From the NCBI GenBank assembly GCA_017551865.1, contig JAFZKB010000030.1, positions 1-64,000 of the forward strand: 64,000 nucleotides of DNA. The letters are read 5' to 3'. Under the pieces are notes generated by a model. It did not search any database, was not told where the DNA came from, and was given only the letters and a program-made list of their open reading frames with translations. This document shows, piece by piece, positions 1-64,000 of the stretch (within the stretch, counting starts at the first letter, position 1; each line of letters opens with the position of its first letter). The position numbers and the translations under genes were made by a program. Source of the DNA: Clostridiales bacterium (GTDB lineage Bacteria > Bacillota > Clostridia > Saccharofermentanales > Saccharofermentanaceae).

Positions 1-45
1 ACGAGCTAGACTTTGTTCGGTTTTTGACCTTTTTTGACATTTGCC

Positions 46-147
46 GTTTTTAAAGGTGTAAGATAGGTGTAAACAGCGAGTGCAAAAAAACTGAACACCG
101 TTTTCCCAGTTACTTCAGGGTTTCGCCTCGATATTGCCGTGGCATAT
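46..147. repeat. Diverged ~100 bp direct repeat, copy A
   Basis: This copy aligns without gaps to positions 204-305 at roughly two-thirds identity. Shared landmarks are the GGTGTAA motif at the left, TTCAGG-TTTC in the middle, and CGATA-T-CC-TGG at the right. Inside it the motif AGGTGTAA occurs twice, ten bases apart. On the minus strand the copy begins within the first codons of a low-molecular-weight phosphatase-like reading frame. I do not recognise the element; it could be a remnant of a mobile element or an old duplication. Confidence 0.5.
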
Positions 148-165
148 AAACAACACTTTAATCAT
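115..165 (-). pseudogene. N-terminal tip of a low-molecular-weight protein tyrosine phosphatase
   Basis: The minus strand starting at 165 reads MIKVLFICHGNI and then four unrelated residues and a stop. MIKVLFICHGNICRSP is the usual N-terminus of low-molecular-weight protein tyrosine phosphatases, with the catalytic Cys in the C-x5-R-S loop. Here the frame leaves the family right after the HGNI, where copy A of the local repeat begins, so the Arg of the P-loop and the rest of the enzyme are absent. No clear ribosome binding site sits close to the ATG. This appears to be a gene fragment disrupted at its fifth motif residue. Confidence 0.5.
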
Positions 166-203
166 GTGCATTTTTGAAGCTACTCCGCAATTCTAAATTT
201 ATC

Positions 204-305
204 GTTTCTAAAGGTGTAAACCAGGTGTGCGATTGGATCTCATAATCTCAGAACCGTATAATTCCAGGCATTTCAGGATTTCACCCCGATACTCCCATGG
301 TATAG
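204..305. repeat. Diverged ~100 bp direct repeat, copy B
   Basis: Partner of the copy at 46-147, in the same orientation and separated by about 56 bp. On the minus strand it begins within a short frame at 281-337 that has a strong ribosome binding site (GGAGG, seven bases before an ATG) and encodes only 18 residues. Each copy therefore sits just inside the start of a short broken frame. Confidence 0.5.
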
Positions 306-352
306 AAATTGAAAGAACCAACATTTTTTAAATTCATATAATACCTCCGTAT

Positions 353-481
353 TTACAACAAACAGCAACATTCCACGGTGCGGTCGCCCTTTTTAAAGCT
401 GCACGCACTGAATAATGCCATAGTAATGACAGACACCAGCAGAACAGATACTAATCTTCTGAAACGGTCACTTCTTCTCAT
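353..481 (-). CDS. Small lipoprotein-like peptide, 42 aa
   Basis: A 42-codon frame with a good ribosome binding site (GGGAGATGAAAG before ATG). It has a basic N-terminus (MRRSDRFRR), a hydrophobic stretch and a lipobox LFSAC, followed by only 15 residues ending in ECCCLL. It looks like a signal peptidase II substrate that is anchored but almost without a mature domain. It lies 16 bases downstream of the transglutaminase-like lipoprotein on the same strand, so the two are probably cotranscribed. A second 42-residue lipoprotein-like frame occurs at 38012-38140. It may be a genuine small lipoprotein or the stump of a truncated larger one. Confidence 0.4.
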   Translation of the reverse strand: MRRSDRFRRLVSVLLVSVITMALFSACSFKKGDRTVECCCLL

Positions 482-497
482 CTTTCATCTCCCGACA

Positions 498-1628
498 TCA
501 GTAATGGAATTCCTTATTGATGCTGTTACCGTCTGCATCCGCTACAGTATAGCGGATCACATTATTGTCATAATCCACTTCATACGAGAGCGCATCCCAC
601 AGTTCACTGTATTTTCTGCTCGTCATTTTAAAGTTGCTTTCATCGAATCTCGGGACCTCGGTGATCTCGATGCCATCCTTGAAGATCTCACCATGCTTTG
701 TTCTCTGGTCATCATCCATGAGGAAATAATCCAGATAGAGATTACCAATCGCCCAGGTCGTATCCACATGATAGTACTCTCCATCCAGACGCACCAGATT
801 CCATCGGTGACCGTCCTCCGTCTCCCCCTGGGGAAAACCATTGGCGTAATCCGCTTCCACACCTACCTGCAAAAGGAGATACGCATAGGCAGCGGCAAAC
901 TCATTACAGACGCCGATCTTTCTCATCAGCGGACGATACACTTCCCGGTATCCGTCTGTTGAATGTTCAAGATTCCAGTCATATGTATAGGTTTTCGCAA
1001 AATAAATATAGAGGGACAGAGCCTTCTCAAAATCCGTATAGTCTTCCTTAAAGACGTTCTGAAAGATCTCCTCGCATGCGTTCTTCAGGTCGTTATAACG
1101 CTGCTCGCGCCACTCCTTTGTTTCGTTGTACCGGATCTTAGCCACACCGTCCTTGAAATCCGCCTCTTCCGGGCAGCCAACCACGTCATATCCATATGGA
1201 AAGTAATCTCTCGAGATCATGTGGTATGCTGTCTCATACCCTGAGAAGCTATGACACGGGAAAGACTCCTCCTCTGCAAGCACCGCTTCGCAGAAATGGT
1301 AATAGTCCTGGAGTTCCTCCTCGGTATAGCACTGTTTCATAAGATCAGAGCAGACATAGGGTACAAACTCGCCAAAGTAAGATGCCGTTCTGGGCGTGAT
1401 TTCCGGGATCGGGTCGGGTGTCGGACTCGGAGTCGGCGTAGGAGTTTCTTCCGTTGTCTCTGAGGTCGTTTCCGTCTTCGAAGGCGCAGACGTCGTTTCC
1501 GACGTCATCTCAACCGATGTTATCTCCGATTCTCCATTCGTTTCCGTCTGTTTCTTCTTACTGCATCCCACGCTGGAGAACACGATCCCCGCGCAGAGCA
1601 AAACTGCGAATAAACGCTTCTGTCTCAT
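498..1628 (-). CDS. Lipoprotein with transglutaminase-like domain
   Basis: A 376-residue secreted lipoprotein. The signal peptide ends in the lipobox SSVGC at about residues 18-22. A low-complexity Thr/Ser/Glu/Pro linker (residues ~25-80, TPTPSPTPDP) follows. The C-terminal part carries the transglutaminase-like core with the order Cys-His-Asp: GVCNEFAAAYAYLL (Cys nucleophile), DGHRWNLV (His) and YYHVDTTW (Asp). Members of this superfamily act as cysteine proteases, peptide N-glycanases or cross-linking enzymes; the substrate here is unknown. It should be tethered to the outer face of the membrane. The start is supported by GGGGAAGCAGAAAG upstream of the ATG. Confidence 0.85.
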   Translation of the reverse strand: MRQKRLFAVLLCAGIVFSSVGCSKKKQTETNGESEITSVEMTSETTSAPSKTETTSETTEETPTPTPSPTPDPIPEITPRTASYFGEFVPYVCSDLMKQCYTEEELQDYYHFCEAVLAEEESFPCHSFSGYETAYHMISRDYFPYGYDVVGCPEEADFKDGVAKIRYNETKEWREQRYNDLKNACEEIFQNVFKEDYTDFEKALSLYIYFAKTYTYDWNLEHSTDGYREVYRPLMRKIGVCNEFAAAYAYLLLQVGVEADYANGFPQGETEDGHRWNLVRLDGEYYHVDTTWAIGNLYLDYFLMDDDQRTKHGEIFKDGIEITEVPRFDESNFKMTSRKYSELWDALSYEVDYDNNVIRYTVADADGNSINKEFHY

Positions 1629-1660
1629 CTTTCTGCTTCCCCTTATTTCGATGTTATCGC

Positions 1661-1939
1661 TTACGTATCATTTTCCAGCGCGCACCGTAGTGAATTCGGC
1701 ACCGATCTCGGTCCTCGCACAGCAAATACACCATACTGATCGTTCAGCACCTTAAACGTATACTTTTGTCTATTATACCGCTTTAGAAGCTTGATGGTCA
1801 TAAGGGATGTGATCTTAACCTGTTTCCAGTCGATGACTTCTTCTTTTTCAAAAGCACTCTCGACGTCGTAGTATTTCGGATTGGCGGGTATGATCCATGC
1901 TTTCGGCGGGCGTTCTTTCTTCTTTCTTCTTCCCGGCAT
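1661..1939 (-). pseudogene. EVE-domain protein with internal deletion
   Basis: From the ATG at 1939, which has GAGGCGACG directly upstream, the frame encodes 92 residues. Residues ~13-36 (AWIIPANPKYYDVESAF and IDWKQ) match the N-terminus of EVE/PUA-like RNA- or modified-base-binding proteins. The next stretch (MTIKLLKRYNRQ and VRGPRSVP) resembles the C-terminal part of the same family. The central ~60 residues, which normally hold the VGDxVYIYV strands, are missing. The frame is intact across the join, so the deletion is in frame, but the folded domain should be lost. An alternative upstream ATG at 1990 overlaps the stop of a preceding broken frame. Confidence 0.5.
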
Positions 1940-1986
1940 CGTCGCCTCGAAGTTGAACGATCCTCCAAGAAGGGAAGATTCTGCTA

Positions 1987-2226
1987 TCATTGTTGGTTTG
2001 TTATCTTGAAATCATCAGGCACATTCAACTGCATGTGCGCAATAACCCCGCCGAACACTTTCTCCAATCAAAGATAATAAGATCGAACCGGTAGCTGACC
2101 CCGCCCGGGATCAAGCAGGATCTGTTCCGCCGACCTCGGCAGCCCCCAAGCTCTCCTGGAAAGAAGCCGTCGATGACTCTTTCATGGATATGGATGAAAG
2201 AGACAGTTGATCTAAATTTCCACTTA
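1987..2226 (-). pseudogene. Possible frameshifted remnant, family unknown
   Basis: The 236 bp between two minus-strand genes carry no intact gene. One frame contains SYRFDLIIFD, and a shifted frame continues as EKVFGGVIAHMQLNVPDDFK before a stop at 1987 that overlaps an ATG at 1990 in the ATGA manner. The two pieces join naturally if one base is lost near 2063. The protein is not recognised, and this call rests only on protein-like composition. Confidence 0.25.
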
Positions 2227-2691
2227 TTAAGGTGTATATGTCTTATTTGCAAATTGGAAATATACGGACAAAACCACAAATACAGCAACACCGATATAAA
2301 TGGCATAAAGGCCGAACCTCTTTACCCGATCCCGAATATCCCACTTCCGGAAATTTAAACAGACCAGGCAGGCGAAAACCCCGGCCAAGATCAAAGCAAT
2401 ATCCGTCACGATGAGGATCGTCAGGATGGGGCCGTTTTCGAGAGTTCTCCTCTCCGATTCTTCCCCTCTTTTTACGTGGGTCACCTTTTCTGTATCTAAT
2501 ACGGAAACGGGTTCACCCAGACCCCAATCTTCATTGTGGGTCTCGCCAGTTACTCTATACTCAGAATAAGGATAGCCAGCATCAACCACTTTAGCGGTTT
2601 TCATGTAGTATCCGAATCCGATGTCCACACATACAATCGCCAGCAAAGTAAGAATTATGCTTACGATAATGATCTTCTTACGATTCGTCAT
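2227..2691 (-). CDS. Small membrane protein, three predicted TM segments
   Basis: A 154-residue protein with an N-terminal hydrophobic helix (residues ~6-28), an extracellular-looking segment of about 60 polar residues, and two further helices (~88-112 and ~128-148) with a short basic loop between them (RKWDIRDRVKR). No family is recognised. It starts at an ATG that overlaps the stop of the broken flavodoxin frame upstream. A plausible promoter at 3003-3008 would transcribe that broken gene and this one together. Confidence 0.6.
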   Translation of the reverse strand: MTNRKKIIIVSIILTLLAIVCVDIGFGYYMKTAKVVDAGYPYSEYRVTGETHNEDWGLGEPVSVLDTEKVTHVKRGEESERRTLENGPILTILIVTDIALILAGVFACLVCLNFRKWDIRDRVKRFGLYAIYIGVAVFVVLSVYFQFANKTYTP

Positions 2692-2948
2692 ATGCTCACC
2701 ATCCCTTTATTCGTCCCGTGTTTTCGTGATGCGGTCCGGCACCTAAAACATGTCCGAGATCTTCCCAGCCCATATATTATTGTATAGATGCCATACTGAT
2801 CAAGAGCCATTGAATAATCCGTACCTCGGATGTATGCTTCCCGGACTTCATTACCTGATTCTTCAGCTCCAGAAGTAAATGTCTTTATCAGTGAAGCTGT
2901 TGATCCGTTCTTTCGGGGTGATCCGTATATTATGAGTATCTTTTTAAA
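2688..2948 (-). pseudogene. NADPH-dependent FMN reductase / flavodoxin-family fragment
   Basis: The frame reads KKILIIYGSPRKNGSTASL and then FTSGAEESGNEVREAY, the standard N-terminus and FMN phosphate loop (GSPRxxGxT) of WrbA-like flavodoxin-fold oxidoreductases. After about 45 residues it departs from the family and continues with TDYSMALDQYGIYTII and a short tail, so most of the enzyme is missing. The start codon also appears lost: AGGAG at 2956-2960 sits seven bases before TTT where ATG AAA AAG would be expected. A TATAAT box lies upstream at 3003. The whole picture is a gene with an intact promoter and binding site but a dead start and an internal deletion. Confidence 0.65.
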
Positions 2949-3002
2949 GTGTGTGCTCCTTCCAGATTATTATCCTATCTTAGGGCTACCCTTTCGCAAA
3001 TC

Positions 3003-3008
3003 ATTATA
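3003..3008 (-). promoter_or_regulatory. -10 box TATAAT
   Basis: The minus strand reads TGATATAATG, an extended -10 element (TGnTATAAT). It lies about 50 bases upstream of the AGGAG of the broken flavodoxin gene and so probably drives 2948-2227. No good -35 was identified. Confidence 0.45.
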
Positions 3009-3078
3009 TCATCTCAGTTAAAAAGCTTGGTTATAAACTACAGCTGTCAAAAGAAGTACACAAAAATACTTTTTCCGG

Positions 3079-4161
3079 TCAAAAGCACTTCTGCTCATGC
3101 TTCTGGTTACACTTGCTGATATTTGCACATTTATAGCACACCTCGTTTGCACAGAGTCCTGTGCCGAAGAAGTCGCGGATATTCTGAAGCGTAGTATCCG
3201 CAATATTACCTAAAGCCTCATTTGTAAGGAAGGCCTGGTGGGATGTAACGATCACGTTTGGCATGGAAATGAGACGCGCCAATACATCATCATTCACGAT
3301 GTGATTAGAATAATCATGGAAGAACACATCAGATTCCTCTTCATAAACATCCAGGCAAGCTGCTCCGATCTTTCTCTGTTTGATTCCTTCCACCAGCGCC
3401 TCGGTATCGATCAGCGCACCTCGGGAAGTGTTAATGATCACGACTCCCTTTTTCATCTTCTCCATGCTTTCCGCATTGATCATATGACGGTTCTCATCCG
3501 TCAGCGGACAGTGAAGAGATATGACATCGCTTCGTTCCCAAAGCTCATCAAGCGTAACATATTCAATACCCGAGTCCTTAGCCGGGAACTTGTCATAGGC
3601 GATCACTTGCATGCCGAATCCGCGGCAGATATCGATAAAGATCCTGCCGATCTTACCGGTTCCGATCACGCCTACTGTTTTTCCGTGAAGATCAAATCCG
3701 GTCAGACCATTCAGACTGAAATTAAAATCCTTCGTACGTATATAGGCTTTATGGATCCTGCGGATCGAAGTCAAAAGAAGCGCCATCGCATGTTCTGCGA
3801 CCGCATAGGGCGAATAAGCTGGCACACGGACTACATGGATCTTTCCATATGCGTGTTCGATATCCACATTGTTGTATCCGGCACAACGAAGCGCAATTAG
3901 TTTGACACCCATTTCACAGAGCTTATCGATCACGAAAGAATTAATGTCGTCATTCACAAACACACACACCACATCGCAGCCTTCTGCAAGTTTATAAGTG
4001 TCAGGCGAAAGCCTGGCTTCGAGATAACGGATATCAAATTCTTCTTTGTCCGATCCGGTTTCTCCTTTATTCAAAGAAGCTTTTTCATTTGAAATAACAA
4101 AGGGCTGCCGGTCGTATTCTTTTGCATCGAAAAAAGCTATGCTCAATTTTCCCATACGCAT
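3079..4161 (-). CDS. ldhA: D-lactate dehydrogenase (D-2-hydroxyacid dehydrogenase) with Cys-rich C-terminal tail
   Basis: About 360 residues of the D-isomer-specific 2-hydroxyacid dehydrogenase family, reducing pyruvate to D-lactate with NADH. Visible motifs are the Rossmann dinucleotide loop GVIGTGKIGRIF, the Arg-containing ALRCAGYNNVD loop, NTSRGALIDT, and the late SHQAFLT segment with the active-site His. The normal C-terminus (NIRDFFGTG) is followed by about 20 extra residues with five cysteines (CANEVCYKCANISKC and a last KC), which is unusual for this enzyme. The ATG at 4161 has AGAGG six bases upstream; an ATG two codons later is also possible. The next gene upstream on the strand encodes a 4Fe-4S protein. 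Confidence 0.9.
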   Translation of the reverse strand: MRMGKLSIAFFDAKEYDRQPFVISNEKASLNKGETGSDKEEFDIRYLEARLSPDTYKLAEGCDVVCVFVNDDINSFVIDKLCEMGVKLIALRCAGYNNVDIEHAYGKIHVVRVPAYSPYAVAEHAMALLLTSIRRIHKAYIRTKDFNFSLNGLTGFDLHGKTVGVIGTGKIGRIFIDICRGFGMQVIAYDKFPAKDSGIEYVTLDELWERSDVISLHCPLTDENRHMINAESMEKMKKGVVIINTSRGALIDTEALVEGIKQRKIGAACLDVYEEESDVFFHDYSNHIVNDDVLARLISMPNVIVTSHQAFLTNEALGNIADTTLQNIRDFFGTGLCANEVCYKCANISKCNQKHEQKCF

Positions 4162-4188
4162 CTCTTGCCTCTCTTTTTTTCTCATTTG

Positions 4189-4197
4189 ATTATACCA
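4189..4197 (-). promoter_or_regulatory. Extended -10 promoter of the D-lactate dehydrogenase gene
   Basis: Minus strand TGGTATAATCA. The box lies 28 bases before the ATG at 4161, so the leader is about 20 bases and includes AGAGAGG. The same TGnTATAATC pattern recurs in front of many minus-strand genes in this window. Confidence 0.6.
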
Positions 4198-4218
4198 TCT
4201 TCAAAATTCGAGAAACAC

Positions 4219-4914
4219 TCATTCTACAATACTCCCGTCAGTAGAGATCGTAACGACCTGCCAGGGAATCATCTTCCCGCTTGCCAGCAACGCTTGCTTC
4301 ACGGCGTTTTCAATGCCTCCACAACAGGGCACCTCCATGCGAACAACCGTTACACTTCGGATATCATTGTTTTTCAGGATCTCCGCCAGTTTCTCGGAAT
4401 AATCAACACTGTCCAGTTTCGGACATCCGATAAGAGTGATCCGATTCCGGATAAAATCATTATGGAAGTTTCCATAAGCAAAAGCAGTGCAATCCGCTGC
4501 GACCAGAAGCTTCGCGCCATCGAAATAGGGCGCCTTTACCGGGACAAGTTTAATCTGAACAGGCCACTGCGAAAGCTGACTCTCTACAGTATGCAGATCT
4601 GCCGGAGCCGTCACATCCTTTCTCTGTATCGCTCTTGCTTGTGTACCCGGGCAACCACATGCGAGTGGTTCAGGTTTTTTCTCCTTTGATGCTTTAACAG
4701 CAGCTTCGTCATAGGCCGGAGCCTCTCGTTCCTCAAAGGAAATCGCATTTGCCGGACATGCTGGAAGACAATCTCCAAGGCCATCGCAATAGTTTTCTTT
4801 TGTGAGTTTTGCTTTACCGTTAATCATCTCAATGGCACCTTCATGACAAGCATTCGCGCAAGCTCCGCACCCATTGCATTTCTCTTCATCAATTCTGATT
4901 ATCTTCCTGATCAT
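4219..4914 (-). CDS. 4Fe-4S ferredoxin-type protein
   Basis: A 231-residue cytoplasmic iron-sulfur protein. The N-terminus holds a classic cluster motif CNGCGACANACHEGAI, and a second, altered one at CDGLGDCLPACPANAI with wider spacing before the middle Cys. After a Lys/Glu/Ala linker comes CGCPGTQ, and later conserved Cys at LIGCPKLD and VPCCGGIENA. This arrangement is known from stand-alone anaerobe proteins of unknown redox partner, often found near Crp/Fnr-type regulators and hybrid-cluster proteins. It is divergent from the Crp/Fnr gene at 5010 with a 95 bp shared intergenic region, suggesting regulation by it (inference). Confidence 0.8.
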   Translation of the reverse strand: MIRKIIRIDEEKCNGCGACANACHEGAIEMINGKAKLTKENYCDGLGDCLPACPANAISFEEREAPAYDEAAVKASKEKKPEPLACGCPGTQARAIQRKDVTAPADLHTVESQLSQWPVQIKLVPVKAPYFDGAKLLVAADCTAFAYGNFHNDFIRNRITLIGCPKLDSVDYSEKLAEILKNNDIRSVTVVRMEVPCCGGIENAVKQALLASGKMIPWQVVTISTDGSIVE

Positions 4915-4980
4915 AACTCACTCCACCTTTGTTCTTCTTGATTTTGTACCCTGATTGTAGAATAATAAGTCTAACAATTC

Positions 4981-4996
4981 CGTTGTTTTTACAACG
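4981..4996. promoter_or_regulatory. Perfect inverted repeat CGTTGT-TTTT-ACAACG
   Basis: A 6 bp perfect inverted repeat around a TTTT spacer, in the divergent intergenic region and 13 bases before the GTG of the Crp/Fnr-type gene. It could be an operator for that regulator or an RNA hairpin that occludes the adjoining GAAAGGGG ribosome binding site. The half-site differs from the E. coli FNR (TTGAT) and CRP (TGTGA) sites. Confidence 0.45.
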
Positions 4997-5009
4997 AAAG
5001 GGGTCTGGT

Positions 5010-5669
5010 GTGATAGATTATCTTCCTATATTGAAAAGGACCAAATTGTTTGCGGGTGTCGAAGACGCGGAAATCACCCTCATGCTTTCCTGTCTTGAAG
5101 CACGATCTCACTCTTACAGAAAAGGGCAATACGTATTAAGACAAGGCGAGAACCTTTCTGACATTCTGATTCTCGTCAATGGATGCCTTCACATCCAGAA
5201 AGATGACTATTGGGGAAACCGTAGTATCCTCGCTCAGATAGACGTTGGAGAGATCTTCGGAGAAGCGTATGTTGCACCCAAAAGCGGTGTACTTCTCAAC
5301 GATGTTGTTGCAACAGAGGACAGCACTGTTTTCTTTTTCGATGCCAAGCGCGTTATCACAACATGTTCGTCCGCCTGTCGCTTTCACACGCTTGTTGTCC
5401 AGAATCTCTTCTTTGCGATCTCAGAAAAGAATAAGAGTCTCGTTCAGAAGCTGGACCACATCTCCCGTCGAACGACCAGAGAGAAACTCATTTCCTACTT
5501 ATCTGCGGAAGCTCGGCGACAAAACAGCGCCTCCATCACCATTCCATACAACCGGCAACAACTGGCCGACTTTCTTTCTGTTGACAGAAGCGCCATGTCT
5601 AACGAACTCTGTAAGATGCGTGATGAGGGATTGATCGTCTTCAAGAAGAATCAATTCCAACTTTTATAA
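5010..5669 (+). CDS. Crp/Fnr-family transcriptional regulator
   Basis: About 220 residues from a GTG start preceded by GAAAGGGG. The N-terminal cyclic-nucleotide-binding-like beta barrel spans residues ~8-120 (LFAGVEDAEI, GQYVLRQGE, GEIFGEAYV). A dimerisation helix follows, then a C-terminal winged helix with REKLISYLS and the recognition region IPYNRQQLADFLSVDRSAMSNEL. No N-terminal Cys cluster of the FNR [4Fe-4S] type is visible, so the effector is unknown. It is divergent from the 4Fe-4S gene and converges on the chromate transporter gene with 7 bp between their stops. The longer upstream in-frame extension lacks a ribosome binding site. Confidence 0.85.
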   Translation: MIDYLPILKRTKLFAGVEDAEITLMLSCLEARSHSYRKGQYVLRQGENLSDILILVNGCLHIQKDDYWGNRSILAQIDVGEIFGEAYVAPKSGVLLNDVVATEDSTVFFFDAKRVITTCSSACRFHTLVVQNLFFAISEKNKSLVQKLDHISRRTTREKLISYLSAEARRQNSASITIPYNRQQLADFLSVDRSAMSNELCKMRDEGLIVFKKNQFQLL

Positions 5670-5676
5670 TGTCATC

Positions 5677-6234
5677 TCAAATCCCATACACCAGCACACC
5701 TATGCCGGCTGAAATACAAATTAACTGTATTGGTGTTAATCCTTTTTCCATCACCTTCCGGGATCCGAAGTACAAAACACCCAGTACAAGAGTAAATGCA
5801 ATCGCTATAGCATCTACTCCGGACTCTATCTTCCAAAAACAGTTTTGCATAACCATAAACACGCCTGTGGCAAAGATAATACCGACAATACTGGGTTTCA
5901 TCCCGTTCAGTACAGCTTGAAAATGCCTGTTCTTCACAAATTTCTTAAGCAACGCCGTAATGATGAGAATGAACAGAAAAGCCGGAAGCACAACTGCTGT
6001 CTTTGCAATAAAGGCACCAAGTATCCCGCCTTTCTCACTTCCGACATATGTTGCCAGATTCACCATCATCGGTCCGGGCGTGCTTTCACTTACCGCGATC
6101 ATATGCGATAAAGCCGCATCATCCATCCAGCCATGAGACAAAACCACGTCCCGAATCAGCGGAATCATCGCATATCCGCCGCCGAATGTAAAAAGACCGA
6201 TCTTGAAAAATGTCGCAAAAAGAGCACCTATCAC
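5677..6234 (-). CDS. Chromate transporter family protein, single half
   Basis: A 186-residue membrane protein from a GTG start with an excellent GAGGAG six bases upstream. That ribosome binding site lies between the previous stop and the start, which rules out the longer in-frame form overlapping the preceding gene. The family signature is clear: FFKIGLFTFGGGYAMIPLI, then SESTPGPMMVNLATYVG. Proteins of this length are half-transporters that normally come as adjacent pairs; only one half is present here. The substrate may be chromate or another oxyanion. It is the second gene of a likely operon with the DUF134-NifX protein, 19 bp apart. Confidence 0.85.
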   Translation of the reverse strand: MIGALFATFFKIGLFTFGGGYAMIPLIRDVVLSHGWMDDAALSHMIAVSESTPGPMMVNLATYVGSEKGGILGAFIAKTAVVLPAFLFILIITALLKKFVKNRHFQAVLNGMKPSIVGIIFATGVFMVMQNCFWKIESGVDAIAIAFTLVLGVLYFGSRKVMEKGLTPIQLICISAGIGVLVYGI

Positions 6235-6253
6235 GCAAAACTCCTCGATGTTT

Positions 6254-6985
6254 TCATGCGTTTTTGCAGCCGGCGTGACCACATTCGTGGTTTCCGTGAC
6301 CACATTCATGGCCCTCTTCATGATCATGGTGATCACATTTAGCCTCAGGATCGTATACCAGATTACCCATAAGAAGAGCTTTTACCGCTTCATCAGTATC
6401 ACCCTGAACTCCGCCATATAGTTTAATTTCGGCTTCGGCAAGTGCCATCTGTGCTCCCATTCCTATTCCACCGCAGATAAGAGCATCGACTTCTGCTGCC
6501 TTAAGGAAACCGGCAAGAGCACCATGTCCACTTCCGTTTGTGTCAATGATCCGGTTGCTTACGATCTGTCCGTTCTCGACATCGTAGAGCTTAAACTGTT
6601 CTGTATGTCCAAAGTGTTGGAAAACATTTCCGTTCTCGTATGTTACTGCAATTCTCATAATATTCGTTCCTTTCTGAATAGCTCCTATATTGAACATTTC
6701 TTTTAGTTGGTATGCTCCGCCACTGATCTGAAGCCTTTTACCATCTATCAAAGCATCAGCGATCTTCTTTCTCGCTGAATCGTAAATTGATGTTACGGTC
6801 GTCCTTGCTACACCCATCCGCTTGGAACATTCTTCCTGTGTCATGCCTTCTTTATCGATTAACCTTATAGTCTCGAACTCATCAAGACTCATTATGATAG
6901 TCTCATCAGAAGATACTTCATCAGGAGAAAATGACCAGTGATCCGGATACTGACTAATACAACGGCATCTTGGTTTACGTGTCAT
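6254..6985 (-). CDS. DUF134 HTH domain fused to NifX/NifB-like (FeMo-cofactor biosynthesis) domain, His/Cys tail
   Basis: A 243-residue fusion. Residues ~1-95 are DUF134, a predicted DNA-binding helix-turn-helix (PRCRCI, MSLDEFETIRLIDKEGMTQ, MGVARTTVTSIYDSARKK). Residues ~110-215 are the dinitrogenase iron-molybdenum cofactor domain (MRIAVTYENGNVFQHFGH, GSGHGALAGFL, CGGIGMGAQMAL). The last ~25 residues are rich in His and Cys (KCDHHDHEEGHECGHGN), a likely metal-binding tail. The ATG at 6985 has AAAAGAGG upstream. A second possible start exists at the domain border, where AAAGGA precedes an in-frame ATG, so a separate NifX-like form could be made. No nif genes are nearby. Confidence 0.85.
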   Translation of the reverse strand: MTRKPRCRCISQYPDHWSFSPDEVSSDETIIMSLDEFETIRLIDKEGMTQEECSKRMGVARTTVTSIYDSARKKIADALIDGKRLQISGGAYQLKEMFNIGAIQKGTNIMRIAVTYENGNVFQHFGHTEQFKLYDVENGQIVSNRIIDTNGSGHGALAGFLKAAEVDALICGGIGMGAQMALAEAEIKLYGGVQGDTDEAVKALLMGNLVYDPEAKCDHHDHEEGHECGHGNHECGHAGCKNA

Positions 6986-7020
6986 GGCAGCACCTCTTTT
7001 CTGACATATGTCAAGAATGT

Positions 7021-7560
7021 TCATTTCCTGACCACCTTTTCGAAACGGAAATCCATTCCGGTGCCACCACAATCCTCTTTATCGGAATCCATATGCTCAT
7101 AAGGACCTTTATGGAAAGGATTAAAGAATTCCACTATATGAAACCCACACTTATTCACGTAGAAATGAATATTCCTAGTCTCAAAGTATGGGGTAAACGT
7201 TTCCCATATCTCAACTTCCGGGTGGAGTTTCTCTACTTCACACCAGGCACCATATCCTATTCCCTTGCTATGCACATCGGGTAATGTAAACAGAAGATCA
7301 AGAAAGCCTCTGCGCGTTTCAACATGTATTACAACGCCACCTGCAATCTGGCCATCACATACGATCCTATAAGCTTCTCCCTGATCAATACTGTCTTCGA
7401 TCGTCTTTCGCGAAATGATCTCGCCTTCTTCTTCCATCTGATCGTTACGCAATCCGAATTCCTCCATTGAACCATACTTAAAGGCCCATTGATTGTCTTT
7501 GATGAATTGCTCGCGGTCATCTGCATGTAAAGGGACCAGCACTACTTTTGTTTTATTCAT
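7021..7560 (-). CDS. GNAT-family N-acetyltransferase
   Basis: A 179-residue GNAT protein. The acetyl-CoA binding region is FTLPDVHSKGIGYGAW (motif A, with the Q/R-x-x-G-x-G/A pattern changed to SKGIGYG), followed by TRNIHFYVNKCGFHIVEFFN (motif B with the FY-x-x-GF signature). The acceptor substrate cannot be predicted. The start has AGGAGGAGAAA before ATG. It is the gene whose 5' leader holds the structured RNA and terminator at 7589-7722, so its expression is probably controlled by transcription attenuation. Confidence 0.85.
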   Translation of the reverse strand: MNKTKVVLVPLHADDREQFIKDNQWAFKYGSMEEFGLRNDQMEEEGEIISRKTIEDSIDQGEAYRIVCDGQIAGGVVIHVETRRGFLDLLFTLPDVHSKGIGYGAWCEVEKLHPEVEIWETFTPYFETRNIHFYVNKCGFHIVEFFNPFHKGPYEHMDSDKEDCGGTGMDFRFEKVVRK

Positions 7561-7588
7561 TTTCTCCTCCTATCTTCGCCGGAAATAC

Positions 7589-7620
7589 AAAAACCCGGCG
7601 ATGTAAAACATCTTTCCGGG
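7589..7620 (-). terminator. Intrinsic terminator in the GNAT leader
   Basis: Minus strand CCCGG with partner CCGGG, inner pairs GATGT/ACATC, then TTTTT. It lies 29 bases upstream of the GNAT start codon, inside the transcript leader rather than at the end of a gene, so it likely acts as a regulatory attenuator. Confidence 0.7.
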
Positions 7621-7722
7621 CTCACCCGACACCTTATCCGATAGGCGGCCTGCAGATATGAATCTGCGATCCCCTGTGCTACGGCACACTATCCTCCGGT
7701 GACCATTAATTCAATTGTTTGC
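7589..7722 (-). ncRNA. Structured leader RNA, riboswitch-like, upstream of a GNAT gene
   Basis: Between the -10 box at 7729-7734 and the GNAT start at 7560 the minus-strand transcript can form a nested fold. CACC (7698-7701) pairs with GGTG (7630-7633). GATAG (7689-7693) pairs with CTATC (7640-7644) and encloses two perfect hairpins: TGTGC-CGTA-GCACA (7675-7688) and GCAGAT-TCAT-ATCTGC (7652-7667). Single-stranded purine-rich joins separate them. An intrinsic terminator follows at 7589-7620. This is the layout of a riboswitch or attenuator. I could not match it to a known riboswitch class from memory. Confidence 0.6.
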
Positions 7723-7728
7723 GCTTTC

Positions 7729-7737
7729 TTTATACCA
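7729..7737 (-). promoter_or_regulatory. -10 region TGGTATAAA for the leader RNA and GNAT gene
   Basis: Minus strand TGGTATAAAG, an extended -10. It starts transcription about seven bases downstream, just ahead of the structured leader. It lies between the end of the Pat-like gene (7762) and the leader. Confidence 0.5.
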
Positions 7738-7761
7738 TCAATACTTGGAATTATCAACTAT

Positions 7762-8286
7762 TCAGAGTGTCTTCTGCATCCACAGAAGATCATACCAGCG
7801 ATCGAATTTCTTGCCGATTGCTTTCATATGCGCGACCTTCGCATATCCCATTCGATTATGGAAGTTATAACTGTCATGCGAAAGATACTCATCTTCAGGA
7901 TCGCAGAATGCCACTCCGGCAAGCAGATTCACAACACACTGAGCTTTTAGTCTTGCTTCAAGTTCTGCATAGAGGACAGCTCCAACTCCTTGTCTTCTGA
8001 AATCTTTATCCACATAAATCGATGTGGTGGCTGTCCAATCATACGCAGAACGAGAGCTGTAAGCCCCGGCATAGGCATATCCGAGGATCTTATTTCCCTG
8101 AACACAGACCAGATACGGGTACTTTCCGAGCGTTCCTTTGATTCTATCTCGAAAAGCACTTATGGTCGGTACTTCGTATTCAAAAGAAACCGCTGTGTTT
8201 AAAACATAATACGAGTAGATCTCGATAAGCCTTTCAGCATCTTCGATCTTGGCCTCACGAATAATATATTCTTTGCTCATTATCAT
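7762..8286 (-). CDS. Phosphinothricin N-acetyltransferase-like GNAT protein
   Basis: A 174-residue GNAT protein most like the Pat/YwnH subfamily, which acetylates phosphinothricin, methionine sulfoximine or similar amino acids. Typical features are YIIREAKIEDAERLIEIY at the N-terminus, SFEYEVPT, GYAYAG-ayssRSAYDWTATTSIYVD, RRQGVGAVLYAELE (acetyl-CoA loop) and NRMGYAKVAHMKAIGKKFDRWYD near the end. The start codon overlaps the stop of the upstream C_GCAxxG_C_C gene; ATG 8286 and ATG 8280 are both possible. Confidence 0.85.
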   Translation of the reverse strand: MIMSKEYIIREAKIEDAERLIEIYSYYVLNTAVSFEYEVPTISAFRDRIKGTLGKYPYLVCVQGNKILGYAYAGAYSSRSAYDWTATTSIYVDKDFRRQGVGAVLYAELEARLKAQCVVNLLAGVAFCDPEDEYLSHDSYNFHNRMGYAKVAHMKAIGKKFDRWYDLLWMQKTL

Positions 8287-8732
8287 AGATCTCCATTCTT
8301 AGCGATAATCTCTTCCAGTATATCGACAGCCTTTGCCACCATCTTCGGGCATAATTCAGTAAAGAGATGGTTATCTCGGGCGTATTGTCTACCTTGCAGC
8401 GTGCTGACATCGCAGCCGAGCAGGTCATTACAGATATAGGAACCGCACTTCTCGGCAAAGCGAAGCATCAATTCATCGTTCAATTCATCCGAACGCTGTC
8501 GGCCCTCAAGATCCCCGGCCTTGATCTGACCGTACAAAAGCCCAAGAACCATTAATGCTCCGGTACAGGCGCCGCACACTTCGCCCTTCCGCATTCCGGA
8601 ACCGAAACATGAGCCAAGTCTCAATGCCTGCTCTTCTGTAATACCGCATTCTGAGGCAAAAGCTGCCAGAACGGCCTGTGAACAGTGGAGATGCTCGCTA
8701 AAGTATTGTAGTGCTAAGTCCTTATGTGTCAT
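8283..8732 (-). CDS. C_GCAxxG_C_C family (putative redox) protein
   Basis: A 149-residue cytoplasmic protein of the C-GCAxxG-C-C family. Visible motifs are HCSQAVLAAF, GSCFGSGMRKGEVCGACTGALMVLG, CGSYICNDLLGCD and FTELCPKMV. The conserved cysteines are thought to bind a metal or perform redox chemistry; no reaction has been assigned. The start has GGAGAAGATTT before ATG. It overlaps the Pat-like gene by four bases, so the two are translationally coupled. Confidence 0.85.
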   Translation of the reverse strand: MTHKDLALQYFSEHLHCSQAVLAAFASECGITEEQALRLGSCFGSGMRKGEVCGACTGALMVLGLLYGQIKAGDLEGRQRSDELNDELMLRFAEKCGSYICNDLLGCDVSTLQGRQYARDNHLFTELCPKMVAKAVDILEEIIAKNGDL

Positions 8733-8763
8733 AAATCTTCTCCAATCATAATCTATATGTTGA

Positions 8764-8792
8764 TACTATCTCGAATCATTAGTGGAGACAAT
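8764..8792 (-). promoter_or_regulatory. Promoter TTGTCT-17-TAGTAT
   Basis: Minus strand -35 TTGTCT at 8787-8792 and -10 TAGTAT at 8764-8769 with a 17 bp spacer. It stands 32 bases before the start of the C_GCAxxG_C_C gene and should drive the two-gene unit with the Pat-like gene. Confidence 0.5.
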
Positions 8793-8835
8793 AGTTTAGC
8801 GGTAGCCTTATAGTTTAAATCGGCCCCCCAAAAAA

Positions 8836-8860
8836 GCATCCCAAAGAGTCTCCGAACTGC
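8836..8860 (-). terminator. Degenerate copy of the repeated terminator hairpin
   Basis: Minus strand GCAGTTCGGAGA-CTC-TTTGGGATGC then TTTTTT. It is alignable to the hairpins at 15621 and 22512 (shared GCAG-tCgGAGACTCT core) but has drifted to several wobble pairs. It follows the GNAT gene ending at 8880. Confidence 0.45.
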
Positions 8861-8879
8861 ATTCATATTTTCCGTTTAT

Positions 8880-9752
8880 TTATGCGTGTGACAGATCTGG
8901 AAAATACAGTTTGTCGCGCTCGATTGATTCAAGCTCAGTTCCCCTGTAGAACAGCCGATAATCGTCTCCTCCATCATACAGGGAGCAATCGCAGAGCTCC
9001 TTGTCTTCGTCTAAAGGAACAAAGCCGAGCCGCAATCTGTTCTCGACATCGATGCGCTTTAAGATTTCTGCAAGGCCGACCTTTTCCTTGCAAAGAACAG
9101 ATCCCAATACAGTGTCGCCGTCCTGCTCCTTCACGATGAAACAATCCAGATCAGACGAGTAGTAAACATTGTCCATTCCGGATGTGTAGAACATCTGAAG
9201 ACCGAACTTATTCATCTGTTCAAATGCCGAATACGGGCAGCTCAGACGCACGAGATCTTTGTACTTCTGTTTTATATCTTCGCCCATTTCGCTGACGGGC
9301 ATGAACAGCTCGCCTGCTTTTCCGCAGTTGAAGAATTCCTCTTTGACGAAGTACATGTACTGGTTCACGATGTCAAAGCCCATCTTCCTGTAAAAGCCTG
9401 TTGCGCTAAGGTTCCCGAAAAGATAGATGCCATCGCACTTGTCCTCATATTCCTTGTTGACGTGCTGCATCAGCTTTGCGGCAAGGCCCTGTCCCCTGTA
9501 GTTTTCATCGGTCATGACAGTGCCTAACTGAATGTAGTTTTTAATGACCCCGTTCTGCATGAACCTCATCTTATTAGCGGAAACATTAGATAGCATCACA
9601 CCGTTTTCCACCAGTGAATAGGGAATGTAATCCCCTTCAAAATATCCGTTTGTAACCCATCCTTCGAAATCAAATCCGAAAGTCTTTTGGGTCAAAGCAT
9701 TCAACATGTGACGTGATTCTTCGTCTCTCATGTAGTCGCTTATTAATTCCAT
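8880..9752 (-). CDS. GNAT-family N-acetyltransferase with C-terminal extension
   Basis: About 290 residues. The N-terminal 150 residues form the GNAT fold: QLGTVMTDENYRGQGLAAKL (beta4 plus the R-G-x-G-x-A acetyl-CoA loop) and GNLSATGFYRKMGFDIVNQY. A ~140-residue C-terminal region (LYDGGDDYRLFYRGTELESI) is not recognised and may resemble the sterol-carrier-like domain of Eis-type enzymes. The ATG at 9752 has AGGAG eight to nine bases upstream. It follows the frameshifted GNAT gene by 25 bp. Confidence 0.8.
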   Translation of the reverse strand: MELISDYMRDEESRHMLNALTQKTFGFDFEGWVTNGYFEGDYIPYSLVENGVMLSNVSANKMRFMQNGVIKNYIQLGTVMTDENYRGQGLAAKLMQHVNKEYEDKCDGIYLFGNLSATGFYRKMGFDIVNQYMYFVKEEFFNCGKAGELFMPVSEMGEDIKQKYKDLVRLSCPYSAFEQMNKFGLQMFYTSGMDNVYYSSDLDCFIVKEQDGDTVLGSVLCKEKVGLAEILKRIDVENRLRLGFVPLDEDKELCDCSLYDGGDDYRLFYRGTELESIERDKLYFPDLSHA

Positions 9753-9777
9753 AATCAATTCTCCTGCAGACTGTTTT

Positions 9778-10259
9778 CTATTTAACAGAAATATCCCTCA
9801 CATACATCAACTGTTTAAACTCACCGCCACGATTTATAAGACGGACCTTGTCTGTCAATTCAAAACCGCACTTCTCATAAAAAGCACACGCGTTATGGTT
9901 TGCCTCCAATACCAAAACACAAAGCGAAGATCGTTATATTCGGAGAGTATAAACTCTAGAACCTTGCGGCCAAATCCACGGCCTCTATACTCTTCCAGTA
10001 TATAGATACTGGCAATCTCAACCTCATCCCCATTCCTGACCAGCTTCACGATTCCGGCCGCCTGACCGTCCTCTTCTAAAAGCATATACACACAATCCTG
10101 GTCATCCAAAGAGCGGAGAAACTCTCCACGTCTGGATGCAGGCGAATCAGAATCTAGGTATTCTTGGCTGAAAATACCCTGATATGTCTGCCTCCACGCA
10201 TCAGAATGAACTTCTCCAATAACATCTGCATCTTCTTTTAATGCACGCCGTATAACCAT
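9778..10259 (-). pseudogene. GNAT N-acetyltransferase with single-base frameshift
   Basis: From the ATG at 10259 (GGCGGAGAGATT upstream) the frame runs MVIRRALKEDADVIGEVHSD through VEIASIYILEEYRGRGFGRK (acetyl-CoA loop) to SEYNDLR. There it shifts and would stop at 9855. In the next frame the expected end of the fold continues as VLVLEANHNACAFYEKCGFE and then KVRLINRGGEFKQL to a stop at 9778. Losing one base near 9928 explains both parts. The C-terminal motif B is therefore intact in sequence but unreadable. It is either a recent mutation or a sequencing error. Confidence 0.8.
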
Positions 10260-10357
10260 AATCTCTCCGCCACTTACTCCGGAATCTGAAACCCGCTTTT
10301 CCGGCAACCTCCGCCAGTTATTTTCTTGTTGCCTTTTCCATCCTTTCAGATCAAGAC

Positions 10358-10711
10358 TCACTGTGTAACAGCGGTATACACTTCTATATGATTCCCCTCG
10401 GAATCAACAAATTCCGCAACCCAGTTCTTGCCAATCTGCGTCAACGGAAAACATATCTCTTTTCCATCAAGTTTGGCTTTCATCATTTCCAGCGTATCAA
10501 AATGCAAACTCGGAAGACAGTTACTGCCATATACGTGTTTTTCATTTACCACTTTATATGCAAATAGGTTGAATCGAAAACCATCCACTTCAAAGCAGCT
10601 GCCGATTTCTCCTTTTTCCGATACTTCCTGTTCAAAGAATTCTTCATAAAACTTAATTGCACGATCCATATTATCGACACAAATATATAGTGAATCAATT
10701 TTGCAAAACAT
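10358..10711 (-). CDS. VOC-family (glyoxalase/bleomycin resistance-like) protein
   Basis: About 117 residues with two beta-alpha-beta-beta-beta repeats of the vicinal oxygen chelate fold: CKIDSLYICVDNMDRAIKFYEEFF and WVAEFVDSEGNHIEVY. The final Glu is at the usual metal-ligand position. The family includes glyoxalase I, dioxygenases, and fosfomycin/bleomycin resistance proteins; which applies is unknown. The start at 10711 follows AGGAAGAAGAG. It sits in the run of small-molecule-modifying enzymes. Confidence 0.8.
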   Translation of the reverse strand: MFCKIDSLYICVDNMDRAIKFYEEFFEQEVSEKGEIGSCFEVDGFRFNLFAYKVVNEKHVYGSNCLPSLHFDTLEMMKAKLDGKEICFPLTQIGKNWVAEFVDSEGNHIEVYTAVTQ

Positions 10712-10727
10712 TATTCTCTTCTTCCTT

Positions 10728-11423
10728 TCATAGGGCAACTGCGCGAATTAATCCAGACAGATCGTTAATCGTAAGATCTTGTCCGAAATCCTTATCTTCT
10801 TTCGTTCGATTAATGAGAATTCCCTTTGTCCCGGCATTATGCGCGCACTCAATATCTTTTATCTCATCGCCTACAAAAACCAGTTCTGAGGGATCTATGT
10901 GAAATTCTTCAGCAATCCTTAATAGTCCGATCCCCAAAGGTTTTCTGAAACCAATGTCATTGGAAGTATACGGCAGATCGATATACTCTATCAAATTGCG
11001 CAGATCTCCCAATGCATACACGTTATCCATTCCGTATGGAACATCTGACAGAGTTGCGATCAGAATATTCTTCTCTTTTAATTCTTTCAAAACCGCTTCT
11101 GCTTCCGGATAGACTTCTACGTCTGTTCTGAAAAAGGAATAAAACTCTCTTTTAATATCATTGACCATGTGCCTGTCGATCCCCGTGCCTTCGAGAATCT
11201 CAGCAAATATCTCATCTGAAGATACTTCAATCTCTCTCGGGGTGATCCTGGCATTGTATCTGGTCAGTACTTTTCCTATGTGTTCGTATTCTTCTTCAGA
11301 TATGGCAATACCCAATTTATTAGATACAGTCTCAAAAGCCGGTCTGTATAGTTTTGACCAATTAAGCGGGATCGGATAATAGGTTAAGGTCTGTCCAATA
11401 TCAAAAACGATCGCTTTAATCAT
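10728..11423 (-). CDS. HAD-family hydrolase
   Basis: 231 residues of the haloacid dehalogenase superfamily, subfamily I. Motif I is VFDIGQTLTYYP with Gln in place of the acid often found two positions after the second residue, motif II is ATLSDVPYG, and motifs III and IV are IGFRKPLGIGLL and FVGDEIKDIECAHNAG. Motif I reads D-I-G rather than the classical D-x-D, so the general acid is replaced. Catalysis may be weakened or of a different kind. Likely a cytoplasmic phosphatase. Confidence 0.8.
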   Translation of the reverse strand: MIKAIVFDIGQTLTYYPIPLNWSKLYRPAFETVSNKLGIAISEEEYEHIGKVLTRYNARITPREIEVSSDEIFAEILEGTGIDRHMVNDIKREFYSFFRTDVEVYPEAEAVLKELKEKNILIATLSDVPYGMDNVYALGDLRNLIEYIDLPYTSNDIGFRKPLGIGLLRIAEEFHIDPSELVFVGDEIKDIECAHNAGTKGILINRTKEDKDFGQDLTINDLSGLIRAVAL

Positions 11424-11480
11424 ATTCCTCGGCTCTTCTCTTTCTCAATCCATTTTTCCTTAGTAAACTAACCTGACGGT

Positions 11481-11996
11481 TTACTTCCTTTTCATTACCA
11501 TTCTAACGATTGAAACCGGCGTGCCGAGATTCCATTCTTTTTTTGCCCCATCAAATTCAAAACCGTATTTGTGATAAAAAGAAATGGCTCTCTCATTCTT
11601 TTCAAGCACCCAAACAAATATAGTGTCAACATCTCCAAGTCTGGAAATGGCTTCATTCATCAATCTATATCCGATTTTACGGCCATAATACTCCGAAAGG
11701 ACATAAATGGCGTCAACCTCTCCTGCATCCGCCAGATCTTCGTCTCTCGACGGACTATATACTGCAAAACCGACAACTTTATCTTTATCCTTAGCTACAA
11801 GTGTATTTTCCGGGAACTTTCGGGCACGTGCTGTTGTCGCCTCTACAGTCATCGTATCAAGATATTGGTCACATACAATACCTCTATACGCTTCCTGCCA
11901 TGCCGTACAGTGCACATATCCTCTCCCGCACAACTCCTCATCCGTTTCAGCTGATTTAATGCAGATCGAATCATTTATAGTTTCCATACACGGCAT
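11481..11996 (-). CDS. GNAT-family N-acetyltransferase
   Basis: 171 residues with GEVDAIYVLSEYYGRKIGYRLM as the acetyl-CoA loop (GRKIGYR) and VLEKNERAISFYHKYGFEFDGAKKE as motif B. The start shares one base with the stop of the tandem-GNAT gene (TAATG, with AAGGAG upstream), indicating translational coupling. Substrate unknown. Confidence 0.85.
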   Translation of the reverse strand: MPCMETINDSICIKSAETDEELCGRGYVHCTAWQEAYRGIVCDQYLDTMTVEATTARARKFPENTLVAKDKDKVVGFAVYSPSRDEDLADAGEVDAIYVLSEYYGRKIGYRLMNEAISRLGDVDTIFVWVLEKNERAISFYHKYGFEFDGAKKEWNLGTPVSIVRMVMKRK

Positions 11997-13000
11997 TACT
12001 CCTTAGGCTTTTCAAGATAAACAAATACAAGTTCGTCTGTCACTTTTTCTTCCTTAAACTTCTTATATCCCATCTTTTCATAGAGCATGATATTCTCTTT
12101 ACTTCTCGTGCTTGTAAAGAGTTCAAACCGCTTATTCAGATAGTATCTTTCTATCTCGCGCAGAAGTTTCTTACCATATCCTTTTTTCTGATGATCAGGA
12201 TGCACCATGAGTTTACCAACATACACGGTAGTCTCATCGGACGTAGACCGAACCGAGCCGATTATTCTGCCGGTTTCATCGATCATCTTCAGAATGACTC
12301 CGTTTTCAAATTCATGTTCCAGTTCGGAGAGTGTCTCTTTAAGAGGCGGTATGTCTTTGTTTCCAAACAGAGCAGCCTCGCTTTGATATGCAAGGTACTG
12401 AAGATCCAGAATCTCAGGAAGATCTCCCTTTACCGCTCTCACGATGTCAGGTCTTATGAAATAGACAAGATTAAATCTGACATTATGGTCTCTGATATCA
12501 AAGTTACCATAGCAGCAATTGTCTATACCTGCCATCTGAAAACCCTGACTCTGATAAAAAGCAATTGCCCGGACATTACACGACTGCGTCTCAAGAATAA
12601 TGGCACGGCGCCCGTCTTTGGCCGCCTTCTCCTTGACGATATCCATCAGACGTGTTCCTATCCCCTGACGCTGAAGCTGATCACTGACCCATAGTTCTGT
12701 AACCATAAGCCGATTACTCCATTCTTCCGGACAGCATTCGACACACGCCAGAAGTTCATTCTCCGCCGATACGATTCCCCATGCCTCTGCGCCTTCCCAC
12801 CAATCGGCAAAAAGAAAGTCCGGGAAGTCACAGTAATGCATTTGCTGTGTTTCATAATACTTTTTCTCAATGTCTATGTGAAACGAATCAGCACTTTCCC
12901 TGACTTTGACATCGAAGTATCCATCGGTCATATAGTTCATCGGGATAGGTGTTCCCTTCCATTCATCCTTTGACAGTTTTATGATTTCGTAATCTTTCAT
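11996..13000 (-). CDS. Tandem-GNAT protein, two acetyltransferase domains
   Basis: 334 residues carrying two complete GNAT domains. Domain 1 (~1-175) has VTELWVSDQLQRQGIGTRL and NVRAIAFYQSQGFQMAGID. Domain 2 (~185-330) has GKLMVHPDHQKKGYGKKL and ENIMLYEKMGYKKFKEEKVT. Two-domain GNAT proteins occur in mycothiol synthase and some antibiotic-modifying enzymes, where often only one domain is active. Both acetyl-CoA loops look intact here. The downstream single-domain GNAT gene overlaps its stop. Confidence 0.8.
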   Translation of the reverse strand: MKDYEIIKLSKDEWKGTPIPMNYMTDGYFDVKVRESADSFHIDIEKKYYETQQMHYCDFPDFLFADWWEGAEAWGIVSAENELLACVECCPEEWSNRLMVTELWVSDQLQRQGIGTRLMDIVKEKAAKDGRRAIILETQSCNVRAIAFYQSQGFQMAGIDNCCYGNFDIRDHNVRFNLVYFIRPDIVRAVKGDLPEILDLQYLAYQSEAALFGNKDIPPLKETLSELEHEFENGVILKMIDETGRIIGSVRSTSDETTVYVGKLMVHPDHQKKGYGKKLLREIERYYLNKRFELFTSTRSKENIMLYEKMGYKKFKEEKVTDELVFVYLEKPKE

Positions 13001-13050
13001 ATTACGTCTATCTCCCTTTTTAGCGTTATCCCGTCAAACACCTCATCCAG

Positions 13051-13965
13051 TTATTTCTTCACATAATGGCCGTATATGCGCGTGCACTGATATCCGATCT
13101 TCTTATAGAACTCGTTTCCGCCGCCGGTCATCACCTCTGCGCCAAGGGGTCTGAGTACACTGTCATGATGAGAAAGTGCTGCTGCGGCAAGACCTTTATG
13201 CTGATGCTCCGGGACCGTGCAGAGCGGTTCCATATATGCCAGATGGGTCGCAGGACACCACCACATACCGGAAAAGCAGACATAATCGTCGTTCTCGTCC
13301 GCTATGATCGTTGTATACTCATAAGTCGCATGAGGCGCAGGCGCAATCGTGGCGCCAAGAATATTCTGATAGAGTTCAAAAGGACTTCTTCCCTCATTCT
13401 TAGTCGGAATATCCCAGTCTTTAAACTCACCTAGTTCCCATTTGTTGAAACCATCCCAGAGGCACTTAGCTGTCTTAAGAGGATCAGAAGTGACTGGATC
13501 CACAAAGTGATAACCTTGTGGAAGATGATATTCCAGTTTCCCAAGACGAAAATCAAAATAGTGTTCCGGTTCCTCGTAGGCAAGTTCATAACCCAGTGCT
13601 TTTGCCGCATCGATCAATGCTGTCTGACCGGAAATAAGAACCAGTTCCATCGGATCTTCAAACTTTGGGTAATTCTGTTCGGCATATTCAATCATCTCGC
13701 GCGCAAGATATTCATATCCCGGGCGCAATACAAAGTAGATCGATGTGACAGGCTGCTCGTAAAACACAAAAGCAACCGGAACATCATCGTCAAGCCAGAA
13801 GCGGTTGAGTCGAAGAAAGTCCCTCTCCAGCCAAGGGGATGTGATCGCATACTCAAAGAAAGGCTCAGCCGGGCCATTGGTCTCTTCATGGTTATACACT
13901 TCCGTCATGAGTTTATATACCAGATCAATATCAGTAAGTATCTGAAATTGTTTCGTTCTTATCAT
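13051..13965 (-). CDS. GNAT-like acetyltransferase
   Basis: About 304 residues from the ATG at 13965 (GGAGAAATAAT upstream). The C-terminal half has MEPLCTVPEHQHKGLAAAAL and YKKIGYQCTRIYGHYVKK, the acetyl-CoA loop and the FYxKxGY-like motif B. The N-terminal half (YNHEETNGPAEPFFEYAIT, FVLRPGYEYLAREMI) may be a second, degenerate GNAT fold. The function is not assignable. Confidence 0.7.
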   Translation of the reverse strand: MIRTKQFQILTDIDLVYKLMTEVYNHEETNGPAEPFFEYAITSPWLERDFLRLNRFWLDDDVPVAFVFYEQPVTSIYFVLRPGYEYLAREMIEYAEQNYPKFEDPMELVLISGQTALIDAAKALGYELAYEEPEHYFDFRLGKLEYHLPQGYHFVDPVTSDPLKTAKCLWDGFNKWELGEFKDWDIPTKNEGRSPFELYQNILGATIAPAPHATYEYTTIIADENDDYVCFSGMWWCPATHLAYMEPLCTVPEHQHKGLAAAALSHHDSVLRPLGAEVMTGGGNEFYKKIGYQCTRIYGHYVKK

Positions 13966-14077
13966 ATTATTTCTCCATTCGAGTACTAATTCATTCATAC
14001 TGTGTCCTATTGCGTCATCTTAATAATGCCTGTTTTTAGCACATACCACAATATTCCATCAGTATAAAACTCAGATT

Positions 14078-14575
14078 CTAAACCATTACTTTTCTTCCGG
14101 ATCGAATCAGATATCCTTCATTCACAGCCGCTATAGTTGCAACCAAGCATATGAAAACCGCACTGTATTTCAAATCAATATATGCAAGGGTCAGCGGGAA
14201 AACGAACAGCAGCACTCCAGTCAGCTTGTTTATCATGGAATGCACCGCCACGAACTCTTTTTGTCTGATATAACCTATGACGATATTGAACAGTTTTACA
14301 ATCGCTATGACTAAAATCCATATGTAAAGCCAAATCGGAACATCCAGTACAGGAAGAAGTTCTATCAGACAGACCATCGTGAACACAATATCTGCAATCG
14401 TATCCAGTCTTGAACCGAACTCGCTGACAGTACCGGTTTTTCTTGCTACAGCACCATCGATCATATCTGAAAAGCCGGCAGCTATATAAAGCCCAAAGAA
14501 TATCGGAGATAATGCCGGACAGAACAATAAAGCAAAGCTTATCACTATTCTGATGCAGGTTATATAATTCGCCAT
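14078..14575 (-). CDS. CDP-alcohol phosphatidyltransferase
   Basis: 165 residues of integral membrane enzyme. The complete CDP-alcohol phosphotransferase signature D-x2-DG-x2-AR-x8-G-x3-D-x3-D is present as DMIDGAVARKTGTVSEFGSRL followed by DTIAD. Family members make phosphatidylglycerol phosphate, phosphatidylserine or cardiolipin; at this short length and without more context the headgroup is uncertain. The ATG shares a base with the stop of the upstream GNAT gene (TGATG). Confidence 0.85.
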   Translation of the reverse strand: MANYITCIRIVISFALLFCPALSPIFFGLYIAAGFSDMIDGAVARKTGTVSEFGSRLDTIADIVFTMVCLIELLPVLDVPIWLYIWILVIAIVKLFNIVIGYIRQKEFVAVHSMINKLTGVLLFVFPLTLAYIDLKYSAVFICLVATIAAVNEGYLIRSGRKVMV

Positions 14576-15138
14576 CACAGATCCATATCTTCCCGCAACA
14601 AGCTAAACATTTGAATATCTACAAAATCGCCCCGGCACATTTCATGCTTTCGAAGGGTACCTTCATATTGGAAACCGAGTTTTTCAAGCAAAGCACGAGA
14701 GCCGATGTTCGGCGGTTCGATCATGGCCTCGATCCGATTCACATCTGTATACCGAAATGCGTGATCGATGATCAGTGAAAGAGCTTCTGTCATGATTCCC
14801 TTCTGCCAATAATCCCGGTTCAGATCGTAGCCGATCTCGATACGTTTATCGTAATCGGAAATAGCATGGAAGCCACAGGTTCCGATGAGTTTTCCGTTTT
14901 CCTTCAGAACGATGCCCCATCGCATGGTCCAGTTCTTGGAGAGCGCTTCCGCGTATTCACGGATCATAGTTTCTGCTTCACTTATCTTTTCGAAAGGAAA
15001 ACGATCAGCAAAATAAAGCATGACTTCCTTATTCGAGTAAATTTCAAACACGTCATCCACATCCTGTTCCGTGATTTCCCGGAGCAGGAGCCTTTCAGAT
15101 TGCAGTTCTCGATAGGCTTCAAATAATTCGTCTTTCAT
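14575..15138 (-). CDS. RimJ/RimL-type GNAT acetyltransferase
   Basis: 187 residues. It has the RimJ-like opening LQSERLLLREITEQDVDDVFEIY, then RIEIGYDLNRDYWQKGIMTEAL (acetyl-CoA loop) and NIGSRALLEKLGFQYEGTLR. Such enzymes acetylate ribosomal-protein N-termini, spermidine or small molecules. The start has GGAGAGCGAAT. It is coupled to the CDP-alcohol phosphatidyltransferase. Confidence 0.85.
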   Translation of the reverse strand: MKDELFEAYRELQSERLLLREITEQDVDDVFEIYSNKEVMLYFADRFPFEKISEAETMIREYAEALSKNWTMRWGIVLKENGKLIGTCGFHAISDYDKRIEIGYDLNRDYWQKGIMTEALSLIIDHAFRYTDVNRIEAMIEPPNIGSRALLEKLGFQYEGTLRKHEMCRGDFVDIQMFSLLREDMDL

Positions 15139-15160
15139 ATTCGCTCTCCATTTTATCTGG

Positions 15161-15544
15161 TCAATATATTCCTGCCTTATTCGTATAAAGGATCATCTGC
15201 AGGATCAGTCCGAAGATAACCAGCAGGGTATCCGCAATATAGAGCCACTTTATGATTTTACCGAACCTGTATTCTCTTCTATGCGAACGGACTTTTGCCA
15301 TGAGGACCCACGAAAGGATGTAGGAGACAAACATCAGGATAGTCGGAAATGTCACCACATTGGCGCTTATCGAAGTTTGAAAGCGAAACTTGAACATGAT
15401 AAACCCGTATGTTAAGAAGAATATGGCAACAGGCACCGCATATCTCAGGACAAGCGAAGCTATGCAGACCTTTCTGGCCTTACTTTCAGTATATTCGCTG
15501 TCGTCCATGCCGTAAGCATCGCTGTCGAAATAAGACTTTTCCAT
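15161..15544 (-). CDS. Small membrane protein, three TM helices
   Basis: About 127 residues. After ~25 polar residues rich in Asp/Tyr come three hydrophobic helices (VCIASLVLRYAVPVAIFFLT, VTFPTILMFVSYILSWVL, ADTLLVIFGLILQMILY) with a basic cytoplasmic loop KVRSHRREYRFGK. No family recognised. It is the first gene after the repeated terminator-promoter module at 15607-15649. Confidence 0.55.
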   Translation of the reverse strand: MEKSYFDSDAYGMDDSEYTESKARKVCIASLVLRYAVPVAIFFLTYGFIMFKFRFQTSISANVVTFPTILMFVSYILSWVLMAKVRSHRREYRFGKIIKWLYIADTLLVIFGLILQMILYTNKAGIY

Positions 15545-15606
15545 ATGCACTCTAAAGAAAACAAAATTATCAGAAATATCGTTCCACGGGTCTCCCCATA
15601 CAATCG

Positions 15607-15649
15607 ATTATAGCATAGAAAAGCAGCCCGGAGAGTCTCCGGACTGCTT
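15607..15649 (-). repeat. Repeated terminator-promoter module, copy 1
   Basis: On the minus strand a 14 bp stem AAGCAGTCCGGAGA / TCTCCGGGCTGCTT (15621-15649, one U-G pair) is followed by TTCTATGC and the extended -10 box TGCTATAATCG (15607-15612). It would terminate the gene ending at 15661 and start transcription of the next. About 45 bases match the copy at 22498-22540 with only a few changes, more than two independent terminators would be expected to share. Confidence 0.7.
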
Positions 15650-15660
15650 ATTCGAAGAGG

Positions 15661-16146
15661 TCAATAAGTTCTTTTCTTCCACATCTTGAAACCGGCTAAA
15701 ATGACAAGCCCGAGGCATGTTGCAACAGTTCCGGAGACCAATAAAGGAAGGGCACCATTGGTCGGAGCATTATGCTCTATACAATACTCGGACAAATTAG
15801 ACGAATCGTAATATATCTTAACGAATTCACCCATTTTATATGCATACTTCGTCTTGCCCGATGTAAGCAAAGACCCATTGAAGACATTCCAGTCTGTAGG
15901 CTTGACGGTTGCAACATATTCTCTATCCGAAATATTAAGTGAGTTTTCTTCAAATTCAACATTGATCACTTCGCCATACATTTCGGAATCAAGATTTTTG
16001 GTTGCCTGTTTGTATTTTGCGTAATCGACGCCGCCAAGGATCATCATAAAAGGGCCTATTATGAGACAAAGAACAATCCAGTATATTGGATTCATGATAA
16101 GTTTCCACGCATATATTCTGGGAAACGCAGTAAACCACTTAGACAT
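15661..16146 (-). CDS. Membrane protein, DUF3592-like
   Basis: About 161 residues: TM helix near residues 22-43 (YWIVLCLIIGPFMMILGG), a beta-rich extracytoplasmic middle (GEVINVEFEENS, REYVATVKPTDWNVF, GEFVKIYYDSSNLSEY) and a C-terminal helix (LPLLVSGTVATCLGLVIL) with basic end. The layout resembles DUF3592 proteins. The start at 16146 follows GTGAGGTGTAT. Confidence 0.6.
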   Translation of the reverse strand: MSKWFTAFPRIYAWKLIMNPIYWIVLCLIIGPFMMILGGVDYAKYKQATKNLDSEMYGEVINVEFEENSLNISDREYVATVKPTDWNVFNGSLLTSGKTKYAYKMGEFVKIYYDSSNLSEYCIEHNAPTNGALPLLVSGTVATCLGLVILAGFKMWKKRTY

Positions 16147-16287
16147 ATACACCTCACGCTGCTGAACACATATTTTGCACTAATTGGCAGATCACGCCTA
16201 TATATTCTCATAGCTGGTTGCAAATTTACACTGGATTATTTAGGGTTTAGCAAGTATTAATCCGCCGGCTTGTTCTTTTTCGGTATC

Positions 16288-17286
16288 CTAATACATCTCT
16301 TCACGTATTCTTCTCATCCTCGACCACACATTATCTCCGTAGTTACTGAGCAAAACAGTTATCATTCCATTATTAGGGTTATATTCGGAGATAGCGCTTA
16401 TTCCATCGTCACAGCCCTGCATATACACATAGTCCTGCCCTTTGGGATTTTCAATGATCCAGACGCCAAAACCATAATATCCTTCTTCCGGGTCTTCTCC
16501 GTCCCCGCTTTGTTTGGAAAACATTTGATTTACCATTTGCTCGGAAAGTAGTGTATGCCCGATCAGTCCGTTCCAGAACTTCACAATATCCCCTACTGTT
16601 ACGAACGCACCTCCGTCACCGGTACCCTTTGCCCCGACAGAGTAAATATTCGTACGGTAATCATCCGTATCAGGGCAGTAGATATAACTGTTTGCACATT
16701 TTGCAGGGAGTTTGTCAAACGAATAATACCCTGTACTGCACATGCCGCATTTATCGAAAACATTCTGTTTAAGATAAACATCAAAATCCACTCCTGTAAC
16801 CTTTTCTATAATCAGCGCGAGCAATACGTATCCCGAATTGTTGTACTGAAACTTCTCTCCCTTTTCATACATCATCGGCTTATCAGTAAACAGGGGAAGC
16901 ATATCCATGTTATGCCTGATTCTGTAATTGGGATATTCGCTCCACAATGCTTCATAATCATCCATCACCGATTCATCAAAATAATCCGGGACACCTGAGG
17001 TGTGATTCAAAAGCTGTCTCACAGTAACGCCACGATCAATGTCTTTCAGATCAAAATCCAGGATCGCCCCAATCGTATCTTCGAATCTCAGTTTTTCAGC
17101 TTCGATCAGCTGAAGGATGCCCACGGCTACAAAAGTCTTGCCCATGGAAGCGGATGCGAATCTTGTATCCATAGTATTAGGGATCTCGTTTGCCAAATCC
17201 GCGAATCCGCCGCTGTAACACAGTAAAACGTCTTTATCTTTAACAATGTAAGCATTGCCTCTGAACTCTTTATCCATAGATATCAT
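16288..17286 (-). CDS. Serine hydrolase of the class C beta-lactamase / esterase family
   Basis: About 332 residues. Motif S-x-x-K is in TRFASASMGKTFVAVG (nucleophilic Ser and Lys), the Y-x-N motif is KFQYNNSGYVLLALI, and a TSGVPDY loop follows LLNHTSG. Family members are penicillin-recognising enzymes, D-aminopeptidases or esterases. No signal peptide is visible, so it is probably cytoplasmic, which argues against a secreted beta-lactamase. The start is uncertain (ATG 17286 or 17277); neither has a strong ribosome binding site, and both abut the methyltransferase remnant. Confidence 0.8.
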   Translation of the reverse strand: MISMDKEFRGNAYIVKDKDVLLCYSGGFADLANEIPNTMDTRFASASMGKTFVAVGILQLIEAEKLRFEDTIGAILDFDLKDIDRGVTVRQLLNHTSGVPDYFDESVMDDYEALWSEYPNYRIRHNMDMLPLFTDKPMMYEKGEKFQYNNSGYVLLALIIEKVTGVDFDVYLKQNVFDKCGMCSTGYYSFDKLPAKCANSYIYCPDTDDYRTNIYSVGAKGTGDGGAFVTVGDIVKFWNGLIGHTLLSEQMVNQMFSKQSGDGEDPEEGYYGFGVWIIENPKGQDYVYMQGCDDGISAISEYNPNNGMITVLLSNYGDNVWSRMRRIREEMY

Positions 17287-17287
17287 C

Positions 17288-17544
17288 TCACTTTTTCTCA
17301 AACACCATCAACTTGCCACGTTCCAGGCTGTCGAAAGTGACCCCGCCTTTTTGCTGATAGTAAGGATGGAATCGACAGCATACACTTTGCACTTCTGACC
17401 AAAAGCATATGCCGCAGAAAAAGAATAGTTTCCGTCACCACATCCATAATCCAGGATCACCGGATCACTGACTTGGAGGATCGAAGAAAAGATACTCGCG
17501 CCTTTCGTCTTCTCCCAGGTATTTACTTCATCAAAAATACTCAT
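17288..17544 (-). pseudogene. Class I SAM methyltransferase with internal deletion
   Basis: From the ATG at 17544 (GAGGAGAAACAT upstream) the frame gives MSIFDEVNTWEKTKG and DYGCGDGNYSFSAAYAFG, the N-terminus and SAM-binding motif I. After about 60 residues it breaks. In another frame the sequence goes on as YYQQKGGVTFDSLERGKLM and ends FEKK at 17288, a typical C-terminal strand of this family. About 100 or more central residues are missing. The product of the main frame is only ~78 residues and should be inactive. Confidence 0.7.
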
Positions 17545-17554
17545 ATGTTTCTCC

Positions 17555-18556
17555 TCAGATGATTTGAATGTCATTGATCAGACAATTTGCCTTGTCCTCA
17601 ATGTCTTCGAAATCTAGTTTCTCGCCTCCTCTGGCCGCGCATTCGAACTCATCTACGACATTCTCGATCAGGACCATATCGACAAAGAAAGGAAGCTGCA
17701 AAAGGAGTTCTTCGGAAACATCCGTCTCGCTTTTGTACCCATCGAGGACCGTATCGAAGTAGTGCTTCCAATACGCCTTCTTATCCTCTTTTTTTCGGAT
17801 AAAGCGGCACCATCCTTCGCCATGGAGCCAGAGATTGGCAAGATCAAACATGTACCAGCAATACATTGAGTTATCAAAGTCAAACACCGTAATATCCCCG
17901 GTACTGAAGTCTATGTGATAGTTCCCGTCACTGAAATCGAAATGAATAAGTCCGTAATCTTCTTTCTCACGCGGCAGTTCAGAGAACTTATCCAGTCTGC
18001 GAAAGATGGCCTGTTTCAGCTTAGAATACTCATCCGGTATCAGCCGATCGATATACTCTCTGTTATACTTGTCGGAATAATCTATTCTTCGATGGGAAGG
18101 CTCGTACTGTTTGGAAAGGCGATGGATCGCGCCAAGTGCTTTTCCCGTGTTATAAAAATATTCTTCGATCGGCACCCCTTCCCGATAACGGTACTGATTC
18201 TCATAAAGAAGTTTTCCCTTGGCATACTCAAAAAGGCTGATGAAAACCTTCTTTCCGGACGTATTCACTGTCTCCAGAAGTTTCCCACTGATGGAAGGGA
18301 TCACATCTGCAACCGGCGCACCATTCTGTGCCAGATAGCGGATGAATTCTACCTCGGCCAGGAAGGCCTCCTCGCTTCGATCCTCCAGCGAAGCGAGACG
18401 AAGAACATATTTATCCTCGCCCTTTTTTACTATAAAGACAAGATTACGTCCGCCCTCATGTCCCGGAACCATGTCGAAAACACAAGGCGGCTGAAAATAA
18501 AGTTGAAGTGCTGTATCAAGAATATCTGCGGAAACCACTCCTTTCGGTTCAATCAA
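17555..18556 (-). CDS. Phosphotransferase enzyme family protein (APH/choline kinase-like)
   Basis: 333 residues with the aminoglycoside-phosphotransferase fold. The N-lobe has NLVFIVKKGEDKYVLRLA (beta-hairpin and Lys), the catalytic loop is LIHFDFSDGNYHIDF (H-x-D-x4-N) and the metal-binding motif is ITVFDFDNSMYCWYMFDLAN. Substrates in this family range from antibiotics to choline and homoserine. The only start near the promoter is a TTG at 18556, 14 bases from the TATAAT box and without a ribosome binding site ahead; AAAGGAG lies at codons 4-6. Translation may be leaderless or start later. Confidence 0.8.
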   Translation of the reverse strand: MIEPKGVVSADILDTALQLYFQPPCVFDMVPGHEGGRNLVFIVKKGEDKYVLRLASLEDRSEEAFLAEVEFIRYLAQNGAPVADVIPSISGKLLETVNTSGKKVFISLFEYAKGKLLYENQYRYREGVPIEEYFYNTGKALGAIHRLSKQYEPSHRRIDYSDKYNREYIDRLIPDEYSKLKQAIFRRLDKFSELPREKEDYGLIHFDFSDGNYHIDFSTGDITVFDFDNSMYCWYMFDLANLWLHGEGWCRFIRKKEDKKAYWKHYFDTVLDGYKSETDVSEELLLQLPFFVDMVLIENVVDEFECAARGGEKLDFEDIEDKANCLINDIQII

Positions 18557-18569
18557 GTTGTTTTTCTTG

Positions 18570-18578
18570 ATTATACCA
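18570..18578 (-). promoter_or_regulatory. Extended -10 box TGGTATAATC
   Basis: Minus strand GATGGTATAATCAAG. It is placed 14 bases before the putative TTG start of the phosphotransferase gene, leaving a leader of only a few bases. Confidence 0.5.
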
Positions 18579-18665
18579 TCGGCTGGAGCTTTTACGTGAT
18601 ACCGTTAATATAATGCCGGAAGCCCAAACACAGAATAGCAGACATTACACCACTTCATTTAATGG

Positions 18666-19718
18666 TCACACCGCTTGTTCTTCTATCCACGCACGAAGCA
18701 CTTCGTCGTTTCCGTTTTTCATAACAAAATCGACAGCGTCTTTTTTCTTCAAGATCTTCTTAATCAAGTCAGGGTCCAGCGAATTCAGAAGTTCGATAAG
18801 ACTGACCTGTGATCTCTTTCTGATGTCTTTAAGGAGTCTCGTATCTTTACGTTTGCGCTCGGCTTCACTTTTCGGATATCCCTGTCCGAATGGTTCACTG
18901 AAGAGTTTTTCGATTGTTTTTTCAAGGTTCTCTTCTCCCTGCCAGGTATACTCTTCCCCGAGCGGAACGGATACACAGTTACCGTCATTGATCTGTGCGA
19001 AAAGATAAGCATCCTGAGGTGTCGGAATATATCCGCAGAGCACACCCGGCATGTTATTACACGAAAGCATCATGCCTTGACCGGATGAGCATCCGGTAAC
19101 CACAAGATCAACCGCTCCGCTTCCGAGAAGAATACCGATAAGGATAGATATCTCAATGTAACTATAGTTCTCTTTTTCATCCGGAAAGCACCCGAAATTG
19201 ATCACATCTGCATACGATGCATACTTTTTCACCGTCTCATAAAGAAGCGAATTTTTCCCTGCCTGTGAATCGGCCTGGATCACTCCGATCCGCATCGGGA
19301 CAGAGCGCATGTTTTTCTCCTTCTCATAGAAAGCGCGCACGAACATTTGAAACTCTTCTTCACTTTCGCACGCTTTTCTGCACTGCTCCTTTTTTTCAGC
19401 AGAACGCTCAAATGTATCTTTCACTTTTTCGCATTCAAAAGCACCGCACTCTTTACACCAGCTCATGCCGTGTTCTTTCGTACATGGAAGCAGCATGAAA
19501 CTGCACGTCGGACGGCAGCCGCATCCGGTACAGCGGATCTCATCATTACTTACCACATGATCCCGCCATCCGGCACGATACCAGAACTCCGCAGTCGCAT
19601 GAAGCTCTTCGTCCGTTTTCGCCAGATATCTCGGACACACCGCGCAGTCATCCCCGCAGACCGAGTAAACCGGCTTCGTTTTTCTCAACTCTTCAAATCG
19701 ATCGATATACCACTTCAT
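18666..19718 (-). CDS. DUF3795-type Cys-rich domain fused to an RpiB/LacAB-like isomerase domain
   Basis: 350 residues. The N-terminal ~110 residues are Cys-rich in the DUF3795 manner (CGDDCAVCPRYLA, CTGCGCRPTCSFMLLPC, CKECGAFECEK). From residue ~142 the protein matches RpiB/LacA-type sugar-phosphate isomerases: MRIGVIQADSQAGKN, YSYIEISILIGILLGSGA, VVTGCSSGQGMMLSCNNMPG and DAYLFAQINDGNCVSVPLG. The Cys of the GCG/SGxGM loop, catalytic in many RpiB enzymes, is present. A ~60-residue Lys-rich helical tail ends the protein. I know of no established role for this combination. Its ribosome binding site overlaps the end of the QueG-like gene. Confidence 0.75.
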   Translation of the reverse strand: MKWYIDRFEELRKTKPVYSVCGDDCAVCPRYLAKTDEELHATAEFWYRAGWRDHVVSNDEIRCTGCGCRPTCSFMLLPCTKEHGMSWCKECGAFECEKVKDTFERSAEKKEQCRKACESEEEFQMFVRAFYEKEKNMRSVPMRIGVIQADSQAGKNSLLYETVKKYASYADVINFGCFPDEKENYSYIEISILIGILLGSGAVDLVVTGCSSGQGMMLSCNNMPGVLCGYIPTPQDAYLFAQINDGNCVSVPLGEEYTWQGEENLEKTIEKLFSEPFGQGYPKSEAERKRKDTRLLKDIRKRSQVSLIELLNSLDPDLIKKILKKKDAVDFVMKNGNDEVLRAWIEEQAV

Positions 19719-19724
19719 GATCGT

Positions 19725-20389
19725 TCACTCTCCTCTTCCGAACGGACAGGCAGTCAGACATAATCCGCACGCACTTTTCCTGCCAAGCTTTTTGATAAAG
19801 CACTTCTCATCTTATTACACTTGTGATAGTCGATCAATTCGTCACGGGAGATGCCCTTGGACCATTTACGGTTCTTGAGCGCCTTACAGGGGCAGGCATC
19901 AATACACTTCGTACAGTCATCCGGACAGCGGCTCTCTGTTATCTCTTCACCATACTCAAAAGTGTCATCGATGAGTATCGCCGCAAGTCTTATTCTCGGA
20001 CCATATTCCTCGGTAATGATAACATCGTTTTTGCCAAACCAACCCATACCGGCATGAACCGCCGCACGTTTAAATGAAAATAGAGCCCGAAGTTCCGTCT
20101 CATTTTGCTGGGCCATTGGCGGGATCCAATACTTTATTCCTTGCTCCTCAAGAATGCCCGCGATCTTAGGAAGCAGCTCTTCTTCGACATTTCTCGCATC
20201 AATGATACCCTTGTCGAACAGTTCTTCCGTATATTCCTCCATCGTGAGCTGCCCACCAAAAGGAATCGCAATGATCATGGCAGACTTATACTCCTCACCG
20301 TATTCGCTATAAGATATATCCGTAAATCCAAATAGCACCTGAGGATAATCAGACATCAGCTTTCTTATCTTGTTTTCCGTTAAGCCCAC
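19725..20389 (-). pseudogene. Epoxyqueuosine reductase-like 4Fe-4S protein with single-base frameshift
   Basis: From a GTG start at 20389 (AAGGAG upstream) the frame covers ~190 residues like the QueG-related family: LLPKIAGILEEQGIKYWIPP, AVHAGMGWFGKNDVIITEEYG, CPDDCTKCIDACPCKAL (first 4Fe-4S motif) and LIDYHKCNKMR. It then shifts and would stop at 19754. In another frame the expected end follows: KCFIKKLGRKSACGLC and LTACPFGRGE, which restores the second cluster, to a stop at 19725. Loss of one base near 19805 explains this. Without the tail the second cluster cannot form fully. Confidence 0.8.
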
Positions 20390-21048
20390 TCAAAATTCTC
20401 CTTACCGGCACCAAGCTCAAAGTGATGCTTTACGATTCCCTTGTCAATGCCGGACATAGGTCCGCTCTTATATGTCAGATCAACCTTATTGCCTTCACCT
20501 GTGATAGTGAATGCCTGTTTATTCAGCGCCGTCGGTGCAAGAAGTGCAGCCTCAACGCCATTTTCAAACCACTCCGGTGCTTCGCCCTTATAACTGCTGA
20601 CCTGCTCCTTAGCCTTGCTCTTATGCGGGACTCCCTGTGTCTTGCCGTGACCTACTGCGATAATGCTGACGATCTTTTTACCGCTGACAAATCCTTCCAC
20701 ATATTTTCTGCTAAAAGTCCCGGCCATCCACCACGTATTAAGGCCATTCATCTGCGCAAAAAGACAAAGGTCGGATCCGGCATAACCGAGAATTTCATCT
20801 ATGCCGTCCCGGTCATTTGCGGCCAGAACAAAATAGGAATTCACCCCTTCTCCACCCAGGACCACTTTGCCGAAAAAGTTCACCGGTGTCTTCTCGCTCT
20901 CGATCAAAGCAATGGAAAGGTCATATTGTTTGTTCAATTCATCTACTCTTGATTTCAGAATGCTCTTCTCAGCATCAGATAAAGGGGTTCCGTCGAGTTT
21001 TCTAACGGTGTGTCTTGCCTTCATGGCCTGTTTCATTTGTTCAGTCAT
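20380..21048 (-). CDS. Nitroreductase-family flavoprotein
   Basis: 222 residues of the NAD(P)H-dependent nitroreductase superfamily, of the variant with two pseudo-repeats. Visible parts are MKARHTVRKLDGTPLSD (N-terminal FMN-phosphate binding Arg region), GYAGSDLCLFAQMNGLNTWW, SIIAVGHGKTQGVPHKSK and EAALLAPTALNKQAFT. It likely reduces nitro compounds, quinones or enones with bound FMN. The start has AAGGAG seven bases upstream. Its end overlaps the QueG-like gene by ten bases. Confidence 0.85.
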   Translation of the reverse strand: MTEQMKQAMKARHTVRKLDGTPLSDAEKSILKSRVDELNKQYDLSIALIESEKTPVNFFGKVVLGGEGVNSYFVLAANDRDGIDEILGYAGSDLCLFAQMNGLNTWWMAGTFSRKYVEGFVSGKKIVSIIAVGHGKTQGVPHKSKAKEQVSSYKGEAPEWFENGVEAALLAPTALNKQAFTITGEGNKVDLTYKSGPMSGIDKGIVKHHFELGAGKENFEWA

Positions 21049-21084
21049 TTTGTACTCCTTAATATGTGTTTTTCTAATATTCCA

Positions 21085-22443
21085 TTACTCGGCTGTTTCT
21101 TTTGTAAGATTCTTAAGCCATATGTATTTATTGTATCGCCATCTGATGAATGGAACCTTCACAATTTCATCCAGGCACATGACTACATAAACAACAATGA
21201 CCGGAAGGTGCAGAACAAAGCAGGCGACAAGAGCCAGCGGGATCGCAAAGCACCAGGTCGCAATCAATACACTTAATCCATCATACATTGAATCTCCGCC
21301 CGCCGGAAAAACTCCGCAGGTAATAATGGTATTGTATGCGAAGGCCACCATATAAAAAGCAAGGAAAATAAGCATCTGTACAAGGTATTGCTTCGCCTGT
21401 GGTTCCAGCACATAGAAAAAGTAAACAAGCGGGCCTGCAATGCAGATCAGAAGTACATTTATCAGTCCTGAATGCAATGACACTTTCCAGCTCATCGCGC
21501 CATACTTTTTCGCCTTATCCAGTTCATTTCGTCCGAGGAGCTGCCCGATCATGATACTGATACCGGTAGAAAGGCCATGTGTTAGCCCCTGTATCAGCTG
21601 CTGAGCAACCGTAGCTACAGATGCCGCTGCTGTGGCATCTGTACCGAGATGTCCCAGGAAAAACGAATGCATTGGTATGCTGAGTCCCCATGCAAGAGAG
21701 GATAGCATCATACCTGGAATGATCTTCCAGAGTTTTCGCTCATATACCTTGGAAAAATAAAGCAGTGTATCTTTTCCAAGCCGGATCTTTTCATTTCTCT
21801 GTGCCCAAATCACACACCAGATCAGGGCAATGAATTCTACAGCGATCGTTGAATAAGCGGAGCCGTTTGCTCCTAAAGCAGGAATCTTGCCAAAGCCGTA
21901 GATCAGGAAGAAGTCAGCTGTCATGTCCACGGTTACGGTAACAACGGAGATCCATACGCTCAGCTTCGCATGTCCCGAAATCTTCATGATCATCAGAAAA
22001 CACCGAAGTACAGCCGTGAAAATATAGGAAAAGCATACGATCCTTAAGTAATCTGCGCCGATCCGGATCAGCTCCTGTTCATTCGTAAATATTCCTATAA
22101 GCTGCTCTGCGAAAAAATATGCACCTACCGTGAAGATGACCCCGATGACAAAGGCATATCGAATGGCTATTCCCAGATATCTTTTTGCATTGAGAAAATC
22201 TTTCTTGCCCCAGTATTGGGATATCAGGACACTTGCTGAAACAATTGCAATAGCATAAAAAAGAGACATTACAAAAGCAATCTGATTGGCAAGCGATACT
22301 GCTGCGATAGCCTCCTGAGTCAATCGCCCAAGCATAAGTGCATCCGATGCCCCGACGAGAGACGTAAGGAGATTCTGCAGCGCCAACGGAACTGCCAGAC
22401 TCATAAGCTGTTTATTGAATTCTTTTCTTTCCAAGCTATTCAT
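21085..22443 (-). CDS. MATE-family multidrug efflux transporter
   Basis: 452 residues with about twelve hydrophobic helices. The opening KQLMSLAVPLALQNLLTSLVGASDALMLGRL and the mid-protein repeat GLSIPMHSFFLGHLGTDATAAASVA plus QQLIQGLTHGLSTG are characteristic of MatE proteins of the DinF/NorM type. It exports cationic drugs or metabolites in exchange for Na+ or H+. It follows the second copy of the terminator-promoter module, which gives it its own promoter 55 bp upstream. Confidence 0.9.
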   Translation of the reverse strand: MNSLERKEFNKQLMSLAVPLALQNLLTSLVGASDALMLGRLTQEAIAAVSLANQIAFVMSLFYAIAIVSASVLISQYWGKKDFLNAKRYLGIAIRYAFVIGVIFTVGAYFFAEQLIGIFTNEQELIRIGADYLRIVCFSYIFTAVLRCFLMIMKISGHAKLSVWISVVTVTVDMTADFFLIYGFGKIPALGANGSAYSTIAVEFIALIWCVIWAQRNEKIRLGKDTLLYFSKVYERKLWKIIPGMMLSSLAWGLSIPMHSFFLGHLGTDATAAASVATVAQQLIQGLTHGLSTGISIMIGQLLGRNELDKAKKYGAMSWKVSLHSGLINVLLICIAGPLVYFFYVLEPQAKQYLVQMLIFLAFYMVAFAYNTIITCGVFPAGGDSMYDGLSVLIATWCFAIPLALVACFVLHLPVIVVYVVMCLDEIVKVPFIRWRYNKYIWLKNLTKETAE

Positions 22444-22497
22444 CTATCCCCCTGCCTCACTAGTGAATTCGCCATTTTTGTTTTTTCATCAGAAACG

Positions 22498-22540
22498 ATT
22501 ATAGCATAGAAAAACAGCCCGGAGAGCCTCCGGACTGTTT
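22498..22540 (-). repeat. Repeated terminator-promoter module, copy 2
   Basis: Minus strand stem AAACAGTCCGGAG / CTCCGGGCTGTTT (22512-22540), then TTTCTATGC and TGCTATAATCG (22498-22503). It differs from copy 1 at only a handful of positions, and two changes in the stem are compensatory (GC to AT at the base of the stem). It stands between the 22-codon frame at 22555 and the MATE gene. Confidence 0.7.
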
Positions 22541-22554
22541 CTCAAGCAAATCTC

Positions 22555-22623
22555 TTATAGCGGTATCAGCTTAGTGAATACCTTGATGAGTTTTGTCACT
22601 CTTTGCTTATTTCTATCATCCAT
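22555..22623 (-). CDS. 22-residue basic amphipathic peptide
   Basis: Two bases after the stop of the nitrilase-like gene an ATG opens a 22-codon frame: MDDRNKQRVTKLIKVFTKL then IPL. AAAGG lies eight bases upstream, overlapping the end of the previous gene. The peptide has an acidic first turn, then a Lys/Arg face against Val, Leu, Ile and Phe, so it could form an amphipathic helix. It ends 15 bases before the terminator module. It might be a short membrane-active or regulatory peptide, or a gene fragment; nothing confirms expression. Confidence 0.3.
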   Translation of the reverse strand: MDDRNKQRVTKLIKVFTKLIPL

Positions 22624-22625
22624 AT

Positions 22626-23471
22626 TTAAAGCCTTTCGGATAGGATCTTATACTTTTCAGGATGTCTGTATCTGTCTCCCATAACATCACGTGACCTGTG
22701 ACGTCTTAATTGATCGATATCAAGTTCTGCAATATACACGCCTGCATCACCGGGTGCCTCGAAAACACACATATCCCTTACCCCTGGCTCTTCCGGCAGC
22801 CATGGAACACCATCAAAAAGTACAGAATGTCCATTGCAATCAGGATGTCCCTTCGGGTAATTACAGGTTGCGACAGCGACCATATTCTCATAAGCTCTCG
22901 TTCTTAAAGCAGCCAGACGGTTGATCTCGAGAGGACATGCGTTTGGCTGAAGGATCAGTTCTGCGCCCTTCAGCATCAGGATCCTCGCACTTTCAGGGAA
23001 CTCCCTGTCAAAACAGATCATGGAACCGATCTTGATAGAACCTCTTCCAAAATCAAGTTCAGCCACGTAAAAATCCTCGCCTCCATCAAGAACAGCTTCA
23101 TCAGCAAACGCACAGGTATGGACTTTTGAATAGTGCAGGATCTCTTTTCCGGTGCGGTCAAAGAAGATCACGGAATTCAGCGGTTTCCTGCAGGTCTCCG
23201 CCTTTTCTAGAAATGTAATACCTATAGCCATCTCAAGTTTTTCCGCAAGGCTTTTGAAAGATTCGATAAAATGGCTTTCTTTACTTATTGCAAGGCGATT
23301 TAGTTCATCTTCATCGGCCGGAAGATAATATCCGTCGCTCCACATTTCAGGAAAAAGAGCTATATCCGCCCCTTTCTCCTTTGCTTCTTCACAAGCTCTT
23401 ACACCGATATTCAGCTGCTCTTCAAGTGTTTTTCCGGAGATCAACTGAAGAAATGAAATTTTTACATTCAT
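22626..23471 (-). CDS. Carbon-nitrogen hydrolase (nitrilase superfamily)
   Basis: 281 residues with the Glu-Lys-Cys triad: ALFPEMWSDGYY (Glu), LHYSKVHTC (Lys) and GSMICFDREFPESARIL (Cys). It hydrolyses an amide or nitrile bond in a small molecule; candidates are omega-amidase or N-carbamoyl-type amidases. The ATG at 23471 has AAGGTG six bases upstream, better than the GTG three codons earlier. Cytoplasmic. It sits in the array of small-molecule-modifying enzymes. Confidence 0.85.
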   Translation of the reverse strand: MNVKISFLQLISGKTLEEQLNIGVRACEEAKEKGADIALFPEMWSDGYYLPADEDELNRLAISKESHFIESFKSLAEKLEMAIGITFLEKAETCRKPLNSVIFFDRTGKEILHYSKVHTCAFADEAVLDGGEDFYVAELDFGRGSIKIGSMICFDREFPESARILMLKGAELILQPNACPLEINRLAALRTRAYENMVAVATCNYPKGHPDCNGHSVLFDGVPWLPEEPGVRDMCVFEAPGDAGVYIAELDIDQLRRHRSRDVMGDRYRHPEKYKILSERL

Positions 23472-23499
23472 ATGGTTCACCTTTTTTCGATCAATATTC

Positions 23500-23764
23500 T
23501 TATTCCATACAATCGATTTTTCTAACTGTCTGAAATATCGTTATCCTCTCGTTCTTCTGCATAACTCGTTCCGAACCCCGGTTTTCCGCCAGGCAGCCGG
23601 TAGTTACCCGATACACGTTATTTTCCTCAAAGGCAAATGCCAGCACTCGATTTGCTGCTTCAGATGTATATCCGTTCCCCCAGTACTTAGGATCGGAAGT
23701 AATCCGGAAGATCATCCATAGTAAAATCCCTTAATATAAGCCTGTCTGTCTCTAATCGAATCAT
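23500..23764 (-). pseudogene. RimJ-type GNAT acetyltransferase with internal deletion
   Basis: The ATG at 23764 (AAGGAGTAAGGAATAA upstream) starts MIRLETDRLILRDFTMDD, the standard RimJ/RimL N-terminus, and reaches a stop eight residues later. In another frame the sequence continues IFRITSDPKYWGNGYTSEA and VLAFAFEENNVYRVTTGC and AENRGSERVMQKNE, the acetyl-CoA loop and motif B, then runs into an unrelated end at 23500. The ~60-70 residues between the two parts are gone. The N-terminus and centre are thus fused out of frame. Confidence 0.7.
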
Positions 23765-23771
23765 TTATTCC

Positions 23772-24233
23772 TTACTCCTTGTCGGTCCTGCTAAGTTTGA
23801 ACAAAAGCACAGTTACTGCCCCGTCAACCTCTTCGCCAACGATATCGAAACCAAATCGTTCCGTATAAAACCTGATATTACGTTCATTATCTTTTGGTGT
23901 TACTAATGTCAGTTCCATCCATTGCGGATGTTCTCTCATAAAATGATTCATCAATAACGTTCCTATTCCACGGCCCTGTTCTTCTTTTACTACAGCTAAG
24001 CAGCCAATGTAGTATTTTCCTGGTGCTTCCTCTTTATACGAGATGACACCTACCGGCTTATCGCGATAATATGCAATGGTTTTCGGATAATCAAGGATCG
24101 ACTGCTCCATGTTTTCTTTAGAGCGGCCATACGCCTGACACTGTCCGTAACGGATATAATCATCATAAAATGCAGAGTTATATATTTCGACCAAAACTTC
24201 TGCATCATTTTTGTCTGCATTTTTATAGTCCAA
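23772..24233 (-). CDS. GNAT-family N-acetyltransferase
   Basis: 153 residues from a TTG start (GGGAG eight bases upstream). It has YYIGCLAVVKEEQGRGIGTLLM (acetyl-CoA loop) and DNERNIRFYTERFGFDIVGEEVDG (motif B). Substrate unknown. Its stop is eight bases from the start of the broken GNAT gene, so the two were once an operon. Confidence 0.85.
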   Translation of the reverse strand: MDYKNADKNDAEVLVEIYNSAFYDDYIRYGQCQAYGRSKENMEQSILDYPKTIAYYRDKPVGVISYKEEAPGKYYIGCLAVVKEEQGRGIGTLLMNHFMREHPQWMELTLVTPKDNERNIRFYTERFGFDIVGEEVDGAVTVLLFKLSRTDKE

Positions 24234-24302
24234 AGTTCTAACTCCCCATGATCCGTATTTTCAAAAAGCCCATCTGTTCAACAGCTGAACTATCTTCTCT
24301 AT

Positions 24303-25238
24303 TTACATACACTTCCCGAGCATCTCTTTCGCCCAGAAATACTGTCCTTTATCCTCAAATTCTCTATAAAACACTTCTATCATCATTGTCAGATACAGGA
24401 TAACATCATACCAGTGCAATCTTATTGATTCTTCCTCTGAGAACGTGGTCTGACCAAATCCTTCCAGAAAATGTCTGCCCCTGTTATGCATTCTGAAACG
24501 GTCATCCATAAATGGTTCCCCCCACAATGCTCTTTCCCAATCTATGATTCCGGACACGTGCCCGTCTTTTACAAATACGTTTCCTTCCCACATATCCCAG
24601 TGCACCAAAGATGCGTCGTGGACCAAGTCGAAGGCTGGCTTATCCTTTTCCAGCAGATCCAAAAAAGTCCGTTCATCATATAAAATATCTATGTCTTTGT
24701 TCTTTGCATCCGAAATCAGATTCTCCAGCATCTTTTTTACAAAGTTGTACAGAGAATCATATCTCTTCTCCTCACCGAGGAAACCGAATTCCGGATTTTT
24801 CAATTTCGACAATTCACGGGATATCTTTCCCATCTCAGTATCTACTGTGGCGATCATAGCTTCTGACATATTCGCTCTTACCAAGGAGAAATTGTCGCCC
24901 TTCAGCTTTTCCATAAAGAAATAGTTTCCATCACATACAGTGTTACTGGTATCGTAATACTGGATCTTTGCAACTTTGAATGAACAGTTTTCCGTAACCA
25001 GCTTCATAGCGTTTATTTCTGCCCGCATCAGATCGACTTCATTGGAGGTATTTCCTCTTCTGTCTTTTGCTGCGATTTTCAAAATGCTTTCCGTACCGTC
25101 TTTAAACGTAATATCGTATGTTACGTTGCACATTCCTTCAGTCAGTTCTTTTATCTCAGCAATGCTCTTATCCGGGAAAGCTTTCTGGGCCATACGGGAA
25201 ATCGTTTCTCTGGATTGTCTGTTTTTGGTAATAGCCAT
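24303..25238 (-). CDS. Aminoglycoside phosphotransferase-like kinase
   Basis: 311 residues of the APH fold. Visible are the N-lobe beta-hairpin NVTYDITFKDGTESILKIA, the catalytic loop SLVHWDMWEGNVFVKDG (H-x-D-x4-N) and the metal ligand SGIIDWERALWGEPFMDD. It transfers phosphate from ATP to a small hydroxylated substrate; antibiotic phosphorylation is possible but not shown. It follows copy 3 of the terminator-promoter module, which supplies its promoter 40 bases upstream. Confidence 0.8.
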   Translation of the reverse strand: MAITKNRQSRETISRMAQKAFPDKSIAEIKELTEGMCNVTYDITFKDGTESILKIAAKDRRGNTSNEVDLMRAEINAMKLVTENCSFKVAKIQYYDTSNTVCDGNYFFMEKLKGDNFSLVRANMSEAMIATVDTEMGKISRELSKLKNPEFGFLGEEKRYDSLYNFVKKMLENLISDAKNKDIDILYDERTFLDLLEKDKPAFDLVHDASLVHWDMWEGNVFVKDGHVSGIIDWERALWGEPFMDDRFRMHNRGRHFLEGFGQTTFSEEESIRLHWYDVILYLTMMIEVFYREFEDKGQYFWAKEMLGKCM

Positions 25239-25277
25239 TTTCAGTCCCTATCGCTCCATGGTCTTCACTCAAAATCG

Positions 25278-25325
25278 ATTATAACATAGAAAAACAGCCA
25301 GAAGATGAATCCGGATCAGCTGGCC
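25278..25325 (-). repeat. Repeated terminator-promoter module, copy 3 (partly decayed)
   Basis: The right half is conserved: GGCTG-TTTTTCTATG and TGTTATAATCG (25278-25283). The hairpin arm is altered, with only GCCAG/CTGGC (25297-25324) still pairing around an 18-base loop. The left arm overlaps the stop of the methyltransferase gene. Confidence 0.55.
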
Positions 25326-25963
25326 TTAATCGTGTAGGTATGCCCCCAGTTTCGCAGGATCTCCACCTTGGAAAACCCCGCTTCGAGAAGGGCTTCTTTT
25401 TCATGCGGAACAGTCAAAGGCGTATCGTAGTGATAGAACTCGCCTTCAGGAATATTCTGCTCTTTCTTCAGTCGGATCAGCTCGGCACGATGAAACTGTT
25501 CTTCTTCATCAAATGACGCGAAATAATCGGTCAAAATGAAATATCCATTCTCTTTCAAAGCTTCCCTGACTTTCTTATAAAGTGGGATCTTTTCCTCTTT
25601 CGTGAAATGATGAAGCGATTCTACGGAAATGACTGCGTCATACCTATCCGTCCCGAAAGGCTGCTCAAAATACGAGGCACAAATCAGATCAAGTGACTTG
25701 TCCGGGTACTTTTCCCGAAGGGTCTTCAGCATACCGGCCGACAGATCGATCCCGGTCACATGGGCCGAAGGTACCATCGCAAAATAGTGATCCAGTTCCA
25801 GTCCGGTTCCACAACCCAGATCCAGAACGGATGCATCGGGGAAATTCGGCAAACAACCGGCAGTAAATGGATAAAATTCCTCCGCTGACTCTATCGTCGT
25901 CATCTGATGTTCTTCGTACCCGTCCGTACGGGCATCAAAGAATGCTCCCATCTTTTCCAGCAC
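25316..25963 (-). CDS. Class I SAM-dependent methyltransferase
   Basis: 216 residues from a GTG at 25963, which has AGAGGAG eight bases upstream; the longer form from 25999 would overlap the upstream gene and lacks a site. SAM motif I is VLDLGCGTGLELDHYF, the acidic loop is VTGIDLSAGMLKTL, and the post-motif segment YDAVISVESLHHFTKEEK is typical of Methyltransf_11/25 enzymes. The substrate is a small molecule of unknown identity. Confidence 0.85.
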   Translation of the reverse strand: MLEKMGAFFDARTDGYEEHQMTTIESAEEFYPFTAGCLPNFPDASVLDLGCGTGLELDHYFAMVPSAHVTGIDLSAGMLKTLREKYPDKSLDLICASYFEQPFGTDRYDAVISVESLHHFTKEEKIPLYKKVREALKENGYFILTDYFASFDEEEQFHRAELIRLKKEQNIPEGEFYHYDTPLTVPHEKEALLEAGFSKVEILRNWGHTYTIKAS

Positions 25964-25988
25964 TTGTTTTTCTCCTCTTACCGAATAC

Positions 25989-26513
25989 TCAGACTTCAAT
26001 TATATCCCACAATTGAACTTCCACATAAGGATATTTGCCGAGAGAGCTTTTGAGAAAGACATCGACAGAGCCGCCACAAGCCTCAATTCGCTCTAATAGA
26101 AGTTCTTTGGTCAGAACGACCGGTTCCGTTCCATGTAACATCAGCGCGCAACTGTCCCCCAGTGTAAAACTGACCTGATCGTCCGGAATAACTTCCAGAT
26201 CGAAAGTGATCTTATCACTGCTGTTAAACCACTCTCTGAGATATTCGCACTCCATAAGGGTAAACGAATACGGATGCAAAAGTTTCGGCTTTCCTCCTAG
26301 CTCTATAAACCTCTCGCGCACGAAGTCATCCGCTCTCTTTCTGGCCGGATAGTAATTCACAAAATCGGCAAACCGCCCGAAACTCGTCGTATTCGGATGT
26401 GCGTCGGCAAGTTGTTCTGCGACTCGAAAAGCTTCTTTTTCAGGAAGAAGCATTATGTTTTTCCACGGATCGGTTCCGGGGAAAAAATAGTGTGTGATAT
26501 ATAACTTATCCAT
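25989..26513 (-). CDS. Hypothetical protein, 174 aa
   Basis: Not recognised. A soluble acidic protein with aromatic-rich N-terminus (YITHYFFPGTDPWKNIMLLP), a FADFVNYYPARKRADDFVRE region and a beta-rich C-terminal half (DKITFDLEVIPDDQVSFTLGD, YVEVQLWDI). No signal peptide, membrane helix or metal motif. AGGAGAAAACGCAA precedes the ATG. It lies between the nucleotidyltransferase and the methyltransferase and is probably cotranscribed with both. Confidence 0.6.
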   Translation of the reverse strand: MDKLYITHYFFPGTDPWKNIMLLPEKEAFRVAEQLADAHPNTTSFGRFADFVNYYPARKRADDFVRERFIELGGKPKLLHPYSFTLMECEYLREWFNSSDKITFDLEVIPDDQVSFTLGDSCALMLHGTEPVVLTKELLLERIEACGGSVDVFLKSSLGKYPYVEVQLWDIIEV

Positions 26514-26560
26514 TTGCGTTTTCTCCTTTTATGCCCAATACTTTAATCTGTTCCAATCAC

Positions 26561-27223
26561 TCAAGATAATCTTCTTTCATTTGATGAAACGATCCGGCTT
26601 ATCAATTCACAGCAGAGATTACGATATTTCATATCCAGCGGATACTGATCGTTATATTGTTCAATAAGCCGTGTAATTCCGTTTTTATAGTCGTTCTCTG
26701 TAACATTAAAACCGTTGTTCAAAAACTCAGCGATCTCATTAGCAATACTGATTCCAGTCTCTTTCTTCCCAGCCAGATATTTGATCAAACTGCGATGGAA
26801 AAGGCGTGCTATCTGATAAGGCAGATCATTTCTCTGACAGATCTCCTTGCAGATACTGCTGTTACGTCGGAATGCATGTTCCTTGATGTTTTCCAAATGA
26901 AAGAAACGATCATCCGCTACATCCATAGATTCGATCACTTCAAGATCGACAGCGACCCCGTCTTCATATATGACTATGAGGATCCCTTCGGGATTCGTGG
27001 TATAAGAGATGTATATCGTTTCTCTATAGCCCAAGATAAATGCTTTCAGGGTTTCTTTTCCCATGAGGGCACTAATATCGACATCTGAAAACGGTGTCGG
27101 GTCTCCCCGGAGAAAAGAACCGCCCAGCCAGATATGATTTCCGGTGCTTTCTGCATACTCTCTTACATATTCGATGTATTTGCTCTGGTTATTCTCCATA
27201 TCAGATTTCGGCTCCTTACCCAT
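26561..27223 (-). CDS. Nucleotidyltransferase-fold protein
   Basis: 220 residues. The DNA polymerase beta-like signature is GGSFLRGDPTPFSDVDISAL (G-S-x3-G-x5-S-D-x-D) with the third carboxylate likely in VAVDLEVIESMD. A C-terminal helical domain (~120-215) resembles that of aminoglycoside adenylyltransferases and other MNT-type enzymes. It could nucleotidylate a drug or a cellular target. The start is ambiguous (ATG 27223 or 27199, with AAGGAG before the second). Confidence 0.75.
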   Translation of the reverse strand: MGKEPKSDMENNQSKYIEYVREYAESTGNHIWLGGSFLRGDPTPFSDVDISALMGKETLKAFILGYRETIYISYTTNPEGILIVIYEDGVAVDLEVIESMDVADDRFFHLENIKEHAFRRNSSICKEICQRNDLPYQIARLFHRSLIKYLAGKKETGISIANEIAEFLNNGFNVTENDYKNGITRLIEQYNDQYPLDMKYRNLCCELISRIVSSNERRLS

Positions 27224-27242
27224 TCGCGCTTTCTTTCAAACT

Positions 27243-29579
27243 TTATCGCTCAGCTATTAATGTCTTTGCTCTGTTCTGTATGTTCTTACACACATCGTCA
27301 AGGCTGCGCTGATCAAGGAAATAGGCCGGGGCTTCCTCGAGAATGATCGACATGACTCGCGGATCAGAATTTCTGACCACATGTACATTCTCGACCAGAT
27401 GGATCAGTAGTTCTTTTGTCTCTTTGGTGGCCACCAGAGGACGATACGGGTCTCCCTGAACCGGTTTCCAGTTTTTCATTTTCTCTTCGCCGATCGCAAT
27501 GATCCTGTCGCACTCTTTATCCAAAGCACTTCTGGATATCGGGATCTCGCTAACATCCAAAGATCCGGATTCTTCCTGCGTTTCCAGAAGGAATCGGAGA
27601 AAATCCCAAGCCTCGTCCTGACATAGAGAGTATTGGGAGATTCCGATCGTTCCGGTCGTATCAACCGCGATACTTCCGCCCTTAAAACTCGGGACTCCGC
27701 AGAAAACGGTATCCTCTCCATAGTTTTTTTGAAAGTCTGCCATATCGATAATTTTATAGATCCGCATGGGACACCATGCAAGCATCCCATTCACAAACAG
27801 TTCGCGGGGATCATAATCATTGAACTCACCATGTTCTCTTTTCTCAACACCATATTTCTTAACAAATGCCAGAATTTCCTTGAAAGAATCGTCTTCGAAA
27901 CGTACTTCCTTCGTCTCATAATCGATGAGTTCTTCTCCCGTTTCACTCAAGACCCATTCCAGAAGAGTCGCGTATTCCGTTTTTTCCATCACGCTCACAT
28001 CCGATGGAAGCTTATCCATCTCTTTGTTGAATTCTTCGAAAGTCCAGGATCGTTCCGCACCGACCAGATCCGGATTTCCTGCCAGGCATCTAAGTTCAAA
28101 GGATAACGGCATGTGATAGAGTTTCCCGCCTGTTTCCTGCGCACGGATCACATTATCAAAATACTTGCTGCGGTCCAGAGCTTTTTCATCTGAAGCATCA
28201 AAGTAAGTATTAAGATCGACACAGACCTTTTCCGAATTGAACTGTGAGAACCGGGCAAAGTTTATAAGGATGTCCGGACCATTTCCGGAGATAACATCCA
28301 GATAGATCTTATCGATCAGCTCCGCTTTCTTGTTCATATTGTCACTTTCCGAAGTGATATCCAGCGCGTAATTATGTACGGCGATCCTGCACTTCGCATC
28401 GGGACTCGTATTATATGAAATGACCTCTTCCAAATTGATCGAATCGTATCCCGCCGCGGTCAGAAGTTTCTTTCCCGCATAAGGATTCTTCTCCGCTTTT
28501 GTCGCATGAGTAATATAGACACGGCTGTATGATTCATATGTGATCTCGTCATATTCTTCCGTTTTGTTCCAAAAGACAAACTCTTCGTCTGAAATCGCCT
28601 TGAGGGTTCCATTAAATACCGGGTTATAGTCCGTATCGCTCCAGGAAAGCACCTCGATATCTTTCGACGCATCTATTAAGTCGACCTTCATAATTCCGTT
28701 TGCATTCAACAGGTAATTTCCGTTATCGGATTTGATTGGCAAGTCCATGTGGGGATCCCTGATCTTCTCACCTACAAGATCCAGCGTATCGACATTTAGT
28801 TCCTGAAAACACCTAAAGCTTCTTTCGGAGGGCTCATCAGATACCTTATAGCAGAGCGCATAGCATTTGCCCTGCTGATAGTACACCACTCCGACAAAAC
28901 CAACGTCATCGAAACGCTTGCTTTTTAGAACTTTTCCATCTTTGTCGAGTACGGTAATGATCCCGTAAGAAGAGCAGACCATCCTGCCATTCGGAAGAAG
29001 CACTACATCACTGGCAATTACATCGTCCAAAGCCATGACCTGTTCCATACTTCCGTCATCTCGGACCTTCTCCAGGAAGCACCCCTGCGGCGTATTCATG
29101 ATCGCCATCGTTTCTCCTTTTTCGTTTACAAAAGAAGCTTTCGTCTGATTATTGTACCCATCTTCATCTGCGCCGAAATCAACATCAGTCATACGAAGAA
29201 GGTTACCCTGAAGGTCGAAAAATGCCGATTTTGCGAACCGGTATTCCTTGTCTATAGCATAGTACTCATCCCACTTATCCTCAGAAATGAGTTCTTGTAC
29301 CTTCTCATTGAGTTCTTCCGGCATTTTATATTTGAATTCGCAGGTCATCGAAATAGTATTTCCGATGAAACAGATCGATTCGTTTTCGATCCAAAGCGAC
29401 TGTAATTCTTTTGACTCATCTACGGGAATCCGGCATTCCACTTCTTCTACATCAAAAAACGGATCGGTTTCCGAAATAATATGAGCCCCCGTCTTTGGGG
29501 ACTTTTTACATCCTGCAGCCCCCATAATAAGAGATAGGATCAAAGTGATTGCCATTGACTGTTGATACAGTTTTCTCAT
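27243..29579 (-). CDS. Large lipoprotein: N-terminal propeller-like region plus solute-binding-protein domain
   Basis: About 778 residues from the ATG at 29579 (GAGGATTCATCAG upstream). The signal peptide ends at LIMGAAGC. Residues ~40-370 are beta-rich with repeated strand-turn units (FFDLQGNLLRMTDVDFG, GNYLLNANGIMKVDLID), suggestive of a beta-propeller. Residues ~400-770 match family 1 extracellular solute-binding proteins (SGNGPDILINFARFSQFN, KYFDNVIRAQETGGKLYHMPL, GTIGISQYSLCQDEAWDFLRFLLET). No permease or ATPase gene is adjacent. It is a paralogue of the lipoprotein at 32383-34806, sharing an EE-PAYFL-Q C-terminal helix. Confidence 0.75.
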   Translation of the reverse strand: MRKLYQQSMAITLILSLIMGAAGCKKSPKTGAHIISETDPFFDVEEVECRIPVDESKELQSLWIENESICFIGNTISMTCEFKYKMPEELNEKVQELISEDKWDEYYAIDKEYRFAKSAFFDLQGNLLRMTDVDFGADEDGYNNQTKASFVNEKGETMAIMNTPQGCFLEKVRDDGSMEQVMALDDVIASDVVLLPNGRMVCSSYGIITVLDKDGKVLKSKRFDDVGFVGVVYYQQGKCYALCYKVSDEPSERSFRCFQELNVDTLDLVGEKIRDPHMDLPIKSDNGNYLLNANGIMKVDLIDASKDIEVLSWSDTDYNPVFNGTLKAISDEEFVFWNKTEEYDEITYESYSRVYITHATKAEKNPYAGKKLLTAAGYDSINLEEVISYNTSPDAKCRIAVHNYALDITSESDNMNKKAELIDKIYLDVISGNGPDILINFARFSQFNSEKVCVDLNTYFDASDEKALDRSKYFDNVIRAQETGGKLYHMPLSFELRCLAGNPDLVGAERSWTFEEFNKEMDKLPSDVSVMEKTEYATLLEWVLSETGEELIDYETKEVRFEDDSFKEILAFVKKYGVEKREHGEFNDYDPRELFVNGMLAWCPMRIYKIIDMADFQKNYGEDTVFCGVPSFKGGSIAVDTTGTIGISQYSLCQDEAWDFLRFLLETQEESGSLDVSEIPISRSALDKECDRIIAIGEEKMKNWKPVQGDPYRPLVATKETKELLIHLVENVHVVRNSDPRVMSIILEEAPAYFLDQRSLDDVCKNIQNRAKTLIAER

Positions 29580-29605
29580 CTGATGAATCCTCACTAAACC
29601 GGTAT

Positions 29606-29971
29606 TTATACCACAGAATAACCTTCCGAAACTAACACATTCAGTGCCTGCTCATAGTTTTCTTCTTTTACAAGAATATAGTCTGTGTTGTATGTCGAAA
29701 CAGCGAAGATTCCAATTCCATTCTCTGCGAGGATACCGGTAAGTTTTGAAAGAATTCCTATCAATGAAAAGTCGAGTACTCCCTGTATGCGGAAACCTCT
29801 CCATCCATCTTCACGCTCGAGTGTATTCAGAGGAGTATCCTCGGTCTTACACACCAAAGATAATTCTTCATCTGTCTTCCCGATAAAATAGAAATCGGCA
29901 TCCATCTTGATACGCGATAAGTCTGACACCTTACAGACAGTTAGTTTATACTCAATTTTCTTCAATTCCAT
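29606..29971 (-). CDS. ACT-domain protein
   Basis: 121 residues with two ACT-like halves. The second is clear: DFSLIGILSKLTGILAENGI and FAVSTYNTDYILVKEENYEQAL. This matches the ACT_7-type proteins of the COG3603 family, related to the arginine sensor CASTOR, which bind amino acids or other small ligands. A regulatory ligand-binding role is inferred, with no partner enzyme visible. Its gene lies between the DinB-like and lipoprotein genes on the same strand. Confidence 0.8.
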   Translation of the reverse strand: MELKKIEYKLTVCKVSDLSRIKMDADFYFIGKTDEELSLVCKTEDTPLNTLEREDGWRGFRIQGVLDFSLIGILSKLTGILAENGIGIFAVSTYNTDYILVKEENYEQALNVLVSEGYSVV

Positions 29972-29987
29972 CTTACTTATTTACTTC

Positions 29988-30701
29988 TCATTCTTTCTCA
30001 ATAATTCTATCTACACATGTCGGCAGATGCATCATGTGATGGGATGTCAATGGGGTCAGTATCATGCCACCAATCGTTAATCTTCCCCAGAAGACAAGAA
30101 GCCACACAGAACGGAAATCCGTAGTCACGCCGCCCTCTTCCAGGATCCTCATGACCCACTCTTCCGGAACCATCGACTTGATCTGTTCGAGCGTTAACTC
30201 CGATAGGATCCGTCGGGTATTCTTTCCGACTTCCATCATATACTCCCGAAGCGCTTCCACGTTGATCTGTTTCCCCCAGGAAACCAGTTCATCCGGTTCC
30301 AGTGCATTTCCCGTATCTGATATTGAAGAACCGATCCGATTCTTCCAGACCTCATTGAAGATCTGCTTGCCGTTTTCCATCAAGATATTACTGACCAGAT
30401 CTTCGATCCTGTATGTATGCCAGAATTGCCAGCAGATCGGAACAGTCTTGGATCCGGCATATTTCAGATCCGTATCCCAAGGCTCTCTCTGGACGAACTC
30501 ATTCTGATTTCCCTGCATCATATAATCCAGAACAAAATCCGCTATCGTCTTTTCTTCTCTTCCTGATATCTCCGCAGGATGAACCATCGCATGAAGCTCC
30601 AGGGTAAGATCCCGAATCTTTATCAGATCGTCGCCCTCGATCGCCGATTTTAATTCATCGTATTTTGCGTTGATAGAAGAAAACATTGTCTCTTTATCCA
30701 T
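29988..30701 (-). CDS. DinB-like four-helix protein
   Basis: 237 residues, all helical. The DinB/YfiT-type metal ligands are likely the His of ICWQFWHTYRIEDL and the pair in SHHMMHLPTCVDRI near the C-terminus, as in DinB_2 proteins, some of which are thiol transferases using bacillithiol or mycothiol. The substrate is unknown. AGGAG precedes the ATG by six bases, and a TATAATCG -10 box lies 34 bases upstream. Confidence 0.7.
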   Translation of the reverse strand: MDKETMFSSINAKYDELKSAIEGDDLIKIRDLTLELHAMVHPAEISGREEKTIADFVLDYMMQGNQNEFVQREPWDTDLKYAGSKTVPICWQFWHTYRIEDLVSNILMENGKQIFNEVWKNRIGSSISDTGNALEPDELVSWGKQINVEALREYMMEVGKNTRRILSELTLEQIKSMVPEEWVMRILEEGGVTTDFRSVWLLVFWGRLTIGGMILTPLTSHHMMHLPTCVDRIIEKE

Positions 30702-30734
30702 ATCGTTCTCCTAACAGTGGGAAGCCCCCAGTCG

Positions 30735-30740
30735 ATTATA
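30735..30740 (-). promoter_or_regulatory. -10 box TATAATCG
   Basis: Minus strand TGATATAATCGACTG, the same extended -10 with ATCG discriminator seen in the repeated modules. It should drive the DinB-like gene and the ACT gene behind it. Confidence 0.5.
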
Positions 30741-30749
30741 TCATTTTGC

Positions 30750-31169
30750 CTATTCCGCGATAAACCACTGATCCATGCCGGGACCGGAATCCTCATTCGG
30801 ACGCACTTTGAACCCGAACTTCTCATAGAAAGGTTCTTTTCCGACGGCAGAATTTAAAGTCATTTTCACCTTATACCCCGGCTTCATGTCATTTTTCAGA
30901 CGCGAAATACAGGCTTCCACAAGTGTCCGTCCGATGCCCTGGCCCTGATACTGGGGATGTACAATTACATCGGACAGGAATGCGATGTATCCGCCATCCC
31001 AAAGAAGTCGTACCACACCGATCGCTTTCCCGTCATCTCTTACACACCTGACCATGTATGCATTGTCGATACAGGCCTGTGCTTCCTCAAGCGGAAACTC
31101 CACCCATCCGACGGTTTTCCTTAATTCCATATATTCAGCAGCTGTAATGAATTCACCATATTGAATCAT
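30750..31169 (-). CDS. GNAT-family N-acetyltransferase
   Basis: 139 residues, close to the minimal GNAT fold. It has IAFLSDVIVHPQYQGQGIGRTLVEA (beta4 and complete Q-G-x-G-x-G loop) and AVGKEPFYEKFGFKVRPNEDSG (motif B). This C-terminal pattern (GFxxRPxxxxGPGM) is frequent in small Clostridia and Bacilli GNATs of unknown substrate. The start has AAGGAGAAATCT. It is the first gene of the minus-strand array that runs down to 7 kb. Confidence 0.85.
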   Translation of the reverse strand: MIQYGEFITAAEYMELRKTVGWVEFPLEEAQACIDNAYMVRCVRDDGKAIGVVRLLWDGGYIAFLSDVIVHPQYQGQGIGRTLVEACISRLKNDMKPGYKVKMTLNSAVGKEPFYEKFGFKVRPNEDSGPGMDQWFIAE

Positions 31170-31224
31170 AGATTTCTCCTTGCCATCTTAACCAAAACGC
31201 TTACGCGTATGTGTATTGAAAAAC

Positions 31225-31233
31225 ATTATAGCA
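31225..31233 (-). promoter_or_regulatory. Extended -10 box TGCTATAAT
   Basis: Minus strand GATGCTATAATGTTT, 56 bases upstream of the GNAT gene. No convincing -35 is present. Confidence 0.5.
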
Positions 31234-31288
31234 TCTTCAATACAGTTATTTTGATTTTGTTAGTATAACGTCTTCGAAGGACTTCCTG

Positions 31289-31318
31289 TTGACAATTTAT
31301 TACGGTTAGTGATATATT
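31289..31318 (+). promoter_or_regulatory. Promoter TTGACA-18-TATATT for the PadR/DUF2812 operon
   Basis: -35 TTGACA at 31289-31294 and -10 TATATT at 31313-31318. An inverted pair TTAGTG (31306-31311) and CACTAA (31335-31340) straddles the -10 box and start site. This is a reasonable place for autorepression by the PadR protein, though the half-site is not the usual ATGT/ACAT. Confidence 0.55.
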
Positions 31319-31368
31319 AGACACAGCAATAGTACACTAAACGTAATATTCCATCACGAGGGAAGATC

Positions 31369-31686
31369 ATGAAAGATAATGTCAAAAGCGGAGCACTTAC
31401 AGAGGTTACGTTCTTTATACTGCTGTCTTTATACGAGCCGAAACACGGATATGCCATCATGCAGTTCATTGATGAAAAAACATCCGGAAGACTTCTGCTC
31501 GGAGCCGGTTCACTTTACGGGGCGATCAATACGCTGACCGAAAAGGGCTGGATCAAACCGTACGGAGATTCGGACGGAAGAAAAAAGGAATACGTGATCA
31601 CCGCGGAAGGTCGAAGGATCGCAGAAAAAGAACTGCGAAGACTGCGGGAACTGACTAAAACCGCGGAAACGATCATAGAATCATGA
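31369..31686 (+). CDS. PadR-family transcriptional regulator
   Basis: 105 residues with the PadR winged helix: GALTEVTFFILLSLYEPKHGYAIMQFID, then SLYGAINTLTEKGWI (recognition helix and wing) and REYVITAEGRRIAEKEL-like end. PadR proteins repress a neighbouring membrane or transport gene until a ligand binds. GAGGGAAGATC precedes the ATG. The gene partner is the DUF2812 protein 21 bases downstream. Confidence 0.9.
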   Translation: MKDNVKSGALTEVTFFILLSLYEPKHGYAIMQFIDEKTSGRLLLGAGSLYGAINTLTEKGWIKPYGDSDGRKKEYVITAEGRRIAEKELRRLRELTKTAETIIES

Positions 31687-31707
31687 GACCAGGAGGCATT
31701 GGGAAAA

Positions 31708-32307
31708 ATGAGTATAGTTAAAAGAAGGTATTTTGCGGGCTTTATGGGAAGTCAAACAAGATGGCTGAACAAAATGGCAGATAATGGATACAGACTGGCA
31801 GAGACAGGCAAGCTTAAGTATGTATTCGAAAAGTGCGAGAGCGGAAAATACATATACACCGTCGAATTTGTGGGCGACAGATCTTTGGAAGAAGAAGAAA
31901 AATATAAATCCTTCCTGGAAGATCTGGGATACCGGGTCTTCTACAAAAACATGCATCTGGATTATTCTTTAAATAAGCTGGTCATTCGTCCCTGGGCGGA
32001 TAAAGGTGGAAGGATCTCCACTACCCGCTCGACATATAACAAAGAGCTGCTGATCGTGGAAAAGGAAAACGACGGAAGACCGTTCGAGCTTCATACGGAA
32101 AAAGAGGACCGGATCAAGTATTATCGAGGGATGATCAAACCTTACTACTATGCTTTCGTATTTGCTCTGATCCTGGCGTTTGTATTCTGGCCGGACCGAA
32201 TCAAAACTGCGATCTGCGGGGGCGTGGCGCTGCTGGTCACTATACCTGCCGCCATTATCGGATCTAAGATCCTTAAACTAAAGAAAGAAAAAACAGTTGA
32301 GGAATAA
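31708..32307 (+). CDS. DUF2812 membrane protein
   Basis: About 199 residues from the ATG at 31708 (AGGAGG eleven bases upstream). The N-terminal ~110 residues are the soluble DUF2812 domain (MGSQTRWLNKMADNGYRL, YTVEFVGDRSLEEEEKY, YKNMHLDYSLNKLVIRPW). Two TM helices follow (YYYAFVFALILAFVFW and AICGGVALLVTIPAAIIG), with a basic end. PadR-DUF2812 pairs are common in Clostridia and Bacilli; the function is thought to be envelope-stress or drug related but is not established. Confidence 0.85.
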   Translation: MSIVKRRYFAGFMGSQTRWLNKMADNGYRLAETGKLKYVFEKCESGKYIYTVEFVGDRSLEEEEKYKSFLEDLGYRVFYKNMHLDYSLNKLVIRPWADKGGRISTTRSTYNKELLIVEKENDGRPFELHTEKEDRIKYYRGMIKPYYYAFVFALILAFVFWPDRIKTAICGGVALLVTIPAAIIGSKILKLKKEKTVEE

Positions 32308-32330
32308 AGAAGTTCTCACCTCCTAACCAC

Positions 32331-32363
32331 AAAAAAGGAAGCCATAAAAGGCTTCCTTTTTTT
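32331..32363 (+). terminator. Terminator of the PadR/DUF2812 operon
   Basis: Stem GGAAGCC / GGCTTCC (extended by A-T pairs) with loop ATAAAA, then TTTTTTT. The A-run on the left side lets it act also for the minus-strand lipoprotein gene ending at 32383. Confidence 0.85.
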
Positions 32364-32382
32364 ATCCAACCCCAGTCAAATG

Positions 32383-34806
32383 TCACGTGCCTCTTTCGTT
32401 CAGGACTGTCTGCACTCTGTCCGTAATGATCTTGATCACCGAAGGAAGATCCTTCTGCCCGAGGAAATATGCCGGCATCTCTTCGATCAGGATCATATCG
32501 ATCGATGGATCTGCGGAATCATAATGAGAACAGCTCAATATGATCTTCTCAAATTCCGCCATATCAGCTTTAGTAAAATCGATCCTTCTTACGTCAGGCT
32601 CGGGAAACCCACCAATATATGAAATAAAGTCATTTTCCGCCTTAGGACTATTGGCATATTCCAAAACATAATCTGCAATTTCTCGAAATGCCGTACGATT
32701 TACAGGGATTCCTTCTATATCCGCCATCTTCGACTGCACCTCATCAGAAAGGAGGGTCCTTACAAATTCTGCACAGGCATCAACATCGGGAGCTTGGGAG
32801 GACACAGCGATCGAGCAGATGGATTCGATCTGTGGACCGCGCCCGTCTGTGGATGGGATCCCTAAAACCGCCTTCGCACCTTTAAGTGCATTGATCCCGT
32901 TAAGATAATCTTTCGGGCTTCTATAGGTCGAATAAAGAGCTATGCGGCTGTTGATGTCGCTGGCGGCATTTGCATCTTCCGAGCCGAATTCAGGCGCCTT
33001 CTCCGGAATATTTTTCTTCACATAGTCTGCGAGTTCAGCAAATTCAGGGCCTGAGAAATCCGCCTTTCCATTTACGATGAATTTGTCTCTCATCCCGTTA
33101 AACAGCGTGGTAAAATACAATGCCTGTCCCGAAGTGATCAGATCAAAGCCGCTCAATGTATCATAAAGGAATTCTTCGTACTCTTTGGTCGTAAATCCCT
33201 GACCGGATGCACCTGCATTCTTCGCATCGGTATGTATACCTTTGATTCCGAAAGTAACAGGCACCTGATAGAGCTTCCCGTCTGTCTTCGCCGCCTCAAA
33301 AATATTCGCAAAGTACTTTGCCGGATCAAGATCACTGAAATACTTGCTTAAGTCAACAAGATAGTTCGAATAACTGAGTCTGCCCATGTCACCACTTAGT
33401 AGCAGGATATCCGGACCGGAACCACTTAGGATGTCCATGGCGAGACTGTCGTTAAGCACCAGATTCGCCTGAAGCATATCATTATCAACATCATCCTGAC
33501 TCTCCGTAGGCAAATTGGTCCTTACCGTATCGATCGTATACCGGCCGGTTACTTCAATGAAGTAACTCCTATTTTTCTCATTAAACTCGAGTATCGCTTC
33601 TGCGACCGGATGATTAACATACCCGTTGGCAGCGTATAGTTCAAGCAGCGTTTTCCCTGCATGCGGGTTTTCCTTAGCCTTCGAAAGAACATAAATATCA
33701 AAGCCGGTCTTTGAAACACCTCTTGAGGAGATCATGCCATAACAGCCTCCAAGCAGGATCACTTTTCCGTCATAGCAATCCACCAGTTCCGTATCGTTGA
33801 GAAGTGTGTGATTGATCGAACATGCATCGTAGTTAAAAAACTCTTCGACTCTCTTATTCTTCATGTCGATCTTTGAAATACCGTCAGATGTTGGAAAATA
33901 CGTCTGACAATCTTTATCGATATGTTCTTTATGGATCTCTTTAAAATCGATCCAGTCATACTCCTTGCCATCCGCTTCGACCGCTTTTGCATTTTTCAGA
34001 TCCACTTCAAAATGAACAGGGACATTCGCCGATGTTTGAGTAATCGTAAACAGTATTTTTTCTTCAGACAAGGTCAGAACAACAGCAGAACCGGAAAGAT
34101 TTGTTTTCTCTTTTTTCAATTCCACCTGGCTCTCTTTTCCTTCGGAATCAGTGATTGTAAGAAGGTAATAATCGGCATACGCTTCTAAGTCATGCATATT
34201 TTCAGCCATAACCATGTATTTCCCTATTCCGATTCTTTTCCTGTCATAGGTAAAGTCATCAGAATAGCTCACCGGGCGTTTCTCGAGCACTTCACCTGTC
34301 AGGACATCAGTTTCTATCTCTACATCGGAACTTCCATAATCAAAACTCCAGTTTTGTACTGCCGAAGTGATTCTGCCATTTTCATACGAAACATCAGTAA
34401 TGGTTCCGTCGCCTTCCAGGTAATCCTGCAGATCCACGGTACGGATCTTTTCTCCCGTATTTCTGTCGACTACGGTAGCAAGACAATATTCGTGATCTCT
34501 AACGCTATACTCCGTATCAAAATTCGATTGAAAAAAGTATCCTCTTGTGAACACCACAATATATTTATCATCCGTGCCAACCAGACTATGCTCTCTGAAA
34601 ACGATTTCTTTTCCTTTGGTATCCAAATCAGGCTCAATACTGTAGATCTTTGTGTCAAACCAGGGATCTTCCGAAGTGATCGTCCGATGCGTCTGCCCAC
34701 TATTACCCGTTTTTTCAGATGCTTTCTTTCCGCATGAAGTGAGCGTTAAGAGTATAGTAAATACCAGTGCCATAGATAGCACTTTTTCAAAGCTTGTACG
34801 TCTCAT
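32383..34806 (-). CDS. Large lipoprotein: N-terminal propeller-like region plus solute-binding-protein domain
   Basis: 807 residues, paralogous to the protein at 27243-29579. The lipobox is LLTLTSC. Residues ~45-390 are beta-rich (YFFQSNFDTEYSVRDHEYC, SDGISKIDMKNKRVEEFF). Residues ~420-800 resemble extracellular solute-binding proteins (LSGSGPDILLLSGDMGRL, KYFANIFEAAKTDGKLYQVPV, DACAEFVRTLLSDEVQSKM). No transporter genes are nearby. It is the last gene of a probable four-gene unit: ECF sigma, DUF4179, 507-residue lipoprotein, this protein. Confidence 0.75.
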   Translation of the reverse strand: MRRTSFEKVLSMALVFTILLTLTSCGKKASEKTGNSGQTHRTITSEDPWFDTKIYSIEPDLDTKGKEIVFREHSLVGTDDKYIVVFTRGYFFQSNFDTEYSVRDHEYCLATVVDRNTGEKIRTVDLQDYLEGDGTITDVSYENGRITSAVQNWSFDYGSSDVEIETDVLTGEVLEKRPVSYSDDFTYDRKRIGIGKYMVMAENMHDLEAYADYYLLTITDSEGKESQVELKKEKTNLSGSAVVLTLSEEKILFTITQTSANVPVHFEVDLKNAKAVEADGKEYDWIDFKEIHKEHIDKDCQTYFPTSDGISKIDMKNKRVEEFFNYDACSINHTLLNDTELVDCYDGKVILLGGCYGMISSRGVSKTGFDIYVLSKAKENPHAGKTLLELYAANGYVNHPVAEAILEFNEKNRSYFIEVTGRYTIDTVRTNLPTESQDDVDNDMLQANLVLNDSLAMDILSGSGPDILLLSGDMGRLSYSNYLVDLSKYFSDLDPAKYFANIFEAAKTDGKLYQVPVTFGIKGIHTDAKNAGASGQGFTTKEYEEFLYDTLSGFDLITSGQALYFTTLFNGMRDKFIVNGKADFSGPEFAELADYVKKNIPEKAPEFGSEDANAASDINSRIALYSTYRSPKDYLNGINALKGAKAVLGIPSTDGRGPQIESICSIAVSSQAPDVDACAEFVRTLLSDEVQSKMADIEGIPVNRTAFREIADYVLEYANSPKAENDFISYIGGFPEPDVRRIDFTKADMAEFEKIILSCSHYDSADPSIDMILIEEMPAYFLGQKDLPSVIKIITDRVQTVLNERGT

Positions 34807-34861
34807 ATTCTTCTTTCCTTATGTGTTTATAGGATTTTCCGGAATCAGTTACGTTCACGTA

Positions 34862-36385
34862 TCATTTACTATACGTCTCCCATTGTTCTTTCGCCGTACG
34901 TAAGTATTCCTCCATACCGTCCTCTGCCAGGATTTTAGAATATTTTTCTAAAGCTTCATCCAAAGAAAGAGTATTCAGACTGGCCAGAAAATCATTAATG
35001 TCATCAGGGATCTTACTATTAGCCGGCAGATCCGCTGCAAATCCGAGGAACGGCGATAGTACTGCATTTTTAATGGAAGCTAAGTAAGCTTCTTTTTCAC
35101 TATCCCTTAACCCTTCTTCCTCACCTTCGGCCATAACAGGATAAGTATTTAAATATGTCCCAAGACAAACCCGTTTAAAGAAAACATCAGTATAATCCGA
35201 TCCGTCCAAATTGACCACACAGCCGTCAACGAGCTTATAATCTACATCCTGCTTTCCATAAATAAGCAGATTGGCATATTTCCCTTCGTTATAAAGAATT
35301 CCGAGAAAATCCATCACAGCATTGACATCTTCTGTCTTACTTGAAATAGCGATGGAGCCATTCAGATTCGTCTTTAGCACTGGATCCAATTCCTTGATTC
35401 GGAAGTTCTCTTTTTCAAGAGTTTTTCGGGGTTCACCAGCAGAAAGCACCACGAGGAATTTCCCTTCTTCCAGATCTTTTTCAGATACCGGATAGGTGCT
35501 ATTACACTGATAGGATACATTCTTCCAAAGGAAACCTTCACTTTTCATCTGTTCGAGTAATCTCAGATATCCGATAAGCTTTTCCGACTCCAGTGGATTC
35601 TTTATTTCCCTGGTGTCATACTCATAAAGCAATCCGTCCTTGATCTCACAGCCGATCATCAGATCAAAGTCATAATCGGTGAGAAAATACTGAAAGGGAT
35701 TTACACTTTCCTCTTTCCACTCGGCATTTTTGATGATCTCATAAATACCTTCAAGACTTCCGTCCCAGTTATCGATCACTTCATCAGATATGTAGTCTCT
35801 GTTAAATGCAGCATAAATACCAGTCATACGCTTACAGTGAGGAGTAAACGGCAGGCTATAGAAATGTCCTTTACACTTTACACGTGACCAAATTGTTTCC
35901 GGGAAAGCTTCGTAAACCTTTTTCCCGTTACCAGATGAAAGTATATCATCAAGCTGAAGTATCAATCCTTTATCGATATAATTGAACATATTCCCGCCGG
36001 CTTCATCCAGGCCCAAAAATGCCACATCTACATTTCCGTCTTTCAATTCTTTTTCAAGAAGAGATCCATATTCGCCATACTGCAGAGATTTCACCTCCAG
36101 CTGATAGTTATACCCGTCTTTTAATAGTTCTTCATTAAATTCCAGTAAATGAAGATCTTCTGCATGACACAGCGTAGGAACGGCGAAGGTGATCGTCTTA
36201 ACATTCGGATCTACCGTAGTTTGACCGCTCTGCTCAGAGGATCCGGCCGCTACTGCATCTGATCCAGAAAGAGCCGTATTCTCTATCGTAGGGTCAGAAG
36301 ATGGCTCCGATTTCTTTGATCTGCTGCAGGACGTCATCCCCAAAAGGGCGCAAGCAACTAATAAAAAGCTTACAAATCTTTTCAT
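34862..36385 (-). CDS. Solute-binding-protein-like lipoprotein
   Basis: 507 residues. The signal peptide ends at LLGMTSC, followed by a Ser-rich linker. The mature part has the periplasmic-binding-protein layout: KTITFAVPTLCHAEDLHLLEF, LKDGNVDVAFLGLDEAGGNM, FYSLPFTPHCKRMTGIYAAF, and a late NAVMDFLGILYNEGKYANLL. It lacks the N-terminal propeller-like region of its two neighbours. It follows the DUF4179 gene by 35 bp, so it is likely under the same ECF sigma factor. Ligand unknown. Confidence 0.7.
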   Translation of the reverse strand: MKRFVSFLLVACALLGMTSCSRSKKSEPSSDPTIENTALSGSDAVAAGSSEQSGQTTVDPNVKTITFAVPTLCHAEDLHLLEFNEELLKDGYNYQLEVKSLQYGEYGSLLEKELKDGNVDVAFLGLDEAGGNMFNYIDKGLILQLDDILSSGNGKKVYEAFPETIWSRVKCKGHFYSLPFTPHCKRMTGIYAAFNRDYISDEVIDNWDGSLEGIYEIIKNAEWKEESVNPFQYFLTDYDFDLMIGCEIKDGLLYEYDTREIKNPLESEKLIGYLRLLEQMKSEGFLWKNVSYQCNSTYPVSEKDLEEGKFLVVLSAGEPRKTLEKENFRIKELDPVLKTNLNGSIAISSKTEDVNAVMDFLGILYNEGKYANLLIYGKQDVDYKLVDGCVVNLDGSDYTDVFFKRVCLGTYLNTYPVMAEGEEEGLRDSEKEAYLASIKNAVLSPFLGFAADLPANSKIPDDINDFLASLNTLSLDEALEKYSKILAEDGMEEYLRTAKEQWETYSK

Positions 36386-36420
36386 AAAAACACCTCTTTA
36401 TCTAATTTTTTTCAGTAGTT

Positions 36421-37380
36421 TTATTCTGCCAAGTAAGGCACTCCATTGATCTCTACACCGCTAATGTTATCCACATTAAAAGCAGTGCCGATATTCATTC
36501 TGAAATAACCCGTTCCAAATTCGCCTGACACACTTATGTTTACATCATCCAGATCCGTTTCTACCCGGCCGTCCATTTGATGCGTAAAGATATTCACACG
36601 TTCACCATCTGTCGATATGTATACAAGGCTGGATATGGATTCCGGCTGACCGTTCTTCGGATCATCAGAGGTCTCATCGTAAACGCTCAACCCATAGGGG
36701 GAAAGTGTGATCTCCTTTCCGTCCGGCGAACGAAGCACTTTGGTAGGAACATTCGGCTCAGAAAGAACATCAAAGCAGATCCCCTCGTAATATGTGTAGT
36801 CTTCCTCTACTTCAGCCCCGTAATAACAGTGGTACTTACCAGTTGGAACATCTTCAAAGAACTCGAACCTTGCCGGATGAGAAGTAACCGGAATGACGAA
36901 GCGCCATGTAACCTCTTCATCACTGATAAGATCCGGGGTAGAGTCTCCTGAAAAGCCGATACGGTCACCGGTAACGGTGTCCACACATCGTTCGACTATA
37001 TTTTCCAGATGTTTTTTTGCTTCATCTGTCAGCGCCGTCACTGTCCAGACTCCCTCTGTGAAATTACCGTCACAGATCTGAACATCTACGGTCAGTCGGA
37101 AAAAGTCGTTTTCTACTGTAAATTCACCGTCGGCCAGATTATCCTCGATCATCTTTACGCCTTCTCCGCCGTATAAGATGCTTACCTTATCATGGTGTAT
37201 AAGTTTCTTTGCTGCATATACACCGATGGGGACCATTAAAGCGACAGCGGCAGCTACCAAAAGCCCGGTGCTGATCCTTTTGCGGATGCTTACGACACGG
37301 CTCGCGGTATAATTCTGGTATTCGTTGACAAATCGTTCGTCAATGTTACCGGTGATCTTTAAATATTCACGTTCGTTCAT
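36421..37380 (-). CDS. DUF4179-type putative anti-sigma factor
   Basis: 319 residues. A ~40-residue cytoplasmic N-terminus (DERFVNEYQNYTASRVVSIRKR) precedes one TM helix (STGLLVAAAVALMVPIGVYAA). The large outer domain contains the DUF4179-like beta sandwich (FRLTVDVQICDGNFTEGVW, SSLVYISTDGERVNIFTHQM). The gene overlaps the ECF sigma gene by four bases (ATGA), the normal arrangement for a sigma and its membrane anti-sigma factor. Confidence 0.8.
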   Translation of the reverse strand: MNEREYLKITGNIDERFVNEYQNYTASRVVSIRKRISTGLLVAAAVALMVPIGVYAAKKLIHHDKVSILYGGEGVKMIEDNLADGEFTVENDFFRLTVDVQICDGNFTEGVWTVTALTDEAKKHLENIVERCVDTVTGDRIGFSGDSTPDLISDEEVTWRFVIPVTSHPARFEFFEDVPTGKYHCYYGAEVEEDYTYYEGICFDVLSEPNVPTKVLRSPDGKEITLSPYGLSVYDETSDDPKNGQPESISSLVYISTDGERVNIFTHQMDGRVETDLDDVNISVSGEFGTGYFRMNIGTAFNVDNISGVEINGVPYLAE

Positions 37381-37940
37381 AGCACCCCATCCTTTCCATC
37401 AATATACTTTCTTAATCCTTCCCTCATCCGGTGAAGCATCGTCTTGACTTTACTTTGAGAAAAACCCGTCTTTTTTGAAATACTCTCGATCGATTCATTG
37501 AACCAGTACCGTCCGACGAATACGGCGCGTTTATCCGACGTCAGCGTAGAAAGATATTCATTGATATATTCACCGAGTTCTTCACTTCTTTCGTCGGAGA
37601 TGCTGCTCTGGTCAGGAATACATTCATTCATTTCCGCCGTCAGTTCCACGATCTGCGCGGAACGCTTCTGCGCAGTATTTTTCTTAATGACATCCATCGC
37701 CGCATTACGGCAGAGTGCCGCAAGATAAGCAAACAGATTATTGGGACGATTCGGCGGTATGGAGTTCCACGCACGTACATAGGTGTCGTTTACACATTCC
37801 TCCGCATCTCTTCTGTCAGAAAGAAATCTAAGGGAAAAACGCAGCAGTTTTTCATTATAGTATTTCATTGTTTCACTGATCGCATCTTCATCTCTTGCCA
37901 GATAAAGATCGACAATGACGGAATCAGCCATTTTCTTCAT
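37377..37940 (-). CDS. ECF-type RNA polymerase sigma factor
   Basis: About 187 residues. Region 2 is visible at LRFSLRFLSDRRDAEECVNDTYVRAWNSIPP with the variant NLFAYLAALCRNAAMDVIKK. Region 4 is at EYLSTLTSDKRAVFVGRYWFNESIESISKKTGFSQSKVK (helix-turn-helix). It directs RNA polymerase to promoters of an envelope- or signal-responsive regulon. The start may be ATG 37940 or 37931. A candidate ECF promoter lies just upstream at 37968-37993. Confidence 0.9.
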   Translation of the reverse strand: MKKMADSVIVDLYLARDEDAISETMKYYNEKLLRFSLRFLSDRRDAEECVNDTYVRAWNSIPPNRPNNLFAYLAALCRNAAMDVIKKNTAQKRSAQIVELTAEMNECIPDQSSISDERSEELGEYINEYLSTLTSDKRAVFVGRYWFNESIESISKKTGFSQSKVKTMLHRMREGLRKYIDGKDGVL

Positions 37941-37967
37941 CACATCCCAGTCTCTCTTTCCCTAAAA

Positions 37968-37993
37968 GTAGAAATCCGCACCGAAAAGGTTAC
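37968..37993 (-). promoter_or_regulatory. Candidate ECF-type promoter (GTAACC-15-TCTAC)
   Basis: The minus strand has GTGTAACC at -35 (AAC core) and TCTAC at -10 with a 15 bp spacer, about 28 bases before the sigma gene. The AAC-containing -35 is typical for ECF sigma factors, so autoregulation is likely (inference). Confidence 0.4.
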
Positions 37994-38011
37994 ACTTTTC
38001 ACGAAAATAAT

Positions 38012-38140
38012 CTATCGTTTCTGTACGATCTGTCGGGCGCGGTTATCGATCGACTTTTTCTCACAGGAAACAGAGCTGAACAAAAGTGAAAAACATAGAG
38101 AAACATCGAAGAATCGAAATGCAGAAACCAACCGTTTCAT
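38012..38140 (-). CDS. Small lipoprotein-like peptide, 42 aa
   Basis: A 42-codon frame between the divergent sigma operon and the LRR gene. It has a basic start (MKRLVSAFRF), a hydrophobic segment and a lipobox-like LFSSVSC, then 16 polar residues (EKKSIDNRARQIVQKR). GGGGGTG lies eight bases before the ATG. It is the same length as the lipoprotein-like frame at 353-481, and the two share only the signal-peptide layout. It may be a real small lipoprotein of the sigma locus or a truncated gene. Confidence 0.35.
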   Translation of the reverse strand: MKRLVSAFRFFDVSLCFSLLFSSVSCEKKSIDNRARQIVQKR

Positions 38141-38224
38141 GAAATGACACCCCCTGACCTTAAAGCAAAAAGCTTTCCATTTAACCACCTGGATTCATTC
38201 TAGCAGACGGGTTCTTCCCTATTG

Positions 38225-38238
38225 TGACGCATGCGTCA
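38225..38238. promoter_or_regulatory. Perfect 14 bp palindrome TGACGCATGCGTCA
   Basis: A perfect palindrome in the ~200 bp between the minus-strand small lipoprotein frame and the plus-strand LRR gene. It is a plausible binding site for a dimeric regulator. No similar site was noticed elsewhere in the window. Confidence 0.4.
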
Positions 38239-38335
38239 TATTAGTGTTAGATATTTCTACAGTTTCTTTGTTTCTGCACATAAAAATCAATGATACTATA
38301 TATTTGTGAAAGAAGTTTTAGGGAGGAATTGGTTT

Positions 38336-40471
38336 ATGAAAAAAAGTGTGTGTGCAGGTATTTTATCAACCGTTATTCTTATCACCTTATCCGGGATCTT
38401 TCTTTTCCCGAAGGAAAAGGTTCGTGCGGAAGTCCAAACAAAGACAGATGATACGTATGTCGAGGTGAATGAATCGAATTTTCCAAATGAAGTCTTCCGG
38501 GACTGGGTAAGAAAAAAAGCGGATAGCAATCATGATGACCGCCTTTCCTCTTATGAGATCTCAAGAGTTACATCACTTTATCTTTCTGATGAGAAACTCA
38601 CTTCTTTGAAAGGAATCGAATTCTTTACTTCTCTAAAGACCATATCCTGCAGATATTCGAGTCTCACTTCACTCGATATCAGTGCACTTACGGAGTTGAA
38701 AACGATTGATCTTCTGCAGAACAAGCTGACCACACTGGATACAAGCAATAATACCAAATTGGAGGATCTTTCCGTAAGCTTCAATGATGTCACCTCTTTA
38801 GACCTGACCTATAACACCGCTTTGATCAAACTCGATTGCAGCGTCAATCATCTGACCTCTCTCGAAGTTTCCAACTGCACAAACTTAAAAGAAATCTGGT
38901 GCACCAACAACCGCATTTCCAATTTGGATCTAACGAACAACCCAAATATCGAAGTCTTACACGTATATGCCAACAAACTGTCAAAAATAGAAGTAGGGCA
39001 TCTTGCAAATCTGAGCGTCCTGGATGTAGCGAGCAACAATATGTCCGAACTCGTTATAAGCAAAAACACGAATCTGCAGACCTTGTACTGTGATAAGAAT
39101 CAGTTTTCTTCTTTGGACCTGACAAAGAACACCAATCTAAAAAATCTGGAATGTGCGTCGAACCAGCTTACTTCTCTGGACCTGACAAAGAACACCAATC
39201 TAAAAAAACTGGTTTGTGCGTCGAACCAGCTTTCTTCCATTGATTTATCGAAGAATACCGAATTACTGTATCTGGATTGCCACTCCAATCCCCTGAAGGA
39301 GTTGAATCTTTCCGAATGTACGAAACTGACAGATCTTGAATGTTATGATAATGGTCTTTCGACGCTGGATCTCAAGAATAATCTTGCTCTTGGAAGGATG
39401 GATTGCAGTTATAACCAGCTTCAATCCCTTGATCTGTCGTCTAACACTTCTCTTCTGGTTTTAGACTGTAGCAGCAATCCATTCAAAACACTCGATATGT
39501 CCTCCGTTCCTTCACTTCAAGCACTGATATGCAAGTCGTGCAATATGGAACAACTGGTAGTAACAAATAACAAGGAGCTTTTATTCCTGGATTGTTCCAA
39601 GAATAATCTTTCCGATCTGGATATCACCAAAAACGAAAAACTTACCTATCTGATCTGTTCTTCTAACAAGATAACAAAGCTGGATCTTAGAAACAGCTTC
39701 GAGATCGGCCGGATAGAGTGCAAGGGTAATAAATTCACTGAACTGAATATCATGAACTGCCCGAATATTCTTAAAGCACTCACTTCAGGAGAAGTCCAAA
39801 ACTTCACTGTAAGCATAAAAATTCCCTCAGCCTCCAAACTCAGTTACTGGTCAAAGGAAATGGGGATAGACTATGATAAACAATCTGTTACTCTCATCCA
39901 TTTGCCGGAGCCGCCGGCACCGATGAGCGGTCTTTATGCCGAAGCATCCGGAAAAGGAAAGGTCAAGCTCACCTGGAGTGCTTCCGAAGGAGCCGAAGGA
40001 TATCTGATCTACGCACAGAAGAATAAGAAGTACGCTTACGTCGGCATGACCACAAAGGGTACGACCTTTACGGATACCAAAGCACTTTCCGACGATTACA
40101 ACTATTACTGGGTATTTCCTTATAGCACCAATGCGATCGGTCAGATGAACCCCGGAAAATGCCAGAAGTATGTATACGCCAAAGGTGTTTGCGTAGCGCC
40201 TTCCGGGTTGAAAGCCTCATCCGTAAAAGGCGGAGTAAAACTTACATGGAATGCGGTAGCGGATGCAGAAGGTTATCTGGTGTACGGCATCGTGGATGGA
40301 AGACCTTACGGCTATGTCGGTATGACCACAAAAGGTACGACCTTTACGGACAAGACCGCTTCCGCCACGAATTATAACTACTACTGGGTCTGCGCATACT
40401 TCAAGAATCAGGACGGGAAAGTGATCCCGGGTCTTTTCCCGAAGTATACATACGGAAGAGCACTGAAATGA
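38336..40471 (+). CDS. Secreted leucine-rich repeat protein with two C-terminal Fn3-like domains
   Basis: 711 residues from the ATG at 38336 (GGGAGGAATTGGTTT upstream). After a signal peptide (KKSVCAGILSTVILITLSG) come a short cap (FPNEVFRDWVRKKADSNHDD) and about 18-20 LRR units of ~21 residues with consensus L-x-x-L-x-C-x-x-N-x-L-x-x-L-D-L-x-x-N-T, residues ~80-500. Two Fn3-like domains of ~90 residues end the protein (VKLTWSASEGAEGYLIYAQ and VKLTWNAVADAEGYLVYGI). No sortase or anchor motif is visible, so it is probably secreted or loosely bound. It resembles internalin-like adhesins of Firmicutes. It converges on the GT8-PlsC gene. Confidence 0.85.
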   Translation: MKKSVCAGILSTVILITLSGIFLFPKEKVRAEVQTKTDDTYVEVNESNFPNEVFRDWVRKKADSNHDDRLSSYEISRVTSLYLSDEKLTSLKGIEFFTSLKTISCRYSSLTSLDISALTELKTIDLLQNKLTTLDTSNNTKLEDLSVSFNDVTSLDLTYNTALIKLDCSVNHLTSLEVSNCTNLKEIWCTNNRISNLDLTNNPNIEVLHVYANKLSKIEVGHLANLSVLDVASNNMSELVISKNTNLQTLYCDKNQFSSLDLTKNTNLKNLECASNQLTSLDLTKNTNLKKLVCASNQLSSIDLSKNTELLYLDCHSNPLKELNLSECTKLTDLECYDNGLSTLDLKNNLALGRMDCSYNQLQSLDLSSNTSLLVLDCSSNPFKTLDMSSVPSLQALICKSCNMEQLVVTNNKELLFLDCSKNNLSDLDITKNEKLTYLICSSNKITKLDLRNSFEIGRIECKGNKFTELNIMNCPNILKALTSGEVQNFTVSIKIPSASKLSYWSKEMGIDYDKQSVTLIHLPEPPAPMSGLYAEASGKGKVKLTWSASEGAEGYLIYAQKNKKYAYVGMTTKGTTFTDTKALSDDYNYYWVFPYSTNAIGQMNPGKCQKYVYAKGVCVAPSGLKASSVKGGVKLTWNAVADAEGYLVYGIVDGRPYGYVGMTTKGTTFTDKTASATNYNYYWVCAYFKNQDGKVIPGLFPKYTYGRALK
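39108..39233 (+). repeat. Near-identical tandem 63 bp LRR units
   Basis: Two consecutive 63 bp units (39108-39170 and 39171-39233) differ at only a few positions, while the other LRR units are much more diverged. They encode LDLTKNTNLKxLxCASNQL twice, so one repeat was duplicated recently. Confidence 0.85.
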
Positions 40472-40472
40472 T

Positions 40473-42275
40473 TTACTTCAGCGTATCGAGATCCGGCATG
40501 TCTATTGTCGTATAGGAAAGCGGCATCTGGTATTCTCTTTCATAGATCTCTTTCCAGATCCGGTAGTTCTCTTTCCGGAGCTGATCGCTCTGCTTCTTAT
40601 AAGGAAGCGACTTATCCGGATAGATGGGCTTGGAAATATGAACGGTATATTCCTGGATCGGGAAGCCGTCTTCGCCGAGGGTCTCCGTATCTCTCATCGT
40701 GATAAAGCAAGGCAGCACCGGAACGCCGCTTTTCGCGGAGAAAATGAACGCGCCGTTTTTTAGCGGCTTCGGTTTTCTGTAGTTCCACCACATGCTCTGC
40801 TCCGGATAGACCAGCACGAAATGTCCGTTCTTCAGGACCGTATTCGTCGCCTCGAAGAACTTCCTCATCGTACGGATATCGGAAGACAGCGGAAGGGTGT
40901 TGCAGTTTCTCATCAAAAAGCCGTAAAAGCCCGGGAAGGACGTATAGTTTCCCTCACGGATCACACGGTAGAAGGTACGCTTCTTCTGTTTCGCCGCTTC
41001 GTACACGAGCTGGATAATGAAGCTGTCGAATGCGTTAAAGTGGTTACAGGTAATGACCGCGCCGGAATCAAGGTTTTGAAAGTTCTCGATCCCCTTCATA
41101 TCCTTAATGATCAGCTGCTTATTCTTGATGAGTTTATCAACGACCTTATGGGCCTGCGCAAAAGCAACCTTCGTCTTGATCTTCTGCGCGAGTGTCTTAT
41201 GAAGATAATCGATATCGTCCGGAAGCAGAGGCTTTGTCGGCGGATCATCCTCGACATCCTCGAAGAATCGTCCGTCACGCTCAAACTCCTCGATCTTTTT
41301 GACGATCTCGACACGATCTTTTGCACGCTTGTCGCGGTTTAAACGCTTGAGATAATTATCCTCACGTTCAGTCTCGCGGATCGCAGTCTTGAGAAGTCGC
41401 TCAGCCGCTTCATTATCTCGGGATCGGGCCTCCTCGGAATACTCGCGAAGACTCGCCTCGATGTCCGGGAAGACCGGTGTTTCTTTTGCATACGAAAGAT
41501 AGATATCCCCACAAAGGCAATCCTTATAGTGCCAGGGCTTACTGAACATCACGTAGTGAAGGATCTTCGCCTCTTCGACCGGATAGTCGGGCTCCTGAAA
41601 AAGCTCGGTATTCCAACGCTGATCAAAAAACTTCACGTGATCTTTCGTGATCAGATTGAGGTAATCTTCATCCTGCGTAACGACAAAGTCATAGGCATGA
41701 AGTTCTTCGAGGAAACGATGAAGGATCTGCCTGCTTCGGAACTCCGCGCAGTTGATCAGAAGGACGCCGGCATTGAAGAAGTTATGGCGGGAAATTCCAA
41801 GACACTGTTCGACATAGTCGCCGTATTCCCTGATCTTCACCATGACCTGTTCGTGACAGGCGCCAAGATAGTAATCCGAGATGTCTTCATCGTAAAGCGC
41901 GCTGATGTCACCCTGCACGATCGTGTCGGCATCGATATAGATGACCTTATCGTGCTCCGGATGCATATCGGAGATCAAAAGGCGGTAATAGGTGGTCTTC
42001 GAGTAATAGTCACGAAGCGGGAACTCATGCTCGATGAGATTCAGGTTCTCGGTGACATCCTCGAAGCATACATCATAAGAGACCGAAAGTCCGATGTTCT
42101 CGAGCCTGTCGATGAACTCATCCTGTTTTTCCGGTGAAATATCCGTGTGGAGAATATAGATCAGGTACGTACAGTCTTCCTTTGCATTCTTCAGAAGAGA
42201 ATACAGCGAAACCATGCAATACTTAAGAAATATCTCGTCACATGAATAAAAAACCGGAATGATCGGCTTAGCCAT
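40473..42275 (-). CDS. Family 8 glycosyltransferase fused to a PlsC-type acyltransferase
   Basis: 600 residues. Residues ~1-260 are a GT8 domain (IPVFYSCDEIFLKYCMVSL, KVIYIDADTIVQGDI with the D-x-D metal site, FNAGVLLINC). A charged helical linker spans ~275-375. Residues ~385-585 are a lysophospholipid acyltransferase domain with H-x4-D at NHFNAFDS and VYPEQSMWWNYRKPKPLKNG. It probably builds an acylated glycolipid or modifies a wall/teichoic polymer at the membrane face. It is the third gene of the acyltransferase-glycosyltransferase operon, overlapping the upstream gene by eight bases. Confidence 0.85.
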   Translation of the reverse strand: MAKPIIPVFYSCDEIFLKYCMVSLYSLLKNAKEDCTYLIYILHTDISPEKQDEFIDRLENIGLSVSYDVCFEDVTENLNLIEHEFPLRDYYSKTTYYRLLISDMHPEHDKVIYIDADTIVQGDISALYDEDISDYYLGACHEQVMVKIREYGDYVEQCLGISRHNFFNAGVLLINCAEFRSRQILHRFLEELHAYDFVVTQDEDYLNLITKDHVKFFDQRWNTELFQEPDYPVEEAKILHYVMFSKPWHYKDCLCGDIYLSYAKETPVFPDIEASLREYSEEARSRDNEAAERLLKTAIRETEREDNYLKRLNRDKRAKDRVEIVKKIEEFERDGRFFEDVEDDPPTKPLLPDDIDYLHKTLAQKIKTKVAFAQAHKVVDKLIKNKQLIIKDMKGIENFQNLDSGAVITCNHFNAFDSFIIQLVYEAAKQKKRTFYRVIREGNYTSFPGFYGFLMRNCNTLPLSSDIRTMRKFFEATNTVLKNGHFVLVYPEQSMWWNYRKPKPLKNGAFIFSAKSGVPVLPCFITMRDTETLGEDGFPIQEYTVHISKPIYPDKSLPYKKQSDQLRKENYRIWKEIYEREYQMPLSYTTIDMPDLDTLK

Positions 42276-43104
42276 TTATAATCCCCTCACAGTCTGAAAG
42301 TATTTTATCATACTCTTCGTATATATCGTCGAACTGGTGGTAACGGAAGGTCTTATGGACCTTTTCGATATGCCACTGCTTAATGTTTTCGGTATGCGGG
42401 TACGGCAGGTAGAACAGCCTTTTGGAAAAATGCCGCACGACGGTGTGCTTATGTAGAAACTTCTGGTCGTTATACCGCTGCGGCAGGACTTTCTTCTTCG
42501 TCGTCGAACGGATCAGTGCGCTCTGGTCGGCAAAGACGAGTTTTTTCTTCTTGATCCATCCCCTCGCCTTCTCAAAAAGACCCGTCTCACGCGCTTTCTT
42601 CATATTGAAAAGAAGAACGCCCGCATTGATGTAATGCGGATGGATCAGATATTTTCCATAGTGATCCGGACATGCCGCATACTCCACTTCCGACACATCC
42701 ATATCGTACAGAAGGTGCACGTCGCGGTTGAACATGATGTCCGCGTCAAGGTAAAGGAGCTTTTCGGGGATCTCCGGCACCATATCCGCAAAGAGACGGA
42801 TCAGGGTATATGGCGAGCAGTACGCCGTCTCGTTCGGACAGCCGGAGAAATGCTCCATATAAAGATCACTGACATCGATCACAGTCATTTCATTTTCGTC
42901 GTTATATCGCCGGATCGTCTCACGGAAGATCTGCTCCTGCGACTTCTTAAGCGGAATATAGCTGTCCTTAATGGACGTCAGATCCATCGTAAAGAGGAAG
43001 AAATGATAAGGTTCTCGGGAATCAGAGCGCATCATCATGGAGAGCGCACAGGTGAGCATCCCGTCAAAGACACCGGCATTTCCGCAGAAAAGAACGTTAA
43101 CCAT
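42268..43104 (-). CDS. Family 8 glycosyltransferase
   Basis: 278 residues. GT8 features are NVLFCGNAGVFDGMLTCALSM, the D-x-D in EKLLYLDADIMFNRDV, and YINAGVLLFNMKK. It transfers a sugar from a UDP-sugar to an envelope acceptor. It overlaps both neighbours by eight bases, a tight translational coupling with the PlsC protein upstream and the GT8-PlsC fusion downstream. The second half (FRYHQFDDIYEEYDKIL) is normal for the family. Confidence 0.85.
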   Translation of the reverse strand: MVNVLFCGNAGVFDGMLTCALSMMMRSDSREPYHFFLFTMDLTSIKDSYIPLKKSQEQIFRETIRRYNDENEMTVIDVSDLYMEHFSGCPNETAYCSPYTLIRLFADMVPEIPEKLLYLDADIMFNRDVHLLYDMDVSEVEYAACPDHYGKYLIHPHYINAGVLLFNMKKARETGLFEKARGWIKKKKLVFADQSALIRSTTKKKVLPQRYNDQKFLHKHTVVRHFSKRLFYLPYPHTENIKQWHIEKVHKTFRYHQFDDIYEEYDKILSDCEGIING

Positions 43105-43885
43105 GGGCCGCCTCTTTTCTCATATATCTGATCACTTCAACGTCAGAGTTTCGGGAAAGCTCGACCATGCGGTCATGGACCTGATCGCGAAGGCTCTTCA
43201 TCTTTTCATGAAGATCGCGTGCTTCTTCAGAGGGGAAGTATGGCCCGTCGATGTAAGTGATCATCTTCGGTCTTTTTCTGATCTTCCTCTTGTGGTAGGT
43301 ATTTACAAAGCAGAACGACGGTACGCCGATCTCCACGGGATAGCGGAAGGAGGTATCCGGGAACGGGCGGATCTTCGTGTAATACGGCCAGATATGGGCC
43401 TCCGGATAGATCACGACCGGATGTCCTTCTAAAATCCGGTTTTTGATCGCTGCAAGGAAATTTTTATATGCACTCATCCCGTCAGGAAGCGGAAGACCGC
43501 CGAGAGAAGGCGTCCACTTGCCAAGCACGGGGACATTCAGGTTATTCGGATGCACGATGATATATGTACTTGTCGGCCACGGAAGGCGTGTCTGAAGCGT
43601 CGCATCGCCAAAGGGCTGCGTATGATTCCCATAGAGGAAATACCCTTTCTTCTTATACTGCTTCAGTTTCTCCCTGCCTATGATCTTCTGTCCGAAGATC
43701 ACGCGGCCGTAAAAGACCACGATCGGATACATGACGATACGATAGAGAACAAAACGGGAAAGGCGCTTGGAGAACGATCTTCTTTCATAATCGTAAGAGC
43801 CGTCGATCTTAGGCGGTGTCGTCTCGAAGGTCGAAAACTCGTCGTTGAGTTCGTCTTGATAGTAAATGACTGTCCTCTTATCCAT
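43097..43885 (-). CDS. 1-acyl-sn-glycerol-3-phosphate acyltransferase-like (PlsC family)
   Basis: About 262 residues from the ATG at 43885. The acceptor motif is FLYGNHTQPFGDATLQ, where five residues stand between His and Asp rather than the usual four. Others are the NVPVLGKWTPSLGGLPLP region and VVIYPEAHIWPYYTKIRPFP (PEG-like motif). An amphipathic N-terminal helix follows FVLYRIVMYPIVVFYGRV. It probably esterifies a lipid precursor that the adjacent GT8 enzymes glycosylate. No other lipid gene is adjacent. Confidence 0.85.
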   Translation of the reverse strand: MDKRTVIYYQDELNDEFSTFETTPPKIDGSYDYERRSFSKRLSRFVLYRIVMYPIVVFYGRVIFGQKIIGREKLKQYKKKGYFLYGNHTQPFGDATLQTRLPWPTSTYIIVHPNNLNVPVLGKWTPSLGGLPLPDGMSAYKNFLAAIKNRILEGHPVVIYPEAHIWPYYTKIRPFPDTSFRYPVEIGVPSFCFVNTYHKRKIRKRPKMITYIDGPYFPSEEARDLHEKMKSLRDQVHDRMVELSRNSDVEVIRYMRKEAAHG

Positions 43886-44027
43886 TACTGGCCTGCTGTT
43901 CCTTTCCAAATCAGGACAGCGCAAAAGAAGCACAACTACACCCCTTTGTGCACATCCCCAACGAAGATTATACCCATCTGGTCAAAGACGTGTCAATTTC
44001 ATACGTTACATTTTTCCCTGCAATAAT

Positions 44028-44065
44028 GAGGTCGTCTCATTGTGGGCTCACAATGAGACGACCTC
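44028..44065 (+). terminator. Perfect 17 bp hairpin with plus-strand T-run
   Basis: GAGGTCGTCTCATTGTG pairs perfectly with CACAATGAGACGACCTC around GGCT. The plus strand then reads TTGTTTTT. The minus strand, which carries both neighbours, has only ATTATTG after it, so it fits poorly as a terminator of the Fn3 gene ending at 44109. No plus-strand gene precedes it directly. Confidence 0.6.
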
Positions 44066-44108
44066 TTGTTTTTATAAGGTTTAACTTCGCTGATCTAACG
44101 AACTTTAT

Positions 44109-46125
44109 TTATTTGGCTTTACTGTAGACATACTTAGCTGTACCGCCAACTACCATGGTACTTCCATTCTTGTGATACGGGTATACCCAGTAGAAGGTCC
44201 AGTCAGTCTTGGAAGCTTTCGTATCTGCAAAAGATGTTCCCGATGTCATACCGATATATCCATAAGATCCACCCGGACGGATGCCATAGATGAGATATCC
44301 ATCTGCGCCTTCAGAGGCTGTCCATGTCAGCGTAACTTTTCCGGTAGTACCATTTGCCTTAAGATTGGTAACCGCCTTGGTCACACCTTTGGCATAGACG
44401 TACTTCGCCGGAGCCGGGCTTACGATCATTTTCCCAGATGTATCCTTAATGTAAGCGAATACCCAATAGTAGTTATAATCGGTATCGAGTGCTTTAGAGT
44501 CAGTAAAAGCCGTACCCTGCGTGGTCATACCCACATAAGCATATTTCTTGTTTTTCTGACCATAGACCAGATAACCTTCCGCACCAGGAACTGCATTCCA
44601 CGTCAAAGTTACCTTCTTCTTTCCGGCAGATGCCGCCTTCAGTCCGGTAACCGCTGCAGGCTTTGTCAAGAACAAGTAGGAAGAATAGTACGCCTTGGTG
44701 TTTTTATCCTGCATCTCGCTGTACATCGAGGAAGTGATCTTGAGTTCTTTCTTTCCGGAAATGCAGCTCTGTTCTGTCAGGCTGAAAGAATAGATTCCGG
44801 CACTCGCGATCAGCTTAAAGTCAGCTTTTCCGTCATTATTGATATCGAAATCAGTTGTGCTTGAACCTACCACTTTGATCACATTGTTATCATAAAACGA
44901 CATGAATGTAGCGTTAAAAGCAATCTTCTCTTTTTCAGAAGCTGAATTATAGAAGTAGTTGAAAGAATCATTTTCTGTAAGATCGATCACGAGCGGACCC
45001 AGATCCTCAACTTCTTTTTTACCTGCAACCGTAAAAGTAACATCGATCGTAGGCATACCGATTTCATAACGATGAACGTACTTAGGCGCACTTACGTTCA
45101 GCGTTACTTTGTCTGTGGTAATATAATCTACGCCACCGGATGTGACTTCGAAAGGAATCTTGAGCGTATACGTCTCACCGGGTCTAAACTTTCCATCTTT
45201 GAAATTTCCTTCCCATGTCGGCGTTGAAAGCTTAAGATACTTCGTCGTAGTCGTAATGCCCGTTTTCTGCGGGGCCTCTCCTGCTACAGGTGTCTTGATG
45301 CCTGAGATCGAGGCAGATGCAACTTTGGTCAAAAACGGCAAATAGTGCACTTTTACTGTAATGAAGTGATTATATGAACGAATAACTTCAATACTCTCTG
45401 TTTCCGCACCAACATCATAGATTTCTACATCTTGATCAAAGTAACCTTGGTACTCCGCACCCTCTACCTGGAACTCTAAAGTATATTTCACTCCGGAAAG
45501 GAATGTATCCGTGTACTTCATGACGGAAGACGGACTTGCCGTCGGATACCATTTCATATTATCCACAACTTCAAACAATTTAGGCTCATTAGTAGTGAAA
45601 GTAAGATCCGGTTTTTCTCCTACATAAAGATTATCAAGGCCTACCATTTCCAGGCAATTAACAGTAAGCTTGGGCATAACTTTGAGATCAAAGGACATAT
45701 ACCAGCCGTGATTTGTATTATAGATCTTCTTATTGATCACCGTGGCGCCCCAAGCCGAAGGAACATTAACATCAACGTCATTACCAGGAACATAATGGTA
45801 ACGAATATTGTTCTCATAATAATCTCTAAAATCCAAGACTATATGGAGATAATAGTTTTCTCCGGCAACAAACTGATGATATTCAGAAAGTAAATATGTG
45901 GAGTATCCTCCACCCGCACTATACCAGGCGGCAGATTCTATCTTGACAGCCTTTGCCGTCGACGGACCAAGTGCAAGATTATCTGTAGATGGACACTCAC
46001 CGACTTCCGGTCTATCAATCGAATTTATGTACACTTCTGTGACTTCGGTGGCCGCAAACACCGTCATCGGGAACAGAAATGACAAACGCAACGATGAGTG
46101 CAACACACAATAATTTTTTTCTCAT
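44109..46125 (-). CDS. Secreted protein with C-terminal Fn3-like tandem, signal peptide frameshifted
   Basis: About 670 residues. AAGGAGG at 46130-46136 precedes ATG 46125, which opens MRKKLLCVALIVAFVIS, a good signal peptide. The rest of the gene is in another frame, whose upstream end reads FLFPMTVFAA and TEVTEVYINS, the natural end of the signal peptide with an A-x-A cleavage site. One extra base near 46075 explains it. As read, only a TTG at 46106 without ribosome binding site starts the long frame. Residues ~480-665 are two Fn3-like domains closely matching those of the LRR protein (VTLTWNAVPGAEGYLVYGQK, YAYVGMTTQGTAFTD). The middle part is beta-rich and unrecognised. Confidence 0.7.
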
Positions 46126-46164
46126 AACAACCTCCTTGTCAAACCCATTTATAAAAACAGAGAT

Positions 46165-46193
46165 ATTTTACTATTAGACAAGGATTCTGTCAA
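46165..46193 (-). promoter_or_regulatory. Promoter TTGACA-17-TAAAAT
   Basis: Consensus -35 TTGACA (46188-46193) and -10 TAAAAT (46165-46170) with a 17 bp spacer, about 40 bases before the ATG at 46125. It supports the ATG as the original start of the secreted Fn3 protein. Confidence 0.7.
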
Positions 46194-46208
46194 AAATTCC
46201 TAAACAAA

Positions 46209-46230
46209 GGCACCCCGTTGCCGGGGCGCC
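46209..46230 (-). terminator. Terminator of the zinc-ribbon-repeat gene
   Basis: Minus strand GGCGCCCCG / CGGGGTGCC (one G-U) around GCAA, then TTTGTTT. It follows the gene ending at 46287 by ~57 bases. Confidence 0.7.
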
Positions 46231-46286
46231 CCTTACTATTTTCATTCAACGTCGATCGTTTTTACACAAAGGTCAGTTTGAATTCT

Positions 46287-46715
46287 TTAGTAGTTCTTCC
46301 TATATCCGCAACGCGAGCACTCACTTATCTTCTGTCCGTTAACAGTCCTGGTAACGAAATTGTGGCCAAGTTTCGGGATCTTCCTGTTGCATGAATATCC
46401 GCATTCAGTGCATTTGCAGGATTCGAGTCCGTCTTGCGTACAGGTCGGACTGGTAATGACTTTTTCTCTCTTTAGACTGTGGCCGGTTGCCGGGTAGATC
46501 TTGCGATACTGAGTTCCGCATTTTTTACACCTGAACTCCCCCCAGCCTGCTTTTGTGCAAGTCGGAGCCACATATCTCAGGGGCATGCCTACCGGCTCAT
46601 GATCGCAGGCTGCCTCCGTTTTTCTGGTTGCGACCACAGCAGTCCCCAAAAGGGTCGCAAAAAGAATCACGATAGCGGCGATGGTTCTAAAACATTTGCT
46701 TTTAAAAAATCTCAT
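46287..46715 (-). CDS. Secreted zinc-ribbon-repeat protein
   Basis: 142 residues with a signal peptide (TIAAIVILFATLLGTAVVA) and three repeats of the form T-C-T-x-x-G-x5-C-x-x-C-G-x8-P-A-x-G-H: PTCTKAGWGEFRCKKCG, PTCTQDGLESCKCTECG and KISECSRCG. This repeat occurs in surface proteins of Firmicutes, usually as part of larger proteins. Here it makes up the whole mature protein. It may bind zinc. AAGGAG precedes the ATG, which also overlaps the stop of a possible 41-codon frame. Confidence 0.8.
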   Translation of the reverse strand: MRFFKSKCFRTIAAIVILFATLLGTAVVATRKTEAACDHEPVGMPLRYVAPTCTKAGWGEFRCKKCGTQYRKIYPATGHSLKREKVITSPTCTQDGLESCKCTECGYSCNRKIPKLGHNFVTRTVNGQKISECSRCGYRKNY

Positions 46716-46837
46716 TTTTCATTTCTCCTTGTTTGATTTTTGACACACTTTTCATGATTTCGTTTCACAGCCGGTTCATGGATTCTTGCCTTCGAAATTC
46801 CGAACAAGCTGTTCTTTCGTTTTATCCATCGTTTCAA
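46712..46837 (-). CDS. Possible 41-residue basic peptide coupled to the zinc-ribbon gene
   Basis: AAAGGAGG at 46843-46850 stands five bases before a TTG that opens 41 codons (MKRWIKRKNSLFGISKAR and a Lys/Arg/Asn-rich end). The stop overlaps the ATG of the secreted zinc-ribbon protein as ATGA. The ideal ribosome binding site and coupling argue for translation. The composition is very basic and no homologue is recognised. It overlaps the first codons of the plus-strand gene at 46733, whose start is itself uncertain. Confidence 0.25.
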   Translation of the reverse strand: MKRWIKRKNSLFGISKARIHEPAVKRNHEKCVKNQTRRNEK

Positions 46838-47983
46838 AAATACCTCCTTTCCTCCGTATTCCGCTATCTTCTATTACTTCATACCTTCTTGAGATCACCA
46901 AAAGGACAGCAAAAAACACGCCTTCCGGTACTTTTTCAGACGAAGAAAACGTATGCTGACTTACTTATTGATGATCAGTGGATTTATGATATGTTCTGTG
47001 ACACTCATTCAGATGATGATATTATTATACATAGAACGGATTTGGGATTTCAATGTATATTTGATCGGGAGAAGGTTTTTCTTATGGAGTACGTATTTCA
47101 TTCTGCGACAGATTATAAGAGCGTTATAAGTAAATACGGACATGGTATTTCGGAGATAATAAGTATCCGCATCGGTTCGGATGCAAGAATCTATATCCTT
47201 CTCGAGCATTCTCATAATGATGAGAAAAACACGAACTTATATACTGCGATCGTAATGGATGTCGATTGGGATACGGGCGTCATCACTTCTGACCGATGCT
47301 GTGAGCTCGGAGAATTAATCTCCAACTTCTACAAACTGCAAAACTGCGGAGATCAGCTTCTTATTGTCGGCACACGATGCACTTATCGAGGCGAAAACAC
47401 GACCAAGAATGCGATGTTTTTCGACATGAATGGTCATCTCACGCATGCATTCTGCATGGGGGACGGGATCTCACGCGTCGTGGCAAGGAAAGACCATACG
47501 ATTCTGGCGAGTTATTTTGACGAAGGCATATTCGGCAACCTCGGATGGGATGATCCGATCGGCTCTCCCGGAGTGATCATCTGGAGCGATCAGGGGCAGA
47601 AGATATGGGAGTCCGACCGCGATATCATTGACTGTTACGCGGCAAACGTCGATGACGATGGAAATGCATGGTATTACTACTATGATGAATTCCTTCTCGT
47701 GAAAAATGTCTCCGGGGTCGAGACCGAGTACGATCCAGGGATCGAAGGGGCACATTTCTTTTTGTTCACCGAAGATGGTCATGTCATCATGAATGGCGGA
47801 TATGATGCCGGTTCCTTCCTTTATGTTCTGACGCTTGAGCCTTCTCCTTCGAAGGAAGAATTGAAACTTTATTGCGGCGAAGAAAAACCCATTTTTACTT
47901 CCATGACTTCTTATGCCTCATATGGACTTTTCTTCGATAACAAAAACAGGATGTTCCTTACGCGGTTTACCCGCATGTCATAA
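46733..47983 (+). CDS. Hypothetical protein, propeller-like
   Basis: Up to 416 residues; unknown function. The region from ~residue 118 on is rich in beta strands with repeated DxxGxx turns (FFDMNGHLTHAFCMGDG, SYFDEGIFGNLGWDDPIGSPG, ANVDDDGNAWYYYYDEF, LFTEDGHVIMNGGYDAG), compatible with a beta-propeller. No signal peptide. The first ~110 residues are less protein-like. A start at ATG 47084, which has AGAAGG eight bases upstream, is an alternative and would give 300 residues. No ribosome binding site supports the start at 46733. Confidence 0.6.
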   Translation: MIFDTLFMISFHSRFMDSCLRNSEQAVLSFYPSFQKYLLSSVFRYLLLLHTFLRSPKGQQKTRLPVLFQTKKTYADLLIDDQWIYDMFCDTHSDDDIIIHRTDLGFQCIFDREKVFLMEYVFHSATDYKSVISKYGHGISEIISIRIGSDARIYILLEHSHNDEKNTNLYTAIVMDVDWDTGVITSDRCCELGELISNFYKLQNCGDQLLIVGTRCTYRGENTTKNAMFFDMNGHLTHAFCMGDGISRVVARKDHTILASYFDEGIFGNLGWDDPIGSPGVIIWSDQGQKIWESDRDIIDCYAANVDDDGNAWYYYYDEFLLVKNVSGVETEYDPGIEGAHFFLFTEDGHVIMNGGYDAGSFLYVLTLEPSPSKEELKLYCGEEKPIFTSMTSYASYGLFFDNKNRMFLTRFTRMS

Positions 47984-48019
47984 GGAAACATCCTGCCGTT
48001 TTTATAGAATCACTCGCGC

Positions 48020-48619
48020 TTATCTGTCTTCCGCGATCCTTTCGATGACTTTACCATAGTCGCCCTGGAACTGGAAGATATTCATCCCTGCCGCTTTTGC
48101 GCCGTTGACATTCTCCTTACGGTCATCAACGAACAGGCACTCTTCTGCGGAGAGGCCGTACTTATTTAAGAAGGCCTCATAGATCTCAACGTCCGGCTTA
48201 AGCATCAGATAGTCGGAAGAAACAAATACGCCGTTAAAGAAATCCAAAGGCAGAAACTTCGGAAAATACTCGTAAAACAGGTCGCTTGCGTTACTAAGCA
48301 CATAGATCCCGAGACCCATCTCTTTTACTTTTTTACAGAACTCTCCGGCGCCGGGAAGCGGGTCCATGCAGATGTCCCAGTGATCGCAGCAGTTCTTTAG
48401 CGCTTCATGGTATTCTTCCGGAACTCGATCCTTTACAAGATCGAACCGGTCTTTATCCAATATGTCTCCGCGGTCGCCCAACGCCCACTCCGGGCCGTCG
48501 AACAGTTCTTTTCGTATAGAATCCTTCTCTTCTTCTGAAGAACAAAACGTATCTAAAACAAATTCCGGATTAAAATCCAGAAGGACATTTCCCATATCGA
48601 GGACTACATTTCTGATCAT
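48020..48619 (-). CDS. HAD-superfamily hydrolase (subfamily IA)
   Basis: 199 residues. Motif I is VVLDMGNVLLDFNPE (D-M-G-N-V, the common YihX-like variant lacking the second acid), motif II IYVLSNASDLFYEYF, and motifs III-IV LMLKPDVEIYEAFLNKYGL and CLFVDDRKENVNGAKAAGM. Such proteins are sugar-phosphate or pyridoxal-phosphate-type phosphatases. Cytoplasmic. Extended -10-like TGCTATAAA lies upstream near 48671. Confidence 0.85.
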   Translation of the reverse strand: MIRNVVLDMGNVLLDFNPEFVLDTFCSSEEEKDSIRKELFDGPEWALGDRGDILDKDRFDLVKDRVPEEYHEALKNCCDHWDICMDPLPGAGEFCKKVKEMGLGIYVLSNASDLFYEYFPKFLPLDFFNGVFVSSDYLMLKPDVEIYEAFLNKYGLSAEECLFVDDRKENVNGAKAAGMNIFQFQGDYGKVIERIAEDR

Positions 48620-48739
48620 ATAATGTACCTTTCTTCTGTCTTTTTCGTCATTTTAGGTCCTATCCCATTTTATAGCAAAGAATCGAATATAACCAACAGT
48701 TTTTCATCCCGCGATATGGGCCTGGACACCTTTCTCGCC

Positions 48740-48767
48740 TTGAAGTCTTATATTATTTTGATATACT
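48740..48767 (+). promoter_or_regulatory. Promoter TTGAAG-16-TATACT
   Basis: -35 TTGAAG (48740-48745) and -10 TATACT (48762-48767), 75 bases before the ATG of the cyclic-nucleotide-binding protein. Confidence 0.55.
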
Positions 48768-48841
48768 GATCTTAATTGGAACAGGCAGACTGACCTGCAC
48801 TTGTTTTTTTCATCGTGGGGATATCAGTAAGGAGACGTAGT

Positions 48842-49738
48842 ATGAGCTTAACGGAAAAGACATTCAAAAACGGCGAAGTAATCATCAAAGAAGGCGACAT
48901 CGGAAGAAGTTTCTTCCTGCTTACAGAGGGAAAAGCCGGCGTATATGCCAATTACGGAAAGAATGATCTTTTCCGAATCGCCGTGATCGAAGAGGGCGAA
49001 TACTTCGGCGAGATGGCGATCATCGAGGAATACCCGAGAAGCGCAACTGTCGTCGCCATCGGTAACGTACACACGATCGAGATCCCGGCCAATGAGATGA
49101 CGACCTTTTTCGAAGAGAATCCTGAGCAGATCAGCGAACTCATGAAACATCTCGGCGCAAGGATCAAGACGATGACGGATGACTTTAACGAATCCGAAGA
49201 GCTCCTCAAAGAAGTGCGTAAGCCGGATGCCGGAAAGCAAAACGAATCTCTGTTTTCCAAGATCAAGAAACACATCAACGTGTATCAGTCGAATAAGAAT
49301 CAGATCAACGATCCGAATACCGATACGATCCGTGCTGCCATGAACGGAATCAGCGGCGATACCGAGTCTTTTCAAAATGGCGCGGTCATCTATAGCGAAG
49401 GCGATCCCAGCAAGTGCATGTATATTCTCTATTCCGGAAGCGTCGGCTTCTACAGTGATTTCGGCGGAAGCGACGAAAGAAGGACCTCGCAGCTCAGTGC
49501 TGTTTCCTGTTTCGGCGAACTCGAGATGATCAATTGGGACAGAAGATACGCGACTGCAGTCTCCGAAGCAGACAATACGCGTGTGGAGATCATCTATCCG
49601 GAAGATCTAAGTGACATGATCCACACCAGCCCGAAAAAGGTAGATCTGATCCTCCGTCTCCTCTCCTACCGTCTGAGAAAACTCGATGTCGATTTCCTCA
49701 GAAACTGCAAAGAGATCACAGAATCTTACAACAAATAA
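48842..49738 (+). CDS. Protein with two cyclic-nucleotide-binding domains
   Basis: 298 residues from the ATG at 48842 (AAGGAGACGTAGT upstream). Domain 1 (~1-120) has KNGEVIIKEGDIGRSFFLLTEGKAGVY and GEYFGEMAIIEEYPRSATVVA, the last being the classical phosphate-binding cassette G-E-x-A-x5-R-S-A-T. Domain 2 (~175-290) has NGAVIYSEGDPSKCMYILYSGSVGFY and a less complete cassette (CFGELEMINWDRRYATAVS). No DNA-binding, kinase or membrane domain is attached. A role as cyclic-nucleotide sensor or scaffold is inferred. Confidence 0.85.
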   Translation: MSLTEKTFKNGEVIIKEGDIGRSFFLLTEGKAGVYANYGKNDLFRIAVIEEGEYFGEMAIIEEYPRSATVVAIGNVHTIEIPANEMTTFFEENPEQISELMKHLGARIKTMTDDFNESEELLKEVRKPDAGKQNESLFSKIKKHINVYQSNKNQINDPNTDTIRAAMNGISGDTESFQNGAVIYSEGDPSKCMYILYSGSVGFYSDFGGSDERRTSQLSAVSCFGELEMINWDRRYATAVSEADNTRVEIIYPEDLSDMIHTSPKKVDLILRLLSYRLRKLDVDFLRNCKEITESYNK

Positions 49739-49741
49739 TTA

Positions 49742-51172
49742 TCAGGAAGATGCCATCGGAGCAGCAAGGCCATATGAAATCGGCTTCATTCTGTTGATTT
49801 CATAACCGATCAGTTCGTCATTTTCGTAGTCCCATTCATAAGTGATAGAGGCCGTGTACTTCTCACCTGTAACCGGATCGGTGAGATCTGCCAAAACTCC
49901 CTCATATATTTTCCCATCGCGCATGAAGATCCTGGGATAATCGGGATCGAACTTCGGTTTTTCGGGGATGCCTTTGACATGTGCCTTTTTGTATTTTTTG
50001 AACTGCGCTTCGGACTGGAACACGATCGTTTCAATAAAGTCCGCGTATTTCGAATTCTTCCATTTTTTCTGATCGAGCCCGAGGAGATTTCTGAGAATAG
50101 CGAGGAACTGCTTATCTTCTTTCCAGTCCCCGTCTTTATAGCACCCATAAAGATCGATCAGAATATCACAGGCACTAAAAGTGAACTCTCTTTCCTCTTC
50201 GTAAAGATACACTCGCGTAATATAGTCCAGTAACTCCAGCCCTGTCATATATTTACTTTCCATATAGCTAGTGCCAAAAAACAGTTCCTTAAAAATCGCA
50301 TCAGTGTCCCAGCTGAAGAATAGTTGTTCCAAATACTCTTCACCCATGATGTATTCGATCCCGGCAAGAAAAACTACGCCGTCAGTATATGCAACCGAGG
50401 CACCCGTGTAATACTTAGTGGCAAAATATTCTGCCCCTGCTTCCGTGAGAAAGTCTGTCCTTTCACAGTAATCAGCTTCAAATCTTTTTTCTTCAGGTTG
50501 CGACCAATACTCCCTCGACCGAAAGTGCTCTTTATCATATACACAGGCAGAATCCCTCAAACCGTTGATCGACCAGTCCAGAAAGTGCATCAATTCATGG
50601 AAAATCACATACGGAAGACGCCATTCTCTTTCTTTCAAGTAGTATTCCGAAATCAATATCACATTTGTAAGATCATACAAGCCGGCATAAGTCTTATCTA
50701 TATCCGCCACCCGGATACACAAAGTGCTAAGCATATAGAAAAAGTATCCCTCTTGCAAATAGTCTACCCTTTTAGCTACTTTAGGGAAGATCCTATAGAC
50801 GTATTCACGATAATCTCCTAATCCGCTATTGCCTTCGATCGTATTGGAAAACTTCAAAAACAGGGTGTACTGCCCATTCAGATCCTCCTCCGTAAGCCCG
50901 TGCTGTCCGGCAAGTTTCACAGCCCTGGCCCGATCCGGGTCAACAGATAAATACTCGATCAGTTCCGGCGATTCACTTAAATTGAACCTCGAAGTCACAG
51001 TTTCTTCGATATCCGATCCACTCTGGTCCGCCGCCTCGTTCGTCGCTTCTGAAAAAATCACTGTAGATGTTTCTTCTTCAGGAAAAGATCTGTCCGTCTT
51101 CTTCCCGTTACATCCTGAAAGAACCGATACAAAGATACAAAAAGAGCATAATATTGCTGTCAGCCGCTTCAT
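49742..51172 (-). CDS. Lipoprotein with HExxH metallopeptidase-like domain, copy 1
   Basis: 476 residues with lipobox SVLSGC. A Thr/Glu-rich linker of ~40 residues is followed by an alpha-helical region. The zinc motif is FHELMHFLDWSING (H-E-x-x-H), with a likely third ligand in FLTEAGAEYFATKYYTG (E-A-G-A-E), the gluzincin spacing E-x-x-x-E about 60 residues downstream. This recalls MtfA-like or thermolysin-clan peptidases. It lies in tandem with a paralogue at 51296-52720 in the same orientation. The substrate is unknown; it should be anchored on the outside of the membrane. Confidence 0.75.
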   Translation of the reverse strand: MKRLTAILCSFCIFVSVLSGCNGKKTDRSFPEEETSTVIFSEATNEAADQSGSDIEETVTSRFNLSESPELIEYLSVDPDRARAVKLAGQHGLTEEDLNGQYTLFLKFSNTIEGNSGLGDYREYVYRIFPKVAKRVDYLQEGYFFYMLSTLCIRVADIDKTYAGLYDLTNVILISEYYLKEREWRLPYVIFHELMHFLDWSINGLRDSACVYDKEHFRSREYWSQPEEKRFEADYCERTDFLTEAGAEYFATKYYTGASVAYTDGVVFLAGIEYIMGEEYLEQLFFSWDTDAIFKELFFGTSYMESKYMTGLELLDYITRVYLYEEEREFTFSACDILIDLYGCYKDGDWKEDKQFLAILRNLLGLDQKKWKNSKYADFIETIVFQSEAQFKKYKKAHVKGIPEKPKFDPDYPRIFMRDGKIYEGVLADLTDPVTGEKYTASITYEWDYENDELIGYEINRMKPISYGLAAPMASS

Positions 51173-51295
51173 ATAAGAACCCCATTTCCTCTCAAAACCA
51201 ACACATTGCCATTCATCAATTATGTTATATCATTTTTACAGGAAAAGAAAGAAACAAAGTCTTTTCAGAAGGCGCTAAAATGACAGCGCCTGATA

Positions 51296-52720
51296 TTAGA
51301 AATATTTCTCTACAAACGGCTTAACACTTCTGATCTGATAATCGATCCGCCTGTCAGTTTCATAGTCCCATTCATATATGACGTAGCCGCGGTACTTCTC
51401 GCCTGTCCGGGGATTAGTGAGTTCTGCCATCGAACCGTGATAGAGTTTTCCGTCGCGCATGAAGATCGTCGGATACATCTGGTCCAGGACCGGGTTTTCG
51501 GGAATATCTTCGATGAATGCTTTTTCAAGTGTTTCAAACTGGTCAAAAGACTGAAACACGATAGTGCCGATAAAGTCCGCATTCTTTGAACGTCTCCAGC
51601 CCTGCAGTCCGATACCGTTAAAGTTTTTGATGATCGCGAGGAATCCCTTATCCTCTTTCCAGTTTCCGCCTTTATAATGCGTGTATAGATCGATCAGGAG
51701 GTCGTCAAGAGATACCGGATCGTCCGGATAATCTTCAAGATCCGGGCGTGCTGTACTGTTCATGGTACGGCTTGCCGCGATGTACTGCTCCAGCGTATAT
51801 CCTGCCTCGAGAAACAGCTCCTGGAAAAGAGCATCCGTGTCCCAGCTGAAGAACAGCCGGTCCATGTATTCTTCGCCCATAATGTATTCGATCCCGGTAA
51901 GAAAAGCCACACAGTCCATATAGGCACACGGGGCACCTGTAAAATACTTTGCGGTCATGTACTCCGCCCCGCCTTCCGTGACGATCCAGGATCCTTCGCA
52001 GGCGATAAGATCCGCCGACTCCTCAGCAGTGAAAAACACGATATCCGCAGGAGTCAGGTGCTGGTCACCTTTGGTATACACATCGGTTTTCATACCATTC
52101 ATCGTCCAGTCCAGAAAATGCATCAGCTCATGGAAAAGCACGCGCGGAAGCACCTCACGGTTCTCATTTATCGTTTTTTCGGAAATGGTGACGAGGTTAC
52201 AGACATCATATGTGCCGTCATGCGGAATCTCCCCGGAAGTGATCTCCAGGCTGCCAAGCATCTGGAAGAAGTAGTCATCGTCAATATACTCCGCATTCGA
52301 AGCCACGACCGGGAAGATAAGATAGACGAATTCTTTATAATCGCCCATAGAACTATTCCCTTCGACAGTCTCGGAATACTTTAAAAACAGATCGTACTGT
52401 CCTTTCAGGACTGCTTCCGAAAGACCGTGCTTTCCCGCAAGTTCTACGGCAATAGCCTGATCCGGGTCCGAAGATGCATCTGAGACCTGAGAAGTCGTCT
52501 CACTGGAAAGGACTTCCGATTTCTCTGTCGTCTTAATATCTGATTCGATCTGCTCCGAACTGGTTGGCACTTCAGAAGTTGATTCACTTTCCGATGCCAC
52601 GGAAGTGATCGTAGTTGTTTCTTCTTTTGTAAAAGATCCGTCCTTCCTCTTTGCTTCGCATCCGGAAAACATCGATCCGGAGATACAGAGCAGGAGTAAC
52701 CATGCTGTCAGTCGTTTCAT
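51296..52720 (-). CDS. Lipoprotein with HExxH metallopeptidase-like domain, copy 2
   Basis: 474 residues, alignable over its length with the protein at 49742-51172. The lipobox is SMFSGC, then a longer Ser/Thr/Glu linker (SVASESESTSEVPTSSEQIE). The active-site motif is FHELMHFLDWTMNG and the third ligand region is IVTEGGAEYMTAKYFTG, both conserved. Further shared segments are FLTGIEYIMGEEYMDRLFFSWDTDALFQELF and the C-terminal IFMRDGKLYHG. The tandem pair arose by duplication, and the conservation of the metal ligands suggests both are active. Confidence 0.75.
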   Translation of the reverse strand: MKRLTAWLLLLCISGSMFSGCEAKRKDGSFTKEETTTITSVASESESTSEVPTSSEQIESDIKTTEKSEVLSSETTSQVSDASSDPDQAIAVELAGKHGLSEAVLKGQYDLFLKYSETVEGNSSMGDYKEFVYLIFPVVASNAEYIDDDYFFQMLGSLEITSGEIPHDGTYDVCNLVTISEKTINENREVLPRVLFHELMHFLDWTMNGMKTDVYTKGDQHLTPADIVFFTAEESADLIACEGSWIVTEGGAEYMTAKYFTGAPCAYMDCVAFLTGIEYIMGEEYMDRLFFSWDTDALFQELFLEAGYTLEQYIAASRTMNSTARPDLEDYPDDPVSLDDLLIDLYTHYKGGNWKEDKGFLAIIKNFNGIGLQGWRRSKNADFIGTIVFQSFDQFETLEKAFIEDIPENPVLDQMYPTIFMRDGKLYHGSMAELTNPRTGEKYRGYVIYEWDYETDRRIDYQIRSVKPFVEKYF

Positions 52721-52825
52721 ATGAGAACCCCCATTTGTCCCATTTTTATATATAAATTTTATTCAACGATTATGTTATACCTGTTTTGGAGACAAAAGAA
52801 ATGACAGTTTACTCATATAGATACA

Positions 52826-55369
52826 TCAGGACGGATCAGAATCCGCTAGTATCTCCAAGGGTTTTTGGCGACTCAGTTTACGAATCGGTATTTTAACAGA
52901 TATATAACTGATCAGGAATTCCAAAAGCGCAACGATTGAGTAAATCAAAAGATTAAACGTAATGATATCATAGCGAACATCCTTCAAGCCTTTCGAAAAG
53001 AACTCGTTAACTTTACAAACAAACAGGAAATTCATTATAGTTGCGAATAGAATAGATCCTACGTAAATCGCATAAAACTCATAATTGAATATATGGGTAC
53101 ACTCTTTCATCGGTACTCCTAATGAACGCAGTATCCCGATATTTCTCCGGTTTTCACTGATCGATATATTGACAAAAGTTCCCACCATTATAAAATTGAT
53201 AGCCATTATGATCATCAGAATAACAAGCAGAATCGGCTTGAGACTTTTGATCGTTTTATCGAAGAAATAAATGTTATTCACCGCCGGCTCATCAAAGAAT
53301 ATATTATTCTCTCTTGAAAGAGAAACAAGCTTCTTGTATTCTCCCGAAGTTGGGAATAATGCATATGATCCAGTGTATTTGAGATAATAATCTGACAAAA
53401 CCTGATTCCAGATTCCATCATCCATGTAAACATCTTTTGTTATTCCGTCATTTTCGTCTTCAATTACACCAACTATCGTTAATCCTTGCGGATAATAGTC
53501 GAACAAATTGAGTTTGTCCGAGTAGTAATACTTATATTTTTCCTCATTTATATCTTTAAAACTGTAATGCTTATCCAAAACACTCTCACTCTGCAAAGAG
53601 TGCTCTTCCAAGTATATCCTTGAAACAACTACTTCATCTGCTTTTTCCGGCATTCGCCCCAGAATGAGGTCTTCTTTCGTTATATTCGATTGACTGCCTA
53701 CAGAGACGTAACTACTGAGATACTTTGACTCTTGACTTACAGACAGAAAATCTGCAGATTCAAGCGTCAAAATATCCTTGGTCATCTTGATATCATGTAG
53801 AACATCTGTTAACAGATAAGCGGCAAAATAAGTATATGAGCATTTGAACAAAAAGAATTCGTCTGAATAGCCAAGATTAATTTTCCTTTCTAAACGATAC
53901 TCTAAATAGTCTGTTTGAATTATGCCTGACAGCGCAAAGCAGCAGCCATTGTATTCGACCACATCGCCTATTTTCAGGTTCAGTTTTCCAGCAATAAAAT
54001 CTGTAAGGACGATCTCTTTTGTTGATGTCGGCTTATGCCCCTCTATTGGGAGGTTTATCGCCTCCATATCATCCAGAAAAAAAACAGTAGCGGACTCAAA
54101 AGAGTCGTCATCTTCATTGCAAATGGATTGTTCAAGAAGATATCTTCCGATTTCCGACACATCCATGAAGGCGTTTTTCGTCACACTCCCATAATGATAC
54201 CCGCTTTTCAGATTATTATTCCGTTCAATAAAAAAGTCATCCATATAGGAAGCCGTTGTATAGACAGGCAATATTTCTGGCGAGTGTTCTTCCATATATC
54301 CGACAATTACCTCTTCTTTATTGTAAAAGCTTATATACATCGAAAAAAACAGCAGCACTATCGTTAAAGATGTTAGAACAATAGTAAAAAGCAACCGGAT
54401 CCGTCGTTTTTGTAAAAAACCAAATGCGAGCTGCAGTTTGTATCGATTGGCTAGTTTTTTCGTTTTTATGTTCTTTCGATCATTGCCTGTTTCATGAACC
54501 GAGTCCGTATCCGAAACCAATGCTTTCGAAATCTTGCTAATTTCTATTACGGATCCGTTTTCGCAGGCAGAAAGAACTTTTTCCACCTCTTTTCCTACAT
54601 CACTAAGGGACAAAGATGAGAAATCTTTGACCTCATTATCCTGAGCAAGCGAAAACGAATATGTATACCTTCCATTTTCCAGTTTATCAATGCTACTGAT
54701 GGCACCATCTGACATATTGATGATATAGTCCCCATACTTGAAGGCTGATTCTCTGTCATGCGATACCATAATGACCAGACAGTTCTTTGAAAGACTTTTT
54801 AGCAGATCAAGGATAGCATTTCCCGTTTTTTGATCCAGGTTTCCCGTAGGCTCATCGGCAAATAAAATATCCGGATTTTTAAGAAGCGTTCTTGCAATCG
54901 CTATTCTTTGCTGTTCACCACCACTAAGCTGATTCACTCTTCTTTTTTCAAAACCCGAAAGCCCAACTTGAGACAATATACATGCTATCTTTTCATCAAT
55001 GTATGCCTGTCTCTGGGATAAGGGAATATCCCATTCTTGCATCTCCAGGACCAGACGCAGATTGTCGTACACATTCATATCCGGTAAAAGATTATACTGC
55101 TGGAAAATAATACCGATCCGGATGTTTCGATATGCATCAAACTGTGATTCATTAAAACCGCTTATATCAGTTTTATCTACAAGGACTTCACCAGAATCAA
55201 AGCCATCCAGCCCGGCAAGGATATTTAAAAGAGTAGTTTTTCCACATCCACTCTTACCTAGAACAATATAAAATCCTTTATCTTGAAATGTAAAAGTCAC
55301 ATTATTCGTAGCCGTGATTTCTTCATCACCGGATCGATATTTCTTGACTAATTCTTTTACTTCAATCAT
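52826..55369 (-). CDS. MacB-like ABC transporter: ATPase fused to FtsX-type permease
   Basis: 847 residues. The N-terminal ~220 residues are an ABC ATPase (Walker A GKSGCGKTTLLNIL, signature NQLSGGEQQRIAIARTLL, Walker B PDILFADEPTGNLD, H-loop MVSHD). After a linker come one TM helix (RIRLLFTIVLTSLTIVLLFF), a ~370-residue extracytoplasmic region and three TM helices of the FtsX type (PILLVILMIIMAINFIMVGTF and others). These mechanotransmission-type ABC proteins work in peptide/antibiotic efflux or envelope remodelling rather than simple transport. It follows the membrane-anchored and secreted proteins on the same strand, after a terminator. Confidence 0.9.
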   Translation of the reverse strand: MIEVKELVKKYRSGDEEITATNNVTFTFQDKGFYIVLGKSGCGKTTLLNILAGLDGFDSGEVLVDKTDISGFNESQFDAYRNIRIGIIFQQYNLLPDMNVYDNLRLVLEMQEWDIPLSQRQAYIDEKIACILSQVGLSGFEKRRVNQLSGGEQQRIAIARTLLKNPDILFADEPTGNLDQKTGNAILDLLKSLSKNCLVIMVSHDRESAFKYGDYIINMSDGAISSIDKLENGRYTYSFSLAQDNEVKDFSSLSLSDVGKEVEKVLSACENGSVIEISKISKALVSDTDSVHETGNDRKNIKTKKLANRYKLQLAFGFLQKRRIRLLFTIVLTSLTIVLLFFSMYISFYNKEEVIVGYMEEHSPEILPVYTTASYMDDFFIERNNNLKSGYHYGSVTKNAFMDVSEIGRYLLEQSICNEDDDSFESATVFFLDDMEAINLPIEGHKPTSTKEIVLTDFIAGKLNLKIGDVVEYNGCCFALSGIIQTDYLEYRLERKINLGYSDEFFLFKCSYTYFAAYLLTDVLHDIKMTKDILTLESADFLSVSQESKYLSSYVSVGSQSNITKEDLILGRMPEKADEVVVSRIYLEEHSLQSESVLDKHYSFKDINEEKYKYYYSDKLNLFDYYPQGLTIVGVIEDENDGITKDVYMDDGIWNQVLSDYYLKYTGSYALFPTSGEYKKLVSLSRENNIFFDEPAVNNIYFFDKTIKSLKPILLVILMIIMAINFIMVGTFVNISISENRRNIGILRSLGVPMKECTHIFNYEFYAIYVGSILFATIMNFLFVCKVNEFFSKGLKDVRYDIITFNLLIYSIVALLEFLISYISVKIPIRKLSRQKPLEILADSDPS

Positions 55370-55416
55370 GACTATTCTCCCGAAGAATACTCAATTCCAT
55401 TCATTATATTTTAAAA

Positions 55417-55456
55417 CAAAAAAGGAACTACATAAATCATCGATCAATGCAGTTCC
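55417..55456 (-). terminator. Terminator between the membrane-anchored protein and the ABC gene
   Basis: Minus strand GGAACTGCAT / ATGTAGTTCC (one G-U) around a 13-base loop, then TTTTTTG. It is placed between genes that seem to form one functional cassette, so read-through may set their ratio. Confidence 0.8.
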
Positions 55457-55478
55457 ATTTTTGTTTCTTTAGTTGATT

Positions 55479-56063
55479 TTACTGCAAGTATTCCTCTATA
55501 GCATATAGCAACGACTCACCTAATGAGAAAGGATATTGAGAAAGAAGGTCTTGATCTGATTGAGTCCACATACCTATATTTCGCGAAGGAACTCCGTCCC
55601 ACGAATAATAAATGTAACACAAATTTCCTTCAATACTCGCAATTCCTTTGGTCGGATCATCCCACGTTGTAGAATACTTTTTCCCAAGATAAGCCAGCAT
55701 AATATTATTCTGACCGATCAATTCTTTAGTCAGTTTGATCTCATCATCGCTTAACGAAACATTGTCATTGAGATCGTTAATAACAATGACGGTATACTCT
55801 TTATCACTTTCAATGGTATCCAAACTAATCTGGTTGATGCTTATTCCTTCACAATACCCACTGAAATCTACTATATCCCCTCGTACAAAAACAGAAGTCG
55901 GCTTAGTGGTAGAAAGCACCTTAGAGATCCGTTCCAGATCAGTCATTTCATTATCCTTCTTGAAGTTTATATTTCGAACAATGCCAAAACTAACCACAGC
56001 AAGGACGATTACCAGCAATACAATCAAACAAACACTTTTTGTTTTATTCGTCTTTTTGACCAT
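55479..56063 (-). CDS. Membrane-anchored hypothetical protein
   Basis: 194 residues with an N-terminal TM helix (SVCLIVLLVIVLAVVSFGIV) preceded by a Lys-rich cytoplasmic tip, then a ~165-residue soluble domain facing out. The domain alternates beta strands and helices (TSVFVRGDIVDFSGYCEG, YTVIVINDLNDNVSLSDDE, IMLAYLGKKYSTTWDD). Not recognised. It starts 13 bp after the secreted protein gene at 56077 and ends at a terminator before the ABC gene. Confidence 0.6.
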   Translation of the reverse strand: MVKKTNKTKSVCLIVLLVIVLAVVSFGIVRNINFKKDNEMTDLERISKVLSTTKPTSVFVRGDIVDFSGYCEGISINQISLDTIESDKEYTVIVINDLNDNVSLSDDEIKLTKELIGQNNIMLAYLGKKYSTTWDDPTKGIASIEGNLCYIYYSWDGVPSRNIGMWTQSDQDLLSQYPFSLGESLLYAIEEYLQ

Positions 56064-56076
56064 ATCTATTCTTTAA

Positions 56077-56862
56077 TTAAAAGGACGGAGTCGTAAGTGT
56101 AATAGACATTTCATTGGAGCAGTAAGCACCCTTTGAAAAAGTCCAATAACCTGTGCCATCCATTACTTCAAATTTCGGAGTTACTTTAATAACCAGCTTA
56201 TAAGCAGATTTGGCAGTCTTAATTGTATAGTGGCAACGCTGGAAACTTTCATTATATGAATATTTGCCATACGTGTCATAGCCAGAAGGCAAAAGCCAGT
56301 TATTCTCATAGTCATAACCGATTTTGAAAAGTCTGGAACTTGTATCGCACATGTTTTCAATCGAAAGCGCTTTCTTGCTTACAGTCGTACTTGCAGAGAT
56401 ACCGGCTGTCTTATCAGTACTTGCCTCAACTCCGATAGTATAAGACTTCATTCCAGATTGAGATTCCGGTGAATAAGCTGCGAGCGACATTCCTGAAGGG
56501 ATCTTATTGTAAACTGTAAGATATTCGGAATATCCTGCATAGTTCGAAACCGGATTCTTCCCTTTCATGGCATTTCTAATCAACACCTGATCCAGATACT
56601 TGGAATCCGAAGTTTTACTCGTTGCTCTTGTCATACCGATTTTAGTAGTACAAACGCCTACAACATGTCCATCATATTTACATTTGATCGTAATGGAATT
56701 GTACCATACAGATGTCTTGTATTTACTGGAATCAACGGTAAAACCGTAAGTTGAAGCTTCAGTATCAGATGCCGCATTTACTGTTGCGGGAGAAAAACTC
56801 TCACAAACAAAAACGGCAATGACCATTAGCAAAGCGCACAAATAACACATCTTCTTTTTCAT
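56077..56862 (-). CDS. Secreted hypothetical protein
   Basis: 261 residues from the ATG at 56862 (AGAGGTGCGTTTT upstream). The signal peptide is CYLCALLMVIAVFVCESFSPATVNAASD with A-x-A cleavage after VNA. The mature protein is beta-rich and aromatic (YGFTVDSSKYKTSVWYNSITIKC, YDYENNWLLPSGYDTYG, YWTFSKGAYCSNEMSITL). No anchor or repeat. It leads a cassette with the membrane-anchored protein and the ABC protein, so it may be the exported effector or its substrate. Family not recognised. Confidence 0.65.
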   Translation of the reverse strand: MKKKMCYLCALLMVIAVFVCESFSPATVNAASDTEASTYGFTVDSSKYKTSVWYNSITIKCKYDGHVVGVCTTKIGMTRATSKTSDSKYLDQVLIRNAMKGKNPVSNYAGYSEYLTVYNKIPSGMSLAAYSPESQSGMKSYTIGVEASTDKTAGISASTTVSKKALSIENMCDTSSRLFKIGYDYENNWLLPSGYDTYGKYSYNESFQRCHYTIKTAKSAYKLVIKVTPKFEVMDGTGYWTFSKGAYCSNEMSITLTTPSF

Positions 56863-56905
56863 AAAACGCACCTCTTTATAAAACAGATTTTTCCCCAATG
56901 TGTTC

Positions 56906-56934
56906 ATAATATGGGTTATTAACAGATCTGTCAA
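56906..56934 (-). promoter_or_regulatory. Promoter TTGACA-17-TATTAT
   Basis: -35 TTGACA (56929-56934) and -10 TATTAT (56906-56911) with 17 bp between, 43 bases before the ATG of the secreted protein gene. One of the best sigma-A-type promoters in the window. Confidence 0.75.
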
Positions 56935-57037
56935 TAGTATTTGAGGCCCATTGCTATTTAGTTTCACAAAACCGCCAAAAGTCCGGTTAGCTGATTCTAC
57001 TTTATTGCTTGGCAATCCTTCTACTTGAAAAGAAGTA

Positions 57038-57910
57038 TTATTCCGCTCTTCTCCTTATCTCTTCTGCCATCCATCCGGTCATACCGTTCGGAAGAGACGG
57101 ATACATAGGTGTACCGTCATCGAACATGAGATTGGCCTGGATGCCGTTCATAAGGCAGTGCTGCCCCATCTCAAAGCCGAAGTTGATCGAAGCGATGCCT
57201 TTGTCGCCGTTATATACGAAATCCGGCGTGAAGATAAAGCTGTGCTTCATGCTTTCCAGGCGCGGTCTTCTCTTCTCGATCACCTCGTGATCCGCGATCT
57301 CATCGAGCATGCCGTCGGCATAAAAGAGCGTCACGCCGAGGCGGTCAAATTCGTCGATCACTTCATCTCCAGGGATATCCGAAGTGCCGACCGGCACCAG
57401 AACATCAAATGCACCCGGATCTTCTGATGCCAGATGGAAAGTAAATCTCGCGCCCGCGGAGTTTCCAAGAAGGAATCGCACTCCGACGCCCGGTGTCTTT
57501 TCCTTCACGAAGTAATCGATCAGCTGCATAGCAGGCTCGGTGTAGGATGCGTCCCATCCGCCCTGACAGCGGCCGTTATCGTCCGTATACTCATTGGCCA
57601 CAGGGATCAAGATATACGCACCTCCGAGGGTTTCCTGATATTCCGGTGAAGCAAACATCTCCGCACCCGTGTAGTTGATGCACAGATCCCCGACCAGGGC
57701 ATTGGAAAGGCCGTGAAGGAAGATAAGGAGCGGATAGCCGCTCTTTTTCGGGAAGCCATTCCGCGTCGGATCGAAGTAATAGTATTTGAGGCCGAATGCC
57801 TCATCTTTCGAAAACAGGTGCTGATATTTTCCTGTCGGATACGTCGGTTCAGTCGTGATAAAAGCGCCTTCCGGGATCCTGTCGGCCCAGGGCGGTGTCG
57901 GATTAGCCAT
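57038..57910 (-). CDS. Alpha/beta hydrolase (esterase/depolymerase-like)
   Basis: 290 residues. The oxyanion-hole strand is YPLLIFLHGLSNALVG, the nucleophile elbow is FLLGNSAGARFTFHLA (G-N-S-A-G), the acid is probably in TLFYADGMLDEIADHE and the His in EMGQHCLMNGI. This layout matches PHB depolymerase-like or feruloyl-esterase-like cytoplasmic hydrolases. No signal peptide. It follows the hybrid histidine kinase by 18 bp in the same direction. Confidence 0.8.
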   Translation of the reverse strand: MANPTPPWADRIPEGAFITTEPTYPTGKYQHLFSKDEAFGLKYYYFDPTRNGFPKKSGYPLLIFLHGLSNALVGDLCINYTGAEMFASPEYQETLGGAYILIPVANEYTDDNGRCQGGWDASYTEPAMQLIDYFVKEKTPGVGVRFLLGNSAGARFTFHLASEDPGAFDVLVPVGTSDIPGDEVIDEFDRLGVTLFYADGMLDEIADHEVIEKRRPRLESMKHSFIFTPDFVYNGDKGIASINFGFEMGQHCLMNGIQANLMFDDGTPMYPSLPNGMTGWMAEEIRRRAE

Positions 57911-57927
57911 AGTTCTGGCTCCTTTCG

Positions 57928-60204
57928 TTATTCTTCCGGGAAAAACTCCAGGATCTCGTCATCGGGATCAGCATCATCTTCCGTGACGACTTTACTGATC
58001 GCATCGAGGACTTTATCGTATTCTACTACAAAAGATCCGTGATGGGTTCTAAGATATTCCTGATCTCCTTTTCCTGCTTTGGCTTCAAGCTCCCTGGCAA
58101 GCCGTGCCGGAACTTCCGCGCCGATCGTGGCCGAGCTGCTCTTAAGAGAGTGGATAAGGATCTCATAGTTCTTAAGATCTGCCTCTTCGAGGAACTTCGT
58201 AAGATCTGTTTTCTTTTCCGGGGCGCTCTTTAAGTATTCGAGGAGGATCGAGCGGTAGAAAGCTTCGTCCCCTCCGCAGTTCGTCTTTCCTTTTTCCGTG
58301 TCGATGCCGGCTTCTATTAAGTCCTTAAATGGACCTTCAGAAGCTTCCGGGATCTTTTTTCCTTCGCGCTTTTCTTCCGCCGTCACGATCTCGATCTTTT
58401 CCTGCGGAATATACTTTTTCAGCATCATCTCAAGATATGTACTGTCGATCGGCTTGGTCAGATAATCGTTAAAGCCCTTGGACAGATACCTCTCTCTGGC
58501 GCCGACGACCGCATCGGCCGTCAGACAGATCACGGGTGTTTCCGCATTCGGGCCGTCTTTTTTGCTCTTGATATTCCGAAGCGCTTCCTCGCCGTCCATC
58601 TCCGGCATTCTCTGGTCCATGAGGATCACATCGTACTTTCTGGAAAAGGCCATCTCGACGGCCTCTTTTCCGCCACCGGCGGTATCGATCTGCACGAGAG
58701 TGTCCTTTAGGAACTGCGTGGCAACAACGAGATTCATCTTCGTATCATCAACGATCAGGATCTTCGCCTCCGGAGCGCGGAAACTCTCGTGGTAGGCCTT
58801 CTTCGCGCCGAGGCTCTTTTCGAATTTCTCCTTGAAATTGCCGACCGGTTCTTCCGAGAGGACTTTCTGCGGAATGGTGATGGTAAATGTCGATCCGACA
58901 CCATAGGTACTCTCGACCTTTATGTCACCGTGCATCATGTCCAGAAGCATCTTCGTGATCGCAAGTCCGAGGCCCGTACCTTCTTTCGTACTGTTCTTTT
59001 CGAGGTCCACACGTTCGAATTTTCCGAAGAGCTTCTCGATATTTTCTTCGCTGATACCGATCCCCGTATCCTGGACCGCAACGATCAGCAGAATCTGCTT
59101 CTTTCCGTCAGAAGAAGCCTCTTCTCTATTCCCAGAGATCTTAAGCGAGATCCCGCCTTCGTCTGTATACTTGACGGCGTTCATAAGAATATTCGTAATG
59201 ACCTGACGGACACGGACGACATCTCCAAAGAGACGGTCCGGAAGATCTACATCAATGTCCGTGACGAAAGACAGGTTCTTCTCTTTGGCCTTGAAATAGA
59301 TCATGTTGCTGACATCGTTGATCACGGAACTGAGCTGGTATTCGGCCTCCACGATATCCATTTTTCCTTCTTCGATCTTGGTAAAGTCGAGGATATCGTT
59401 AATGATCGACAGCAGGTTATTTCCCGCATTATCGACATTTCCGGAATAGTTTCTGATCCGACAAAAAGCTTCCTGATACGCTTTGGGATCTGTCTCTTCC
59501 ATTTTTTCCGCCTTGGCCGTTTCCCGAAGGATCATCTCATTCATACCGAGCACCGCGTTGATCGGCGTTCGGATCTCATGGCTCGTATTGGCAAGGAAGT
59601 CCGTTTTCGCTTCACTGGCCTTTCTTGCTTCCTCGAGCGCCTTATCCTGCTTAATTTTCGCCTTGACCGTCTCGTACTGCGCAAGACCGCAAAGCACGAC
59701 ATTGACGAAATACATCATGGGAAGACGCGAGTAATATGCCTCCGGAAACTGATACCCGGAATTACGGAGCGGTGTATTCATATAGACGATCATGATCAGG
59801 AAAAAGACCATATTGAAGTAAAGACCGTAGGAGAGGTTAAAAAAGAAGAATACGACCGGCACGGCCAGGAAGAAAAGGAAGATGCTCGTTCCGCTCGAAC
59901 CACCAGTATAAAGGAAGAAATAGAACGTGATCCAGTATACGAAGCACTGGACATTGATTGCCAGATGCATAAGCCATCTTCTCTTCTTTTTCCCGAATTT
60001 ACAGATTGCAAAACAGATCGTGGCGAAAGCTGTCATGACGGCGCAGAACAGCGCGTACTTGGCCACGAGCATACTGCCCCGCAAGTAGTTATCGACACAA
60101 AGGTAGATACAAAAAGGAACGACCATCGAATACAGAATAATGCTCAGCGTCAGGTTGACGGTCACGTAGCGTTCGTCAATGTGAAACCTCTTCTTATCGC
60201 CCAT
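57928..60204 (-). CDS. Hybrid sensor histidine kinase with receiver and Hpt domains
   Basis: 758 residues. Five or six TM helices span residues ~15-185. The dimerisation domain carries the phospho-His in FLANTSHEIRTPINAVLGMNE (~residue 210). The ATPase has N-box ILMNAVKYTDEG, G1 DTGIGISEENIEKLF and G2 KEGTGLGLAITKMLL. A receiver domain follows (ILIVDDTKMNLVV, phospho-Asp in DVILMDQRMPEMDG), then an Hpt domain with IHSLKSSSATIGA. No separate output regulator is adjacent. GGAGGGGAT precedes the ATG. It probably senses a membrane or cytoplasmic signal and passes phosphate to a distant regulator. Confidence 0.9.
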   Translation of the reverse strand: MGDKKRFHIDERYVTVNLTLSIILYSMVVPFCIYLCVDNYLRGSMLVAKYALFCAVMTAFATICFAICKFGKKKRRWLMHLAINVQCFVYWITFYFFLYTGGSSGTSIFLFFLAVPVVFFFFNLSYGLYFNMVFFLIMIVYMNTPLRNSGYQFPEAYYSRLPMMYFVNVVLCGLAQYETVKAKIKQDKALEEARKASEAKTDFLANTSHEIRTPINAVLGMNEMILRETAKAEKMEETDPKAYQEAFCRIRNYSGNVDNAGNNLLSIINDILDFTKIEEGKMDIVEAEYQLSSVINDVSNMIYFKAKEKNLSFVTDIDVDLPDRLFGDVVRVRQVITNILMNAVKYTDEGGISLKISGNREEASSDGKKQILLIVAVQDTGIGISEENIEKLFGKFERVDLEKNSTKEGTGLGLAITKMLLDMMHGDIKVESTYGVGSTFTITIPQKVLSEEPVGNFKEKFEKSLGAKKAYHESFRAPEAKILIVDDTKMNLVVATQFLKDTLVQIDTAGGGKEAVEMAFSRKYDVILMDQRMPEMDGEEALRNIKSKKDGPNAETPVICLTADAVVGARERYLSKGFNDYLTKPIDSTYLEMMLKKYIPQEKIEIVTAEEKREGKKIPEASEGPFKDLIEAGIDTEKGKTNCGGDEAFYRSILLEYLKSAPEKKTDLTKFLEEADLKNYEILIHSLKSSSATIGAEVPARLARELEAKAGKGDQEYLRTHHGSFVVEYDKVLDAISKVVTEDDADPDDEILEFFPEE

Positions 60205-60274
60205 ATCCCCTCCGATGCGTAAAAGAACGGTCCGCTCTTATGTCTCTGCTTATGCTTCTTCTTTATGTCTTTTC

Positions 60275-61759
60275 TTATTCTTCTACTTTCCTGTAAAGCT
60301 GCGGGAAAAGGTGCTTCTTGATGATGTACATATCGTGTGCATCGTCTTTTCGTACCGCGATATAATCTCCGATATTGCCGAGATAGTACTTCTCTTCATC
60401 CCACTGGGTAAAGAGCTTGATGCAGTGATCCAGAGGCTTGGCATAGATCAGTCCGCCACCACTGCTGATCACCGCCATAGCGCAGGACATGACATCCGTC
60501 TTTTTCCCCGTGGACAGGTCCTTAATGCTCGGCGAGTAATCAAACGTTCTCGAATACGGGCGGTCGAGCTTCTTATAGGCCGAGAAGAGCTTCTCTTCGC
60601 TCGTCGGATAGACCTCACCCTCGATGCCGACCATGAGGTAGCTGTCCTCCTCAACGGAAACGACCACATCGCCCTCGAGTGTTCTGACCTCGACCTTCGT
60701 ATGCGGTGCGAAAAGATCCGAAAGTCTTACTGCACCGACTTCCTGCGGCTGCTTCTCGTAAAGCGGCATATCGGAAGTATCGAGCACGGTATCCTTCGTA
60801 TAGAGGATCGTGAACATATCAAAGTACTCGGCCATTCTTTCTCTGAGAAATACCGAAGGATCCTTATCAAGTTTTTCGGGACGGAGCATGCCGCCGGCCT
60901 TATACATGTGTCCGCCGCCACCGCCGACTCCCTCCGAGAGGAACGCGGCAAGCTCGTTGGCATGCACTTCCTTCGTGCAGCTTCTGACAGAGAACTTGAC
61001 TTCATAGGGACTTACATAATACGCGAGGCACACATCCACGCTGTCTGTCTCGAGCGAAAAGTCGGAGATGACACCGAGGATATTCGGATCGCACGGTTCC
61101 GGACGCAGGATCAGGTAGTTATGGTCATCGAAATAATCGTATTCGATAAAGGCCTTTCCTGTGATCTTCAGTTCTTTAAGAGAAATATTCGCATTACTCA
61201 TCTTCGTGATGAGGCTTCTCTGGATATCGAGAGAATCGAGCATATCGCGGTCAAGAGGGTGCGAGACCTCAGACAGGCGGTTCGTATCGGAATAAAGTCC
61301 GTAATATAGAGCCGTGGCGAGGTTCTTCTCGGAATTGATGTCCATTCCTTCGTTTCGGATCAGATTCCATACAACGGTCGCACAGCTGCCGATATTGCTC
61401 TTGACTTCCGCAAACTCGGGAAGCTGGACGGTGACCTGATGATGGTCGATGATGGCGATATTACTGGCGTTTGTGGTCGTGACATTTCTCTGCCCGTACT
61501 GGCAGTCCACCGTGATCAGAAGTTGCGGAACATCGGAGAATTCCGGCTCATAGGAGATCGGGATCAGAAGATCGACGAGCATGATCATGAGATTGCTCTT
61601 CTGGATCTTATTATTTCCGCGGTAAATGAACCGAACCTTCTTCCCTTTCTGCGTGAAGTACCAGTGCAGTGCAGCACCGCTGGCGAGAGCATCCGCATCC
61701 GGATTATCATGGCACTGGATCACGATATCTTCAAATTGTAAAAGTTCAGAAAGTCTCAT
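60275..61759 (-). CDS. DHH/DHHA1-family phosphoesterase
   Basis: 494 residues. DHH-domain motifs are IVIQCHDNPDADALASGAAL (D-x-D), VDCQYGQRN and SNIAIIDHHQVTVQ (D-H-H). The DHHA1 end carries GGGGGHMYKAGGML. This is the NrnA/GdpP-like group, which degrades short oligoribonucleotides, 3'-phosphoadenosine 5'-phosphate or cyclic dinucleotides. A C-terminal ~170-residue extension (RLSDLFAPHTKVEVRTLEGD) resembles nothing I recognise. It uses Mn2+ in the family. AGGAG precedes the ATG. Confidence 0.85.
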   Translation of the reverse strand: MRLSELLQFEDIVIQCHDNPDADALASGAALHWYFTQKGKKVRFIYRGNNKIQKSNLMIMLVDLLIPISYEPEFSDVPQLLITVDCQYGQRNVTTTNASNIAIIDHHQVTVQLPEFAEVKSNIGSCATVVWNLIRNEGMDINSEKNLATALYYGLYSDTNRLSEVSHPLDRDMLDSLDIQRSLITKMSNANISLKELKITGKAFIEYDYFDDHNYLILRPEPCDPNILGVISDFSLETDSVDVCLAYYVSPYEVKFSVRSCTKEVHANELAAFLSEGVGGGGGHMYKAGGMLRPEKLDKDPSVFLRERMAEYFDMFTILYTKDTVLDTSDMPLYEKQPQEVGAVRLSDLFAPHTKVEVRTLEGDVVVSVEEDSYLMVGIEGEVYPTSEEKLFSAYKKLDRPYSRTFDYSPSIKDLSTGKKTDVMSCAMAVISSGGGLIYAKPLDHCIKLFTQWDEEKYYLGNIGDYIAVRKDDAHDMYIIKKHLFPQLYRKVEE

Positions 61760-61850
61760 AGTTTTCTGCTCCTGTTTGTCCTATCCCAATATTACTATTT
61801 TACCAATAACCATCTGATTAGTCTAACATTCGCAAAAATATTCAAAGAAA

Positions 61851-61883
61851 GGCCCTCCCCGCTATTTCCGCGAAGAGGGTCTT
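61851..61883 (-). terminator. Terminator of the membrane protein gene
   Basis: Minus strand GACCCTC--CGC paired with GCG--GAGGGCC around GGAAATA, then TTTCTTTG. It lies ~40 bases after the stop at 61920. Confidence 0.75.
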
Positions 61884-61919
61884 TTACATGCGAATCAATT
61901 GTATAAAGAAGAGCACGGG

Positions 61920-62792
61920 TCAAGCGTGGATCACGTGCGCATACTGATCCATCACTCGGGAAGAACGGAACAGAAGTACGATCTGCCAGATGGAAACTCC
62001 GATCGCCGCAAGTTCCAGAAGAAGGATACCGATCAGTGCGAAGATATTGAGGATCGGGATGATACATGCTGCGGTACAGATAAGAAGACCGATCTGTAAA
62101 TAGATATAGATCTTCTTGAAAGTCTCCCATGTAATCGCCATGTAGTTAGCAATATTATCAAAACTTGAGCTCATAGCAGTGGCGAACTTGATCATGTAAA
62201 GCACAGAGAAAACTGCCGACAGCAGCGAGAACAGAATGTACGCGCCGGTCGAGATCGAACTGGCAAGTCCGCTGAAGCACTGGCAGAAGATGACATACAT
62301 GCCGGCAAGTTTAAAATCGCTCACGTGATGGCGCATACTGATAAGAATGATACCATAAGGGATCGTAACGACTACGGAAATAATAGAAAGTCCGACCATG
62401 ATGAGCAGCATCGCATTACCTCCCGATCCTTTGGAACGCATATAGCTCATTATCGACACGATCGCATTGATCAATACGCTTCCGGCCAGAATAAGGAACA
62501 GCCACATGAATTTCTTGGACATTTCCGTGCATCGCTGCACCTGCTCCATGTGCTCAGTCTCTTTCTTGATCTGCTCATATCTGTCATGTGTAACTTCCGA
62601 TGCATTCAGACCTTCTCTATAAGAGTAGGCATCGGAATCATCAAAATTGTCCGAATTGTCCGATGGATTGAATGCTGCGGGAAAAAAACCACCCGGTGAC
62701 GGAAGACCTTCCGGTTCGTTTTTAGCTTTTTCCGCCTCTTCCTGCTCTCTAAAAAAACGATCGACCTCGTCTTCCTGATACTTTGGATACAT
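61920..62792 (-). CDS. Multi-pass membrane protein with acidic N-terminal tail
   Basis: 290 residues from the ATG at 62792 (AGAGGTAAAAGT upstream). A ~90-residue charged N-terminal tail (DEVDRFFREQEEAEKAK, PSDNSDNFDDSDAYSY) precedes five or six TM helices (MWLFLILAGSVLINAIVSIM, MLLIMVGLSIISVVVTIPYG, TAACIIPILNIFALIGILLL). It resembles zinc-ribbon/TM proteins of Clostridia but has no Cys pair itself. The small zinc-ribbon protein upstream ends 100 bp away. Confidence 0.65.
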   Translation of the reverse strand: MYPKYQEDEVDRFFREQEEAEKAKNEPEGLPSPGGFFPAAFNPSDNSDNFDDSDAYSYREGLNASEVTHDRYEQIKKETEHMEQVQRCTEMSKKFMWLFLILAGSVLINAIVSIMSYMRSKGSGGNAMLLIMVGLSIISVVVTIPYGIILISMRHHVSDFKLAGMYVIFCQCFSGLASSISTGAYILFSLLSAVFSVLYMIKFATAMSSSFDNIANYMAITWETFKKIYIYLQIGLLICTAACIIPILNIFALIGILLLELAAIGVSIWQIVLLFRSSRVMDQYAHVIHA

Positions 62793-62892
62793 ACTTTTAC
62801 CTCTTTTCCCAATCTCAGGTCCAAAAAATGGGGACCCTTCCACTTACCTGTCCTTTCAAATATATCGTAATCGCAAATTATTTACAAGAACG

Positions 62893-63120
62893 TCATTTCC
62901 GCTTGAAGATATTCCCGATATCTTCATTCCCGTTATCTGCAAAAAACGCATCGATCTCATCTTCCAAAGAAAACTGGGGCGCCGGCTGCGCACTTTCTTT
63001 CGAAGGATCCGCACCTGACGGGTCCTCTGCCTTCGCATCTTCCGGAAATACATTATTACACATGTAGCAGCGGACCGCATCATCTCTCAACAATAGTCCG
63101 CAAACAGGACACTTTTTCAT
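62893..63120 (-). CDS. Small zinc-ribbon protein
   Basis: 75 residues. The N-terminus is a zinc ribbon (MKKCPVCGLLLRDDAVRCYMCNNVF, two C-x-x-C pairs 15 residues apart), followed by an acidic Pro/Ser/Ala linker and a helical end (DEIDAFFADNGNEDIGNIFKRK). TAGGAGGATCCTGCT precedes the ATG. The neighbouring membrane protein also carries an acidic, DEVDRFF-type N-terminal tail, so the two may interact (inference). Confidence 0.75.
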   Translation of the reverse strand: MKKCPVCGLLLRDDAVRCYMCNNVFPEDAKAEDPSGADPSKESAQPAPQFSLEDEIDAFFADNGNEDIGNIFKRK

Positions 63121-63186
63121 AGCAGGATCCTCCTAGACAAAAAAATACAATTACATTTTACCATATTCTGAAAAAGAGCAAAAAAT

Positions 63187-63211
63187 GGCCTCGGAGAGGT
63201 GGTCCGAGGCC
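63187..63211 (-). terminator. Hairpin GGCCTCGGA / TCCGAGGCC with minus-strand T-run
   Basis: Perfect 9 bp stem; the minus strand continues ATTTTTTG. No gene is seen between it and the terminator at 63400, so it might be a second terminator for the gene at the window edge or mark a small undetected transcript in 63212-63399. Confidence 0.65.
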
Positions 63212-63399
63212 TATCAAGGGGTTGTCTGGAGTGGGGCTTACTAAATTATGTGTTTTTCGGAGTTTTTCGGAGCTTCGCTTCAGCGTTTTTCCGCCGGGGC
63301 TTCAAAAAACTCTTTTCACTTCATTAATGCCACCAAACACGGATTTTACTCACATGGATCAGGAAACTGATCATTTTTCTTTTCTATACGCAAAAAAAA

Positions 63400-63430
63400 C
63401 CGGGGCACACGTCAAAACCGCATGCCCCGG
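63400..63430 (-). terminator. Terminator of the gene at the right window edge
   Basis: Minus strand CCGGGGCA / TGCCCCGG around a 15-base loop, then TTTTTTTT. It lies 34 bases after the stop at 63464. Confidence 0.85.
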
Positions 63431-63463
63431 GCATTTCACTGTTTTCGTTTCGGAAGGACGGTC

Positions 63464-64000
63464 TTATCCGACCGCTACATCCGTAAACTCTGCGTGATAG
63501 GTGTCAAATGTTCTATCCCAGGAGATGATGGAGATATCGCCGGTGACTTTCGTTACAGGAGCGGAAGAACTCGGTGTACCCTTCAGGATGATCTCGCCGA
63601 CCGAGTGCGGGGCAACATCATCACTCATGGAAACTTTGACCTCTTCATCGTTCAAAATGATTCCACTTGACTGGAAACAGATATCAATACCGGTCAGATT
63701 CTCGACATCGAAGACGATGCCCTTCTCACGGACTTCCTTAAAGTAGATCTTGACCTTGGCATCTTCATAAACGAGAGTGCCTTCCGCCTTCGCTTCCACC
63801 TTTACGGAAGCATCGACGACCACGTTGTCGATGATGGCATAGTAGTTGCCCTTACGGTTATCCTTGTCCGCTACGATGATCGCACCGCCAACAGTACCGA
63901 TCTTCGTGCCGGCATCGAGTTCACCCTTCGCAACTACCTGGCAATAGCTGTGTGGAGCTGTGTGGATGCTAAGGAATACATCATAGATGGATCTACCGTT
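63464..64000 (-). CDS. Hypothetical beta-rich protein, 5' end outside the window
   Basis: The frame is open to the right edge, so the start is not seen; at least 178 C-terminal residues are present. The sequence is beta-rich: GTVGGAIIVADKDNRKGNYY, IDNVVVDASVKVEAKAEG, IVFDVENLTGIDICF and VSMSDDVAPHSVGEIILKG. It resembles DUF-type proteins of Clostridia, with an Ig-like or beta-sandwich fold. No function can be given. Confidence 0.65.
   Translation of the reverse strand, partial: NGRSIYDVFLSIHTAPHSYCQVVAKGELDAGTKIGTVGGAIIVADKDNRKGNYYAIIDNVVVDASVKVEAKAEGTLVYEDAKVKIYFKEVREKGIVFDVENLTGIDICFQSSGIILNDEEVKVSMSDDVAPHSVGEIILKGTPSSSAPVTKVTGDISIISWDRTFDTYHAEFTDVAVG

Follow-up and report, generated by a model that had tools for sequence, protein, structure and literature searches.

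The operon and the question it raises

What are two lipoproteins resembling the solute-binding proteins (SBPs) of importers doing in a sigma factor operon that encodes no importer? The question is raised by a four-gene unit (32331-37994, minus strand) in the window analysed here, a 64,000-nucleotide stretch of contig JAFZKB010000030.1 from a rumen bacterium of the Saccharofermentanaceae with a 2.7 Mb genome. Behind a predicted ECF promoter, the unit runs from a sigma factor through a DUF4179-type anti-sigma factor to SBP lipoproteins of 507 and 807 residues (lip507 and lip807) and ends at a terminator (Table 1). All four genes that the first-pass annotation had placed close together on one strand are present, with intergenic gaps of -4, 35 and 55 nt in operon order, the ATG of the anti-sigma gene overlapping the stop codon of the sigma gene. 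That annotation had also noted the lack of permeases, and the closed unit indeed contains neither a permease nor an ATPase gene; with the terminator following the 807 gene, an ABC importer reading of the operon was rejected.

Table 1. Features of the operon, with positions in the window
Feature	Position	Strand	Basis
ECF autoregulatory promoter (predicted), TGTAACC-N15-TCTAC	37968..37994	-	aligned upstream regions and exact scan, 115 genomes
ECF sigma factor, 188 aa	37377..37943	-	Sigma70_r2 2.2e-8, Sigma70_r4_2 1.2e-8, TIGR02937 2.9e-21
DUF4179-type anti-sigma factor (319 aa) with a single transmembrane helix and a beta-rich outer domain	36421..37380	-	orthologue alignment, Pfam of orthologues, model
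V54-Y-A56, signal-peptidase-like V/I-x-A motif, outer end of transmembrane helix	37213..37221	-	orthologue conservation
lip507, 507-aa SBP lipoprotein	34862..36385	-	lipobox-like GMTSC; SBP_bac_1 0.0028; profile matches
lip807, 807-aa lipoprotein, N-terminal all-beta and C-terminal SBP	32383..34806	-	LTSC, SBP_bac_8, model
All-beta domain of lip807 (probably a propeller), residues 50-380 approximately	33667..34659	-	strand pattern of model
SBP domain of lip807, residues 386-805 approximately	32392..33651	-	fold match and profile
Intrinsic terminator (predicted), both directions	32331..32363		perfect inverted repeat, flanking A and T runs, read from sequence

The candidate ECF promoter holds up in relatives, where the motif is conserved 5' of the sigma gene, and 19 of the 20 genomes bearing the anti-sigma gene contain its exact form; the position of the predicted site upstream of sigma suggests autoregulation. 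The bacterium's own genome has a single exact site, and the operon therefore appears to be the whole regulon of its own sigma factor, served by a private promoter. A wider regulon under this motif was rejected after a relaxed scan of the same genome (three mismatches or fewer), which gave 11 matches versus 16 for a reversed control pattern. Sigma-like sites in genomes without a listed anti-sigma gene proved to be a promoter relic with no sigma gene (G054), a truncated sigma (G085) and a site at a contig edge (G095). The terminator adjoins the 3' side of the 807 gene and closes the operon; a simple terminator scanner did not list this repeat.

Sigma-70 regions 2 and 4 are both present in the sigma factor, whose length is counted from the listed GTG, the true start lying perhaps a few codons downstream. 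The DUF4179 label given to the anti-sigma factor is borne out through its relatives: although the protein itself had no Pfam match, it aligns full length with its orthologues, 17 of 19 of which matched DUF4179 (best E 5.2e-7, one over the curated cut-off; residues 32-115 in six). Its AlphaFold model (pLDDT 73.0) had one significant fold match in the PDB, 3fbq (E 2.7e-5), at 13% identity and a TM of 0.34-0.37. Together, orthologues, alignment and model point to a co-encoded single-pass DUF4179 anti-sigma factor. In the motif at the outer end of its helix, A56 was kept and position 54 was V or I in 19/19 orthologues, and by analogy with RsiV this may be a signal-peptidase site. The helical moment after the membrane segment showed no excess over shuffles.

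Two lipoproteins from a family that lacks permeases

Profiles and modelling show that lip507 and lip807 are both lipoproteins with an SBP fold. The SBP-like character proposed for lip507 is upheld by matches of its profile (A2) to three solved SBPs (PDB 5swa, 5suo and 5mlt) at 3.8e-17 to 4.9e-17. For lip807, initially described as a propeller plus an SBP, the SBP part stands: the C-terminus matches SBP_bac_8 (E 4.1e-10), and the SBP domain has a profile match of E 1.5e-17 and resembles CbpC of Clostridium thermocellum (7x0o) with a Z of 23.3 (rmsd 4.5, 370 aligned, 20% identity). The propeller is only likely, the model (pLDDT 85.6, pTM 0.84) indicating an all-beta domain and the fold-match list spanning residues 384-807 only, with the propeller part outside that span. 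The lipobox-like motif of lip807 ends in a Cys that is invariant in 39 aligned sequences (LTSC at residue 25). Between lip507 and lip807, only the signal peptides aligned.

The absence of permeases had been taken as a sign that the lipoproteins signal instead of feeding a transporter. The lack of a permease is not peculiar to this operon but a trait of the whole paralogous family in the lineage: the genome holds 27 near-full-length lip807-family paralogs versus 9 permease domains that pass the Pfam cut-off, and none of the 27 shares an operon with a permease. Permeases near other family arrays, in two loci (L080 and L084), recognized by a Pfam set of ABC_tran/TOBE_2 plus BPD_transp_1 that is presumably of the Pot type, were considered and set aside; in L080, an opposite-strand gene lies between the array and this set. 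In the stretches fetched, 22 of the 27 paralogs had no BlaI, M56 or sigma neighbour.

Exchange of lipoprotein cargo among sigma loci

The full order of sigma, anti-sigma, lip507 and lip807 recurs elsewhere, as the first-pass annotation had proposed to check, but it is rare, occurring in 6 of 115 family genomes (in G112 across a contig break). The anti-sigma gene is present in 20 genomes, 19 of which have readable loci, the copy in G023 being a fragment at a contig edge. A sigma/anti-sigma pair is also carried by a cultivated relative, the isolate Ruminococcaceae bacterium AB4001. An SBP lipoprotein (lip807 family or lip507) lies directly behind the anti-sigma gene in 13 of the 19 readable loci, in two genera, on the same strand and mostly within about 100 nt. 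This cargo, which falls into two or three types, comprises lip507 with lip807 in six genomes, lip507 alone in one and a 785 type in six, among them G103, where a second lipoprotein of 773 aa comes next. The other six loci have no SBP cargo, and two of these have BlaI-M56 next instead. The pattern shows that SBP cargo is swapped among genomes on one sigma/anti-sigma chassis, and this exchange explains why the exact four-gene order is rare. A permease in the same operon elsewhere would have spoken against a signalling role; none appeared in any sigma locus read, with local permease profiles trained on the genome's own permeases, the narrower of which missed Opp-like ones in L127 and L135.

In the tree, the 807 genes linked to sigma fall into a single group (SH-aLRT 95), leaving repeated co-recruitment of the 507/807 pair unsupported; the 507 tree branched without resolution. 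Seven of the 13 members of the lip807 clade have no sigma gene. Paralogs in the genome are suggestive of the pair having come from the other genus, an origin that we do not claim because the outside rows of the 807 tree were chosen as best matches to lip807.

Relatives attached to BlaR1-type receptors

Outside sigma operons, the 785 type lies behind a BlaI-BlaR1 (M56) pair in 7/7 other copies of the genus, these BlaI-M56-lipoprotein operons including one in the genome studied here (L116). Attachment goes as far as fusion: 16 in-frame M56-SBP fusions were read from 12 genomes, all with BlaI 1-2 nt upstream, an HExxH motif and, following the last membrane helix, a lipobox-like Cys. All 16, two of which were also examined with Pfam, thus combine M56, HExxH, an upstream BlaI and an extracellular C-terminal domain, as BlaR1-type receptors do, and the fused lipoprotein domain occupies the position of the BlaR1 sensor. 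The 785 clade (100/100) includes members of all three kinds, sigma-linked, BlaI-linked and fused, and the fusions imply a minimum of four label changes in the tree. The M56 halves are 51-73% identical, while the SBP halves drop to 27-35% between classes. No fused or BlaI-linked member was found among those read in the lip807 clade, and the window operon, with neither BlaI nor an M56 peptidase with HExxH, is not itself BlaR1-type. The N-terminal domain of lip807 weakly matched the M56 outer domain (hhalign probability 75, 157 columns); no resemblance was seen between the M56 outer domain and the outer domain of the anti-sigma factor.

Because relatives are wired or fused to another membrane sensor, the lipoproteins probably detect rather than import, and the core of the original signalling proposal is thereby strengthened. 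The lip807 family probably provides extracellular sensors that can be exchanged between two membrane switches of unrelated kinds, with the window operon as the sigma version. A broader reading, to which we give slightly less than even chances, is that SBP lipoproteins made of an all-beta and a CbpC-like SBP domain are plug-in sensors in this lineage of rumen Clostridia, exchanged between BlaI/BlaR1-type M56 switches (by fusion or in an operon) and ECF sigma/DUF4179 switches, so that BlaR1-type receptors would reach beyond antibiotics and carry solute sensors.

Proposed mechanism and alternatives

We modestly favour the interpretation of the operon as a self-contained surface-sensing module, in which lip507 and lip807 form the ligand-binding front end of a DUF4179/ECF switch. 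The anti-sigma factor would retain the sigma factor at the membrane until the lipoproteins bind an extracellular, probably carbohydrate-like, ligand and engage its outer domain. As in RsiV, this contact may open the conserved membrane-proximal V-x-A site to cleavage by signal peptidase; intramembrane proteolysis would then release sigma, which would transcribe its own operon only and so supply more sensor. Several observations count against the sensor model: the lip807 clade has no fused or BlaI-linked member among those read, most paralogs are solitary, about a third of the readable loci (6/19) are free of SBP cargo, amphipathicity does not exceed that of shuffles and the anti-sigma outer domain is unlike that of M56. 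CbpC, the closest solved SBP, also weighs against it, having reportedly bound no tested sugar and having a blocked pocket (PMC9601137).

Alternatively, the lipoproteins could be output: the anti-sigma outer domain would sense stress or a ligand alone, and sigma would raise scavengers, decoys or adhesins. The lipoproteins come last in a sigma-driven operon, their identity varies among genomes as is often the case with outputs, the genome's paralogs are mostly solitary, and RsiV detects lysozyme through its own outer domain (PMC6066255). We nevertheless regard this as unlikely, since the same lipoprotein type has repeatedly on the tree been fused in frame to M56 at the BlaR1 sensor position (PMC7593790). 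It is the absence of fusions in the 807 clade, together with the 22/27 paralogs lacking a signalling neighbour, that leaves an output-only role its share of probability.

SBPs without linked permeases exist, and the two lipoproteins may instead be orphans that feed an ABC importer encoded elsewhere, the sigma operon merely tuning their dose. Sound SBP folds and several permease pairs elsewhere in the genome fit such a role; it is made improbable by the excess of paralogs over permease domains, none of them co-operonic, and by a large N-terminal all-beta domain and M56 fusions that are ill-suited to transport. A chance neighbourhood of an ECF pair and lipoproteins whose family is very large, of which one close pair in a single genome would be unsurprising when some 20 sigma-like places and 27 lipoproteins of the family share 2.7 Mb, is already disfavoured and highly improbable in view of the recurrence at 13/19 loci in two genera, cargo from at least two lipoprotein clades and the terminator closing the unit.

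Comparison with known systems

The sensing module proposed here resembles in layout RsiV/sigma-V of Bacillus subtilis (ECF30), which likewise has an ECF sigma, a single-pass DUF4179 anti-sigma whose membrane helix bears a signal-peptidase-like motif on its outer side, and an autoregulated operon. RsiV differs in sensing lysozyme by its own DUF3298 domain. No DUF3298 was found among the Pfam matches of the 19 anti-sigmas, and the window system, which has SBP lipoproteins in its operon, was therefore not filed as RsiV. In SigI-RsgI of C. thermocellum, polysaccharides are sensed by a binding domain inside the anti-sigma factor. The outline is alike, an extracellular carbohydrate-type domain being coupled to an anti-sigma, but in the window operon the binding domain resides on a lipoprotein of its own and the anti-sigma belongs to a different family: Pfam found neither an RsgI N-terminal domain nor a carbohydrate-binding module among the 19. 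We know of no SBP lipoprotein linked to BAS1627 of Bacillus anthracis, the protein of the distant 3fbq fold match. BAS1627 is named as a DUF4179 anti-sigma in PMC6066255.

Our literature search returned no relevant report tying SBPs to ECF/anti-sigma systems, beta-propellers or BlaR1/M56, and none of the DUF4179 papers that it found was listed as being on SBPs. If the sensor model is true, DUF4179 anti-sigmas outside Bacillus can receive signals via separate lipoproteins, and a function emerges for a huge SBP family without permeases, whose members annotation pipelines would label transport proteins. BlaR1-type receptors would also extend beyond antibiotic sensing, and the in-frame M56 fusions make the hypothesis testable with one recombinant protein. 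CbpC, which among solved structures comes nearest to the SBP domain of lip807 in both sequence and fold, is part of an ABC transporter and has no N-terminal all-beta domain. BlaR1/MecR1 carry a penicillin-binding sensor domain, whereas the lip807 relatives fused to M56 or encoded behind it, with BlaI upstream, have an SBP with an all-beta domain instead.

A proposed sensor shared by two membrane switches

The simplest account of our data is that solute-binding protein (SBP) lipoproteins of this family are extracellular sensors serving two unrelated membrane switches, with the window operon representing the sigma form. DUF4179 anti-sigma factors, BlaR1 receptors and SBPs are each already known; a limited literature search found nothing joining the three. 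In a 49-row tree of the lip807 family (relatives of the operon's 807-aa lipoprotein), the 785-type clade (100/100) unites sigma-linked members, BlaI-linked members and fusions of M56, a BlaR1-type membrane peptidase receptor, to a lip807-type domain; each of its 16 rows belongs to one of the three kinds. On this tree, at least four label changes are needed to account for the fusions, and the second lipoprotein (773 aa) that accompanies a 785 type in the G103 sigma operon adjoins a further fusion clade (99/94). Among 8 of the 16 fusions, compared pairwise, M56 halves are 51-73% identical between fusion classes, whereas SBP halves fall to 27-35% (70% versus 31% for G072 and G052), which at sequence level looks like sensor-domain swapping on a constant receptor.

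Within the genus, 10 of 23 genomes have strong matches to the 785 type, 11 in all: four lie in sigma operons, and each of the seven others occupies third place in an operon of the order BlaI-M56-lipoprotein (Pfam support). The window's own genome has one of these seven (contig C22, L116), a BlaI-M56-lipoprotein-lipoprotein operon (L126) and a lipoprotein upstream of a BlaI-M56 pair (L130). Fusions were found among the listed matches of a family-wide scan with a 1081-aa G013 protein. The 16 read, a sample of long-looking frames rather than a random one (a 395-aa contig-edge piece in G080 was left out), represent 12 genomes, every one in the other genus; contig ends cut three of these fusions short. 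In all 16, BlaI precedes the fusion by 1-2 nt, HExxH is present and the last membrane helix is followed by a lipobox-like Cys, which makes lipidation or release of the sensor part a further possibility. The lip807-type domain follows that helix, much as the BlaR1 sensor is the extracellular C-terminal domain (PMC7593790).

Alternatively, and this is the main rival, the lipoproteins may be output only. The window's lip807 clade contains no fused member among the sequences read, and 7 of its 13 members lack a sigma gene. Likewise, 22 of 27 own-genome paralogs have no BlaI, M56 or sigma neighbor within the stretches fetched; such paralogs may work in trans or have another role. Helix amphipathicity after the anti-sigma membrane segment was no higher than in shuffled sequences, and the M56 outer domain of BlaI-M56-785 operons, weakly similar to the lip807 N-terminal part, showed no similarity to the anti-sigma. 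Under the sensor reading, we infer from RsiV a signal route from lipoprotein through anti-sigma to sigma: a ligand-loaded lipoprotein would contact the outer domain of the anti-sigma, signal peptidase would then gain access to the V-x-A site, and freed sigma would raise expression of its own operon.

The window operon

Re-reading the genes on the minus strand bore out the coordinates and gene calls of the first-pass annotation, and the four genes form a closed unit (window 32331-37994). Its candidate ECF promoter is real: TGTAACC-N15-TCTAC occurs in 19 of 20 anti-sigma-bearing genomes, with one site in the own genome, where relaxation to three mismatches gave no excess over control (11 versus 16 matches). 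Judged by this motif, sigma would serve only its own operon.

Coordinates of the operon and of related features in family loci
Feature	Position	Strand	Remark
ECF-type promoter	37968-37994	minus	
Sigma	37377-37943	minus	regions 2 and 4
Anti-sigma	36421-37380	minus	start overlaps sigma stop
lip507, 507-aa lipoprotein	34862-36385	minus	
lip807, 807-aa lipoprotein	32383-34806	minus	
Intrinsic terminator	32331-32363		closes four-gene unit
~130-aa secreted protein	L073; L076:5066-5449; L077:5705-6103; L223:7364-7762; L224:1169-1567		upstream of lip507
In-frame M56 + lip807-type fusions	L081:3064-6309 and 7260-10544; L266-L278		behind BlaI

The window anti-sigma has no Pfam match of its own; DUF4179 is matched by 17 of 19 orthologues, at residues 32-115 in the six scanned singly. 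Its AlphaFold model (pLDDT 73.0) has 3fbq as sole significant PDB match, a structure that PMC6066255 assigns to the outer domain of BAS1627, a DUF4179 anti-sigma; the same paper places the RsiV signal peptidase site in the DUF4179 region. All 19 orthologues carry a V/I-x-A motif where the membrane helix ends on its outer side.

By profile, lip507 is an SBP (PDB 5swa, 5suo and 5mlt, E about 4e-17). The lip807 model is confident (pLDDT 85.6, pTM 0.84), and the proposed propeller-plus-SBP architecture holds for the SBP part (residues about 386-805, with C. thermocellum CbpC as its nearest match, Z 23.3), while the all-beta domain at about 50-380 is only probably a propeller. According to PMC9601137, none of the sugars tested bound to CbpC, whose pocket is blocked.

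Near the operon, a PadR regulator and then a DUF2812 protein (window 31369-32307) converge on the terminator. Divergent from sigma is a surface-type protein of 721 aa that contains 11 LRR_4 stretches (38306-40471), which does not adjoin sigma in G098, the nearest relative. Another lip807-family lipoprotein (783 aa; 27243-29594) lies ~2.8 kb past the operon end, flanked by an ACT-domain gene and a nucleotidyltransferase-like gene.

Distribution, cargo and permeases

Among 115 family genomes, anti-sigma occurs in 20, lip507 in 13 and a lip807 match in 108. The titled records are of Clostridia, from the rumen or another ruminant gut where a source is stated, and nearly all are metagenome-assembled; they also include Ruminococcaceae bacterium AB4001, whose title does not mention a metagenome. 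Of the 19 sigma loci that could be read, 13 have an SBP lipoprotein gene behind the anti-sigma. The four-gene order was kept in six genomes (G000, G098, G109, G111, G113 and, across a contig break, G112); other sigma loci carry lip507 without lip807 (G105), the 785 type (G103, G104, G106, G107, G013, G009) or no SBP lipoprotein (6/19: G094, G073, G070, G008, G021, G089), with BlaI and an M56 gene in its place in G008 and G021. Two loci trace a decay series of the sigma operon: L217 (G054) keeps a promoter relic without sigma, and L220 (G085) a promoter with truncated sigma.

The first-pass annotation had taken the missing permeases as a sign of signalling rather than transport. No permease was found in any sigma locus of the family genomes; the own genome holds 27 near-full-length lip807-family members (600 aa or more), plus three fragments, against nine permease domains over the Pfam cut-off (two more below), and the absence is thus a trait of the lip807 family rather than of this operon.

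The other large genus has six genomes in which no sigma adjoins the 507/807 pair. Upstream of lip507 in the sigma-free copies tabulated above lies a small secreted protein, without a Pfam match in the two copies scanned, which might be a partner or ligand. Tandem lip807-paralog arrays directly follow genes with rpsG-fusA-tuf sizes and order in L080 (Pfam-checked), L082 and L083 (by size and order), an uncommon location where expression is probably high.
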